Assembly: GCA_903813345.2 (NCBI GenBank)
Contig: CAIIXF020000004.1
Location: 27,469,985 to 27,533,984 of the forward strand
Source of the DNA: Owenia fusiformis
Taxonomy: Eukaryota; Annelida; Polychaeta; Sabellida; Oweniidae
Direction of reading: 5' to 3'
Length of the DNA stretch: 64,000 nt
Shown: in pieces, positions 1 to 64,000 of the stretch
Layout: each line of letters starts with the position of its first letter
Position numbering within the stretch: position 1 is the first letter of the stretch
Notes under the pieces: generated by a model
Databases searched by the model: none
Told to the model about the DNA's origin: nothing
The model's input: only the letters and a program-made list of their open reading frames with translations
Translations under genes and position numbers: made by a program

Positions 1-269
1 GGATTACCCAGTTGTGACATAATATCCGAAATTGGGAGAAATATGGGCTTCTTTGTTGGGATATCAATTATAACATTAATGGAGATGTTGACTCTGACTG
101 GTGCCATCATTCGTTACTATTTTAAGGATTTGATTATAAAATGTGGACTAAGCAATGTAAAACTAAATTATCAGATGTTAATATTAAACAAGTCAAGTCT
201 TACAATAATCATAAGGATGAAGATATGTATGAAAAATGTTAATGTGGAAATTCATTGTAAAAGCAATTA
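1..269 (+). pseudogene. 3' remnant of a DEG/ENaC channel gene
   Basis: The first 270 bases match the 3' coding end of the two complete DEG/ENaC genes further right (ends 4965 and 15065): the pre-TM2 SEIG.NMGF segment, TM2 with the G-I-S selectivity motif, and the cytoplasmic FKDLIIKCG start. Compared with those genes there is a one-base deletion near position 20, where acattaatatct has become acataatatcc, and a two-base insertion near position 157, after agcaat. The original frame is therefore lost twice. Selectivity-filter codons remain readable from the ATG at 43. The start of the copy is outside the window. Seen: frame breaks and homology. Inferred: a dead third member of the tandem array. 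Confidence 0.8.
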
Positions 270-363
270 GCCCCAAGATTGTAGATGATTTAAGCCATTA
301 TGCCTTGCATGAAGACTTAAATTGAGAAATAGGATACAAGACATGAGTGCTTTAAAATATCTT

Positions 364-557
364 CATTGAGCCATGTGCTTCAATTCTTTTCACACATTAC
401 AAAAGATTTTGTGAAGTATTTGGGGCATTAGACACTGTTTCTTTTCAGTTCTTCAATTCATTGAGCCATGTGCTTAAATTCTTGTCACACATTACAAAAG
501 ATTTTGTGAAGTATTTGGAGTATTAGACACTGTTTCTATTCAGTTCTTCAATTCATT
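364..557. repeat. 95-bp direct repeat, two copies, downstream of the channel remnant
   Basis: The segment starting cattgagccatgtgct occurs at 364 and 459 with a period of 95 bp, and a truncated third start occurs at 554. A single diverged copy follows gene A at about 5086-5175. It is therefore part of the duplicated 3' flank that doubled locally after the larger duplication. Confidence 0.75.
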
Positions 558-1699
558 GAGCGGGTAATAAGCTCACAAAATAAGTATAATTCATTATATT
601 AAGTATATTATTTAAAAAATCGGTTGGGTTACATATGTCCTCGATTGATGCATAAACAAACATATTCATTTAAATTTGGAGACCTCCATTCTGGCTCAGA
701 ATTGTGTAATTCGCCATATTGCCTTCTTTATTGTGATGCGCATGCGTGTATAATAAATGAGTGATGTCACATCGACAGAGATCGGGTAAAATAAGATTAA
801 AGATCCAAACATTACAGCACAAAAATCATGTCAATGATCACTATTTTACATCAAATCAATGTAGGATGTAAGGTTTAACATTTTTCACGTTATTTGATAC
901 TTACATAATAATAGTTTGTACTTGTCAAGAAACCAGGTTTTAAACTCCAGTTTTGACTTGACAAAAACTTTGAAAAGAAAGAGGCGACTTGTAAGAAACA
1001 ATGACATGAAATTTTGAATTGAAAAAACAATTATTGTGGGTTTTATTTTTTGAGAGTTCATCATTATACACTTCAGTGTATTAATTTTAACAGGTTCAAC
1101 TTAAGAAAATAAAAACTGATTGAAAAATTCACAAAAACATAAACCAGAAGTTGCCAACGTAATGGAGCAGAATTGGAGATTACTTTTTAATTTTGAAATC
1201 AAATATCCTGAATATTGTTGTTAACATCAAATTCATATATGGTAAGAAATCATTAAAATACAGTAAATAGACATATACAGTACATAAAGGACTGGGTGTA
1301 AAGCGGTAATATGCCACCATTATCAATTAATAAGTCAATAAACATCATAAACTAATCAATAATCTCTGATTTTATTTTCATAAAGTCTCTTCAAGATCGG
1401 TAGTCAGACTGTGGCAATAGTTTGTATTTATCAATTTATTAAAGTGGTATTACACTATCAAACAAAGTGGGTCAATTGACATTGTTCTTTTCAATACAAT
1501 CACTTAACCTAATGTATTTTTCAAAAAGTTTTATTTTCATTTCTTCACATAAAGCTAAATATTGAGTTGAACAGAGAGCCAACCATTAGTTCTGCTTTAA
1601 AGAATGATTTTTTGACAATGAAACTTTTTGTCAGGTTTTTGCAAGGTTTGACCAAATAAAAGTGTAATATTAATATGTGTTAAATGCAAAAAGTTATAT

Positions 1700-2160
1700 A
1701 GGACATATTGATTAAGTCGAAGCATGGTACACTTTCTAATGACACATCGTTGTCACATATGTGTTTTTACTTTTTTTCTATAACTCAACAAGAAGTGAGG
1801 GATTTTCTTGACATTTTATATGCGGCTATTAAGAAGCATATTACACTTTCTAATGACAATTTGGCTATTGAGTGGCCATGTGAAAAATTGGCCATTTTTA
1901 TGTGTATCATTTTATGTTGTTGCTAGCTATCAGGAAAAGTAGTGACGAGATTTTTTGAAATTTTATATAAGCATACTACACTTTCAATTGACACTTTGGC
2001 TAGTAAGCAGCAATTTTTAAAAACTATGGCAATTTTTATGTGTGTTATTTTACTTTTTTATTAGAACTTAAATGTAATTTTGGTAAAATTTTATATGTGA
2101 ATACTGATAAGAATATTACACCACCTAATGACAATTTGGCTTATTGGTGCCATTTGCAAA
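1700..2160. repeat. Degenerate tandem repeat, unit about 113-140 bp
   Basis: The phrase acactttctaatgacaatttgg and variants recur at about 1729, 1842, 1978 and 2118, each followed by similar T-rich text. The short ORF at 1708-1926 lies inside this repeat and is not considered a gene. The rest of 560-1700 is AT-rich with nothing recognisable. Confidence 0.5.
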
Positions 2161-2919
2161 AATAGCAGCCATGGCCTTTTGATAAGATTTGCTTTGCCTT
2201 GGCAATGCTGTTATCTTGTTCATCTAACACTTATACAATTTTGCATGTAGACAAGGCTTTAATAAACTAATAGCTACTAATGTACCATAATGTTGACAAA
2301 CACTTACTATTGATTTCACGTTAATGTTTCCAAATGGATTGTTTAATTCGTGTTAATGGTCATAAGTTTATTTTTCCAGAAATGGATTTCTCTCTATCCA
2401 TGAATATTTACTGTAATTTCTCTGTAAAATTTGAATAAACTGTCTGATTTTCTTGCATTTCTATACAATTTTGAGTGTTAACTACATGCCTGTTTACTTT
2501 ATTCCTTGTTTATTTCACTCTTTATTGTCTATCTCCAATCATAAAACGAACTATCATGACATTTTCCCCATGGATATATCATACCACAGTGCTCAATGTT
2601 TTCAAAGCGAAATTCAAAGGCATAATGTATGATGATATAACAAACATCACATAAAAACTTGGCTTCAGACACTGCAGAATATAAAGCCATGTGACAGTGA
2701 CCAAGACTGAACATGGATCTATTTGGGATTAAATATTACCAAAGGTTAAATAATTGTATAAAAGACAGAGAAGAGGCTTTGCTAAATTCTCAGTATGTAT
2801 AAACAGATGTTTCATAAATTACAGAACAAAGTCTTTAAGCTTATTTGGCACATAGAAATTACCTAAACACTTTCACAAAGTTGAGACTCCATTTGAAGTA
2901 TAACGCAGACACTATATTG

Positions 2920-3319
2920 GATGAATTTTCTGCTTTATTGAACAATGACCAAGGCTGTGCATGGACATATTTAAAATGTAATTCAACAAATCAAAATAAT
3001 AAAATGGATGGCAAAAACATGATTGCAACAGTCAAGGAATTTACTGAAAATTTGATGAATTTTCTGCTTTATTGAACAATGACCAAGGATGTGCATGGAC
3101 ATATTTAAAATGTAAATCAACCAATCAAAACAATAAAATGGATGGCAAAAACATGATTCCAACAGTCAAGGAATTTACTGAAAATTTGATGAATTTTCTG
3201 CTTTATTGAACAATGACCAAGGATGTGCATGGACATATTTAAATGTAAATCAACCAATCAAAATAATAAAATGGATGGCAAAAACATGATTGCAACAGTC
3301 AAGGAATTTACTGAAAATA
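2920..3319 (+). repeat. 134-bp triplication of the 5' end of DEG/ENaC gene A
   Basis: Three head-to-tail copies (2920-3053, 3054-3187, 3188-3319) each contain 5' leader, the start codon and about 16 codons beginning MDGKNMI. The unit is 134 bp (133 in the last copy), not a multiple of three. The copy-1 start (3004) and copy-2 start (3138) run into stop codons after 23 codons, and only copy 3 (ATG 3271) continues into the channel. Copies 1 and 2 are decoy starts or upstream ORFs if transcription begins upstream. Gene B has a single copy. Confidence 0.85.
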
Positions 3320-4965
3320 CCTCAGCACATGGATGTGGTCAAATTCCAACATCAAAATTCAAACTTACAAAGTTTCTGTGGGGACTCATATTTGTGGGTT
3401 TCTTCATGTTCGCAACAATAAGTTCTGTAAATTTAATAACTATATACTTCACATTTCCAACAAAAGATGTAGTTTCTGTCAACTTTGAGGATATTGAGTT
3501 TCCTGCCGTGACATTCTGTACTCAACAACCTGTAACGGCAACAGCTCTCATTGACTTCATAGATAATCAATCACACCGTGATGATGCTATTGGCAAATTA
3601 GTGTTAACAATGGGGTCCTTCCCAGGGATGCTAGTTAAGCCAAATATTGGTGGACTGGGTGATTGGTATTTTAAATACAGCTACAGGTTCCTGTCAAACC
3701 AATTTGTCTTTGAGAATCTCGACAAGAAAGATCTTAAAACAATTCAACATGATCTCAAAAGCTTAAAGATCAGTTGTAAATTCAAAGGTCATCCCTGCAA
3801 AGATTCTGCCTTTGTTGTTCATCAGGATGGAGGATTCCAGCATTGTTTTACATTTAATGGTGCAGGAGCTCAATTAAATGATACGAAAGTCATAAAAGCT
3901 GACCCAACATCAGGTCTCAGTCTGATCCTATTCGTGGATGCTTATACTACAAAGAGGGACTTGTCAGAACTCACTCTATACAACCCATTTGATCCGACAA
4001 GTGGACAATCTGGAGTAAGGGTCATTATTCACAGTCCAAAAACAAGACCAATGCCATTTGAAAAAGGCTTTGATATCCCAACTGGTTTTTCTACATCAGT
4101 CGCTCTCAAAGAAACCAAGCGAGAGTTAATGACTGAACCGCATGGTAATTGCACAATGGCTAAATTCAACGGAGGTACAAATTATGCATACTCAGAGGAC
4201 ACATGTTTGGAACAATGTAAACAGAAAATTCTCATAGAAAACTGCAGGTGTATGAGTTCTTTGTTACCAACGCCATCTGGTGAATTGAAGCCTCAATACT
4301 GTGGAAAAGTAAATGTCACAAATATGTTTACAATGATGTATGGTAAATTAGATGCGACAATGCGGGGCATTGCTGTGAAGGAGCTTGAAATGCTTGATTG
4401 TGAAACTAAGCTGATGGAGTCACTTGGCAACTCCGAGGTCCTTAACAAATGTGAATGCAAAAAACCATGTGTACATACCAACTATGTGAAGATGCTTTCT
4501 CAAGCAGTTTGGCCTAGTGACTATAACCAAAAGAATTTCTTAGCTGAGTCCATTAACATGAGTGATCCTACGCAACGAGCAACGATACTATTTGAAGGAC
4601 TTGACATTGGTCAGATCACAAAGAATGAAAGTGAGATGATACAGAAAAATTTTCTAAGGTTCAATGTGTACTTTGAGAGTCTTCAAGTCAAAACAACATC
4701 CCAAGTTGAGGATTTCCCAGCTTCAACATTAATATCTGAAATTGGAGGAAATATGGGCTTCTATGTTGGGATTTCAATTATAACATTAATGGAGATGTTA
4801 ACCCTTACTGGTGCAATAATTCTTTATTGTTTTAAGGATTTAATCATTAAATGTGGACAAAGCAATACAACAAAAGTACCTGATGTTAATATTAAACAAA
4901 TAAAGTCTTACGATAATCATATGGATGAAGATAAAGAAAATATTAATGCAGAAATTCATGGTTAA
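3271..4965 (+). CDS. DEG/ENaC family sodium channel, gene A (intronless)
   Basis: 564 aa subunit of an amiloride-sensitive-type, trimeric plasma-membrane cation channel. Visible in order: the N-terminal gating His-Gly (residues 20-21), TM1 (about 34-58), the post-TM1 FPAVTFC motif (77-83), a large Cys-rich extracellular domain including DTCLEQCKQ and a later CECKKPC cluster, the pre-TM2 stretch, TM2 (about 494-520) with the G500-I-S502 selectivity filter, and a short charged cytoplasmic tail. ATG 3271 is chosen over 3223 because it matches the start of gene B and of the two decoy repeats. There are no introns, which is uncommon for the family and could reflect a retro-copied founder. Gating ligand (peptide, proton or mechanical) cannot be told from sequence. 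Nearest relative is gene B, with the same residue numbering at TM2. Confidence 0.92.
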   Translation: MDGKNMIATVKEFTENTSAHGCGQIPTSKFKLTKFLWGLIFVGFFMFATISSVNLITIYFTFPTKDVVSVNFEDIEFPAVTFCTQQPVTATALIDFIDNQSHRDDAIGKLVLTMGSFPGMLVKPNIGGLGDWYFKYSYRFLSNQFVFENLDKKDLKTIQHDLKSLKISCKFKGHPCKDSAFVVHQDGGFQHCFTFNGAGAQLNDTKVIKADPTSGLSLILFVDAYTTKRDLSELTLYNPFDPTSGQSGVRVIIHSPKTRPMPFEKGFDIPTGFSTSVALKETKRELMTEPHGNCTMAKFNGGTNYAYSEDTCLEQCKQKILIENCRCMSSLLPTPSGELKPQYCGKVNVTNMFTMMYGKLDATMRGIAVKELEMLDCETKLMESLGNSEVLNKCECKKPCVHTNYVKMLSQAVWPSDYNQKNFLAESINMSDPTQRATILFEGLDIGQITKNESEMIQKNFLRFNVYFESLQVKTTSQVEDFPASTLISEIGGNMGFYVGISIITLMEMLTLTGAIILYCFKDLIIKCGQSNTTKVPDVNIKQIKSYDNHMDEDKENINAEIHG

Positions 4966-7900
4966 AGAATATTAGCCATTGATTCGATGAATTGTACATG
5001 ATTTAACCATTATGTCTTAGAATGAGAGTAGCAGTTTTGAATTAGATGTCTAGTACACATAAGACAAGGACGTTTAAATCATCCACAATTCATTGAGTCA
5101 TATGCTTTGATTCTTTTCAAACAGTGCATAATAAGTTATTATAAAGTAATTTGGGTTATTAGACACTATTTCTTTTCAAGTTGGATTATCATTTGGGATA
5201 GTTGGGGTTCGGTTTCTTTATGACTGGTGTACTTTTCGATGTTTTATTTTTCTTGCTGTGTTCTGTAACTATTTTTGGTCCTTTCCCTTTGGCATGTGCG
5301 CCTTCATACTTTAAAGAATGAATTTTGACAATGACACTTTTTGCAAGGGTTTTACAAGGTTCGACCATTTGAAATTTTGACATAAGCATGACATAAGCAC
5401 ATGCTTTGCTATCCTTTATAAAAATATTCATAGGTTTGCACATAGCTGCCAACTTGAAATTATGAAACCTATTAGCTTAATCAGTCTTTGAATCTAAAAA
5501 TCCATATCAGTTGAAATACTGTGCTCTGTTTGGATTTTCTATAATATTAGCTTGTATTGGGAGTATGTTATAAATGACCAAAGAATGAAAATTTCAATGA
5601 TAAATACATCTGTTTATAATTATAAAACAGCATTGAAGTAACACTAATACCAATGTAAATGGAAAGCCTTTGGCACCACCAAAGGTGTTCTATCTTAAAA
5701 ACGTGATATAACATTGAGTAGATATTTGGAGGTGTTCATTCAGGTGTTAACATTTATGTTTATTGCAGATTAGTCTTTAATAATCATATTTGGTAAAGAT
5801 ATTGTTTAAATGTAAAACATGTCATCCATGTATGCCTTAGTAATGGCCTTCGGGACTGTCAATAGATAGCGAAAAATTCAGTGGGTTTAATAGCATACTT
5901 TAACATGTAAAAATTGCTCCAAAAATCTCCCAAGATAAAATTTATTGAAAATATCCAAAACCTTTTAATTTTGAATCTTAAAACATGTTTGTCAATAATA
6001 TGAAGGAAAATATAATATCTATTTGATATGTGTAGGGAATTCGAAGTTTTAAAACAGCAATTTTACACACAAACCAATGGGCCAGATGTGAAGAACAACC
6101 TAGTAGTTAACTGCCATCTATACAAGTCCTGGCTCCCATTGAAATAAGATACTGTCAATAAAATACATACTTAAAAGGTACTAGGATGTTATGTCACAAA
6201 AATTGCTTGAAATATACTATATGATTCTCAGATCTGATATCACAGTTAGCTTTTTCTTGGTTTAACACATGACTGTTACATAATGGGTCATCTGGTGCTT
6301 TCTAGAAGTCGAGAACAAATTACTTTTACTGCTTTCAGCTATTCAAATATTTTCAATAGTTAAATTGGCTGTTCCATCTTCCATGATCCTCTAACTTTAA
6401 ACACTGGCTTGGAGGAGCACTTTTGCAAAACCAAGTGCGTTCCACTTAGGGATGGCATCAAAATATTGATGTCGGATGGAAAACTAAATAAATTTAATTT
6501 GGGTGGAAAGAGTTCACATCACCAGTTGAGTTTCCTATCAGATATTTTTTTGTCATTTCAATATTCCCCCAACATTTGAAGGAGTCATTACCTACCCCAT
6601 TCAAATCCTTATAGTAGAACATAAATCAGATCATAAATTATGACTGATACAAAAATTATGATGGATACAAAGGAAATAAATGTGAGGAAAGCAACGAACA
6701 TGTCTTCATGAATTTTTTTTACAAAACTCCAGTGGAATCTTTGTGATATTTTAGGTATTATGTTTTTTGTGGGGAGGTCGAATTAAAAGGTTTTACTATA
6801 ATTTTGAAATTAATGTTTCCTTTTCTATTCTCATAAATAGACAATTTTGTATGTTCAATAAACATATCTTGCTTTTCGGATGAATATTGACCTTTTGATA
6901 AGGATATCAATTTCAAGATTGGATTTTATCTGTCCCACATCATTTAAGACTGAATGCTCCATCTTGTATTTTTCAAGCACTTTGCAAATGGATGTTTAAT
7001 TTACTTATGAGTGGTGTACTCTTAGATGTTTTCTTATTCTTGCTGTGTTCTGTAATAATTTTTGGTGTTTTCGGGTTGGTATTTGCGCTTACATATCTGG
7101 TGGGATATCTCAATTCATTTTTTAGATAATAAAATCAGTATTGTAAAAGAAACAAGTTTTGACAAGATCACTTCTAACAATTTACACTGACTTATACTCC
7201 CTCAATCAATTGTTATAGTTTATACTTGGAAACAATCATAACAAATTAAATCACTCATGTATTATAAAATGAAATAAACAATCACAAATGGATAGGAAAA
7301 CTATCATTACTTAAGTCACTAATGCATTACAATGTGTCAAATACAATTACTAATGGTATTGATTTTATTTAAGTTTCCAAATGGGTTGTTGATGGTGTAA
7401 GATAAACATTTGTTAAACTTCAACAGTTTTAATAGATTCTATTCTCATCATAAGTAACTCAATTATTTTAAATTCATAATAATAAAATAAAGGTTGTCTA
7501 TAAAGTCCCTTTACATTTAAAATAGACTTTGTATTGTAATTGTTAGACACCCTTTATGACTTACATAATCAATAGGCTTAGATTTAAACCTTATTTTGTG
7601 AAAATATCAAACTTTAGAAGATTTTAGAATTATTTAAAGGAATTCTGAGTGATAGAAATGACCAAATATTGTAGTTTGAATACTTTATGGAATGAGAGCA
7701 AACATTATTGACATATTCTTACCCTATCTATGTTTTTATTCAACATTATTTAAGCAGATATTGGGTAAATAAATAACATATTTTTCATAGATAGAATTAT
7801 CTGTTTTAGAACCGGAATTGTGTTCTCTGATACCTATGTAAACCAATTTCATTTATTTCAAATTCTGCATGTTTCAAAAATGGAATCATTTCTAAAGCCA

Positions 7901-8245
7901 GTCAAAAAGATTTTTAACCATTTCATCGTATCTATAGCACATTGTGCCTTTAAAGAAAGAATTACAGCTTACAGCTATTTCATTCAATGGACAGCATTTA
8001 AGGGCAATTAAAGTATGATTCACAAATGTGACTGCTGCTGATGAAATAAATATTTGGAAACTTCTGATTGGTCACAGGATATTCTAATCTTTATAAATGA
8101 ACCACCACATAGTAATATGATAATAAAAAATATGACATGAATACAAGGTGAATTAACCACTTTGGAAGTCAAAATACTTTTGCATTCAACAGATGCACTC
8201 TTATCTGCCGATCGCAATGTCAACGAAAATTGGATGTATGTGTGT
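4966..8245. other. Intergenic, part of the duplicated channel unit
   Basis: No gene seen. The stretch at about 5175-5310 (actatttcttttcaag onward) is homologous to 15235-15350 behind gene B, and a third diverged copy sits at about 7010-7090. The stretch at about 7345-7385 resembles the upstream flank at 2310-2345 and 12635-12670. These scattered homologies show that this interval is built from old copies of the duplication unit. The rest is AT-rich without recognisable features. Short ORFs here (5189-5452 minus, 7820-8011 plus) show no family resemblance. Confidence 0.6.
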
Positions 8246-9464
8246 CACGGTGGGGATTGTCATCACGTGACCTTCGTATGGTGATGATGGTGTCTGAACA
8301 AGTTGTACGATTTTCTCGATTAAGCCAGAAATATGAATATTTTTCATATTTATACTTTGTTAACAGCGTCAAATATCTCCCTACTTATGTATACTATCTT
8401 AGTCTTTCAAACGAACCTAAATTGACAAGCAGAGGACGCATATTATTTGAGATATGACTGTTTTTCGTTTCGAAGAATGATGGTGTCTGAACAACTTTTA
8501 AATTCTGTATGATGGTGTCTGCACAAATTTTTTAAATACACGACATGGATACCAGTCTCCATGTTTTCATGTGTGATTGTTTATTATATACTATGCATTC
8601 CTGTACTCTCGTATGTTTAAGGCTTTGTATAAAAACCTAGTACCTCGTACCCACGTCCCGACCCACGTACGTGGGGCATGATACAGGCTTTGAAGGGTTC
8701 AATTTTTAAATTAGAAGATCATTCAATCTTCGTCTATGCTGAATTGTAAATGCATTAGTGCACGCCGAAAAAAAGGCGAACGCATTCCGTTCGGACATTT
8801 CACGCGAGTTTCGTATGTCACGCATTTGCATTGAAATATGTGTATATGTCGAGCATTTTCTTCGAAATATTTTGTACCATTTTGGATGTTGACTATACTC
8901 GTGCTACAAATGTACAAAGTGGATTAAGAATATAACTATACAATTGAATAATAACTCAAGGGAAATTGGTAACCTGCCTAGAATGTCAAGATAAGGCTGT
9001 CCCAAGGTTAAGAAGGAGCATTATACCCAGCTCATTTGAAAGAATAATTGACTTAACATCAGGATATCATCAAGTCGATACATGCTGATATCCATATGCT
9101 AAGTCAATGGAACCAAATAAAATAATAAAACAAAAAATGAAATGAAAATCAAAGGTTAAGGTCAAAATTGCACACAAGAATCTTTTATTATCAGACATGC
9201 ACTGACTTGACCTTTACAAGGTCACTATGGCCTTAATAACAATTAGGATGCACCTGGACACTATGCCATAATTAACGCCTTACTAAATACCATATTATAT
9301 GTCATTTAATTTAATTTAATTATTTATTTACCTGTATTTAAACAGAGTGGTTTTACAAACATATTTACATTTGGTAACATCACACAATTAAATAAAAAGC
9401 TTCCATTTTAAATGGATGAATACTGTTTATGTTTTATAGGACATTGGTTCTTTCAAGAGTGTCT

Positions 9465-11120
9465 TTATAATGTAATAATCAACTGTCCAACGTATTCTTT
9501 CAGAATGTTTGATCTAACAATAGTCATTTTATGCACTATACATGCAATACTTATCATATCATCGTCATCAATTTCACACTCGGGATATGCAAATATCTTA
9601 TCTAGTTCTTTAAAAGCACCGTATTTTCTTGTAATTAAACCTATTTGGTTACGATGTTCTTGCCATTTTGGACATCTCATGATAAAGTGATCAATTGTTT
9701 CTGTTTCGAACCTGTTACAGACAATACAAATACTATTTACACCTGAATTTTTTACGCGTAGATCGTGACAATCAGTGGCTAGTCTCATCATTGTTTTACA
9801 CTGTGGGGTATATTGTGGTTTTTTCCTTGCCAAGATCCACCAGACGCAGGGTTTCATAGATCCAGGGGATCCGACACGTATATTTACATCGGAAATGTTA
9901 ACACATATATCATGGCGTCTATATAACGAACATGTTGCCTTGTAACCGTTTCTCTGGTAATTACCGATTGTGTTTTTAATCAGTCTCTTCCAATGAAGTT
10001 TAGAAGGAAATTGTGCTGTACGTATCATTTCTAGTAAGCTCTCTGTGAGGTCATATTTTACAACACAAGACCACATTCTGGAAATTGGGGAATCCCATGA
10101 TGCCAATCCTAGTGTTATATTCATGGGTCTTAACATTAATAAACGTTTATAAATATTCGAAAGTGGTAAAATAAGCATTCCAAATAACATAAGTAGCATA
10201 TCATAGTCAATTCTCCGCTTCATTGTGTTCCATCCCAGTGTCATGGTTGACGAGGGGTTGCTGGCGGATTTAGGAAAACTTTGTAATCTTCTCCCAATTT
10301 GGCGCTGTGCCACTTCGAGTGTTTCAAGATCTTCAGGCTTATAATTAATTATCTGGTCACCATAGAGCATTTTTGGCACGCTAAAGCTGTTATACAGTCT
10401 TGATGCTACGAGTGGGGTAAGGCCACCAGTTCTATGACCTAATCCGAATAGTGAATATAGTTTTCGCTTTCCGCTTGATATAGCGTCTTTAACATGGTCC
10501 CTAAATACTCCATCTGTCGACAGTGGAATTCCGACATGCTTGGCAGATTTGGCATTTGGTATTTCGCCCGTGCCTAACCTGAACTGTGGGACCTCAGTAT
10601 TTTTGCCATAGGTCAGGGCTACACATTTCCCAGGGTGTAAGGTGTATCGCCATTTGTTGCTGTGGGCATAAGCTAATTGCAGCATAGTGTTCATTGCATT
10701 AGGGAAGATAGCAATGAGAGCAATGTCATCTGCGTATGCTATAGAGCCTGTGTTGATTCCCATGGTTTTTGCTCCAAGATTTAATTTTTCAAGGTCGTCC
10801 AATAAGTCACTTATGTAAAATTGATAGAGCAGCATACTGCTGACGGCTCCTTGAAATACTCCTTGGAGCACCGGGAAGGGTTCGGATACTCCCCCTGCTA
10901 CCAGGATATTACATTCAAAGTTCTTGTACGAGTCATACAACAATCGCCAGAGTTTCCCTTTAATCCCGGCCTTATGGTACAGTTTGTAAAACAGGCCGTT
11001 TATCCAGCACGTATCAAAGGCAGATTTTATGTCTAATAACACCACGTGAACGGTACTGTCATGATGGGTATTAAATCCAATTGTCTCATGCAGAAGTAGT
11101 GATGAGTGTAGCGTAGTCAT
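9465..11120 (-). CDS. Non-LTR retrotransposon reverse transcriptase, 5'-truncated
   Basis: 551 aa. Reads from the palm domain: motif A LLDIKSAFDTCW, a motif-B-like QGVFQGAVSS, motif C AYADDIALI with the catalytic Asp pair, a thumb region, and a C-terminal Cys/His cluster (CIVCNRF...DHFIMRCPKW) typical of the LINE tail. The N-terminal endonuclease and the fingers part of the reverse transcriptase are absent. An in-frame stop lies about 30 nt upstream of the ATG, consistent with ordinary 5' truncation during insertion. The long intact frame implies recent insertion. It lies inside the inverted-repeat element, antisense to the neighbouring channel genes. Confidence 0.88.
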   Translation of the reverse strand: MTTLHSSLLLHETIGFNTHHDSTVHVVLLDIKSAFDTCWINGLFYKLYHKAGIKGKLWRLLYDSYKNFECNILVAGGVSEPFPVLQGVFQGAVSSMLLYQFYISDLLDDLEKLNLGAKTMGINTGSIAYADDIALIAIFPNAMNTMLQLAYAHSNKWRYTLHPGKCVALTYGKNTEVPQFRLGTGEIPNAKSAKHVGIPLSTDGVFRDHVKDAISSGKRKLYSLFGLGHRTGGLTPLVASRLYNSFSVPKMLYGDQIINYKPEDLETLEVAQRQIGRRLQSFPKSASNPSSTMTLGWNTMKRRIDYDMLLMLFGMLILPLSNIYKRLLMLRPMNITLGLASWDSPISRMWSCVVKYDLTESLLEMIRTAQFPSKLHWKRLIKNTIGNYQRNGYKATCSLYRRHDICVNISDVNIRVGSPGSMKPCVWWILARKKPQYTPQCKTMMRLATDCHDLRVKNSGVNSICIVCNRFETETIDHFIMRCPKWQEHRNQIGLITRKYGAFKELDKIFAYPECEIDDDDMISIACIVHKMTIVRSNILKEYVGQLIITL

Positions 11121-11679
11121 GAATGACCAGGGGGCAGTTTTATATACTTAGTATGACGGATCCTTTATCTATTAATGCTCGTTCACTAGAAGCAATATTC
11201 ACTAAAATTGTCACGTTTTTCATTTGCTGGGAACTTCCAGGAAGTCGTCTTTAACGTGTGACTATATTGCCATATTCAGGTTGCATTACAACCTTGTCTT
11301 TATGGGTGTACTACTCTCCCCGTCATCCAATTCGGAATCACCATCCATAATTGAGCAAACAATTACACTTTCGTGTGTTGGGATGAATTTACGATCCCCG
11401 AGACTAAAATCATCGTTCCCCTTGCTGTGATTAAACAAAATGAAGCACAAAATTCCATTTAGCAAATCCCCGACATATTAAAACCTAATTTAGCGTAGAT
11501 TTTCCCTATTGGACGTGCCTTTGAGCCTTTGGCGCTATTTTTAAAAAATTGATCAGATAATCCTTTAAAAGCTTTAAAAATTGAACCCTTCAAAAACTGT
11601 ATCACGACTCACGTACGATGGTACGTGGGCATAAGGTACAAGTTTTTTTTATACAAAGCCTATATTTAATAAGTTATTA

Positions 11680-12170
11680 TACAGTGCAGAAGCTAGACCC
11701 TATTAATGTTACATAATTTTGCAGAGCAATTGACTTTAATCAGGACAATGACATCACGAAAAAATCCTGTATTTTGATTGGTCAGATTTCTCTGGCCTCT
11801 CAAAAGGTGACTGGCTTTACTGAATAATCATCTTCGTTCACTCGGCTCCCGTCGGAACGCAATGAAGACCGAGCGTGCGAAGATGCTGAATAATACCATC
11901 CCTGGGCAGTCTAAATCGATTGATGGATTCATTTTATATTGTTTTATTTAAGTACATCAAGTAATCTTTTGTAATATTGGATAAATAACGTCTGATCAAA
12001 TAACTTAATCGCCCCGTTTCTGGTGACAATACACGATGTATCCTCTGATGGATTATTGTCCCACACATGATTTGCAAATCGTTCAGTGAATGTTGGAAAT
12101 TCAACCAATGGATGGCAGTGATAACAGGCAAACATCACAATTCTAGGTTGATTTCTGTTTAACACATTGG
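11680..12170. other. Insertion in the right arm of the inverted-repeat element
   Basis: This block interrupts the match between the two arms. It contains an imperfect palindrome at about 11830-11885 (CATCTTCG...CGAAGATG around a GC-richer core) and a minus-strand ORF of 73 codons (11944-12165) with three cysteines or histidines near its start (FACYHCHPLVEF) that I do not recognise. It may be a gene fragment captured by the element or part of another transposon. Confidence 0.35.
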
Positions 12171-13394
12171 AAAGAAGCAGATGTATCTAAAAACACACGA
12201 AAACACGAGGACTACTTTCCAAGTAGTGTATTTTAAAATTTGTACAGACACCATCATATAGAATTTAAGAGTTGTTCAGACACCATCATTCTTCGAAACG
12301 AAAAACAGTCAAATCTCAAATAATATGCGTCCTCTGCTTGTCAATTTAGGTTCGTTTGAAAGACTGAGATAGTATACATAAGTGGGGAGATATTTGACGC
12401 TATTAACAAAGTATAAATATGAAAAATATTCATTTTTCTGGCTTAATCGAGAAAATCGTACAACTTGTTCAGACACCATCAATTACGAAGGTCACGTGAT
12501 GACAATCCCTACCGTGTGTGTATTGTAGTGCAAAATTTGAAATTATATAATTTTGTACTTAGAACCTGGCTTTCAACGCACTTAGCTACTAATGTACCAT
12601 ATTGCTGACATAAACACTTACTTATGTTATTGATTTCACTTCAATATTTCCAAATGGATTGTTTAATTCTTGTTAATATTTCTAAAGTTTTATAAGTAGA
12701 GCTGAGAGTGTAATGTAACAGCATAAAGTATGTTTAATGAGCATCATACAAGGCAATTTTCATGACGCCATGTTACAAACCCCGGATGCCAAACACAAAC
12801 CCATAACAAGTGGTTAAATAATAAATCTTGTATATAGACAAGAAGGAATATAACAGTGCACAAGTTTAGAACATCAGATATACTTTTGAAGGTAATCATT
12901 TCTAAATATTATAATTGCTGAGTAACATAAGCCGCAAAATAATACAATACTAGGATCAGTTATTCATTGAGAAATGAGGCATAAACTAGGATAAATACTT
13001 TTAAGGTTAACGTATCGTTCCTGAATATTTATACATATTATTTATATGTAATCGTTTAGTCAAGCGGCAAAATATTATAAATCCAATATCTGATATTCAT
13101 TGAAGACTGTAGGCTTAACTTATAGAGCGCTTATGTAAATAAAATATAATCAAATGTTGTGGAGACGGAGAAAAGGATTTGCCAAATTCATATTCACAGA
13201 CATTTCATAAGTCACGAAACAAACTCTCTAAAATGATTTGGCACAAAGAGGTTGTCTAAACACTTTCAATAAGTTGATATTCTATTTAAAGTTTAACACA
13301 GAAACTATAAAATGAATTTTCTGTCGAATGGAACAGTAGTCAAGACATTGCATGGATATATTTGAAATATAAATCAACCAATCAAAATAATAAA

Positions 13395-15065
13395 ATGGAT
13401 GGTGAAAATATGATTGTAACAATCAAGGAATTTACTGAAAATACCTCAGCACATGGATGTGGTCAAATTCCAACATCAAAATTTAAATTTACGAAATTTC
13501 TGTGGGGACTCATATTTGTGGGTTTCTTCTTGTTCGCGACAATAAGTTCTGTAAATTTAATAACTATTTTCTTCACATTTCCAACAAAAGATGTAGTTTC
13601 TGTCAACTTTGAGGATATTGAGTTTCCTGCCATGACATTCTGCACCCAGGAAGCTGTCACGGCAACAAGCCTAATTAATTTCATCGATAATCCAACACAC
13701 CGTAATAAGGCTGTTGAAGGAGTTGTGTCAACCATGACACTTTTCCAAGACTTTCTTGTTTACCCCAACATTGGTGGATTGGGCAATTGGTATTTTCAAT
13801 ACAGCTACAGATTTCTGTCAAACCAGTTTATCTATGAGAATATTGACCAAAAAGATATAAAAACATTTCAACATGATCTCCAAAGCTTAAAAATAAGTTG
13901 TACATTCAGAGGTGAGCCCTGTGAAGAATCTGCCTTTGTTGTGCATCAAGACGGAGGATTTCAGCATTGTGTCACATTTAACGGTGCAGGAGCACAATCA
14001 AATAATATGAAAGTCACGAAAACTGGCCCAACGTCAGGTCTTAGTTTGATCCTATTTGTGGATGCGTATACTTCAAAGAGGGACTTATCAGGATACACTC
14101 TATACAACCCATTTGATCCAACAAGCGGACAATCTGGAATCAGGGCCATTATTCATAGTCCAAAAACCAGGCCTATGCCATTTGAAAAAGGCTTCGATGT
14201 CCCAACTGGTTTTTCTACATCAGTTGCTCTCAAAGAAACTAAGCGAGAGTTGATGACTGAACCGCATGGTAACTGTACAACAGCTAAATTCAACAAAGGT
14301 ACAAATTATGCATACTCCGAGGATACATGTTTGGAACAATGTAAACAGGAACTTCTCATAGAAGACTGTGGGTGTATGAGTTCTATGTTGCCAACACCAT
14401 CTGGTGAATTGAAGCCTCAATACTGTGGAAAAGTAAATATCACAAATATGTTACATATGATGTTTCATAAATTAGATGAGACTATGCAGGCCATTGCTGA
14501 GAAGGAGCTCGAAACACTTGGTTGTGAAGCTAAGCTGATGGAGTCACTTGGTAACCCCGAGGTCCTGAACAAATGTGAATGCAAAGAACCATGTATGAAT
14601 ACCAACTATGTGAAGACAATATCCCAAGCAGTTTGGCCTAGCAACTATAACCAAAGGAAATTCTTTAAAGAGTCCATTAACATGAGTGATCCTATGCATA
14701 GAGCAACGATTCTATTTGAAGGACTTGAAATAGATGAAATCACAGAGGGTGAAAAAGAGATGATACAGAACAATTTTCTCAGGTTCAATGTGTACTTTGA
14801 GAGCCTTCAAGTTGAAACAACGTCCCAAGTCGAAGATTACCCAGCTTCGACATTAATATCTGAAATTGGTGGAAACATGGGCTTCTATGTTGGAATATCA
14901 ATTATAACACTAATGGAGATGTTGACCCTGACTGGTGCCATCATTCTTTACTGTTTTAAGGATTTTATTATAAAATGTGGACAAAGCAATAAAACTAAAG
15001 TATCAGATGTTAATATTAAACAAGTCAAAGCTTATGATAGCCATATGGATGAAGAAAAATTTTAA
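13395..15065 (+). CDS. DEG/ENaC family sodium channel, gene B (intronless)
   Basis: 556 aa, closely similar to gene A along its whole length. Motifs: His-Gly at 20-21, TM1 about 34-58, FPAMTFC after TM1, an extracellular domain with the same cysteines (DTCLEQCKQ, CECKEPC), TM2 with the G-I-S filter starting at the same residue numbers as gene A (NMGFYVGIS, Met495). The C-tail is slightly shorter and ends DEEKF. ATG 13395 corresponds to ATG 3271. The in-frame ATG at 13362 adds 11 residues not shared in frame with the duplicated leader copies. Upstream (12540-13390) and downstream flanks are homologous to those of gene A, so A and B arose by tandem duplication with starts 10,124 bp apart. Channels of this family assemble as trimers, and A and B could co-assemble (inference). 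Confidence 0.92.
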   Translation: MDGENMIVTIKEFTENTSAHGCGQIPTSKFKFTKFLWGLIFVGFFLFATISSVNLITIFFTFPTKDVVSVNFEDIEFPAMTFCTQEAVTATSLINFIDNPTHRNKAVEGVVSTMTLFQDFLVYPNIGGLGNWYFQYSYRFLSNQFIYENIDQKDIKTFQHDLQSLKISCTFRGEPCEESAFVVHQDGGFQHCVTFNGAGAQSNNMKVTKTGPTSGLSLILFVDAYTSKRDLSGYTLYNPFDPTSGQSGIRAIIHSPKTRPMPFEKGFDVPTGFSTSVALKETKRELMTEPHGNCTTAKFNKGTNYAYSEDTCLEQCKQELLIEDCGCMSSMLPTPSGELKPQYCGKVNITNMLHMMFHKLDETMQAIAEKELETLGCEAKLMESLGNPEVLNKCECKEPCMNTNYVKTISQAVWPSNYNQRKFFKESINMSDPMHRATILFEGLEIDEITEGEKEMIQNNFLRFNVYFESLQVETTSQVEDYPASTLISEIGGNMGFYVGISIITLMEMLTLTGAIILYCFKDFIIKCGQSNKTKVSDVNIKQVKAYDSHMDEEKF

Positions 15066-15750
15066 TGCATAAATTCATGGTTAAAGAAGCCCAGGACTTT
15101 ACAAATTGTAGATGGTTTAAGCCACATGTATGTCTTGTATCAAGGCTTTAAATGAGGGCAGCAGCCCGAATTCAGAGTCTATAGTAGAATATGAGACAAG
15201 AGTGTTTTACATTTTGTATTGGGGGTTTTACACACTTTCTTTTCAGGTTGGATTATGATTTGGGATAGTTGGGGTTTGTTTTCTACTCAGGTGTTTTCTC
15301 CTTGCTGTGCTCTATAACCGTGTATGGTACTTTACCTTTGGCACTTTCGCATACAAAACTTTTTTTGTAGGGATTCTGTAAGGTTTGACCATTTGACCTG
15401 CATCATAAAGCACATGCTTATGAAACTACTTTTGGGTTTTCACTTAGCTGGCAACTTGAAAATATAAAATTGATAAGGGATATCAATTTCATTGAATCTA
15501 AAATCAGCCATGCACTCTGTTATAAAATTAAAAATGCATATTATTTGAAAGATTGTGTTCCTTTTGGCTGGGATTTTATGTAGCATACCCTGGAGCATAT
15601 ATATATTGTTGCATTGTATTTTTTTTTACTGCAATACCTCTTGGGTATACCCTGTATATGTATGTGCACTCATATATAGACATACAAGTACAAACCACAG
15701 CCTTTTTACAAGTCATGGACCATCCAGTTAAACACCTTGAAGTATTTTAT

Positions 15751-15824
15751 GGACATCTGGGGATCAAATCCGAGACCTATGCGTAATTGGTAAACGCTCT
15801 ACAGCTGAGCTATATGGGTGGACT
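15751..15824 (-). repeat. tRNA-derived SINE head or tRNA pseudogene
   Basis: The minus strand has a D-arm with A-box-like TAGCTCAGCTGTAGAGC (stem GCTC/GAGC) and a B-box-like GGATTTGATCC at tRNA spacing. The acceptor stem does not close and the T-stem is imperfect, so a working tRNA is unlikely. A tRNA-derived SINE promoter region fits best. Confidence 0.55.
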
Positions 15825-16468
15825 CTCCGACTAATAGCTATGAGCAAATTCGAAATGCTGCTGATTTTCATTACTTAATATCTCACTGTTTCAAAGACTA
15901 AATATTAGCTTGGGAAATGTTTTCAAAAACTGAAGGGTTGAAGTACAGTAATACCAGAGTAAAGTGGAAAGCCTTTGCATAGGCGTAGCCAGGGGGGTTG
16001 CAATCACATCCCCCGATAACCAATACAAATAATACCATGGGAAAGAAGAAGAAAGTGGCATTAAAATGCTTTTTATTTGAAGCTTCTAGCTCAATTTTGA
16101 AGGAAGTTTCATTTTTGTAAAATTCAAAATAAATATTATTTTTTGGCTTGTTTATGCCACAATCGCAGCCCCCTGGCTGGAAACCGAAATCTTTTTGGAG
16201 ATTGCACCCCCCCTGCATGAAAGCTGAATACTGCCCTGCTTTGGTTCCACAAAATAGTGTTCCACTAGGTATTCCACCTTCAGAAGGTGATATTATATTA
16301 AGTCAATGTGTTATAGGACTTGAAAAGCATTCTACAAAGGGGTTTTATTTTGAGCAGTTTTTAATGTATGTACAGTATATGAACCTTTAATACAGATATT
16401 GTTTTTGAATGTAAAACATATCATTTGCTTAAATAACTGAAATAAGATGTAGAAAATAGAATACATAC

Positions 16469-19400
16469 CTATAATGTACTGGGATGTCTTCATCACTTAT
16501 TAGTCCTACTTTGACATGTTGCTTATCTTTGGGAAGGGATCTCTCCAGTAATGAGATATAGATCTTCTCATCTTCAGCTTCAACATAGGTTATTATTCCT
16601 GAAATAATACCAAAATGTACAACTCCAGAGCCCATGCTATTACACCTGAAATAATACTAAAATGTACAATTCCAGAGCCCATGCTATCATACTTGAAATA
16701 ATACCAAATGTACAATTCCAGAGTCCATGTTATTGGCTCGTACTGAGGCAAAGAGCCATATCTCACTTGGGTTTAGTAGTAAGTGATAACGACAATGGAC
16801 AGAGGTTTAAATGTTAGTTTACTAGTAAAAAACCTAATGAGTTAATAGTTATTGATGAAAATGAGTTAATTCCTCGAGCAAAAGTTTAACCCTAAGGTGT
16901 TGTTTATAATAAAATTGCGTTAGAGAGGGTTTCAAACAACATATACGCACATTTTACAACAACACCATGAAAACTGTGTACTGATTTTCGGCAACATGAT
17001 TTCCTAAATATGACAGAAATACGAGCGACTTCTTGATTTAGAATTGTGAACAATTTCCAGCATTAAAAAACTCCGAACATTTTATTAATATCTTCGGAGA
17101 ACGAGAATCAAATTGACCCATCTTCACTTTTTGATATGTTTGGATGTTTTCTAAGAGGTCCAGGTACTCAGACCTTCACAATTTAAAGATATTAATCCGA
17201 GTTCAAAATGTTCGTCGGATTTTTTCTACTTTTGCCGTTCGGTAAATTACAATCACGTTAAAAGTAAGCTTGGCAATTTACTTATACAGTGAAACTTGAC
17301 TTAGAAACACTCTTCTGTAAGGAACACCTGCTTTACAACTCAATACAATTCATTACAACACTGCAAACATCTCCTTCACACGAACCTTCATTTTTTTAAA
17401 ATGATCTCTTGTTATAGCTTTAGGGGTCATTTTAACCAAAATATACAAATTAGGAATCATACTAATACCAAAATGTTCAACTTCAGTGTGCAATAATACC
17501 TAAAGTAATACCAAAATGTACAATTTTAAAGTCAATTTTTACCAAAATGTACAACTTGGCAAACAATATATTTCCAAAATGTACAACTCGGTGAATATTT
17601 CTCAAAATGGACTACTCGAAAACTACTCGTATATGGATTTTCTGTAAAGTATTCAAGGAGAATTGGTCAACTTGGTTACAAAGAATTCCATCACACAAAC
17701 TAGTTTTCTGAATAAAGAAATGCAAATTCTGCATGAAAAAATCAAATTCTACATGAAATCCAAAATTCCGCAATAAATTATGCAAGCAACGGCTTCATCT
17801 GAACTATCACAAAATTCCATGGAATTCAAATGTGACATATTAGATGTAATCTTTAAGTTAAATGGAGGAAGTTTGAAAATTTTTAACAGATTTAACAATT
17901 CACATTGGAAATCCTAAAACCACAAGTTTCTGATTACATATGACTTAGGGACGTGTCAAGGTGAGTGACAAATATGAAATGGTTGACTAGAAAAATCAAG
18001 TAAGTCAAACTCTGCAAAAATTTTGAAATCCAAAATTCTGGGCAGGAACATGGAATTCAAGTATGTGTGATAGCACATTGATTGAAATACATCCTCTGAT
18101 CACAGGGCTTCAAAATCCAGAATATATTCTTTCTTTTAACCCCCTGCGATAAGTAGTTAGCATTTCCCCGATTAAGAACTCGCAATCTGATTGGCTGTCG
18201 TAACACTGCAACAGCAATCATGTATACGTCATCGGTGCATAATTAGATCACATGATTCAGTTTAATCGGGCACTTCCAAATTGGTTATAGCAGAGGGAAG
18301 AAGGAGGTACGGATTCTGGATATCTGCTTAGGAAGGTGATTGAAACAAGCCATTTGTCAGTTTGAACATTTTCAAACCATAATTAAACATCCATGACAGA
18401 GTGCTAATAGCTTGATGAAATTCTGTACCATATGTTATAATCTACTACATTCATACCTTTTGTCAGTTTGAACATTTTCAAACCATAATTAAACATCCAT
18501 GACAGAGTGCTAATACCTTTGATGAAATTCTGTACCGTATGTTATAATCTACTACATTCATACCTTTTGTCAGTTTGAACATTTTCAAACCATAATTAAA
18601 CATCCATGACAGAGTGCTAATAGCTTGATGAAATTCTGTACCGTATGTTATAATCTACTACATTCATACCTTTTGTCAGTTTGAACATTTTCAAACCATA
18701 ATTAAACATCCATGACAGAGTGCTAATAGCTTGATGAAATTCTGTACCGTATGTTATAATCTACTACATTCATACCTTTTGTCAGTTTGAACATTTTCAA
18801 ACCATAATTAAACATCCATGACAGAGTGCTAATAGCTTGATGAAATTCTGTACCGTATGTTATAATCTACTACATTCATACCTTTTGTCAGTTTGAACAT
18901 TTTCAAACCATAATTAAACATCCATGACAGAGTGCTAATAGCTTGATGAAATTCTGTACCGTATGTTATAATCTACTACATTCATACCTTTTGTCAGTTT
19001 GAACATTTTCAAACCATAATTAAACATCAATGACAGAGTGATAATAGCTTGATGAAATTCTATACCGTATGTTATAATCTACTTCATTCATACCTTTTGA
19101 CAATTTGAACATTTTCAAACCATAATTAAACATCCATGACAGATAATAATAGCTTGATGAAATTCTGTACCATATGTTATAATCTACTACATTCATACCT
19201 TTAACTTTGTAAAATTTGATGAAATTCTGTACCGTATGTTATAATCTACTACATTCATACCTTTAACTTTGTAAAATTTGATGAAATTCTGTACCATATA
19301 TTATAATCTACTACATTCATACCTTTAACTTTGTAAAATTTGATGAAATTCTGTACCGTATGTTATAATCTACTACATTCATACCTTTAACTTTGTAAAA

Positions 19401-22400
19401 TTTGATGAAATTCTGTACCGTATGTTATAATCTACTACATTCATACCTTTAACTTTGTAAAATTTGATGAAATTCTGTACCGTATGTTATAATCTACTAC
19501 ATTCATACCTTTAACTTTGTAAAATTTGATGAAATTCTGTACCGTATGTTATAATCTACTACATTCATACCTTTTGTCAGTTTGAACATTTTCAAACCAT
19601 AATTAAACATCCATGACAGAGTGCTAATAGCTTGATGAAATTCTGTAACGTATGTTATAATCTACTACATTCATACCTTTTGACAATTTGAACATTTTCA
19701 AACCATAATTAAACATCCGTGACAGAGTGATAATAGCTTGATGAAATTCTGTACCGTATATTATAATCTACTACATTCATACCTTTTGACAATTTGAACA
19801 TTTTCAAACCATAATTAAACATCCATGACAGAGTGATAATAGCTTGATGAAATTCTGTACCGTATGTTATAATCTACTACATTCATACCTTTTGTCAGTT
19901 TGAACATTCTCAAACCATAATTAAACATCCATGACAGAGTGCTAATAGCTTGATGAAATTCTGTACCGTATGTTATAATCTACTACATTCATACCTTTAA
20001 CTTTGTAAAATTTGATGAAATTCTGTACCATATATTATAATCTACTACATTCATACCTTTAACTTTGTAAAATTTGATGAAATTCTGTACCGTATGTTAT
20101 AATCTACTACATTCATACCTTTAACTTTGTCTCTGATTGAAAAACCATCCAAGGGGTCCTTCTGAGCGTAGAGTTTCGGCACTTCTCGTATTGGACAAAA
20201 TGCCTAAAATTCAAGAAAATATTAAAATGTTTCATTCAAGACACAGAATGTTTGTCTTTCTCATCTAAATGATTTCATTTCCAACCTACTGTCAACAAAT
20301 TAAAGTTGAAATTAGGCCATAAGAAATCGATTTTTTGTTTTACATCTCCTTTCACAATTTTGAGTAAAGTGTGGACTAATGGAAGCATTTGATTGGACAG
20401 TTTCTATATGCTTACACTGATGCGTAGATGGTCCATGTCTCTAAACTTGTTATCCTCCATACATATTAAAGTGACTGTCAGACCTGAATCTTGTACTGCT
20501 GTTATTATTCCAATCACAAGGTCTCCAGGCTCAGCACTCTAAAAAATAATACATTAATTCATAATTCCATTGCTTAAAAAAGTGGCTTTAGACTCAACTG
20601 ATATGCTTAATATCATACATGTGCTTCAAAAAGTAGATGATGTTACGTATGAAAAGGATTTTGAGGTGTATTTAAACCACTTGGATGTGTATGATAAAGA
20701 AAAAGAGTTTTCGAAGTTGATTTTCAAGATTATTAACATAGTTTCGGAGGTGTATTAGAACCACTAATTTATAATTCTACACATTCACGTACAAGTTTTT
20801 GAGAAAAAACGTGTAACTCAACCTCCCTATTACCCATAATCCTTACCTGGTAAAAATGCGACTTGCAAAAACTGGCAGGAATTCCCATAAAGCTCTCAAT
20901 AGGTGGCATCACTGCATACATCTCTGAAAACAGGAGGTACGGCACTATTAACCCTTCCAAGGTGATGATTGGTGCATAAATGCAATACAACAACAGGGCT
21001 ACACCCCCAAAATGCAATCTGATTTTCGACGCCGTTTCGGTGCCAAATTTCGGTGCCGTATCAGCACCAAATGGACTGACTAGTCCGGTGGCAAATTTTG
21101 GTGTCAAAAAGTGTTGGTGCCGGAACGGTCTCGAAACGGTGCCGGAATAGTGCAGAATTTTTTCGATGCCAAAACGGCGCCAAATTACATTGGCTGTGTA
21201 CATGACAATCTGTGCATAAATGTGACCATGACATTTAGGTAATTTGGATTATTCCCGGTGACATCCTGTTCCGTAAACAGGACTGGTATATTTCTAGAAA
21301 TTCTGACGATTCTGAAAATGAGACAGGCCGGGAAATGAAGCAGGCCGGATAATGAGGCCACAATACTAGAGGACACAATACTTCAATTTGTGTTGAATGA
21401 TGGTAATGTAAACAACAAAAACGCATATTCTTTAAATTTTCTGAACTATTCAATTTCAATTCAAATTGTTTCATAATCTTAAATAAGAAATAATTTTCTA
21501 TACAAGGATGTATGTATTCTAGAGCTTTTGACATCATAGAAGGGTTACCTTATACGAGGGTATATCATAAAGTTCTCATAATATCTCTCTAACTTTTTTA
21601 TTTTTCAATATATTCTAATGAAATTTTCATGAAATCTGCAGTATAGAACACTCTATTAATCTATCAAAAAATATTTGGTATTACAGAAATATTAGATAAG
21701 TAATGGTTGCCATAGTAACCGGAAATCAAGGCACCCAGGGCAAATAAAAATAATTGAGAAAATGAGCTTAATTAACCATGTTTAAATACATAATAAACTC
21801 TCATAGATTATCAAACACATTAAAATGTTATCTTGAATATGTTGTTAAATGCTTTTCTATAAAATAAATTGATCATGTGAATTGTGCGATGTCATAGGGG
21901 ATGCTTACATGCTTCATTAGATGTGATACCAGACTCTGAGAATCAAAGCTTAATGATCAGAAATGACTGAATAAGATCATGCATAGATGCGAAGATCATC
22001 AGAAAAATAAAATTCATACCTACAAAAAGTCTAGATAAGTTCAAAAAATCATTTTGCTTATACTAAAGATGATCTAAAACAAATATGTTGCAAAGATATC
22101 AACAAAATTACCCCCCTATTTGTAGTCTAACCTTATTTAAGATGAACTAAAGAGGGAAAATCGACCTTCCATAGAATATTTGACAAAACAGTTGTAGTGT
22201 CTAACATCACTTCTAATGAAGCATCACAATCATCCATTATGATATCACACAATTCACATGACCATTATAATTATTCAAAACAGTCAAGAACACATGATAT
22301 TTAACAATTTAATGTGTTTCATGGCTTATTTGATAACTTATTATGCATTTAAACATGGTTAGTTGGGGCTATTCTTGCACAATTTTTTATTTGCCCCGGG

Positions 22401-23561
22401 TGCCTTGATTTCCGGTTACTATGGCAACCGTTTCTTAAATAATATTTCCGTTATACCAAAAATTTATTGATATATTAATACAGCATTCTATACTACACAT
22501 TCTGTGAAAAATTCATCAGAATATATTGAAAAATAAAAAAATAAGAGAGATATTATGAGAACTTTATGATATACCCTCGTATGTCTAATAAGGGATTATG
22601 ATATTTTTAAGTTATCCTATCTTATGAATATATATTTATGAATACATATTTATAAAGTAAGATTACATCATGGGTACAGAACATACCTTCATCTGGTTTA
22701 TCATTCTTTGTGGCTGGAGGATCATGGGAATGGCCATCCTGTCTTTGAAAGAGATGTTTCCCTTTTCTTGCAATAAAGCTGTGCACTTTATCTTTTAGAT
22801 TCTCACTCCTTTAAAAGTAACAAGAAAAAAATAAGGATTCTACATTAGATGAGGCAAAGTTCTCTTAGATTCTTCAAAAAGGTAACAAGAAATAAAGGAG
22901 TAGCTTAGACAAGGTGAGGCAAATCCAAATAGGTGAGGCAAATTTAAATAGGTGAGGCAAATTCAAATATGAGAGGCAAATTCAAATAGGTGAGGCAAAT
23001 ATAAATAGGTGAGGCAAATTCATATGGGTGAGGCAAATTGAATAGGAGAGGCAAATTTGAGACAAAGAGGATAATCTATTACAGTAATGGGACATATATC
23101 TTATAGGGTATCTGGTCAACTCGGACCCTAGTTTTATAGCTTCATTCCAAAAAATGTTGAAACAAATATTTTTTTTGAAGCAACATTTCTGGTGGCAACG
23201 TGAAAAGGATTCCCATGACAATGTAAAATACATATAATGCATACAGCTAATTATGTTTCAGTCAAGAAACAAATCATATTTTCTAGTAGCAATTGCCTCA
23301 CATACTCATGCTAAAAAATGTAATTTTGTCATTATGTACAAAATAATGTTAAAATGCAACAAATGTACACATAATTTGTTTGATGAACACTTTAATGGCA
23401 GTTTATATGCATACAACTTACCTTATAACTTGATCTGCTTTGCCATGACCATATGCCATTAGATGAGGAAGATTTTCAATCTCATACTGTTCCTTTATTA
23501 GCTTATCTAATAATACACCCCCATGGTAGGCAACTGCCTGTTCGATCAATCTTGGATCCAT
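16469..23561 (-). CDS. TTC14: TTC14 homologue, N-terminal six coding exons (3' part not in window)
   Basis: Tetratricopeptide-repeat protein 14, an S1-domain plus TPR protein thought to bind RNA. Exons: 23422-23561 (start MDPRLIEQAVAYHGG), 22687-22808, 20847-20923 (MPPIESFMGIP), 20416-20538 (S1 core GDLVIGIITAVQ), 20119-20203 (AFCPIREVP), 16469-16598 (GIITYVEAEDEKIYISLLE). All have AG/GT boundaries and the phases agree, giving 225 codons plus 2 nt. Order and motifs match the human protein as I remember it (MDRDLLRQSL..., MPPLEQFMEIP, GDIVIG, ALCPLRDVP). The conserved segment should continue after VHYR with the TPR region, but I find no further exon between 16469 and the left edge. Either the rest lies beyond position 1, with the DEG/ENaC genes in its intron, or the gene is truncated. 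Introns hold a foldback transposon (21553-22581) and splice-site minisatellites. Confidence 0.88.
16598..16738 (-). repeat. 47-bp triplication containing the 3' splice site of TTC14 exon 6
   Basis: Three tandem copies start at 16598, 16645 and 16692. On the minus strand each carries TATTATTTCA(G/A)G, the acceptor region of exon 6. The copy nearest the exon is the real AG (16599-16600), and the others are decoys 47 and 94 nt upstream. More diverged relatives (accaaaatgtacaa) occur at 17460-17600. Confidence 0.75.
18352..20119 (-). repeat. Composite minisatellite amplifying a TTC14 5' splice site
   Basis: The array has two interleaved units. The long unit is 106 bp (starts near 18458, 18565, 18671, 18777, 18883, 18989, 19095, then 19572, 19678, 19784, 19890; one more partial copy from 18352). 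The short unit is 62 bp (19200, 19262, 19324, 19386, 19448, 19510, then 19996, 20058). Both share about 48 bp. On the minus strand every unit holds AAAGGTATGAATG, the donor of TTC14 exon 20119-20203. Short units also include the last exonic bases ACAAAGTTAAAG. The array thus begins exactly at the exon-intron border and grew from it. It lies wholly in the intron between exons 5 and 6. Confidence 0.9.
20924..21200. repeat. Short GC-richer repeat cluster
   Basis: Within TTC14 intron 2 the phrase cggtgcc(a/g)aa recurs about every 15-25 bp between 21030 and 21170, in direct and variant form. The minus-strand ORF 20769-21203 spans this plus TTC14 exon 3 and is not a separate gene. Confidence 0.4.
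21553..22581. mobile_element. Foldback (palindromic) MITE, Tc1/mariner-like ends
   Basis: The left end TACGAGGGTATATCATAAAG is exactly inverted at the right end (to 22581). The arms pair not just at the tips but across most of the element: 21553-21770 with 22365-22581, and inner parts such as ttcacatgac with the inverted gtcatgtgaa-like text. Total about 1.03 kb. The flanking TA fits a mariner-type target duplication. No ORF. It sits in TTC14 intron 2 and, when transcribed, would form a very long hairpin. Confidence 0.8.
22910..23060. repeat. Minisatellite, about 20-bp unit gtgaggcaaattcaaatag
   Basis: About eight imperfect copies, in TTC14 intron 1. Short related text (gcctcatctgtttaaatt) also appears at about 32996-33030 in the last RSF1 intron. 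Confidence 0.75.
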
Positions 23562-24078
23562 CTCAATGCATAATCTGAAGTTATAAATGAAACCTCTTTT
23601 CAACCCTAGCATAGCTAGAAACAACAAAATGGGAAGATGCTTCCACTGTTTGCTTTTCAGAATTCTCTAATGAGTTCAGACTTTCCAACGCTGTAGTCTG
23701 ACAGCTCCACCAGAGTCAATAGTGTTTCAGAAAAAGATTCCAGAGTCTAATTTGACATTATTGTCACGTTATTTGTGGTAAAACTTTTGAGAATATACAT
23801 AAAAACTGGACACAAACAAAGAATCTTCAGTATTACCAATCTCTGATATCAATTTCAAAGTATGAGATGTCAAAGGTCAAACTTTGTATGAGTTTAATGT
23901 CACACAATTGAAGATTTGTCGTAATGACGTGAAGAAACAAATTCGGGATCTAAAAATTTCCTGGTGAGAATGCTTCACAGTCTGTTTGCAGTTATGATTT
24001 CAGGTACGCCAAATCATGATCTTTCAGGTACACCAAATCATGATCTAACACCATCTTCTCTTCAAATTCAATAATGTG

Positions 24079-24474
24079 AAAAGGACGATTCTCGGTTTGG
24101 AGAACAGTCTCCTGGGCTAATAATTTTTTCATGAAAAATATAGAAATATTACCCAAATTAAACTATGAATATTCAAAAGAGGACATTTAAATCTACAAGA
24201 TGTAAAAATGACAAATTGGTCTGAAGCAGGGGTAACGCTCAATTAGACCGATTCAATAAAATACAAGTCTCGATTTGGGGAAGGAAGTTCATCAGTGTAC
24301 TGCCCTAATAATTTTTTGCAAAGAATCTAGAAATATTACCCAAATTAAATTATGACTATTTAAAAGAAGACATTCAAATCTATATTATGTAAAAAAAATC
24401 AAATCTGTCCGAAGCAGGGATAATGCTCATTTAGATTGATGAACTTTGTTCTCCAAACCGAGAATCGTCCTTTC
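24079..24474. mobile_element. MITE with 27-bp terminal inverted repeats
   Basis: GGACGATTCTCGGTTTGGAG at the left is inverted at 24448-24474. Inside, two diverged direct copies of about 190 bp (both with aatattacccaaattaaa and gaagcagggnta) fill the element. No coding capacity. The exact ends and target duplication are unclear. Confidence 0.65.
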
Positions 24475-25138
24475 CATTTGTATTTTTGTCAATTTTGCCA
24501 TATCAAATAGTTTTTTTTCTAGTTTCTGATTTTGGTAGTGTAATTTTCTTTTTCATTTCTCATTTATTCCATATATAATTTATAAAAATACATTACAATA
24601 TTATTGCCTACGTTTTTCAACATTGTCAGCAATAACAGATGAAATGATCCTAGACCTATTTCAATAAGGTAAAAATATATCAGGGTCGTGATGACAAAGG
24701 AACTTGCACCTACTGATAGTTAATCATCAAAAGTCAAAACATTCAAAAATGGCGGAACAGCTTTTTGAAAGTTGGCACGTATCATGTTGCATTCTGGGTG
24801 CCAATCCTTCTTACGGCGTAATGGGGCCTCAAAAATCACCTCAACATTTGAAGAGTCAGCAAAACATGTGAATAGCACTTCAAATTTTTAAGTTCCCATT
24901 TGTCATTATGGACACTAATTCCACTATTTTGTATGTTCCGGAACAGAGAAAATAGAGCACTCAATTCACTGAGGTAAGAATTTATGACATATGTGACAGA
25001 ATGTATTTTTCATAGTATTAGTCATTATTTATGTTCACCACTTTATTGAACTTGGAGAAAAGAAAGTATAGACCATGATTTGGGCTTGCCCAAAATCATA
25101 ACTGCATAATGACTGTGAATAAAATTAAAACACTTTTC

Positions 25139-26216
25139 CAAAGCGTTTGACACGGTGGCTCACGAACGCCTCTTGCTCAAACTCGACTATTATGGAATTC
25201 GCAATAATAACTTGAACTGGTTCAGATCCTGGCTTGTGGGAAGATCACAGCAGGTAGTGCTCGATGGTGAATCAAGTTCAAAAACTCCAGTAAAATCAGG
25301 AGTTCCTCAAGGAACAGTTCTTGGACCACTCTGTTTCCTTGTTTATATCAATGATATGGGCAACAACCTATCATCCTCAGCCAGTCTTAAACTATTTGCT
25401 GACGACAGCCTTTTATTCATGACAGTCGAAAGCAAGCAAGATGCATTAACACTACAGGAGAATCTAGATAAACTGGTCTCCTGGGCATCAACATGGCAAA
25501 TGAAATTCCATCCATCAAAATGCTATGTGCTAAATATTCACAAAGGTAAATCCCCTATCATTCACAATTACACCATGCTAGGGGAAAACCTTAAGTCGGT
25601 AACACACATCCCATACCTAGGTATTGACATCACAAACAACTTACGCTGGACTACACATATTCAAACTATTGTATCCAAAGCCAATAAGATGCTTGGATTT
25701 CTCAGGCGCAACCTCCATCAATGCCCTGAAAAAGTGAAGGCTCAGGCGTATAAGTCACTTGTCCGGCCTAATTTAGAGTATGCCAGCTCGGCATGGGATC
25801 CATACCGACAAAAAGATATTGATATGTTGGAACAGGTACAGAGAAGAGCAGCAAGGTTTGTAACCAAATGTCACTCAAGGGAACCAGGCTGCGTCACCAA
25901 AGCTCTTCAAGACCTACAGTGGGAGCCACTGAAGGAGCGTCGAGAGGCTGCTAGAGTTTTCCTTTTCTACAAAGGAAAGCAAAACCTAGCAGCCATCGAC
26001 GTGCCTCCATACTTCCGCCAACAGATCAATACCAACACTAGGCTGTATCATCCTTCTAAGTTCATACAACCACCAACTAGAACGGATGTATACAAATTTA
26101 GCTATTTCCCTAAGACAATAGCTAAATGGAACACTCTACCTGGTGACATCCTAGACTGTGACAGTCTAAGTAGTTTTAAATCATCATACTATGCCTATGT
26201 CAATAACTGCAATTAA
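25139..26216 (+). CDS. Non-LTR retrotransposon reverse transcriptase, 5'-truncated
   Basis: Reading starts inside motif A (KAFDTVAHERLL at about 25139; first ATG at 25155) and runs uninterrupted for more than 353 codons. Motif B is SGVPQGTVLGPL and motif C is LFADDSLLF. The thumb and C-terminal region (RRAARFVTKCHSREPG, WNTLPGDILDC) are typical of LINE polymerases found in many invertebrates. There is no endonuclease domain or N-terminal reverse transcriptase. The element ends after an A/T-rich 3' tail with short gacata repeats near 26505. It belongs to a different family from the copy at 9465-11120. Confidence 0.9.
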
Positions 26217-27499
26217 ATAGGTGTGTTTTTAATATAGATCTATGTTTTAATGTAAAAGGTCCCCAGTGCACAGCAACAAGCCTGCACTACTGGTAAAGAG
26301 GGGTGATGTCAACGCGGTAGCCTGACAGTCACCCCAGGGTATTTCAACATAAGGAAAGTTCTTTCCATTTTAATGAGTTGCAAACCATAGATCTATTTTT
26401 AAATGTTAAGGTTTTAAATTATATTCTATTCAAATTCTATCACTGTTAAATTATATATCTGCTCTATATGGGCTTATTAGCCTTTTGCAGATTATTGACA
26501 TAGACATAGACCATGGTGTGGATTTTCAACAAGGGAAAATATCAGCTATTGCTTGAAAAAATAATTTTCAGAGATTTCAACGATGAGTTTACCGCATTTC
26601 TTGAACAAAAAAGTTTAAAAATCAAAAAATTTCCAAACATGCACACCGGAAGTCGAAATTTCGAACAGTTTTAATTGCAAATACTTAATGTAACGAGCAA
26701 TTTCTGTAAACAGTTAAGTCAAAACAATGAAGGGATGTGTTAATATTGTATGCAACTGTATCCCTTATCCCTCATGAAAAAGATTGAATAGGAAATATGA
26801 AGTTTATTACCTGAAAAATCTCCAACTCTTCCAAGGAGGATTGGCTCCCAGGATCGAAACTCGATATTTTCCAACAATGAAAACGTCGAAATGTCGTTAT
26901 TTTCTGAAATTAAAACCGACTATAAATTCAAAATAAACAGTTCAAAAGATTCGAACCAATATCTCGATCATTTCTTGTGAGTTTTGGAATTTTTCGTTTG
27001 GAAATAAGACCAAAATTCACGATTTAAATGTTGAAGTGAACAAAATGGCGGCTGTTTGAATTCGAATTTTGTATTACGACATACCCATATATGGGACAGA
27101 ATATCGGTGGTGCACTCTGGGAGCCAATCCTCCTTGAACTCTTCTTTGCAAAACAGCTGCTCGATTGCGCTGGTGTTACACTGAGCGAAAAAGTCAATCC
27201 CCGGGGTATACATGTTGCTTGAGACGACTCCTTCATCATTCCATCCCACGACATTATATGACTATTCTTATACCGCTTCTCATAGATATAAACCGGTTGC
27301 TAGAAATGATATATAGACTAATACTCTACACGAGTGATAACTAAAAGTGAAAAGAGTAGCTTAAGCCACAACTTGCAGTCATAGAACTGGTAGCTCAGGG
27401 TAAGCCTACCCCATGGGCTTTCAACTTTTGAAATTGAGCACAGGAAGTTTGGGCTTTTTCCCTTCCCCATTCTTAGGAGGGATACTGTACATTTCACCG

Positions 27500-27712
27500 A
27501 TCTCTTGACCTCCCAGATGCTCTACAACATACAACACTCCAATTATTTGCTGATGACAGCATCAATCTACAGAGAAGTAAAGACACCACGGATGCCACTC
27601 TACTGCAAGAAGACCAAAATACAGCTGCAGAATGGGAGAAAACTTGGCTGATGAAGTTTCATCCTGACAAATGTACTGCATTGTCTGCCAAGTTGAATCC
27701 CAAAATCTACAT
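27500..27712 (+). pseudogene. LINE reverse-transcriptase fragment
   Basis: An open stretch reads LQLFADDSINLQRSKD and then EKTWLMKFHPDKCTA, i.e. motif C and the following palm region of a non-LTR reverse transcriptase, similar in kind to the 25.1-kb copy. It is cut at both ends. No start codon or flanking domains. Confidence 0.75.
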
Positions 27713-28429
27713 TCACCAATCTCTTTTTGTCAAATACCAGTTCAGTCTAGTTTTGTCATGTTACTAACACAGTTAACTTTGGGAAATAAAATATCAAAGT
27801 ATCATCATGATTAATTGATCTATATTTGGAAGGGAGGAAGACACAGGCATCCAGCCGTATACTCCTAAAACCGATGATTGATGATGATGATTGGTGATGG
27901 TGATATAATGATCAGAAAAATTGATCAATCTTGTATTAAAATGATGATGAGTTGGGAAGGGCAAAAAGCTCCGTTTAGGCCCAAAAACGACTTCATCACT
28001 TCCTGTGAAATTTAGACTCTCTCTGGTGCAATATGAGAGGCATACCGGGAGGCATATCTGAACAACATATTACAGCATTGAATTCTTGGTAAAAATCAAA
28101 TTTTACAAATCTGAAAATCGAACGAGGAACAAACATACATGTAGGTCTAGCTTAAGAAGTTACAATAATCTGATAATCGCCGTATTTAGCGACCATAAAG
28201 TTCAAAAACTATCGCCGAGGAGTGACCAAGTATTAACAAATACATCAGAAAAATCGAATTTCCCCAGAAATAAAGTGGGCACTAATAGAGTACCTCATCA
28301 TTATCATAAGCTTACATATAAAATCGAAACGCCAACATATACGCATGACCAAACGCCCACACAAATGGACAAATGCATAGCTTAAATATTTTCCCTTCAC
28401 GCTTAGGTCAGTTGTGAAAAACATTGCAA

Positions 28430-29060
28430 GCTTAAACTCCCTATTTACTCTAAAATGCGGTGAAAGATAGAGTGACGCATTTTGTGATTCGCTGCACCCC
28501 CTCCCCATAAATATCTATCAATCGATGCGTTGCCACGCGGGTCCAAAACGCCGCTAAAAAGAGGGACTATACTAACAGAAAAGGCATTTTTGTTTTACTT
28601 TGTATGGAACAAGTTTGAAGAAAAACGGTGCAGTTTGAGACTTACAATCTTTGATTTTCAAACATCCGGTACGTCTAAAATTCAAATCAACGGGTTTCAA
28701 CGTGCATAGTTGGACCAGCGTGTCCACACCATTCTCAAAACAATCAATAATCAATGAAGGAAATGTTCAAGTTTAAAAAGTTTCTCGGTATTTCACCAAA
28801 AAAGCTAAAGGTTTTCTGCGCACGTCAATTTCTCGTTTCTTTTTAACATTTTTCCTTATTCTCACAACTTTTGTACGAAACACGATAATCTACAAGGTAC
28901 TTTAAATCGATATCCAACAATCTCTTGTGGAAATAATGAAGATAATCGCGGAATAAGAGTCCTTCAATTCGAGGGCTCATCCTAAGATTTTTACAAAATA
29001 GCTTATTTTGGTCACTGCGATCATTTTTGAAGCTCCCCGTACACTTATGAAATGACACAG
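28430..29060. repeat. Dispersed repeat shared with the 50.8-51.1 kb element
   Basis: Text such as gacgcattttgtgattc, atatctatcaatcgatg, aaatcgatatccaacaatct and tctttttaacatttttc aligns in order with 50790-51115. This is a diverged, end-less copy of the TIR element at 50619-51399. The short ORFs here are accidental. Confidence 0.6.
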
Positions 29061-29509
29061 CAATAAATGTTTGGAAATTTTGACCGAGGGTCCTCGAACC
29101 CCCGGTCGCTACTGAGTTTCCATAAATGTGGGCCTATTTGCATTTTTTTCTCATTTGAAACCTTCTCTAGGCAAAGCGAGTCATGGAATATCCATATAAG
29201 AAAAAGTGCAAATCAGACCCACATGTATGGAGGTACTGTTAGGGGAGACCCTCGGATAAAGATTTATTCATGATTAAATATATCTTTTATGTATTAGGTT
29301 TTCTAATATCTTATCTGAAAAGACACCAACTAAAAATTCCGGACAAATGATTTTTGCCCCCTGACTTCGATATTTATTTTTATTCAAAGCAATAAGAAAC
29401 AAACATTCAAAGAAACAATTATATCAATTTCATGATATTGCTAGTTTATTTATATTCTATATTACACAAGACTATCTAATCTGATTAGACAATTAGACAA
29501 AGTAACACA

Positions 29510-29800
29510 ATTCGTTTTCCAACATTATGCCTTTATCCTACAAAGGGCAGTGGGCACTCCTGCATCCTACATATTGGGCAATGAGCACCCCTTTATCCTA
29601 CACTGGGCAGTGGGCACCCATGTCTAGAAGAAACTAGGGCTAACGTTAGGTCAAAGTTTAAAATGAGAATCTGTAATTGTACGAAATATGACATGGTATA
29701 ATTGAAAGGTCTATGATATTCAAAATGGGCAAATGTCAACTGGTATCCTGAGGGGGTGGGGATGGTGGGGGGGGGTGGGATGGTGAGGGGGGTGAGGTAT
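29510..29800. repeat. Short tandem repeats and a G-rich tract
   Basis: The phrase tatcctacaaagggcagtgg repeats three times at 29530-29620. At about 29750-29800 the plus strand has more than four runs of three or more G, a possible G-quadruplex. No gene is seen from 27.8 to 31.9 kb. Confidence 0.5.
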
Positions 29801-30219
29801 CTATTCAGAAAGGAGTCTCATCCACATACATAGAACTGCAGAAAATGAGAAAATATATTTTGCTAAATCACCAATACATACATACCCCCCCTCTTATCTA
29901 TAGGAGTTTGGAACGATCAAGACAAAAGGGGCGTGGTTATCACGTCAGGTTTTACAAGATACTCTATTTGTACATGCTAATATATTTCTTATTGGGACTT
30001 ACATTTAACAATAAATACAAAAATATACATTTATGTACATTATGTGTTATTTTGTACATAATCTCCGGGTAAGTTATTATAACACCATATATGGTAACAT
30101 TACATAGTCAAAACATAGTTTTGAGAGCTGTCAACAAATAGTATTGATAGTATGGCAATGAATCTAATGATTTTTTGTAACGACAGAACTACAAAAAGAA
30201 ATAGAATATATTTGATTTG

Positions 30220-31938
30220 TACAGGGTGTCAAAAAAGTCCCGTTCCACATGCTACAGCTAAAACTTGAATATATGGTACCTAGTGTGATATACCATTGGA
30301 AAGATCATCCAAAGTTACATTAACTCACCAACTTTCAAGTATGGATGAAATTTACCTATTCTTTCACGATGTCATAAATAGTTAGAGTGCCCTCCTCCGG
30401 CAGCTTTTATTGCATCAAATTGAGAACATCCTGCGAACAACACTGCGACAGAAATCATGTATAAGTCATTGCGCATAATTAGATCACATGATTCAGTTTA
30501 ATCGGGTGCTTTCAAATGTTATATTGTTATTATTCAATGGTTATAGCAGGGGGAAGAAGGATTCTGGATACCTGCTTAGGAGGATGATTGAGCAGGATAT
30601 GACACTTAAATTATTATTTTTTTCACAATTCACATCTTACAAAAAGTCTCCACCACTTTCCACTGACTCTCTATTTACTACACATCAAACAAATGGGTTA
30701 AATTTACTGCCATGTACATGTATTGCCATTTTGAGTTTCTTTATCTCTGATCTAAAAATCCTGCCAAATTGCCATGTTTTTTTTAGGTGTATGGCGCCCT
30801 CAAGTTATACAATTTCTGAATTTGATTAACAGGTTTCAAACATATACCAACCAACATAACTGGTCTTTCCAATGAAATATCACATTTTGTTCCATACATT
30901 TTGGTTTTGCCTGTAGAGGGGTGAGACCTCTACAGGCAAATTAATTTTACTAACAAAATTAATGCCATGCTTTCATTTACATTACTAAATTCATTTGATT
31001 AAAATATCAATTCATTTAGAATAATTAATTGATTGATTAATTATGATTAATTTACAAACAGATCAAAGAAACATGACAACAAAAAACAAAAAATATAATT
31101 AATTTTAAAATACAAATAGAAACATTATTAAAAAGTAAAATTCCACAACATAGCTAAAAATATTAAATATCATATAGTCATATTGCTCATCACATTATAA
31201 ATTATTGACTATAACTGCCTTTTCCTTACTTCCTTTAAAGTTTGCGTCATCTTAGAAGATTTATCTGATTGATAGACCCTGCCACTGTAAATCAATGAAG
31301 TTATGATATATTGGCTAGATTGGTCATGTCATAGGTTGTTCTTTTCAAGAAGTTAATGCAGGAGGTATTTTATGACATTTTTGCATGGACAAATTGCAAG
31401 CTAAAACCAACTGGATCATCAATCTAGGCAATATAGCATAGCTTCTTTGATTTACCAAAAGGAAGGTATAACTTAGTTAAAGAATCCAAAGGTTTATTTT
31501 GAAATGGTTTAAATTGTGGATTCAGTCATGGCTGAGATTGCAAATTAATATAAGAGTTTGTGAATTTACTCTTTTAGCTTAAACACTAACAGTAGTACAT
31601 GTATATCATTGATAGAATCCTCACATTGTGATTGGTCAATATCGTACCATGTGATCAAAAATATCAAATATATTTCACACTTCAAATTTTGAATTGATAA
31701 GACTCATTGCTTATTTGTGGACTCTGATCATAGGCCTAATAATGATATACTAAAACAAATATTCCATTCTATGTTCATGCGATACCTGCAGGAATATATG
31801 CAGTACTGCCTTTGTTTACCCTGCACATATCATTGAAAGATGAATAAAGCATTTGCATTCATAGAATGAAGATTTACTTAGTCGTTTTCTGAATATAAAC
31901 ATATTATTTCATGCATATTAGTATTATGGATGCTCAAC
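30220..31938. other. Intergenic, repeat remnants, RSF1 3' flank
   Basis: The start acagggtgtcaaaaaagtcc (30223) looks like a degraded transposon end. The stretch at about 30450-30600 is a copy of 18195-18350 (cataattagatcacatgatt, gaagaaggattctggata). The remainder is AT-rich. A minus-strand AATAAA-type signal (TTTATT at about 31493) could serve RSF1, but this is only a guess. Confidence 0.4.
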
Positions 31939-34900
31939 TCATAAAATAGTTAAGCTCTTTGAACCCCCCTCTACAAATTCTATAAGGTCTTCAACTTCGG
32001 ATAAGTCCGAGCCTCTAAGGTCATTGATATCGTCAGTTATTGGTAAACTTGTGTCTAAATCTCCATCATTATTTTCATTTTTCGTTTCTTTTAAGATATC
32101 TTCTATCATGAATGCACCGTGTTTAATTTTTGGAGGATTTTTTATTTCATGTTTAGTTTGAGCGTCATGCTCTTCCTGATCGTTACTATGGTGACCATTC
32201 ATGTGCTCAGTTTTTGTTTCACTAGTGGAAGGATTTTCTAATTTGGAATCATCTACGATTTCTTTCGAGGGGGCGTCATCACCAGTGTTGTCCTCAACTT
32301 CAGTTTTTTCTGAATCAGATTCAATAACGTTACTTTTCTTTTTGTTTTTTTCATTCGAGTCACTTTCTTCCGTTTCTGATTCCACCTTCTTTTTCTTCGA
32401 TCTATGTTTTGAACTGCTATCTGAATCGGAGTAATATTTTTTCTTTTTCTTTTTAAATTTCCGTTTTCTCATTTTACGAGCATATCTCTCATCAACCTCA
32501 CTTAAATGGTCTTCAAAATCGCTATCATCCTCATACTTGTGTTTCTTTTTCTTAAGTTTGCGATCATTTTCACTGTCACTTTCAGATTCTGTTTGTACTT
32601 TATGAGATTTTTTCCGTGATTTTCTACTCGATCGATCCCTTGATGAATCACTAGCATCCGACCAATCAGATTCATCCCGAGATTTACGTGATTTTTTCTT
32701 TGGTTTTACTGGTCCACTATTGTCAGAGTTTGTTGAATCTTGTTCCGTCTCTGATCCTGATAAATCAGATTCCGATGGCTCCCTGTATTTAACCCGTTTT
32801 TTCTTGGCTTTTTTAGCCTGATTGCGTGCAGATCTACGTGTTGATGCACGAGTGGAGCGTTTATGTCGACCTTCTTCCTCACTGTCATAGTCACTTCCTA
32901 CCACTGGAACAAATAAAGAATGTTTTTGTATTATTTTGTACTATGAAGCATTGAAATGAAAAATACAATAACTGGATTACCTCTTCGGCTAAATTGCCTC
33001 ATCTGTTTAAATTAACCTCACCTATTTGTGGGTAAATCATACAAAAATAGCAGTAATTAATTATAAAACCTAGAATTTAATACACAGAAGCAACCGTAAC
33101 ATTTTCATATCCCCTGAAAATGGAAATACAATGTTCTGCAGAGAACCAGGTATCCAAAATGGCCACCATAATATTACCCAGAATGCCCAAAACAAATTAG
33201 TTCGTGCATTTCGTAGAAATCAATCTGTCAAATGCCTAGAGTCAGAATGAGATTTTCTAATCATACCGAAATCATCTTTGTAGCCGTAGAGATAGTCATC
33301 GCGTCGGCTACGACGACTGTTTCTACTAGTACGACGTGAAACTTTACGCTTGTTCTTTCTTCGAGAGAATGATGCAAACTCATCTGAGTCGAAATCATCG
33401 GTGGCTACAGCATCTTCGGAGGCGTCAGACACTGAATCGCTGAAAACAGAAATAGGACGTTAAAAAATAATAATTTTAGCAATAATTCCAGTAATCTATG
33501 ATAATCTTTTAAAGCCCACAAAATGTGAAAATGACAAGTTTCAAGTATAATACTCCTGGTTGACCATTCTAAATACATCCAATAATAGTAATATTATTAC
33601 CAAATTGTTCCATGCCAGATAAAGAAGATCACTACAGAATGCTGGGAGTCAACCTCCTTGATATATTTATTTCAAAACATGGCATTACTCCAAATTATTC
33701 CAAATGTATATGTTTCATAAGGGATCCTCTCGACGGTTCAATGCAGAGTATTACCCCTCCTCCCCATTTGTTGGCAAGCAGAGTCAAGTTAATGAAATGC
33801 TCCCTAAGGTTTAAAAATGAAGCAATACTCTATATTTTATTCATGTTAATTTTTGCAATTTTTGTATAAATTAAACACAACATAACATTCTTCATACCAT
33901 GTGGTCCAAAGACGAGCAATAATCACTACCCTCTCAATATGATAAATAAATGGAAAGGCATCTTACTCTGTTGCTTTGTATTCATCTGTATCATCATCGT
34001 CATCACCATCACTGTCAAGTTGCGTCAATTTACGTCCTTTCTTACGTCTTCTTGCCGCAACTTTCCCAACAGGTTCTGGTTTACCGTCATCTGATTCTTC
34101 TTTCTCGCTTTTTTCTTCAAATCCGATTATATTAGACATGTCTTTTCCCCTGGATTGGCCTGAAATACAGAAAAGATAAGACATTTCCTTCCTAAAATTT
34201 TGAAATGGAAGCGTTTAATGATCTTTAATCTTTTATTACATGTCTTATCCTATTAGATTATAGAATCTTAAATTTCTAAGAGCTGTATTTGGCTACATGG
34301 TAGTTGACACAAATAAATAATGGTCATGCAAAATGTCACCATCTGCCATTTTTACAGATGCCATGTTACAGATGTTAAACACAAACCACCATCCACAAAA
34401 AATTTGAGACAATAACAATATGACACTTGTGGAAGTGATATAACAATCAAATATAGTTCACATATCTCTCACCAGGTGGCCTTTCATATTTGTTGTACTC
34501 AACGACCTCATCTTTAATGGCGCCATCTATCAGTTCATCATATTCTGTAAATTTATAATTGATCGTTTTGCGCTGTCTTGTTTGGCGAGGTAATGACCCA
34601 AATCTGTCGGATTCAGATGAACTACTGCTGCTAGATTCTGATTGGCTCTCGCTACTTTTTGCTCTTGACTTATATGACTTATAATTGTAGTCATCTGATA
34701 GGTCGCTCTCATAGTACTTCGGCTTTTTGCGTTTTTTCTTTGTGACAACTTTTTCCTAAAATAATGAAAATCATACATTTTATATATTTTTTCATCATAG
34801 TGATATTTAGAGATTTTAACAGATATTTCTATTTCACGTTCTTTCATTTCATGTCTAGGTATCTGTACAACAATGTCCTCATAGAACCTGCAATGAGACA

Positions 34901-37900
34901 GAGCAGAGTATTCTTATTAAAAAGTACATTAAGACTTATTTCAAATATAATTTTGCAAAACTAGCTTAAAGATTTCTGATTACCAAAATGTGGCTGACAG
35001 TTTTGTTTTTTTGACAGAGTTATCACAAACCTCTCTGATGATGATATTTTGAGCGTGCAAAAATATATTTTACCTTTTCATCATTGGCTGGTAGGATATT
35101 GTTCAGGCTAATTCCCACAAAGGCCAGCCGTTCTTTTCTCTTAATCTCCCTCTCCCTGGCTTTATAAAGAGCGTTCACTTTCTTCAGAGCTTCCTGTAGC
35201 TCCAGAACTAGCATTTTCTGCAACAGTGTTTTCATGATATATTGGATTTGCAAAAGTGGCATCAATGTTATAAATATTTATGCAATAGTGTTTTCATGAT
35301 AGTCAATTTTTACAACTCGTAAGAGCTTTCACAATTTTCATAGTCAACAATAAAGATAAACAATTTAGTCAAAATATTGTAAAAGACATTGTATTTATAG
35401 GAACAATTTTCACAGACTTGTAAATCAATTTTTTTCTAACTCGCAATTTTTCCAAGTGCCTCAATTTATGCCTGGATTAGGCCTACATATTTAATTTGAG
35501 GCATCCAAAATTCATAATTTTACACTCATGTGAATAAATGGAAATTGAAGAAGTCTGCCAATTTTATGTGTTTTACAGAAATAATTTGAATCCACGAAGT
35601 AATGTTTTTAGGAAAATTAATGAGAAGACCCCCTCTGATAAATACAAAATTCTTACATGCTGGCATGGAGGGCAGAACCAATCACCATCAGGTATGATGA
35701 ATAGTGGGGGTCTTAAACAGGAGGTGTGATACCCAGCATCACACTTGTCACAAAGGAGGATCTGTAAAAACAAGATAAATCTCATTAAAAATGTAATAAA
35801 AAGTACATGTTATATGAACCAGTGAAATGAAGGGCCCTGTTTTGAACTGGAGAGTGGAAAGAGTGAAGCAATAAATGGAAAAGAACATGGAATAAGGTTA
35901 AAAAAGGGCATGTTGGTAACATTCGAAATTGTTTGACAAATATTGGGCCCTCATCATTTCTCATTTATTCCATATATAATATATAAAAATACAATACAAT
36001 ATTATTGCCTATGTTTTTCAAAAATCTTAATGAGATGAAGTGACATAACACAATTAGATATGAACTCCTCGAGATTGTTGGAATACATTAAACTTCAAAT
36101 AAGTGTCCAAAAGAATTGAATTAACAGTAAACAAAACAGACATGCATGAAGTTAACACTCTAAATTGTGTAGAAATCATAAAATATGAGGTGATTCATTC
36201 AGATATTTATGAGAAAAAGCGAATTTACACATATCAAGCAGACGTAAAAACCTTTCAGGTCAAGCTGACATACCTGGTCTGGATGGTCTGCCTTGTCACA
36301 TTTAGAGCAAACAAAGTCATCTTCCTCTTCTGAGGATTCCTTTTTTTGACCTGAAAAATGAAATCCTAATCTTAAATATGGAATTTCTTGGAAAAGATTT
36401 GCAAAGAGTAAGTTCTCTCTAAAAAATCCTTTCTCAAATATTTAATAATATTTCTCTATTATGTGAAAAATGATATTATATGATTTCTAGGTTTTGGTAT
36501 TTTTCGAGACTCAAAAAGTGTTATGACATCCGGGACAACAATCCTAACATTGCACAATTTGGACAATATTCCAGGACAGTTTGCACAAACAAAAGACTTT
36601 TTAAGTAGAATGATTTGAGAGGTTTTTCAGACAGGGGTTCATTTAATATGAAGTCAATTAGTCATCTGATGTTCAGAAACAGATGTTTCACTTGTAAACT
36701 GTTTCACTTCACAGGTTTTACTGTACATCTATGCAATACTAAGCCCAGTAATGTCCATAATTGCATTAACACCTAGCTTAGTGGTACATGCCCGTAGCCA
36801 GCTTTTGCCAAGGGGGTCTCCCTTTTTCAAAATTCCGGGGGATCACATCTAACAACATTGGCCCTAAATCACTCGAAGATTTCAGAATGGTGAAAAACTG
36901 CATGGTTTTGAAATAATTTTTGCTCAAACTCCCCTAGCTATGGGCTTTTGGTGGATAGCCACAATTTCTTACTTTTTCAAAAACTCCAAGGGTTCACATT
37001 TGACAACTTTGGCCCCAAATAACTTGAAAAGTGTTCAGAATGGCAAAAATCTGAATTTTGAAACAATTTTTGGCCAGGGGTGTTCGCTCAACACCCCCCC
37101 CTTGGCTATGGGCCTGAGGTAGGAAGCCATAATTTCTTACTTCTGCTCAGAGCTCGTTTCAGGTTCCTCCCCACAGGTTCATACTCAGAGCCTGACTCCT
37201 CTTTCATCAGGTCATCAGAATCGGCTGTTTTATCCCAGGGGTTATCTTCTTCAGAACTCTCAGGTTCAGCGATATCTTCAGATTCTTCAGTTGTTGACGC
37301 AGACATCAAACGGCCTTTCCTACTGGATGGCGCCCATTCATTATCCCCGACAACTTTCTAAAAATCAATTGAAAAGTTGATTAAAGTTGCAAGAATCAGT
37401 GGATCCATATGGTGAAATGAGCTTTCTCCAAAATGAAGCAAAAGTTGGGGATCAATGGTGATAGATAAACTAAGTTTAAAGTATGGACTCTCAGAAAAAA
37501 TTAAAATCATGAGTTGTTGATGCAGACATTAAACAACGTTTCCTAAAAGATGGTGCCTATTCATTGTCCCCGATAATTTTCTGATAATTATTTGAGACTG
37601 CATGGATATTTAAGAAAATGTCACCACCTGCCATTTGTTACAGATGCCGAATTCCAAACACCACAAGACGCCAAACGTAGTCACCAAAAAGTTGAAAACC
37701 ATAACAATTGTGGTGATGATGACATCAAAAAAGTTGATTAAAATCAATATGGTGGATAAGATGGATCCATATGGTGAAAAAGTCATTTCTCCAAAATGAA
37801 TAAAAAGTAGGAGATCTGATCAATCATAATGGTGTTATGAAATCAAGTATGGAATCCTACTTTATTCGTCCAAAAGGTGTTGACAACGATAAATAGTTTG

Positions 37901-40900
37901 GTCTCTGATTTTCTCAAATTGTCAACTCATCTCAAGTCTATGTATTTATTATGATTGGAACTTGCACTTCAACTAACCTTTTTTGATTTCTTTTTCTTTT
38001 CATGTTTTTCTTCCTTTCCCTTGTTTTTCTTGGATTTCTTCTCAGCATATTCAAAATCGCTATCATCTTTCTTTTTCTTCTTTCTGCTTTTCTTGTTTTC
38101 TTTGTCACTGACAGGCTCTTCAAATTCTTCTTCCTGAATTTTGAACTTCTTTTTTGGAGATTCTTCGATCACCAAAAAGTTTGTTTTCTTTCGTTCTCTT
38201 TGTGATCTCCTTGGTACAAAGTCTGTCTCGGGTGGAATTTCAACCTTTTTCTGTTTACGACCCTTTTTCAATGCAATTTTCACATCGTTGAGGTTTTCAT
38301 CATTTTGTGTAGACTTCTTTTTAGTTCCTGCTTTGGACCTACCACGTTTTTTCTTTGAGGTCTTTTTATTATTTTTAGCTTGTACAGGTGTATCATCATC
38401 CATTTCCTCAACAGCATCACTATCATCCTTTTTGTCTACATTTTCTTTGTTATCCTCGGCTTCACTTAATTCACCTATATTATCTGTATCATCATCAATA
38501 TCATCTTGTGTAGTTTCTATATTTTCAGTTAACTTTTCTGTTGTTTCATTGTCCTGTTTTTCTACAACTTCATTTTTGTCAAGTTCTTGCTCTTTGTCTC
38601 TGTTATCAGATTCCAAAATGTCTTTTTCCTCTGAATCTTCAATATGTGGTTCAGAAGAGGATTTTCCATCCTCGTCAGGCTCGGATTTAGAAGGAGGAAG
38701 TTCATTGTGAGCATCTATTTGAGGTAGTCCATTCTCTTTTAGTTCATTCTTTTCAATTCCTGTGTCACTTTTTACTTCACTATCAACATCAGCTTCATTC
38801 TTTTCCTCTTTATTTGTGTCTGTGTCACCTTCCATTTCAATGTCTGTTTTTGTTTCAGTGTCACCTATTACTTTTTCAGTTTTTTCATCACTTTTTCTTT
38901 CAGTTTGATCTTTTATTTCTGTGTCCGATTTTTCATCACTTTTTGTTTCAGTGTTACCTTTTACTTCAGTGTCAGTTTTTTCGTCACTTTGTGTTTCAGT
39001 GTCACTCCTCACTTCTGTGTCAGTTTTTTCATCACTTTTTGTTTCAGTGTCACCTTTTACTTCAGTGACAGTTTTTTCGTCACTTTTTGTCTCAGTGTCA
39101 GCCTTCACTTCTGTGTCAGTTTTTTCATCACTTTTTGTTTCAGTGTCACCTTTTACTTCAGTATCAGATTTTTCATCGCTTGTTTTAGTGTCATCTTTTA
39201 CTTTAGTGATAGTTTTTGCATCATCCTTTGTATCACTTTCAGATTTTGTTTTAATGTCATTTTTCTCTGATTCAAGATTTATTTCTGTGTCCATATCACT
39301 TTTAGATTCTTTACTTCTACTTTCCACTGATTCAGTTATGATTTTCTGAGTTTCACAATCACTCGTCTTTTCCATATCTTTTTTAAAGTCATTGAATTTT
39401 TCTGAATTATTGTCTTTCTCAAGGCAAGTGTTTTCAATAGAATCTTCATCTCCAGAACCAGTAACAACTTTTGCTCTTTCTGGGATACCAGAATTGTCTG
39501 TCTTTGCATTGTCCCCTGCACCATTTTTTGAATAACAGGTCTCTATTTCAGACCCCTTAGAAGGTACCTCATCTGGTGGTTCTTCTTTGATATTTAAAGG
39601 AAGGGTTTGCTCAGTTTTTATGGGGTCCTTTCCTTCAAGGTCAGATCCTGGTCTAGTTGCACAATCTGGGGTTTCCAATTTGACTTCAGGGCTAATATTG
39701 ACACCTCCAATCTCCTGCTTGATTTCAAGTTTTGGCTTGGCTGGAAATAGAAAAATGAAAAAAAGAATGATTAATTTGAAATGTCAAGCTTGTACAAGTT
39801 TATCTTTTGGGAATCTGCCCCCCTTACCGTTGGTGTAATCCTCTATAGCCTAACCGTTTAAGGGTATTCTGACCTTTCATACTTTTCAGTTAGGCTGTCT
39901 ATATATTGTTAAGAGTAGTGGAAGTACTACTTGATTTTCATAGAAGGGAGATCGTAAATGACAATTTCACGAGTGTAGTATATTTTGAAACATTCAAGTA
40001 AATGTCCAATCAAAATTTCGAAATTTGGGAATATAGGGATTACCTTCATTATCACTGGGAGTAGCAGAACGAGTGCTTGGAGTAGCCGAGCGACTTTCAC
40101 CAAATAGCCTCGGTTTGGTCTGCTCCAGAATGAGGTTATCAATGAGGTCCGGGAGACTACAACGTTCCTGGCAGATAAGTGTCCATGATGATCCATCTGC
40201 ATCATCTTGTTCTTCACGATAGATGCGGACATTACAATCTTCATCCTGTAAAGGAATTATGGGATATAAAGGGAGAAAATTATGGGATATTAAAATACAT
40301 GGTCAATATATATGATATTTAGAGATAGAAAGAGAGTGGAAAAGAGTGGAACCAGAACAACGGCAACGCCAAAGCGTAGCGAATCCCATCGAACAGAAAT
40401 GGCTGGCATTTTTACAAACAAAATATATAGCAAATATCATAAAATGACACACATAAGAAAGGCCACCATTTTCAAAATGATTGCTCACTAGCCGAGTTGT
40501 CATCAGAAGAAGTAATATGCTTTTTAGTAGCCACGTATAAAATTTTTCAAAATGGCCGCTTGCTACCCAATATGTCATTAGACATTGTGCCATGCTTAAA
40601 GTATTCACATACCAAATATGAACAAAATCGCTCAACTACTTTTTGAGTTACAGTAAAAAATGTTAATAAAAAACACACGTAAAAATGGCGGCCATTTTTC
40701 AAAGTGGCTGCATACTACCCAAAATGTTATTAGACATTGTGCCATGCTTCAAGTATATACATACCAAATATGAACAAAATCGCTCCACTACTTGTCAAGT
40801 AAAATGACGTGCAATCGTAATCGTAAAATGACGTGCAAAGGCAGCCATTTTTCAAGATGGCTGCCACGTATTTCTTCTTTATTTACATTTCTAGCTTAAT

Positions 40901-43900
40901 CAATGTCCTATATAACTTTTTTACATTCAAAACATATGGCTATTACAGTTTAATATGCAGAACCTAAATTACTGTAAAATCGGCACTAAAATGGCCGCCA
41001 TTTTTAAATGAGAGGCCATTTTGAAAATCGGTTTTTGAGCAGAACTTCTACCCCCATTGGGTACATGTGTACAAAATATGAACAGAATCGGGCCAACGGT
41101 ATTTGAGTTATTGCCCGGACGGACGGACAGACGGACGGACGTACGGACGGACGTACGGACGGAGGCGTTCCCTATATCCCTCCGAACTTCATTCGATGGG
41201 ATAATAAGCAAGGAATAAAAGAAATAGGCATGTAGTCAACATTCTAAATTGTATAGAAATGCAAGAAAATCAGACACTTCATTCAAATTTTAGAGAGAAA
41301 TAAGTGGAATCAGCAAGGAATAACATAAACAGGCATGTAGTCAACACTCTAAATTGTATAGAAATGCAAGAAAATCAGACACTTCATTCAAATTTTAGAG
41401 AGAAATGAGAGGAATCAGCAAGGAATAAAGTAACAGGCATGTAGTCAACATTCTAAATTGTATAGAAATGCAAGAAAATCAGACACTTCATTCAAATTTT
41501 AAAGAGAAATGAGAGGAATCAGCAAGGAATAAAGTAACAGGCATGTAGTCAACATTCTAAATTGTATAGAAATACAAGAAAAAAATGCCATGGTTTATCC
41601 AATTTTTGAGAGATATATACATGACATGTAGGTCATACTCCAAAATGTAGAAAAAGGCAAGAAATTGTATTTTCGCTCAGATTTTAAACTGCAAAACAGA
41701 TTGAAAAAGAAAGGAACCAACAAGAAATAAAATAAACAAGCATGTACTAAATTGCAGAAGAGTACTTTTATCCTATTAAAGATATGATGTCATACCTGCA
41801 GGTACCAATAGGCAAGGCCATAGATATCTCGACCAATGGGCAGACAGCGTAGATCTGGGGGCGTCTTTTCGTTCACCTTCTCTTTAAACTTTGGATGTGT
41901 GTCAAACTGGGCCTCAAGTAGATCCTGATATATAAAATTCATCAATTTTAGAAAAGAAAAAACTGGAGAGTGACTTGATATCAGATTGTTTTGTCTGAAC
42001 CAACAGGGACTCTGTAGATCTTCTGAAATAGTTTAACCTCTTGACTACCTGGAGTGACGGGATTTCTCGTCACCTCAGAAATGACCTTGAAACCCAGAGT
42101 GACGAGAAAATCCGTCACAATTTTTTTCACTAAAATTGCTCTTTTTTGAACAATTTTCGACCAATTTACACAAAAATTGTTTTAAAATGTGTAAAAATGA
42201 TCTCTGCCGACTAATTTCACTAAGTTGAGCATCTAAAGTTGATTATGTATATAGTAAAATGTCAAAAGGTGGCAAAAATGAAAAAATTCTCTGGTTTCAA
42301 CCGATTTTAGAGTCTGGGATTCAAGAGGTTAAAATTGACATTTTTCTGTATTTTTTCCAGACATTAAGTTCACCAAAGTTTTATTGTGGAAGGTAACATA
42401 TGGAAAAGGTACTAGACTCAAAATCCCCATTAATTTTTTTTCAATCCGCTAAATTAAAGCGACTGTCAAATTAAAGCAATTTACAGGACATGTATATATA
42501 TTGACAAAAGTTATTACACTTGTGGTGATGACATAAAAAAGTTGATAAATATCAATATGGTTGATATGGTCAATATGGATCCATATGGTGAAAAAGTCAA
42601 TAACTCCAAAATGAAGAAAATAAGGTTCACAATACCTTCACGGGTGAATGTAAAATGCCATCTATTTTAACGCCATTTATCTAAAGTTACCTTCAATATG
42701 TTGATCCTTGTGTCAATGGAGACTTTCTTATATCCTCTGTTCTCAATCTCCCACACATTACTCTCGGAGTAGCGATAACAAAACTGAAATAAGTAAAATT
42801 ATTGTGAACAGATCATGAAATAAAATATTGAGCATAATTCTAGAAATAATGGCCCTTATCTAAAAAGAATGACATTGATATAAATCTACAATAAATAAGT
42901 ACTATTTGAATATATTTCAAAAACTAACATAATAATAACTTTCTAGTGTAATTCCTAATTTCATGATTTTTTGAAAGTAAAGCAACTGTAACAATAAAAA
43001 AGAAAGGTCATGCAATTTTACGTGTAGACTTCAAATATGATATCACTTTAATATTAAATGACGTAAATCACAATTATTTCTACTCGCATCTTGTCTATTC
43101 TCCATTTACAAGAAGTGAAAAATCCTTAGAGTGAGGATGCCTTTTCGAATTTCGCAGTTATTATATTTCATGAATCTTCCAAAACTTGTGAAAAGCGCGA
43201 AATATAGTAGCACGCAAAAATTACCGGAACTCACATATTTAAAATTTCCAGAGGGACTCAAATATGACAATTTTGGCCAAAAATCACTTGAAAAGTGCCA
43301 AAAAAATAACTGAATGATTTTAGAGAGTTTTTGGCAAGGGGATCCTACCTTTATGAGTCCAGCCTCCCATTTGTCTGGTTTACAAGAATGTAAGACTCTC
43401 CTTAAAAGTTTGACCTGCAGATCTATTAGACTTTGGTCAACTGAAAGCAAAGAGCAAAATGTGATTAAAAACTGAAAATACAATAGACAAAGAAGTAGAA
43501 ATCTTTTTATAGATTTCACAATGAATAAGATTCTAAGATGATGGTTTTGATGGAGATGTCACTCCTTCTCTGCAAGTGAAAGTGGTGAATTCTTCATGTT
43601 AAAGGGTCAATTCTAGGCGATTTCTACATGTTAAAGGGTCAATTCTAAGTGATTTCTACACTTTAAAGGGTCAATTCTAGGTGATTTCTACATATTAAAG
43701 TGTCAATTCTAGGTGATTTCTACATTTTAAAGGTTCAATTCTAAGTGATTTCTACATGTTAAAGGGTCAATTCTAGATGATTTCTACATGTTAAAGGGTC
43801 AATTCTAGGTGATTTCTACATGTTAAAAGGTCAATTCTAGGTGATTTCTACATGTTAAAGGGTCAATTCTAAGTGATTTCTACACTTTAAAGGATCAATT

Positions 43901-45332
43901 CTAGGTGATTTCTACATGTTAAAAGGTCAAATCTAGGTGATTTCTACATGTTAAAGGGTCAATTCTAGATGATTTCTACATGTTAAAAGGTCAAATCTAG
44001 GTGATTTCTACATGTTAAAGGGTCAATTCTAGGTGATTTCTTTATGTTAAAGGGTCAAATCTAGGTGATTTCTACATGTTAAAGGGTCAATTCTAGGTGA
44101 TTTCTTTATGTTAAAGGGTCAAATCTAGGTGATATCTACATGTTAAAGGGTCAATTCTAGGTGATTTCTTTATGTTAAAGGGTCAAATCTAGGTGATTTC
44201 TACATGTTAAAGGGTCAATTCTAGGTGATTTCTTTATGTTAAAGGGTCAAATCTAGGTGATATCTATATGTTAAAGGGTCAATTCCATATGATTTCTACA
44301 TGTTAAAGGATTAATTCTAACTGACTTCTGCTCTATAGGAGCAAATTTAATTACGATATGACAAATAGTCTTCCGATCAGTCATATAGGTACAAATTTTT
44401 ATATAGCCATTTATTATTAAGGCAGTTTTTGGGGTGTCAACCCGACCTGGAAAAAAATCAAAAAAATCAATTAAAGCTGATAAATAATTATTTTAACATT
44501 TCCAGATGTAATTATATTAATCCACTAAATTTTGAATATTTAATGACGTAAATCAATATCATTTCTACTCGCATCTAGCCTATTGAGACATGAATGACAA
44601 AAATATTGTGAAAGTGAACTGAAATATAGGTACATGTACTGTCATCTGGCAAACAATTTCTTAAAAGGAAAGAAATTTGGGTTACTAACAACTATAAAAT
44701 TACTGAATGAGGCTATTACATATTATCCTTCAGAAAATTTATTGAATTCAAAAGAGCTTTTTTAAAAGGCTAAAATCCCAAAACTGAATTTGATTTTGTT
44801 GTTCTATTTCAAGAATTTTTGCATCAGCATTGTGCGAGTGCAGTACACGTAACTCTTTGTTGGAATTTGGGATTTTGGCCCCATTTTTATTCTACTAGTC
44901 CTACTGGTCAGCATGAATGTACAGTATTACAAAGTGCACATGTATGCAGACTATATATTTCAAGAGATTTTCCAAAAAATCAGCAATCAGAAGCGAAGTT
45001 GTTGACCAAGGTAAAAATGATAAAATTTCATGTAGGATATGGCAAAATAATCATTTTGTTTGTAAATATTGAAAGGAAATCTGTAACCGAAGATCATAAC
45101 CTTTATATATGACAAATGACCTCATTTTTCAAAACAAAACAATGGAAATAAATTTGGAATAAATGTACATCTTGATAGCAAACTGACCTGACTCTCTGGA
45201 CTCCAACACACGTTGCAGATCAACAAAGGAAATGTCTTTAAAGCCCAAATCTTTGCCAAATCTCGTCAGAAACGAACAGATCACTGCAAAATTAGGATTT
45301 TTGTGGCAAATTTGAATTTCGGCTTCCGCCAT
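31939..45332 (-). CDS. RSF1: Remodeling and spacing factor 1 homologue, complete, 14 exons
   Basis: Histone-binding subunit of the RSF (ISWI) chromatin-remodelling complex, nuclear. Coding exons: 45188-45332, 43349-43440, 42691-42783, 41796-41924, 40044-40245, 37978-39740, 37141-37357, 36274-36350, 35657-35761, 35074-35217, 34473-34755, 33967-34159, 33267-33439, 31939-32903. They sum to 4581 nt = 1526 aa plus stop, and all phases agree (human about 1441 aa). The N-terminus has [36 protein letters not shown] and [11 protein letters not shown] as in human RSF1. Exon 6 (residues about 222-808) is acidic and Ser/Lys-rich. The PHD finger (about 895-941) is split over exons 8 and 9: CSKC, then [19 protein letters not shown] and [29 protein letters not shown] and the C-terminal [12 protein letters not shown] also match. 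It shares a promoter region with the selenoprotein gene at 45639. Confidence 0.96.
38870..39180 (-). repeat. Coding minisatellite in RSF1 exon 6
   Basis: About six to seven imperfect 48-bp units encode a 16-residue repeat of the type [16 protein letters not shown] (RSF1 residues about 408-511). The unit is a multiple of three, so copy number can change without breaking the frame. The antisense strand is open in several frames, which creates long spurious ORFs rich in Ser/Phe/Val at 38.1-39.3 kb. Confidence 0.85.
40330..41210. repeat. Interspersed repeat with GGAC microsatellite in RSF1 intron 4
   Basis: Several partial copies of a roughly 150-bp text (gccatgcttcaagtat, ccaaatatgaacaaaatcg, aaaatggcggccattt) lead into a (GGAC)n tract at about 41115-41165, followed by ccctccgaacttcattcgat. 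A shorter reverse-oriented relative (gtccgtctgtttgtctgtcc) is at 58660-58720. This looks like a multicopy element of the genome. No coding capacity. Confidence 0.55.
41211..41640. repeat. Tandem repeat, 104-105 bp unit, four copies
   Basis: The phrase aggcatgtagtcaacattc starts copies at 41226, 41331, 41435 and 41539, in RSF1 intron 4. Single diverged copies occur at 36130-36240 (another RSF1 intron) and at about 62190-62270, so the unit is also a dispersed repeat. Confidence 0.8.
43590..44330. repeat. 32-bp minisatellite in RSF1 intron 1, about 22 copies
   Basis: The unit is tttctacatgttaaagggtc plus aattctaggtga. Copies are very regular from 43621 onward, and some alternate between tacatg and tttatg variants in a two-unit higher-order pattern at 44030-44270. 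Each unit has AAAGGGTCA, resembling an extended nuclear-receptor half site, and an AGGTGA. Whether this has any function is unknown. Confidence 0.88.
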
Positions 45333-45638
45333 ATTGAAACTTTAAATTAACCTGCAGAGCTAGGAACTATTTTCGTATCTATTATCAACCCTTTAAAAGA
45401 AGCATATAGAGTCACTGGAAGCGTATATATTGTCTTAAAATTTCATATGCTTATTATTTGTATTATTATTTTTATCTAATACACTTTAGATTGAGAATTC
45501 AAGAAATTACGAATTTTAATAATTGGTGATCGAGTACTCTGACCTCAAAAAACTTGACCTACTTTCTTGATTGATAAAAATAAACATAAAAGCTGCAAGT
45601 CATTCTTACAAGCTATTTCAATTGGGATAGCTCGTGCA
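45333..45638. promoter_or_regulatory. Bidirectional promoter region between RSF1 and the selenoprotein gene
   Basis: The two start codons (45332 minus, 45639 plus) are head-to-head and separated by 306 bp. This space must hold both 5' UTRs and promoters. It is AT-rich, and I see no convincing TATA box or CpG cluster. Shared regulation is inferred from arrangement only. Confidence 0.6.
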
Positions 45639-48600
45639 ATGGCGTCAAAGCAGCTGTTAAACATTACAATAGTCAGTGATGTCATGTGACCTTGGTGTTG
45701 GGTCGGGAAGAGGAAGCTGGAATCCGCGATGAAATCTGTGCAAGATTTGTACGACTTCACAGTTCGCTGGGAACCTTTCCTTCTACGACCCCAGATGCCT
45801 CCTGAAGGTGTCGAAAAACCTCCCCCGCAAGCTGATTCACCAAGGTTTGTATTATTCTATGGGGTTGTACTTGAACATAAAGTTGTACTTCTTCTACATG
45901 TAAATGATTGTACTTCTAGTTCAACAGTTATACCATGGTTATACGTTGTGGTGAGACCCTATCTGTTGCAAGACTAACGCCATAATTTGTGGGAGAATGT
46001 TCACTTTCTGTATTGTCATAATTATGATGAATTCCAATTTTTATTAAATTATCAAGATGTATGTAGAAGATCATGTTTTTATTTTTGAGTTATTTCTTTT
46101 AATCATCAATAAAAAGTACAAAATAAGATTTTCTTGGAATGTGTACATTCTCCAATTTTGAAAACCCATGGTAATGTTTATGTATGAAATATGGGAAGTT
46201 GCCTACCCTTCTAGTTGAAAGCCCATGCTATAAGTGACCGTGACAATGTGTATTTGAAAACCTGGCATGACCGTGACAATGTATTATGGGATTACAAAGC
46301 CTGATATGACCGTGACAATGTAATATAGTATTGCAAGGCCAGGTATGAGGGTGGTAATGTAGAAATTTAGGCTTAGTCCTACTATGACCGTTATAATGTA
46401 TTGCAATGACTAGTAAAGATGTATGACATTAATGCCAGGAATATCCTTAACAATTTTAAGTGATCGTCATTACAATTAAACAGTTTAATACTATGATCAT
46501 GGTGTTTAACTACCTTAATCATGTCAAAATCAAAATTACTGCTATACATAATGTCCACATTCGCTTATAAACCACAATAAAGGCTACGGTCGCGTCAGGC
46601 TTCCACGATAACACTTCCAGGATCATGACAGGCCTTGCAATATAATACAGCATTGTCACGGTTATACCAGCCTGTCACGGTTATACCAGGCTTACACGAT
46701 AACACTACCACGGTCATGGCAGGATCCTTGCGCTACTTAAAAACACTGATTAACATGGCGACGGTTGTGGCAGGCGTAAGTCTTGCAATATTTGGTAATA
46801 GTTGTACAGTACATTGTAGTTCTAGTTGTACTTCTTCAAAGTTACTTCTTCATCGTTATACTCCCACATAATTATAGTATATTTTATGTACTGTATATTT
46901 ATTTCAAAATTTTTACACATTTTTACAACAGTGGTTTACAAAAGTGGAAGCCACATCCATCTAAGATACAACTTATTATTTTATTAAAGACATTTCACTG
47001 CATTAATCTTTAATCTTACATTTGCAGAGTCAACCCAAGGCTTAAGGAAGCTGGAGCAGCGGTTGGTATTGACTTTACTGGAAAATGTGGACGTTATCCT
47101 AATACACTACAGGCGCATGTCCTTCTAGAGTATGCCAAGGAGACAGATGGTGGGTCAAAGCAGAATGACATCGCTGAGCTACTATTCCAGGTATTGTAGC
47201 CATGGTTTTATTTAAGTTCAATTTCAATGCACCAGCCATGCAGGGGTTTCATTAGCAGCAGGTAACAGGCGATTTTCACCAGTTGTTTTTACAAAATCAT
47301 CTGTTGTTTTAGGGACTTTTCAAATTTTTCAAGTTAAAATGAATTCCATCAATCTTGACTGTTGTTTTCATTTATTTAGCCTGTTGTGAGAGATTCTAGT
47401 GAAACCCCTGTACAGGGTGACCAAAAATGAATGAAATGCGTTTTAATTTTTGACAGATTAAACTTTAAAATCACATGAAGTCAGAACTGTTTAAAATTAG
47501 ACATATAAGGAATATTAAAATGAAAAATGTAATTATAGGCTATTAATGTTTCATTGTTCAATTTAACGATTAATTGATGTATCCATTACAAATGGTTCAC
47601 AAATAGTTTACTACTGTATGATGAAGTGGTGACATCTATATTCAACCTGAATCTCTGCTTTATTTGAGTATTTAAGCACTGGATGTGATGCTTTACTTCT
47701 AAAACAAGACTGAAGGTCAATGTTTAGGTTGACATACTATCCATTAGTCTATCTATCTCTTAATCCCATCACATTGAGTCTGGCATGTCGGTTGCTTAAA
47801 TCCTTTTCAACCATTACAAAACAGCTTTATAAAACAAACAATAAAACAATACAATGTGATACAAAACAATACAATACAATACAATGCAACTACAGACAGG
47901 CAAGTCATTTGACAACACAACAATTTCCATTCAAATTTGAGATTTCTGTCCCAAAAGTGTACATTGAAAATTTAACTAATTTGCTAGCAGATTAGTCATC
48001 TATGTGAGAATTATATTTTAATGTCATATTCAAAATTTCTCTTGTATGAATTTCATATTCGATAAAACTTCCTTGTAAACAAATGTTGCATTTGAAGTAT
48101 CTTCTCTTCATTATGATTTGGGAACTGCTTCATAACAAATGTTAGATATCAGGCTCTTTCTTCTGTATGGACTTTTAAGTGCTCAGTTAGTGCAGGCTTT
48201 CTTGCAAATGTTTTAGAACAATTGTTGCGTTTGAAATTCTTTTTTCCTGTATGAATTCTATAATGACTGTTAAGAGAAGATTTTTGAGTAAATGTTTTTA
48301 AACAAACATCACATTGGAAATTCTTTTCTCCAGTATGAATTCTGTAATGTGTGTTAAGAGTAACCTTTTGCGTAAACATTTTTGAACAAACATCACACTT
48401 GAAGTTCTTTTCTCCAGTATGAATTTTATAGTGATCATGAAGAGAAGACTTTTGTACAAATGTTTTAGAACAATCATGACATTTGAAATTCTTCGCTCCA
48501 GTATGAAATTTATAATGTCTGTCAAGATATGACTTTTGCACAAATGTTTTAGAGCAAACATCACATTTAAAGTTCCTTTCTCCAGTATGAATATGAAAAT

Positions 48601-51600
48601 GTCTTGTTAACTCAGAATTCTGTGCAAATGCTTTAGAACAAGCATTACATTTAAAGTTTTTCTCTCCAGTATGACTTCTGTAATGATGATTTAGAGAAGA
48701 CCTTTGCCCGAATGCTTTAGAGCAAACATCACATTTGAAATTCTTTTCTCCAGTATGAATTCTATAATGTCTGTTTCGATCGTAGTTTCGTGCAAATGTT
48801 TTAAAACAAATATCACATTTAAAGTTCTTCTCTCCAGTATGAATTTTATAATGTAAGTTAAGACTAGACTTTCGCCTGAATAGTTTAAAACAAACATCAC
48901 ATTCAAAGTTCATTTCTTCAGTATGAATTTTGGAATGTTTTGTTAGATAAGATTTTTGTGCAAATGTTTTAAAACAAACATCACATTTGAAATTTTTTTC
49001 TCCAGTATGAATTCTATAATGACCGTTTAGATGATGCTTATGGCGAAATGTTTCAGAACAAACATCACACTTGAAATTCTTTTCTCCAGTATGAATTCTA
49101 CAATGCTCATTAAGATGAGACTTATGGCGAAATGTTTTAGTGCAAACATCACACTTGAAATTCTTTTCTCCAGTATGAATTTTATAATGGCTGTTAAGAG
49201 AAGCCATTTGCATAAATGTTTTTGAACAAACATCACATTTGAAGTTCTTTTCTCCAGTATGAATTTTGTAATGCTTATTAAGATGAGACTGTGTCACAAA
49301 TATTTTAGAACAAATACTACATTTCAAGTTGTTTTCTCCAGTATGATATCTATGATGTACATTAAGATTAGACTTCCGTGCAAATGTTTTAGAACAAATA
49401 TTGCATTTGAAGTTCTTTTCTCCAGTATGAGTTCTATAATGATCGTTAAGTGTAGATTTTTGCGTAAATGTTTTTGAACAAACATCACACTTGAAGTTCC
49501 TTTCTCCAGTATGAATTCTATAATGCACATTAAGATGAGACTTTTGTGCAAATGTTTTAGAACAAATATTGCATTTGAAGTTCTTTTCTCCAGTATGAAT
49601 TCTATAATGGCTGTTAAGGGCAGATTTTTGTGTAAATGTTTTTGAACAAACATCACACTTGAAGTTCTTTTCTCCAGTATGAATTCTATAATGTGTGTTA
49701 AGTTTAGACCTTTGTGTAAATTTTTTAGTACAAACATCACATTTAAAGTTCTTTTCTCCAGTATGAATTCTATAATGTTCGTTGAGAGAAGACTTCTTCC
49801 CATATCTTTTAGAACAAACATTGCATTTGAAGTTCTTTTCTCCAGTATGGATTTTATAATGTTCAGCTAGTACTGACTTAAATCTGTACACTTTATGGCA
49901 TATATCACAAATATGTTCTCCTTTCTGGCCATTAGCTAGTCTCTGAACACCACTACTTATCACACCATCATCATTTATCACACCACCATCATTATTCATC
50001 ACACCGTTTGCATTATTCAACACACCATCCACATTGTTGACCTTGCTGCATGTATCATGGTCCATGGTGTTTTCCATAGTAATGATAAATTCAAAATATT
50101 GCCTTCCTAAATTAAGTATTATTACTTCACTCCAAGTAAAGGTCAGATTAGTTTAATTTTTATTGAATTAAGGTATGTATATATTTTCATTGATAGTGAA
50201 CTTCATTACAATCTCAGCCTGGTCATGAATCATGATGTAGTCTTGGAATTCATATACCTCTCTGATATCCAAATGTCCAAAGCATCATTTTCTGTTGAAA
50301 ATACGATTTAATTTACATGCAGTTGATATCATCAAATAACATCCCCGGGATAAAACCACTAGCCTCTCCTGAATCAAAGACTTTTGTGGCATAATGTTTC
50401 GTGTTTTTCAAGTAACTTGTAATATTCTTGACTCCTGGTTCTTTGTGTTGCATTGGTTCCTGTGTAGCTCCGTTTAATGTTACGGTTTTTCTTTCACATA
50501 TAACCATGCAGTAATAGTCTTATTTGGTATAAGCTTAGATAAGCTAAAATGTGTTGTTATATCCCAACTGAAAGAGCCCCTGTTGATTGTAAAGCTGTTG
50601 GATTAAAATATTTGAATACCGTATTCTCTGTAATTACCGCCCACTCTCTAATAAGCGCCCACCCCGCTTCACAAAGTTCAAGAAACATCGAGGAATCAAC
50701 AAGAATTGAAGAATATATCAGGAAAAAAATATTTCTCAAAATCCAGGAGCGGGCGATAATAGAGTACTTACCCTAAAACTGCTGTAAACACGACGCGTTT
50801 TGTAATTCTATGCATCCTCTCGATACATATCTATCGATGGATGCTTCCCACGCCATACCATGCTAATATTGTCTCCAAATAGTCCATAATGAATGAAGGA
50901 ATTGTTCTTTATCGGCATTCAGAAATTTCAAAAGCTACTGCGCAGATGTTCTGCGCATGTCAAGGTCGTGAACTTTCTGGTTTCTTTTTAATGTTTCTCG
51001 ACTTTTACACGACTTTTGCACGAATTAATGATGATCTCTCATCAAATTAGAAATAATGTATAACTTTAGATCGATATCCAGCAGTCTCTAGTGGAAATAT
51101 TGAAGGTAATCGGCGATAATGACAAAGTGGGCGTGCCGGAAATAAATTAGACATAGACGGGTCTTCAACCACTGTCAATATTGTCTAAGCGATCTTTACC
51201 GTATTCTCTCCAATAACAGCACTTGTCATATTATTATAAAAATATGTTGAAGAAAATGCATTCTTGTCAAGAAAAATTGCCATACATGAAATTCCTCGGG
51301 ATTTCTGATTTCTTTCATACATGGGCGCTTATTAGAATGGTCTAAATAATGTATTTTCAATTTTCTAAACGCCCTGGGCGCTAATTACAGAGAATACGGT
51401 AGGTTCTATTGCTTCTTGCAGTTTAATTGAAACAAGAACAATAATCAGTTAAATTGGCTTATAAATAAACTCAAATGTATATTGTTATATTGAGTCCCCT
51501 GTTGATTTTATTAATGTCTGATTAAAATATTTGAATAGATTTAGCTGTTTTAAGAGCTATGTATTGTGTTCTACTTGGCATATATAGGGTGTCTCAAAAA

Positions 51601-54600
51601 ATGTACCCAAAAGTATATCAATACCATAGACAAACCAATCAATATTTTCAGACATTTTTTGCATGGTCTTTTAGATAAAAGATGAATGTTTTTTCTCCTA
51701 TACACAGTTTTTAATTCAGTTTTGCCTTTTTGATACTTTAACCCGTTATCTTTTACACCACATATTCAATGTAATCTCATTTTGTAATGACAGTCTGCAT
51801 CCTTACTACTAATGTTCATCACATTTGATATTTCTGGTAGAATGTTTTGATTTCTGTTCTGATGCTTGGTCTTAAGTTACATTTGCAGATGTATAGCTTT
51901 ATTATACTCAAATGAAAGGCAATTTAAAGTAAATTGAAAATATTGTATCGTTTTTTCTGGTTCGGGCCTCGTAAAATTCAAAATGGCCACCTAATGTGGG
52001 ATTTCTCAATAATTTTCTGATCTCTTAGAAGTACATGTATGTCTATTTTATACTCAAATTGAAGGAATTTTAGAGTAGATCACACTCATAGTATTGTTCT
52101 TCTGATTTGTGCCTCAGAAAATTCAAAATGACTGCCTTAGAGCAGGAATTCACCATTACTTAGCGATATCTTTAAAGTATGATACTACAATGATCTCAAG
52201 TATTTATTGAAGGGAAAAGTAGATGGTAAATATTACATTGTGACTTTACAGATTCATGATTTATATAGTGTTCATACTATTTTTGTTTTTATCAATTTAA
52301 ACATATTGAAAGTTTCTTCTACACTATATTAATAATTTCTGAAAAGGGGATGCGTGTTGAAAACCATTAAAGTTAAAAACCACATATCCCATTTTATTTT
52401 CCCCTGGGGAAAACTTGTGCTATCCATTGTTTTCTGTATAATTTTGGTCATCGAAAAGGATCCGTTACCCCATATACCTAAAGATGCCCCAAAAGGTTTC
52501 ATTGAATATAACATGGAAATAGTTACTTTTATCAATTATGAACACATCCAAAACAAAATTAGGTCATAGGGATTAAAACTAAGGTCATTCAGTGCATTTA
52601 AGTTTGACTATGCAAATCATTCTAAATATCATGTTACGGGTATGTTAGTCTTCACTGATGACATATTGACGATTCAATCAATCAAAATATCAAAATATCA
52701 TGAAGGTAGGACACAAAGGGCAACATATTGAAACACACAAATCATAAAATTATCAAAATTGTAAAAAAAAGTCTTGTATGTAAAGTCTTGTCTACGCGTT
52801 TTCAGGTGAACCATTTGGTAGATCAATTTCAAATTTTTAGGGATGATTCTTATTATGAAAATCTAGATCTGATTAGTTTTTTGGCATTCTGGGTAAATGG
52901 CAAGGCAGCCATTTTGGATTTTCCGTCCTAAAATCTTGCCTGTAAAGTCTTGTCTATGTGTTTTCAGGTGAACCATTTGGTAGATCAATTTCAAATTTTC
53001 AGGGATAATTCCTTGTATTAAAATCTAGAACTGATTAGTTTTTTGGCATTCTGGATAAATGTCAGGGCTGCCATTTTGGATTTTCCGTCCTAAAATCTTG
53101 TCTGTAAAGTCTTGTCTACGCGTTTTCAGGTGAACCGTTTGGTAGATCAATTTCAAATTTTCAGGGATGATTCTTAGTATGAAAATCTAGAACTGATTAG
53201 TTTTTTGGAATTCTGGGTAAATGTCAAGGCAGCCATTTTGGATTTTCCGTCCTAAAATCTTGTCTGTAAAGTCTTTTCTACGTGTTTTCAGGTGAACCAT
53301 TTGGTAGATCAATTTCAAATTTTTAGGGATGATTATTATTATGAAAATCTAGATCTGATTAGTTTTTTGGCATTCTGGGTAAATGTCAAGGCAGTCATTT
53401 TGGATTTTTCCGTCCTAAAATCTTGTCTGTAAAGTCTTGTTTACGTGTTTTCTGGTTTACTCTTTGACGGATCAATTTCAAATTTTCAGGGATGATTCTT
53501 AGTATGAAGATCTAGAGCTGACTAATTTTTTGGCATTCTGGGTAAATTTTTGCATTTTCCATCCCAAAATTGTAACGGTAAAGTCTTGTCTACTCATTTC
53601 AGGATAACCATTTGACGGGATCACCCATTGGTGGTGACATATTGTACACATTTGTGTTCTTGTCTCCAGTATGAATTCTACAATGATCATTAAGATGAGA
53701 CTTTTGGCGAAATGTTTTAGAGCAAACATCACACTTGAAATTCTTTTCTCCAGTATGAATTTTATAATGCCTGTTAAGATTAGTCTTCTGCATAAATGTT
53801 TTTGAACCAACTTCACATTTGAAATTCTTTTCTCCAATGTGAATTTTGTAGTGTACATTAAGATGAGACTTTCACACAAATGTTTTTGAACAAATATCTC
53901 ATTTGAAGTTTTCTCCAGTATGATATCTATAATGCACATTAAGATTAGAATTTCCTGTAAATGTTTTACAACAAACATCACACTTGAAGTTCTTTTCTCC
54001 AGTATGAATTTTATAATGTACCTTAAGATGCGACTTTTGCACAAATGTTTTGGAACATGTATTACACTTGTGGTTCTTTTCTCCAGTATGAGTTTTATAA
54101 TGTACCTTAAGATAAGACTTCTGGGCAAATGTTTTAGAACAAATGTTACACTTGTGATTCTTTTCTCCAGTATGAATTTTATAATGTACCTTAAGATAAG
54201 ACTTCTGCGCAAATGTTTTAGAACAAATGTTACACTTGTGGTTCTTTTCTCCATTATGAATTCTATAATGTACCTTGAGAGAAGACTTTTGCACAAATGT
54301 TTTGGAACATTTCCACGAGGAAAAAAACAAAATACAAAATGAACAATATCAAACATTTGAATAAAATAGAGAGTTTCTGGGATGGAAAATCCAAAATGGC
54401 CACCTTAGCATTTTCCCCGAATGCCCCAAAACTAACCAATTCTAAACTTTCAAAGTTAGAAACGCTTTCATATCATGTCATATCATATCATATCATATAC
54501 ATACATTTATCGTATGCAAAGTTGAGTTTTAGGGAGATAAGTTGGTAAGATATATCCCGTATCCTGATTTTGAGGTTTCCATATCCAGAACCTCCATATC

Positions 54601-56706
54601 TCCCGCCATATCTCCCGCTTCAGTGCATATCTTCCCGCTTCCGGTAATTTCACTGAAAACTCTACTTGGTATAGGATAAAGCAGTTATGTACGGTCGGTT
54701 TGGATATTGGGTTCATCCCTCGTGAGATGTGCACATCTACCTTCGGTCCCTACGGTCCCTCAGGTAGATATGCATATCTCCCTCTGGATAAACCCCATAT
54801 CCAAAACCTCCCAGTACATAACCCTTATGTATATCATGTACATGTGTTTGTCAATGTTTTCCAGTCTATTTTACAGATGGTACCTACCCTACTGCCAAAT
54901 GTCATATCATATATCATGTACATGTGTTTGTAAATATTTTCCAGGCATATTTCACAGATGGTACCTACCCAGATGCCAAATGTCTTTTGGACATTGCTGG
55001 TAAAGTAGGACTGGATAAGAATGCTGTTAAAGATTTGTTAAAATATGAAGGCAAAGTTGAGGAGGCGCGTCAGAAGGCACGTTATTGGGCACAGCAGGCT
55101 GTCTCAGGTGAGAGCAGGAATAGTTTAATTACAAGTATAGGAAGACCTCAGGTCACCTCATAATGGGTCGCCAAGGGTCACTCTATCCTTCAAGGGCCTT
55201 AAAACTCCAAATACCTAGATATTGACCTTTGACCTTGGAATGACCTTGACCTCAGGTCAGCTAATCATGGTTCGCTTAGAGTAATAGCAGCCCCCAAGGT
55301 CTTTAAAACATCAAATACAAATATTGACAGATATTGACATTTGACCTTGGAATGACCTTGACACATTAAGTTGACCTTTACCTCAGGTCATTTAATCATG
55401 GGTCATCAAGGGTCACCGCACAGACCAAGGGTCTTAAAAAGCCAAATACCTAGACATTGGCCTTCGACCTTGAGATAACCTTGACCAATGAACATTGACC
55501 TGGACCACGGGTCACCTTATTATGGGCACAGACAAAGGGTCTTAAAAAGCCAAATACTTAGATATTGACCTTGGAATGACATTGACCTCTGACCTTTGTA
55601 TAATGCCCACCAACAACACTTAGTAAGTTGACCAAATATGAGGCCCCAAGGTCAAATGGGTTTTGGTAAAAAGGCGTTGGGGGTGTTATTGATATGGAAT
55701 TAAATATTTCACACATTGATTAGACTGGACGAACATTCTGAAAAATTGCTGAAAGTAAGGGTCATGGGGTCATTTAAAGCTTCCCAATCTATCAATTTCT
55801 GTTTTCTCTGTTTATAGAATGAATGGATCCTTCCACCCCTACAAAAATAATACAAGAGCCCACCTGGGTCACCTGCCTGCAAAATACAGAATGCTGATAT
55901 ATCATAAATATTGTTTGGTTTTCACATCTCAAATTGTGTTCGTACTTCAATTTCCTCACTTGAATGAACGTTATACTTCCAAAATACATGTTAACGTACA
56001 CCCACACCTTTTTACCCAAACCATTTTAAGCACCCTGTAGACCCCACACCCAATGCCTTTTTACCCAAACCCAGGTCAAACTGTCCAGGAGGAGATGTCC
56101 AGACAGACAGAGAGAGATACCAGGCAAGGTGTGTCCAATTCCAGCCAATCTGAACAGAGTATTCAAATAATGAACAGTGTGTGAAATATCAATAACGCAT
56201 TTGTTGAGTACAGTTGCTATGCAATTGAGATTGAAATTGAGTTGTTCAATACTTGACCTTTGCAAAAAGTTTCATTGAAAATATGTTCTTTTAGTGATTT
56301 TGTATCTTTTAGGTGATTTTATAGAAAATATTTCGCAATGTGGGAAAAGAATTTAAGCCCAAGACTCAATGCATTGTGGCTGCTTCATTCCACTCAGATG
56401 TTGTTTCCTTTAAGCTTTGCATTCCTTGCGGGGTCATGCAAAGATTTGGAATTTTGGAATGGTTCAGCACACAACGGACTGAGTCCAAGGCTTAAATCCT
56501 TAAACATTGATCGCATTTTCAGTACATTTACACTGTGTATTTATTTCCAAAAGTAATCATTATGCCATTCAATTTATTTTCCAGGAGTGCCATGTTTCTT
56601 CATGAATGGTGTGCGTACCTTCTCTGGAGCTCAGGACCCCGATGCATTCGTCAACATGTTTAAGAAAGTAGCGGAGAAATATCCTGCCAAATCTGAAGCT
56701 GTTTAA
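45639..56706 (+). CDS. DsbA/FrnE-family thiol oxidoreductase selenoprotein (TGA = Sec17)
   Basis: Exons 45639-45844, 47028-47190, 54945-55107 and 56585-56706 total 654 nt = 217 aa plus TAA, all with GT/AG borders and matching phases. The product has the thioredoxin-fold DsbA domain of the FrnE/2-hydroxychromene isomerase-like group: N-terminal strand LLNITIVSDVM, redox motif U17-P-W-C20 followed by WVGKRKLESAM, VRWEPFLLRPQMPPEG, the helical insertion with GRYPNTLQAH, AYFTDG, and the cis-Pro loop GVPCFF (Pro180). Normal family members have CPWC; here the first Cys codon is TGA (45687-45689). Start 45639 is chosen because it gives the full beta-strand before the motif and the expected family length; the next ATG (45729) would lose the active site. 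A SECIS-like element follows at 57052-57134. No signal peptide is seen, so it is probably cytosolic. The zinc-finger gene lies antisense in intron 2. Confidence 0.9.
45687..45689 (+). other. In-frame TGA read as selenocysteine
   Basis: The codon sits at the first redox position of the CxxC motif (U-P-W-C), exactly where selenoproteins carry Sec. Coding similarity to the family continues on both sides in the same frame (SDVM before, PWCWVGKRKLE after). The TGA is 155 nt upstream of the first exon junction, so unread transcripts would be open to nonsense-mediated decay. Confidence 0.85.
46200..46770. repeat. Intronic direct and inverted repeats (ATGACCGTGACAATGTA family)
   Basis: In intron 1 of the selenoprotein gene, tgaccgtgacaatgt recurs four to five times at 46230-46400. 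The inverse (cattgtcacggttata, cacgataacact) recurs at 46600-46760. The two halves could pair in RNA. The interval also resembles nothing coding. Confidence 0.6.
47820..47900. repeat. ACAAT-type microsatellite
   Basis: Runs of acaatacaat and close variants (acaaaacaat) at about 47830-47895, in intron 2 of the selenoprotein gene. Confidence 0.6.
48149..50077 (-). CDS. C2H2 zinc-finger protein, 21 tandem fingers, intronless
   Basis: 642 aa, probably a nuclear DNA-binding protein. An Asn/Asp/Gly/Val-rich N-terminus with 7-residue repeats (GVLNNAN, GVMNNDG, GVINDDG) precedes 21 fingers spaced 28 residues apart, each C-x2-C-x12-H-x3-H. Twenty are canonical; the last has Arg in place of its first Cys (FKRNNCSKTF). 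Linkers are TGEKNFKC rather than the usual TGEKP, in nearly every finger, a sign of recent internal duplication or gene conversion. Contact positions differ between fingers (QKSHLNV, RKSNLNV, QKSYLDR), so DNA specificity may vary. No KRAB, SCAN or BTB domain. It lies antisense in intron 2 of the selenoprotein gene. ATG 50077 is the first in frame; ATG 50065 is an alternative. Confidence 0.93.
   Translation of the reverse strand: MENTMDHDTCSKVNNVDGVLNNANGVMNNDGGVINDDGVISSGVQRLANGQKGEHICDICHKVYRFKSVLAEHYKIHTGEKNFKCNVCSKRYGKKSSLNEHYRIHTGEKNFKCDVCTKKFTQRSKLNTHYRIHTGEKNFKCDVCSKTFTQKSALNSHYRIHTGEKNFKCNICSKTFAQKSHLNVHYRIHTGERNFKCDVCSKTFTQKSTLNDHYRTHTGEKNFKCNICSKTFARKSNLNVHHRYHTGENNLKCSICSKIFVTQSHLNKHYKIHTGEKNFKCDVCSKTFMQMASLNSHYKIHTGEKNFKCDVCTKTFRHKSHLNEHCRIHTGEKNFKCDVCSETFRHKHHLNGHYRIHTGEKNFKCDVCFKTFAQKSYLTKHSKIHTEEMNFECDVCFKLFRRKSSLNLHYKIHTGEKNFKCDICFKTFARNYDRNRHYRIHTGEKNFKCDVCSKAFGQRSSLNHHYRSHTGEKNFKCNACSKAFAQNSELTRHFHIHTGERNFKCDVCSKTFVQKSYLDRHYKFHTGAKNFKCHDCSKTFVQKSSLHDHYKIHTGEKNFKCDVCSKMFTQKVTLNTHYRIHTGEKNFQCDVCLKTFTQKSSLNSHYRIHTGKKNFKRNNCSKTFARKPALTEHLKVHTEERA
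50619..51399. mobile_element. MITE with CCGTATTCTCTGTAATTA ends and TA target duplication
   Basis: The left end CCGTATTCTCTGTAATTACC is inverted at 51377-51399, with TA on both sides (617-618 and 400-401 of the respective kilobases), as for Tc1/mariner-type or similar elements. 781 bp. No transposase. An internal copy of the end (accgtattctctccaataac) occurs at about 51199. A diverged relative is at 28430-29060. Confidence 0.75.
52767..53640. repeat. Tandem repeat, 162-bp unit, about 5.5 copies
   Basis: The phrase taaagtcttgtctacgcgtt starts copies near 52781, 52943, 53105, 53267 and 53430, with a last shortened copy near 53579. Each has gtgaaccatttggtagatca and gccattttggattttccgtc. It runs straight up to the degenerate zinc-finger fragment. 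It lies in intron 2 of the selenoprotein gene. The 51.6-52.7 kb stretch before it is unremarkable AT-rich DNA with a few similar 'aaaatggc' phrases. Confidence 0.85.
53655..54312 (-). pseudogene. C2H2 zinc-finger pseudogene fragment
   Basis: About eight fingers of the same TGEKNFKC/TGEKNHKC style as the 48.1-50.1 kb gene. The copy begins mid-finger (KCSKTFVQKSS) and has two in-frame TGA codons nine codons apart (53899-53901 in place of the first Cys; 53872-53874 in place of a Gln). One finger has Gly instead of its second Cys (CEVGSKTF). There is no start codon or leader. Fingers upstream of the stops remain intact. It is best read as a truncated, decaying duplicate. Sec is not suggested here, because neither TGA lies in a redox motif and the copy is otherwise degenerating. 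Confidence 0.85.
54826..54908 (+). repeat. Decoy duplicate of the selenoprotein exon-3 acceptor
   Basis: The block atatcatgtacatgtgtttg ... ttttccag plus about 40 bp of exon 3 (acagatggtacctaccc) occurs 80 bp upstream of the real copy (acceptor 54941-54944). The decoy exon start is one base shorter, so splicing to it would shift the frame. Confidence 0.8.
55129..55620. repeat. TGACCT-rich tandem repeat with DR1-like sites
   Basis: Roughly five imperfect units of about 90-110 bp (caaatacctagatattgacc, ttggaatgaccttgac, aggtca). A perfect TGACCTTTGACCT, the DR1 nuclear-receptor consensus in reverse, occurs at 55223-55235 and variants recur. It lies in the last intron of the selenoprotein gene. 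Such text is also known as ordinary repeat in marine invertebrate genomes, so function is unproven. Confidence 0.65.
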
Positions 56707-56874
56707 TGTGATACTTGATTACCATTATGTTAAATATATAATAACAATATGACTTTATTGTCATGAAAAACAATTCCAGAATAATATAGACACAATGGCA
56801 ATATATAGTGGTGATTAACGATAGGAGATGTTACCAAGTTAACTACTTGAACTATGTTATAGTAAACCTATTAC

Positions 56875-56944
56875 AGAGTGACCAAAAACAATTGAAAAAT
56901 ATTTAAATAACGGGTAGGGTTCTGCTTTTTTGGGTCACCCTGTA
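56875..56944. mobile_element. 70-bp inverted-repeat element in the selenoprotein 3' UTR
   Basis: ACAGAGTGACCAAAAA at the left end is inverted as TTTTTGGGTCACCCTGT at the right. It lies between the stop codon and the SECIS. A single-ended relative (acagggtgaccaaaaatga) occurs at about 47413. Confidence 0.6.
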
Positions 56945-57051
56945 TTATTAAAACAATTATAAAAGACACAAATACCCAAGAGGGAGAAGTTAATGTAGCA
57001 GTGAAAATGAATCTTGTATTGAGAATATTGGACTAATCATTCATATACTTT

Positions 57052-57134
57052 ATGTTGTTAAAGGACCAATGAAGGCAAGATTTAAAACTAATTTAGCAGC
57101 ATATCTAGCCAGATAATTTCAGCCTTTATAACAT
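57052..57134 (+). promoter_or_regulatory. SECIS element (selenocysteine insertion signal), form-2-like
   Basis: Helix I: ATGTTGTTAAAGG (57052-57064) pairs with CCTTTATAACAT (57123-57134), with one bulge and one G-U. Internal loop: ACC.. on the 5' side and AATTTCAG on the 3' side. Non-Watson-Crick quartet: ATGAA (57069-57073) opposite AGAT (57111-57114), giving U-U, G-A, A-G, A-A. Helix II: GGCAAGATTT (57074-57083) with ATATCTAGCC (57101-57110), two mismatches. Apical AAAA (57084-57087) begins 11 nt after TGA, the standard distance, followed by a small CTA/TAG stem. It is 346 nt past the TAA at 56704-56706. All conserved SECIS landmarks are present. Confidence 0.85.
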
Positions 57135-57440
57135 TAGTATATCTTTGGTAATTTCAATGTTGGAGACTTCATTCTGAAGAGAGCAAAAATTCTGCTAATT
57201 TTGGTTTAAAGGCCCTATGAAAAGTTTAAAAATATCTATTAATTCAAATTTTATTTGTAATTTACACTGAAAATTTATTTTAAAAAAATCTTTGTTTTTG
57301 ACTATTTTAATTCAAATACTTTTTTAAAATATTTTTTTTCTACAAATTTTTAATTTGCTCTTTGCTAGCACAATGACAATAGTTTCAGTGTGATTATATA
57401 TTTACATTTAGAATTTATTATGTTCACAAATCTTTCCTTA

Positions 57441-58051
57441 GCTTGTATTCGCTAGAACCGTCCGCCGACTGACGATGACATAATAACCGGTATTTATGAA
57501 TAAATTAAACCGTCATTTTGATGCTGAAATAACGATCAGAGCAAGTTAACTGACGGTGGTCACGTGATGGTCACGTGATATTTTTATGCCACTATCACGT
57601 GATTACATGTCTTACATGCAAAATGGCGAATAAAAGAAAACTAGTGGTGCTTTTACTCGAGGAAATAGCAGAAAGTTCGGAGAGTTCAGGTGAATCCGAG
57701 GATTCTTCGGACAGTGAAGATGAAGAGGTCATGCTACTGAGCATATTGAGGAGGGACATTCCAAAAATACTGTCGTTCTGCGACACAGTTGAGGAGTTTG
57801 ACAACCTTTGCTTATGCGCATGCGCGTAATGTACTTCCGCTAGCTGAAATACCGAACACATCGAAAGTCGTTGTCAGTTGTCACTTAAGTAAACACATCA
57901 AAGCGTTATTTAGGTCAGCGACCGGGTCTTAGCCGATAGATAGCGACTGTCGATATGCACAGCAGGTCCTTTTCATCTTTTAATGGATTGGCCATAAAAT
58001 AACAATTAAATCGCCAGTCGCCCTCCGTTATTTGTACTAGCGAATACAAGC
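57441..58051 (+). mobile_element. Short PIF/Harbinger-like element with 15-bp TIRs and TTA duplication
   Basis: GCTTGTATTCGCTAG at 57441 is inverted at 58037-58051, and TTA flanks both ends, the target choice of PIF/Harbinger. Inside is a short ORF (57623-57829 from MANKRKLVVLLLEEIAES, or 57575 with more N-terminal residues) with a Ser/Glu-rich stretch, then LLSILRRDIPKILSF. It could be the remains of a transposase start, but I do not recognise a domain. Three TCACGTGA E-box palindromes occur at 57558-57603. The AATAAA at 57499-57504, the first after the SECIS, lies in this element. Confidence 0.7.
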
Positions 58052-58850
58052 TTAGTTCTTGTTTGTATTTTGAATATAAATGTAAGAGAATAAGGATGTA
58101 ATTAATAAAGATTTATTATAAGTACAAATATTTTGAGTACAATAGAAAATATATTATGAGTAAAGGTAATATATTTACAGTACAAAGGCATATTCATCAT
58201 GTAACAGTATAATATGCACAAAAATACTTTATTGGTATAAAATCATTATATTTACTGATATTTGTTGTGATAATTAATTATATTTATGATAATAAATGTA
58301 ATTGTCAATAGTTTATCTAATTGTTCTTATGTGCTATATTTACTTTTCCATTTAAACAAACTGTTCTCATCAAATGCTCATTTCTAATGTATTGATTTAA
58401 CATTTACAATATACAAATCACAAGATAAAACATGTAAGTAATGTAGCCATATCCATACACTTCCAAGAAAATAGGTAGGAAGATGTTAAACTAAAATCAT
58501 GCCAATAGCTTAGAAAAGGTAGAATTTTGCAAAAATTCTCTTGAAGACCTCGCTGCACTTTTCAACAAACAAAATTTAACAGACAGGCAGGGCATTTTTA
58601 CATTTGGATGATTTCATTCAGTTTTTAGATGGCTGTTTTGAAAATGTAGGTTGAAAAATCTGTCCGTCTGTTTGTCTGTCCATTCGTGTGTCAGGGCAAT
58701 AACTCAAATACCGCTAAACGATAATTCAAATCTGCTGGAGAAGAAATTTTCAATATGGCAATTCAATTCAAAATTGCCACTATTTTTTGTAAAAAAGTAA
58801 TCTTAGATAACTCAAATATTAGTTGACCAATTTAGTTTTATTTTCGAAAT
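58052..58850. other. AT-rich spacer, no gene seen
   Basis: The stretch at about 58640-58720 holds the gtccgtctgtttgtctgtcc repeat related to the GGAC repeat at 41.1 kb. Nothing else is recognised. Confidence 0.4.
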
Positions 58851-58854
58851 TGCT

Positions 58855-59690
58855 GGCATCATGTATCACACTATCTGCATTATTTATTACACCATCAGCA
58901 TCACACTATCGGCATTATTTATTACACCATTGGGATCACACTACCAGCATTATTCATGATATTATCAGCATCATGTATCACACTTTCAGCATTATTCATG
59001 GCACCGTCAGCATCATGCATCACACTATTTGCATTATTAATTACACCTTTGGCATCATGTATGACACTATCAGCATTTTTCATGACATTATCTGCATCAT
59101 GTGTCACACTATCGGCATTATTCATTACAGCAATGTGTATCACACATTCGGTATTATTTATTACACCATTGGTATCATGTTTCACACCATCAGCATTATT
59201 CATGGCACCGTCAGCATCATGCATCACACTATCGGCATTATTTATTACACCATCGGCAAAATGTATCACACCATCATCATTTATTACACCATTGGCATCA
59301 TGTTTCACACCATCAGCATTATTCATGACACCATCAGCATCATGTGTCACACTATCGGCATTATTTATTACACCACCAGCATCATTCATGACACTCATAG
59401 CATCATGTATCACACTATTGGCATTATTTATTACACCATTGGCATCAAGTGTCTCACTATTGGCATTATTTATTACACGATTGGCATCACATATTGCACT
59501 ACCAGCATTATTCATGACACCATTAGCATCACACTATTGGCATTATTTATTACACCATTGGGATCATGTATCACACTATCAGCATTATTCATGACACCGT
59601 CAGCATCATGTGTCACATTTTTGGCATTATTTATTACACCATCGGCATTATTTATTACACCATCGGTACTAAGCAAATATTTCATTCTAT
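58855..59690 (-). repeat. 21-bp minisatellite related to the zinc-finger leader
   Basis: About 40 imperfect 21-bp units alternate as attattcatgacaccatcagc and atcatgtatcacactatcgg. The unit is a multiple of three and mostly free of stops, so several frames stay open on both strands (312 codons plus, 197 codons minus). On the minus strand it reads 7-residue repeats such as GVINNAD and SVMHDAD, similar to the N-terminus of the zinc-finger protein at 50.0 kb (GVLNNAN, GVMNNDG). Short further copies lie at 60000-60060. No start, domain or splice context supports a gene here. Confidence 0.85.
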
Positions 59691-60645
59691 GGAGGGCAAT
59701 ACCTGTTCATCTTTCAATGATTTTTGCGGTATGTATTGCCCGCAGCCCGTATCATTGCTAGACATTCCCTATGATCATTTATTTTTATCAATTAATATAT
59801 CATTAATCCATAAGTGAACATAATTACGTACAAGTATCATTGAATGGTACACTTTATTTTCGTCCAGTGTAGTTGTCAGAATTCCCGGGCGGGCAATACG
59901 CCGGGCAATACGTCTTTTATTATCCTAAAATTGAGGGAGCTGTGAAATACGTTATGGTATTTTTGATCACATGGTACTGACTCGACCAATCAAATCACAC
60001 AATTACACCATCATCATCATACCATTTGCATTATTTATTACACCATCAGCATTATTTTTAATTTACACTTCTGTAGGCTGAAATAAATAGGCATGCCCAT
60101 ACATTTTAAGAGAATATATCTGACAAAGAAGATGTTAAGCCAAACGTTTCCCTGATAGCTCTGAAAATTGTGTTATTTTTCTCTCTATAAGCCTTGTTGC
60201 CACTTTAAACAGTATTGATCCATTTCATAGATAATTATATGTACAGATTTTTCTGTTCATTAAACAGTTAATAATATTTACATTCCAATGTTTTTTAAGT
60301 TAATACTATATAAATGAAATTGAGATCACAAATTCAGTATCTCTTGCAATATATTTACATGTAATCTACCATTTATTTATCCCCATCTACAGATAAGTAA
60401 AAGTTGTTTATCTGACCGAAAAAAGTGATCTGATATCCAGGTGTTCTGATGTACATAAGATACTGTAAATCCGAAATGTAGATAATGCAAATGACACTGA
60501 GTTTTACATTGGTGCTGTTATTCCTTTTCACGAAATAAGTAGTAGTTCAATGTTCATTTCTTCATTATAAACCTATTGAGTTCATTCATGGTAAACTGTC
60601 TGGTTTAATTAAAACACCATATCTGATTATTTTTTTAGTGAAAAT

Positions 60646-60894
60646 TTATTTACAAGATATTGAATTTCCACCATTGTGTTTATATTGATCTGATTGATTA
60701 TGAGACCTACAGTTGTGAACAATTGGTACTTTGTAAATTTTGCTGTTCCATGTCAAAGGTAATATTGTAGTCCGTGGATGAACTTTGAGGCAGCTGATCT
60801 CCTCATTTCCTGGTATATGTATGATTGTTTCTGTTGTGGTTAACACCTGCAATTTCATGTTATTGTTGGAACATGTGTATCCTTCATCAAACAC
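60646..60894 (-). CDS. Last exon of an unidentified minus-strand gene
   Basis: A good acceptor (tatatttccag) precedes an open frame of 82 codons beginning VFDEGYTCSNNNMKLQV and ending SISCK, stop TAA. The stop overlaps a poly(A) signal (AATAAA as TTTATT, 60645-60650). Four cysteines and no membrane segment are seen. Earlier exons would lie to the right, but I could not find them. I do not recognise the family. Codon reading is smooth, and the frame is longer than its neighbours. Confidence 0.4.
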   Translation of the reverse strand: MFDEGYTCSNNNMKLQVLTTTETIIHIPGNEEISCLKVHPRTTILPLTWNSKIYKVPIVHNCRSHNQSDQYKHNGGNSISCK

Positions 60895-61043
60895 CTGGAA
60901 ATATAAAGAATTATACAGAGTTTTGGTATGCTCTTGCACGCGTAAAAACTCAAGTTGAACAGATTAGCATAAGACGAAGGCAATATAGCACTTTTTCAAA
61001 CTGCGATAGAAAGGCCTTAGATTAGCTTTAATGTACTGTTTAA

Positions 61044-61494
61044 CCCTTAAATGGTTTTTGGGGTCTGTTTGGACCCCAGAGCTCATTCTTTGCAATAATT
61101 ATATCAGAAATAATCATTCTATCAACATGAAATTACATCTAATCCTCAATTAATTCAATTCCTTTCAGATAAAACAAACCAGATATAAATCGCATTATGA
61201 CTTTTTGTGCTACCTGAGGCCAAAGAACATCACTATCACTGAAACATATTCAATTAATACAGTGTTATATATAAATGCTAAGAAATGTTACAAAGTGCTA
61301 AAACACCCGACCCCTTATGATTAGGTTTACACATATTTCCATGCATTCATGATAAATAATGCATACATATTCTAAAAGGTAATAGATTAACCTATGTAAA
61401 ACTGAAGTCAGAATGAAAAAGCTTCTATGGTTGCAAAGTAATTGCAACCCCAAAAACCTTTAGAGGGTGTAAAAAACAAAAAAACATTTAAGGG
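61044..61494. mobile_element. piggyBac-like MITE flanked by TTAA
   Basis: TTAA (61040-61043) then CCCTTAAATGG at the left; CATTTAAGGG then TTAA (61495-61498) at the right. The ends begin CCC/GGG beside TTAA, as in piggyBac elements. A small hairpin GGGGTC...GACCCC is at 61058-61078. 451 bp, no ORF. Confidence 0.7.
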
Positions 61495-61499
61495 TTAAG

Positions 61500-63380
61500 C
61501 AATCTTACTATTCCTGTGAACTTGACTGATGATTTTTCAAAGAGATGACAAAATAATTTGGACTTTAGACAGGGATGGTGCAAACAACCCAACCACATGT
61601 TTTTTCTGAAATGTGCTCGTTTTCAACCCATTCCACCTCTGCTTTTTATGAGGATTTAAACAGGTGCACATGTAAGGCTAATTCATAACCTATTTGGCAT
61701 TTCCATAGTTTTTATTAAATACTATTATCTCCATAATAATTAATTGCACGTTTTTAACATGTATATTTTGCAGTTCTTCCAGGTGATGGTGTTTTGCTTT
61801 GCTTTTTTCATGAACCCCATCAAGCTTTACCTAATTATCATCTACACCTTAGATCCTAACCAACTACTACTATAAACTATATGTCTGCCTGGTTTGCTTA
61901 TCCCTGTCTAGTATCAGCACCTTTACCATGCATGCTAACAAAGTAACAAGATGATAGCGAGTAGAATTAGATGGATAGTCTGACTGTATACTTTTTTTAC
62001 ACTTTATGAACTTTTATTGTAACTTAACTATTCATTTCAATCCTCAAATATTCATGATATTATTGCATTGTTATTTGACTGTATTATCCAACTATCTTGC
62101 AATAAATATATTTGTACATAAAAAACAAGGGACTCTATACAATAAAGCAATGCACCAACAGAACGGCATTTTGTTTTGTCTCTGATTCATGGTATGTTTT
62201 CAGTTCTCTAAATTGTACAGAAATGCACAAAAATCAGACACATCATTCAAATTTTAGAGAGAAAAATGTGAGAGAGGTTCTGAATTTTTGATAAATACCC
62301 TTGCATAAAATACTTTTAAATAAAACATTATCAGCAACATACACTTTCTTGTTTTTAGGTAGATATCCTGACCAATTCCCCGACTCATTTTTTGTGAATT
62401 TGGAAAACCAATAAGTACAAAAGTTAAAATTGATATTTTATTAATCAATTGCATATTATGCGAGTGAAACCTTCATCCATCCATCTTAAAAAACTCATTG
62501 TAGTTGATTCCATAAGTGTAAATGACCTTGTTGTTTAACCCTTGCAACTGCCATATATAATTGCAGACAATATCATTATAACTGCCTGACAAATATATAC
62601 AACAATGTTAGTGGCTTTGTTCTTTGATACTGTCATTTTCTGCTGTTTCTTGTTTCAATCCGACCTGTACACCTTCAAAAATGATATCAGTTTTGCTGAT
62701 CCAAACATTTCAATAAATTCGTCTGATCTATTTTCACTATTTTAACCCCTTTCAAGCAATTAGCCTGCAAGTGTATATAGAGATTAACACCTACCTGCTG
62801 GTTGTTACTGCACATTTGTTGCTGGTGACCACCTCCGGCTGATAAACTAAATTTTTGAAAATCGACATTCCCATGTTAACCAATGGGAAATGTAGGTTTG
62901 CCACAAGTCATATGACAATATCCATCCATCCGAGTCCTTGCAAAAAATATGAGTTAGGCAGATAATTGAGGAAAAAACTGAGAAAATTTGGAGGTATTGG
63001 AAATAAAGTCAAGTTACCTTTCCATCAATATTTTAAGTTATTTCATCGCAGGTTAAGTAAATAAAAATTCAAACGTAAGAGGCTTTAACACATAGTTCAG
63101 TGGGGGAGCTAAGATTGCCAAACTTATGGAGGGGAGTGTACAAATTGTCTCTCGTTCCCTCCCCTTATATCTACTTTATTTGCCAATATCATTTTTACTT
63201 TAATTTAAAGAGTTTTCTAACAGCATTTGTTTTAACTAAAGGATAATAAATTCAAAATGAAAGGTGTAACATATCAGTATTTTAATAATATTTAAGAAAA
63301 CATTTATTCTGTCAAAACGTAGAAATAAACGAGTATAAGAGAATGGGGTGTGTCTATGTGCATATTTCAAGTTCATTTCA
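61500..63380. other. AT-rich spacer, no gene recognised
   Basis: A single copy of the 104-bp repeat family lies at 62190-62270. No exon could be supported, although earlier exons of the gene ending at 60646 may be here. Confidence 0.35.
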
Positions 63381-63718
63381 AATTAGAAAATGGAAAATAA
63401 CCGCCAAGAAGACATGTTCAATGCTGGTAATAGTGGGAGTAGATCCGGGAGTACTGATCAATAATATGTTCGTGTAGGCCGACAACCGCCTCAAGAGAAT
63501 GCTGCTACAGTGACTGAGCCTGTAAGTTGAATATTGCATGTACATTGTATACTTACCCAAAATAGATTTTCCTATGATTCTATGATGCATTTTAATCCTT
63601 TGTAATGCATAGACAATAGTTAGGCTTACACAGTAGTTGCAACATGAATATTGTCCAGTTGTCTGAATAAACCACCAAGCCCGGGCCACCCAGCTTATAC
63701 TCTTATTTCATTTTGCAG

Positions 63719-63801
63719 TCTATGCAGGAGGTGTACAGAAAAAGAAAAAGATAGAGAAGAGGTTGGACAGACCAAAACCTGACATTGTCAAAGATTACAC
63801 G
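63719..63801 (+). CDS. Internal exon of an unidentified plus-strand gene
   Basis: A strong acceptor (ttatttcattttgcag) and donor (ACG|GTATGG) bound 83 nt that read YAGGVQKKKKIEKRLDRPKP then DIVKDYT in the only open frame (enters with one base carried over, leaves in phase 0). A possible upstream piece is the ATG at 63389 (MENNRQEDMFNAG) with a donor-like GTAAGT at about 63523, but phases do not match the 63719 exon, so the link is not made. Lys-rich; family unknown. The gene continues past the window. Confidence 0.4.
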
Positions 63802-64000
63802 GTATGGAAACCTGCTAACTGATTATTTCTAAAGACATAAGGCTAAATCCACTTCAATGCCAGTATTGTTTTTATTTGTCCATTTCATATAATTTCTTTG
63901 TAAGTATAGTAATATATAAGTATTAGGGTGGTCCAAAATATGGCGAAAAACCAACTTTGTTTCAGATCATCTTCCTCATTTCACTTACTGTTGTCCATGA

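Follow-up and report, generated by a model that had tools for sequence, protein, structure and literature searches.

A four-exon gene on the + strand of the analysed window (a 64,000-nucleotide stretch of the Owenia fusiformis genome) encodes a protein of 217 residues with one in-frame TGA, and a SECIS-like element lies downstream of its stop codon. The features of the locus, with the evidence for each in brackets, are:

45639–45844, + strand: exon 1, with the start codon, first beta-strand and U-P-W-C active site (GT donor; in-frame join; genome-wide Pfam DSBA match with one TGA inside)
45687–45689, + strand: TGA at codon 17, in frame and proposed to specify selenocysteine (all 21 bacterial relatives and the aligned PDB chains have Cys here)
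45729–45731, + strand: downstream in-frame ATG (reading of the open reading frame)
47028–47190, + strand: exon 2 (AG acceptor and GT donor, in frame; matched in the whole-protein genome search)
54945–55107, + strand: exon 3 (AG acceptor and GT donor, in frame; matched in the whole-protein genome search)
56585–56706, + strand: coding part of exon 4, with the GVP (cis-Pro) motif and the stop TAA at 56704–56706 (AG acceptor, in frame; matched in the whole-protein genome search)
56947–56952, + strand: ATTAAA, 5' of the SECIS-like element (pattern only)
57052–57134, + strand: SECIS-like element (descriptors, fold and sub-threshold Rfam SECIS_1 alignment)
57499–57504, + strand: AATAAA, the first one 3' of the SECIS-like element and a candidate poly(A) signal (pattern only)

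Joining the four GT–AG-bordered exons gave an in-frame open reading frame of 217 codons plus TAA, in agreement with the sequence-only reading of this DNA, which had proposed four exons in phase encoding a FrnE-like protein of this length. The TGA at codon 17 is the sole internal stop, frameshifts are absent and all splice sites are intact. When the assembly (498 Mb, 525 contigs) was searched with Pfam DSBA, a single place was found, exon 1, with the TGA inside the match; a search with the whole protein matched the four exons and nothing further. Within the reach of these searches, which worked exon by exon, the FrnE/DsbA gene is present in one copy; a diverged Cys paralogue could escape them.

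Several other features were observed in the window. A direct repeat with a spacing of ~80 nt (54830–54903 and 54910–54984) lies at the exon 3 acceptor; its upstream copy is a slightly diverged version of the acceptor site together with the opening 40 nt of exon 3 (94% and 89% identity in two parts), making an additional potential acceptor without a full exon. Intron 2 holds C2H2 zinc-finger arrays on the − strand, recognized by eye (48149–50077 and 53899–54330). Two similar uninterrupted open reading frames lie at 3223–4965 and 13362–15065; the former belongs with sodium channels of the FMRFamide-gated and acid-sensing types, the nearest being FMRFamide-gated, and the latter was assigned by its resemblance to the former. 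Such a pair would suggest a lophotrochozoan genome. Reverse transcriptase-like open reading frames of retroelements were seen by eye at 9465–11120 (−) and 25155–26216 (+), and a long repetitive stretch at 58823–59761 is open in several frames on both strands.

The 217-residue protein matched Pfam DSBA (PF01323) with 103.4 bits against a cut-off of 25.6 (E = 1.7e-29), over residues 9–201 and model positions 2–188 of 191, which places it among the FrnE/DsbA-like oxidoreductases by the Pfam cut-off. No family was matched in NCBIfam, a library built for prokaryote annotation. The nearest PDB sequences were the FrnE protein (5cp1, 5cnw and others; E = 8.6e-20) and the putative DsbA oxidoreductase 3gl5 (E = 3.4e-11), among three distinct sequences in all that passed E = 0.01. 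Homology to these solved FrnE sequences is enough to settle the fold. In a single scan of prokaryote genomes, relatives with 30–36% identity were found at 21 bacterial loci. The TGA-PWC of the Owenia gene aligned to CPWC or CPFC in all 21, with Cys throughout in the TGA column, in a set biased toward motif carriers as one of the six search peptides held the motif with Cys; the PDB chains, retrieved with X at the TGA position, likewise show Cys there. The TGA at 45687–45689 had been assigned beforehand to the first active-site Cys, and these alignments bear that assignment out. The GVP region aligned to GVP, SVP or AVP in the bacterial relatives, so that the CXXC-type site and the cis-Pro loop are both placed as expected. 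Upstream of the TGA, the codons encode the conserved first strand LNITIVSDV, matching the bacterial relatives. The Owenia protein resembles the FrnE of 5cnw and 5cp1 and bacterial FrnE/DsbA-like proteins in the residues near the active site and in the cis-Pro region; it differs in having UPWC where they have CP[WF]C. An in-frame TGA where relatives have Cys, as looked for in a selenoprotein gene, is therefore present.

The SECIS-like stem begins 346 nt past the stop TAA, at the distance that the sequence-only reading had given, and has its AUGA at 57069. Helix I (57052–57064/57123–57134) comprises 12 bp with one bulge and is followed by an internal loop and by the SECIS-like core, in which AUGA (57069–57072) stands opposite GA (57112–57113). 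In helix II (57074–57083/57101–57110), eight of ten positions are paired in the descriptor and seven pairs are present in the centroid fold. The apical loop opens with AAAA (57084–57087) and holds a 3-bp mini-helix (57088–57090/57094–57096), and the layout as modelled is that of a form II SECIS. The AUGA core is partly paired in the minimum-energy fold and open only in the centroid fold. Fold stability gave z = −2.65, with 1 of 200 shuffles equally or more stable. Rfam SECIS_1 could be aligned to 57060–57126 over all 64 model positions, keeping the AUGA, AAA and GA motifs in register, at 14.4 bits (E = 2.5), below the gathering threshold of 35. The element was reported neither in a wider cmscan of 56585–60000 at E ≤ 10 nor in a genome-wide SECIS_1 search in which 150 of 11,861 candidates were scored. 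Use of the AATAAA at 57499 as poly(A) signal would retain the element in the mRNA, and the ATTAAA at 56947 could end the transcript before it.

The specificity of the element was assessed with descriptors of different stringency. With the strict descriptor, the element at 57052–57134 was the sole match on the + strand of the window, and the − strand had none. Dinucleotide shuffles of the 1,000 nt after the stop matched in 4 of 2,000 cases, a figure that flatters the element because all three descriptor versions were composed after it had been seen. Relaxing helix I from −9 to −6 kcal/mol raised this to 12 of 2,000 and added one − strand match in the window. An earlier descriptor gave ten matches (three on the + strand, seven on the − strand), including one at 21397 (+) with a helix I about equally strong. 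With the loose descriptor, 165 matches were found in the window; the element scored 11.8, eight others scored higher (best 24.4), all of them on the − strand, and none elsewhere on the + strand scored as high. The looser descriptors are thus not specific. As a positive control, the loose descriptor ranked a SECIS_1-matched element 1.3 kb past a glutathione peroxidase exon first in its own locus (10.3); downstream of the other glutathione peroxidase genes (three loci) it gave no clear SECIS.

That control element comes from the genome-wide SECIS_1 search, which gave three places at E ≤ 10 among the candidates scored. Its 24.9 bits are below the cut-off but above the 14.4 of the FrnE element, and the Sec motif of the neighboring exon was not readable. 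Since this glutathione peroxidase-associated match is also sub-threshold, the SECIS_1 model may be weak for the Owenia genome, even though the match scored better. The two other places have no assigned gene, and one may be a false positive.

The selenocysteine machinery was searched for in the same assembly. For tRNA-Sec, 29 matches were listed, 3 over the Rfam cut-off (best 76.1 bits) and 26 below, in a search that also gave matches in 14 prokaryote control genomes, 5 of them over the cut-off. SepSecS was represented by eight exon matches over the cut-off, grouped on a single contig. Both tRNA-Sec and SepSecS, the machinery looked for behind a eukaryotic selenoprotein, were therefore found. 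Glutathione peroxidase exons were read with a motif that we take to mark the Sec site; in the four where it was readable, TGA occupied this site in three (NVASK-TGA-G once, NVATY-TGA-G twice) and Cys in one. One further motif match in a glutathione peroxidase exon locus was spurious. The Rdx (SelW/T/H) search returned one match, covering positions 41–69 of 74, a part that presumably excludes the Sec site. Wnt genes are not known outside animals, and 42 wnt exon matches, compared to none in the 14 prokaryote controls, identify the genome as that of an animal.

The sequence-only reading could not say whether an animal Sec-containing FrnE had been catalogued; the finding is not novel in kind, as such proteins have been catalogued since 2010 (PMC2874816, PMC3473315, PMC3965025). 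The first Sec-containing DsbA of multicellular organisms, including that of Ciona intestinalis, was described in that year (PMC2874816). By that description, selenocysteine stands in place of the first CXXC Cys of a DsbA-like protein and a SECIS lies in the 3' region, as is proposed for the Owenia gene; in both Ciona the SECIS is of form II, the layout modelled for the SECIS-shaped element of Owenia (PMC2874816). The same account states that the stretch of exon 1 which holds the Sec codon was once annotated as UTR, a parallel to the truncation that the standard code would impose on the Owenia gene. In 2012, DsbA was described as a Sec protein widespread among marine invertebrates, with Sec forms counted in Nematostella vectensis (two), Lottia gigantea, Capitella teleta and Branchiostoma floridae (one each), Cys forms in Amphimedon and Trichoplax, and vertebrates listed without the family (PMC3473315). 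Set against these animals, Owenia has one copy found, with neither a second copy nor a Cys form detected by the genome searches. In what these two papers describe, the Sec form occurs in six other animals in all (PMC2874816, PMC3473315). SelenoDB 2.0 includes FrnE (DsbA) among its annotated animal selenoprotein families, citing the 2010 paper; the family has the same name and kind, and no difference from the Owenia protein is seen in its description (PMC3965025). A platyhelminth study places DsbA among selenoproteins present in many other animals (PMC3828610), and algal Sec-FrnE/DsbA proteins have been described (PMC6627142, PMC7539508). Among the literature matches listed, none paired DsbA with oyster in its title or the start of its abstract. 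The Owenia gene is an ordinary further member of this known selenoprotein family.

As originally proposed, the locus is best read as encoding an animal selenoprotein of the FrnE/DsbA type whose active site is U-P-W-C. This reading draws on the open reading frame, the Pfam and PDB homology, the Cys column at the TGA and the SECIS-shaped element, on tRNA-Sec, SepSecS and the TGA-containing glutathione peroxidase exons of the genome, and on the Sec form published for six other animals. Judged from the sequence, this is very probably a four-exon animal gene for an FrnE-type oxidoreductase of DsbA fold, in which the nucleophilic catalytic residue would be selenocysteine, with UGA decoded via a form II SECIS. 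One alternative is that the gene is decaying into a pseudogene or is misassembled, a Cys codon having turned into TGA through mutation or faulty sequencing, with a stem-loop that arose by chance. This would require a single base change, TGT and TGC each being one base from TGA, and would suit both the sub-threshold SECIS_1 score and the many similar stem-loops that loose descriptors find in the window. Such decay or error would nonetheless have to spare 217 codons from any other stop or frameshift, keep the splice sites intact and strike precisely the catalytic position, with a SECIS-shaped element carrying the core motifs downstream; Sec at this position is, moreover, the form published for other marine invertebrates (PMC2874816, PMC3473315). 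We consider this explanation improbable.

Even less credence is given to translation from the ATG at 45729, by which the gene would make a shortened, non-catalytic protein and the upstream part would be 5' UTR. This ATG is in frame, and a gene caller using the standard code could predict such a start. Because the conserved first strand is encoded ahead of the TGA, initiation at 45729 would lose this strand as well as the active site; the preservation of LNITIVSDV is unlike what is expected of a 5' UTR. The sequence-only reading was right that the product would lack the catalytic motif, the ATG lying downstream of strand and active site alike.

For the selenoprotein reading, the following mechanism can be proposed. 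UGA at codon 17 would be decoded as Sec through the form II SECIS in the 3' UTR, with a SECIS-binding protein, the Sec elongation factor and tRNA-Sec as decoding helpers. The U17-P-W-C20 pair would then cycle through a selenenylsulfide, by which disulfides could be oxidized, reduced or isomerized. The protein is probably cytosolic, since the chain opens in the first beta-strand and no leader is visible by eye. We infer that transcription would extend beyond the SECIS, that Sec would be inserted, that the protein would be active and where in the cell it would reside.

That the species has no FrnE/DsbA-like protein other than the Sec form, and no Cys form as back-up, is a tentative suggestion that we regard as somewhat doubtful. 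If true, all of this function would hinge on the supply of selenium, by way of a single AU-rich, low-scoring form II SECIS. The Owenia FrnE gene leaves knowledge of animal Sec use unchanged; it extends a known animal selenoprotein family, one that is easily overlooked, to a further genome and provides an example of a gene that annotation under the standard code would truncate at the active site.
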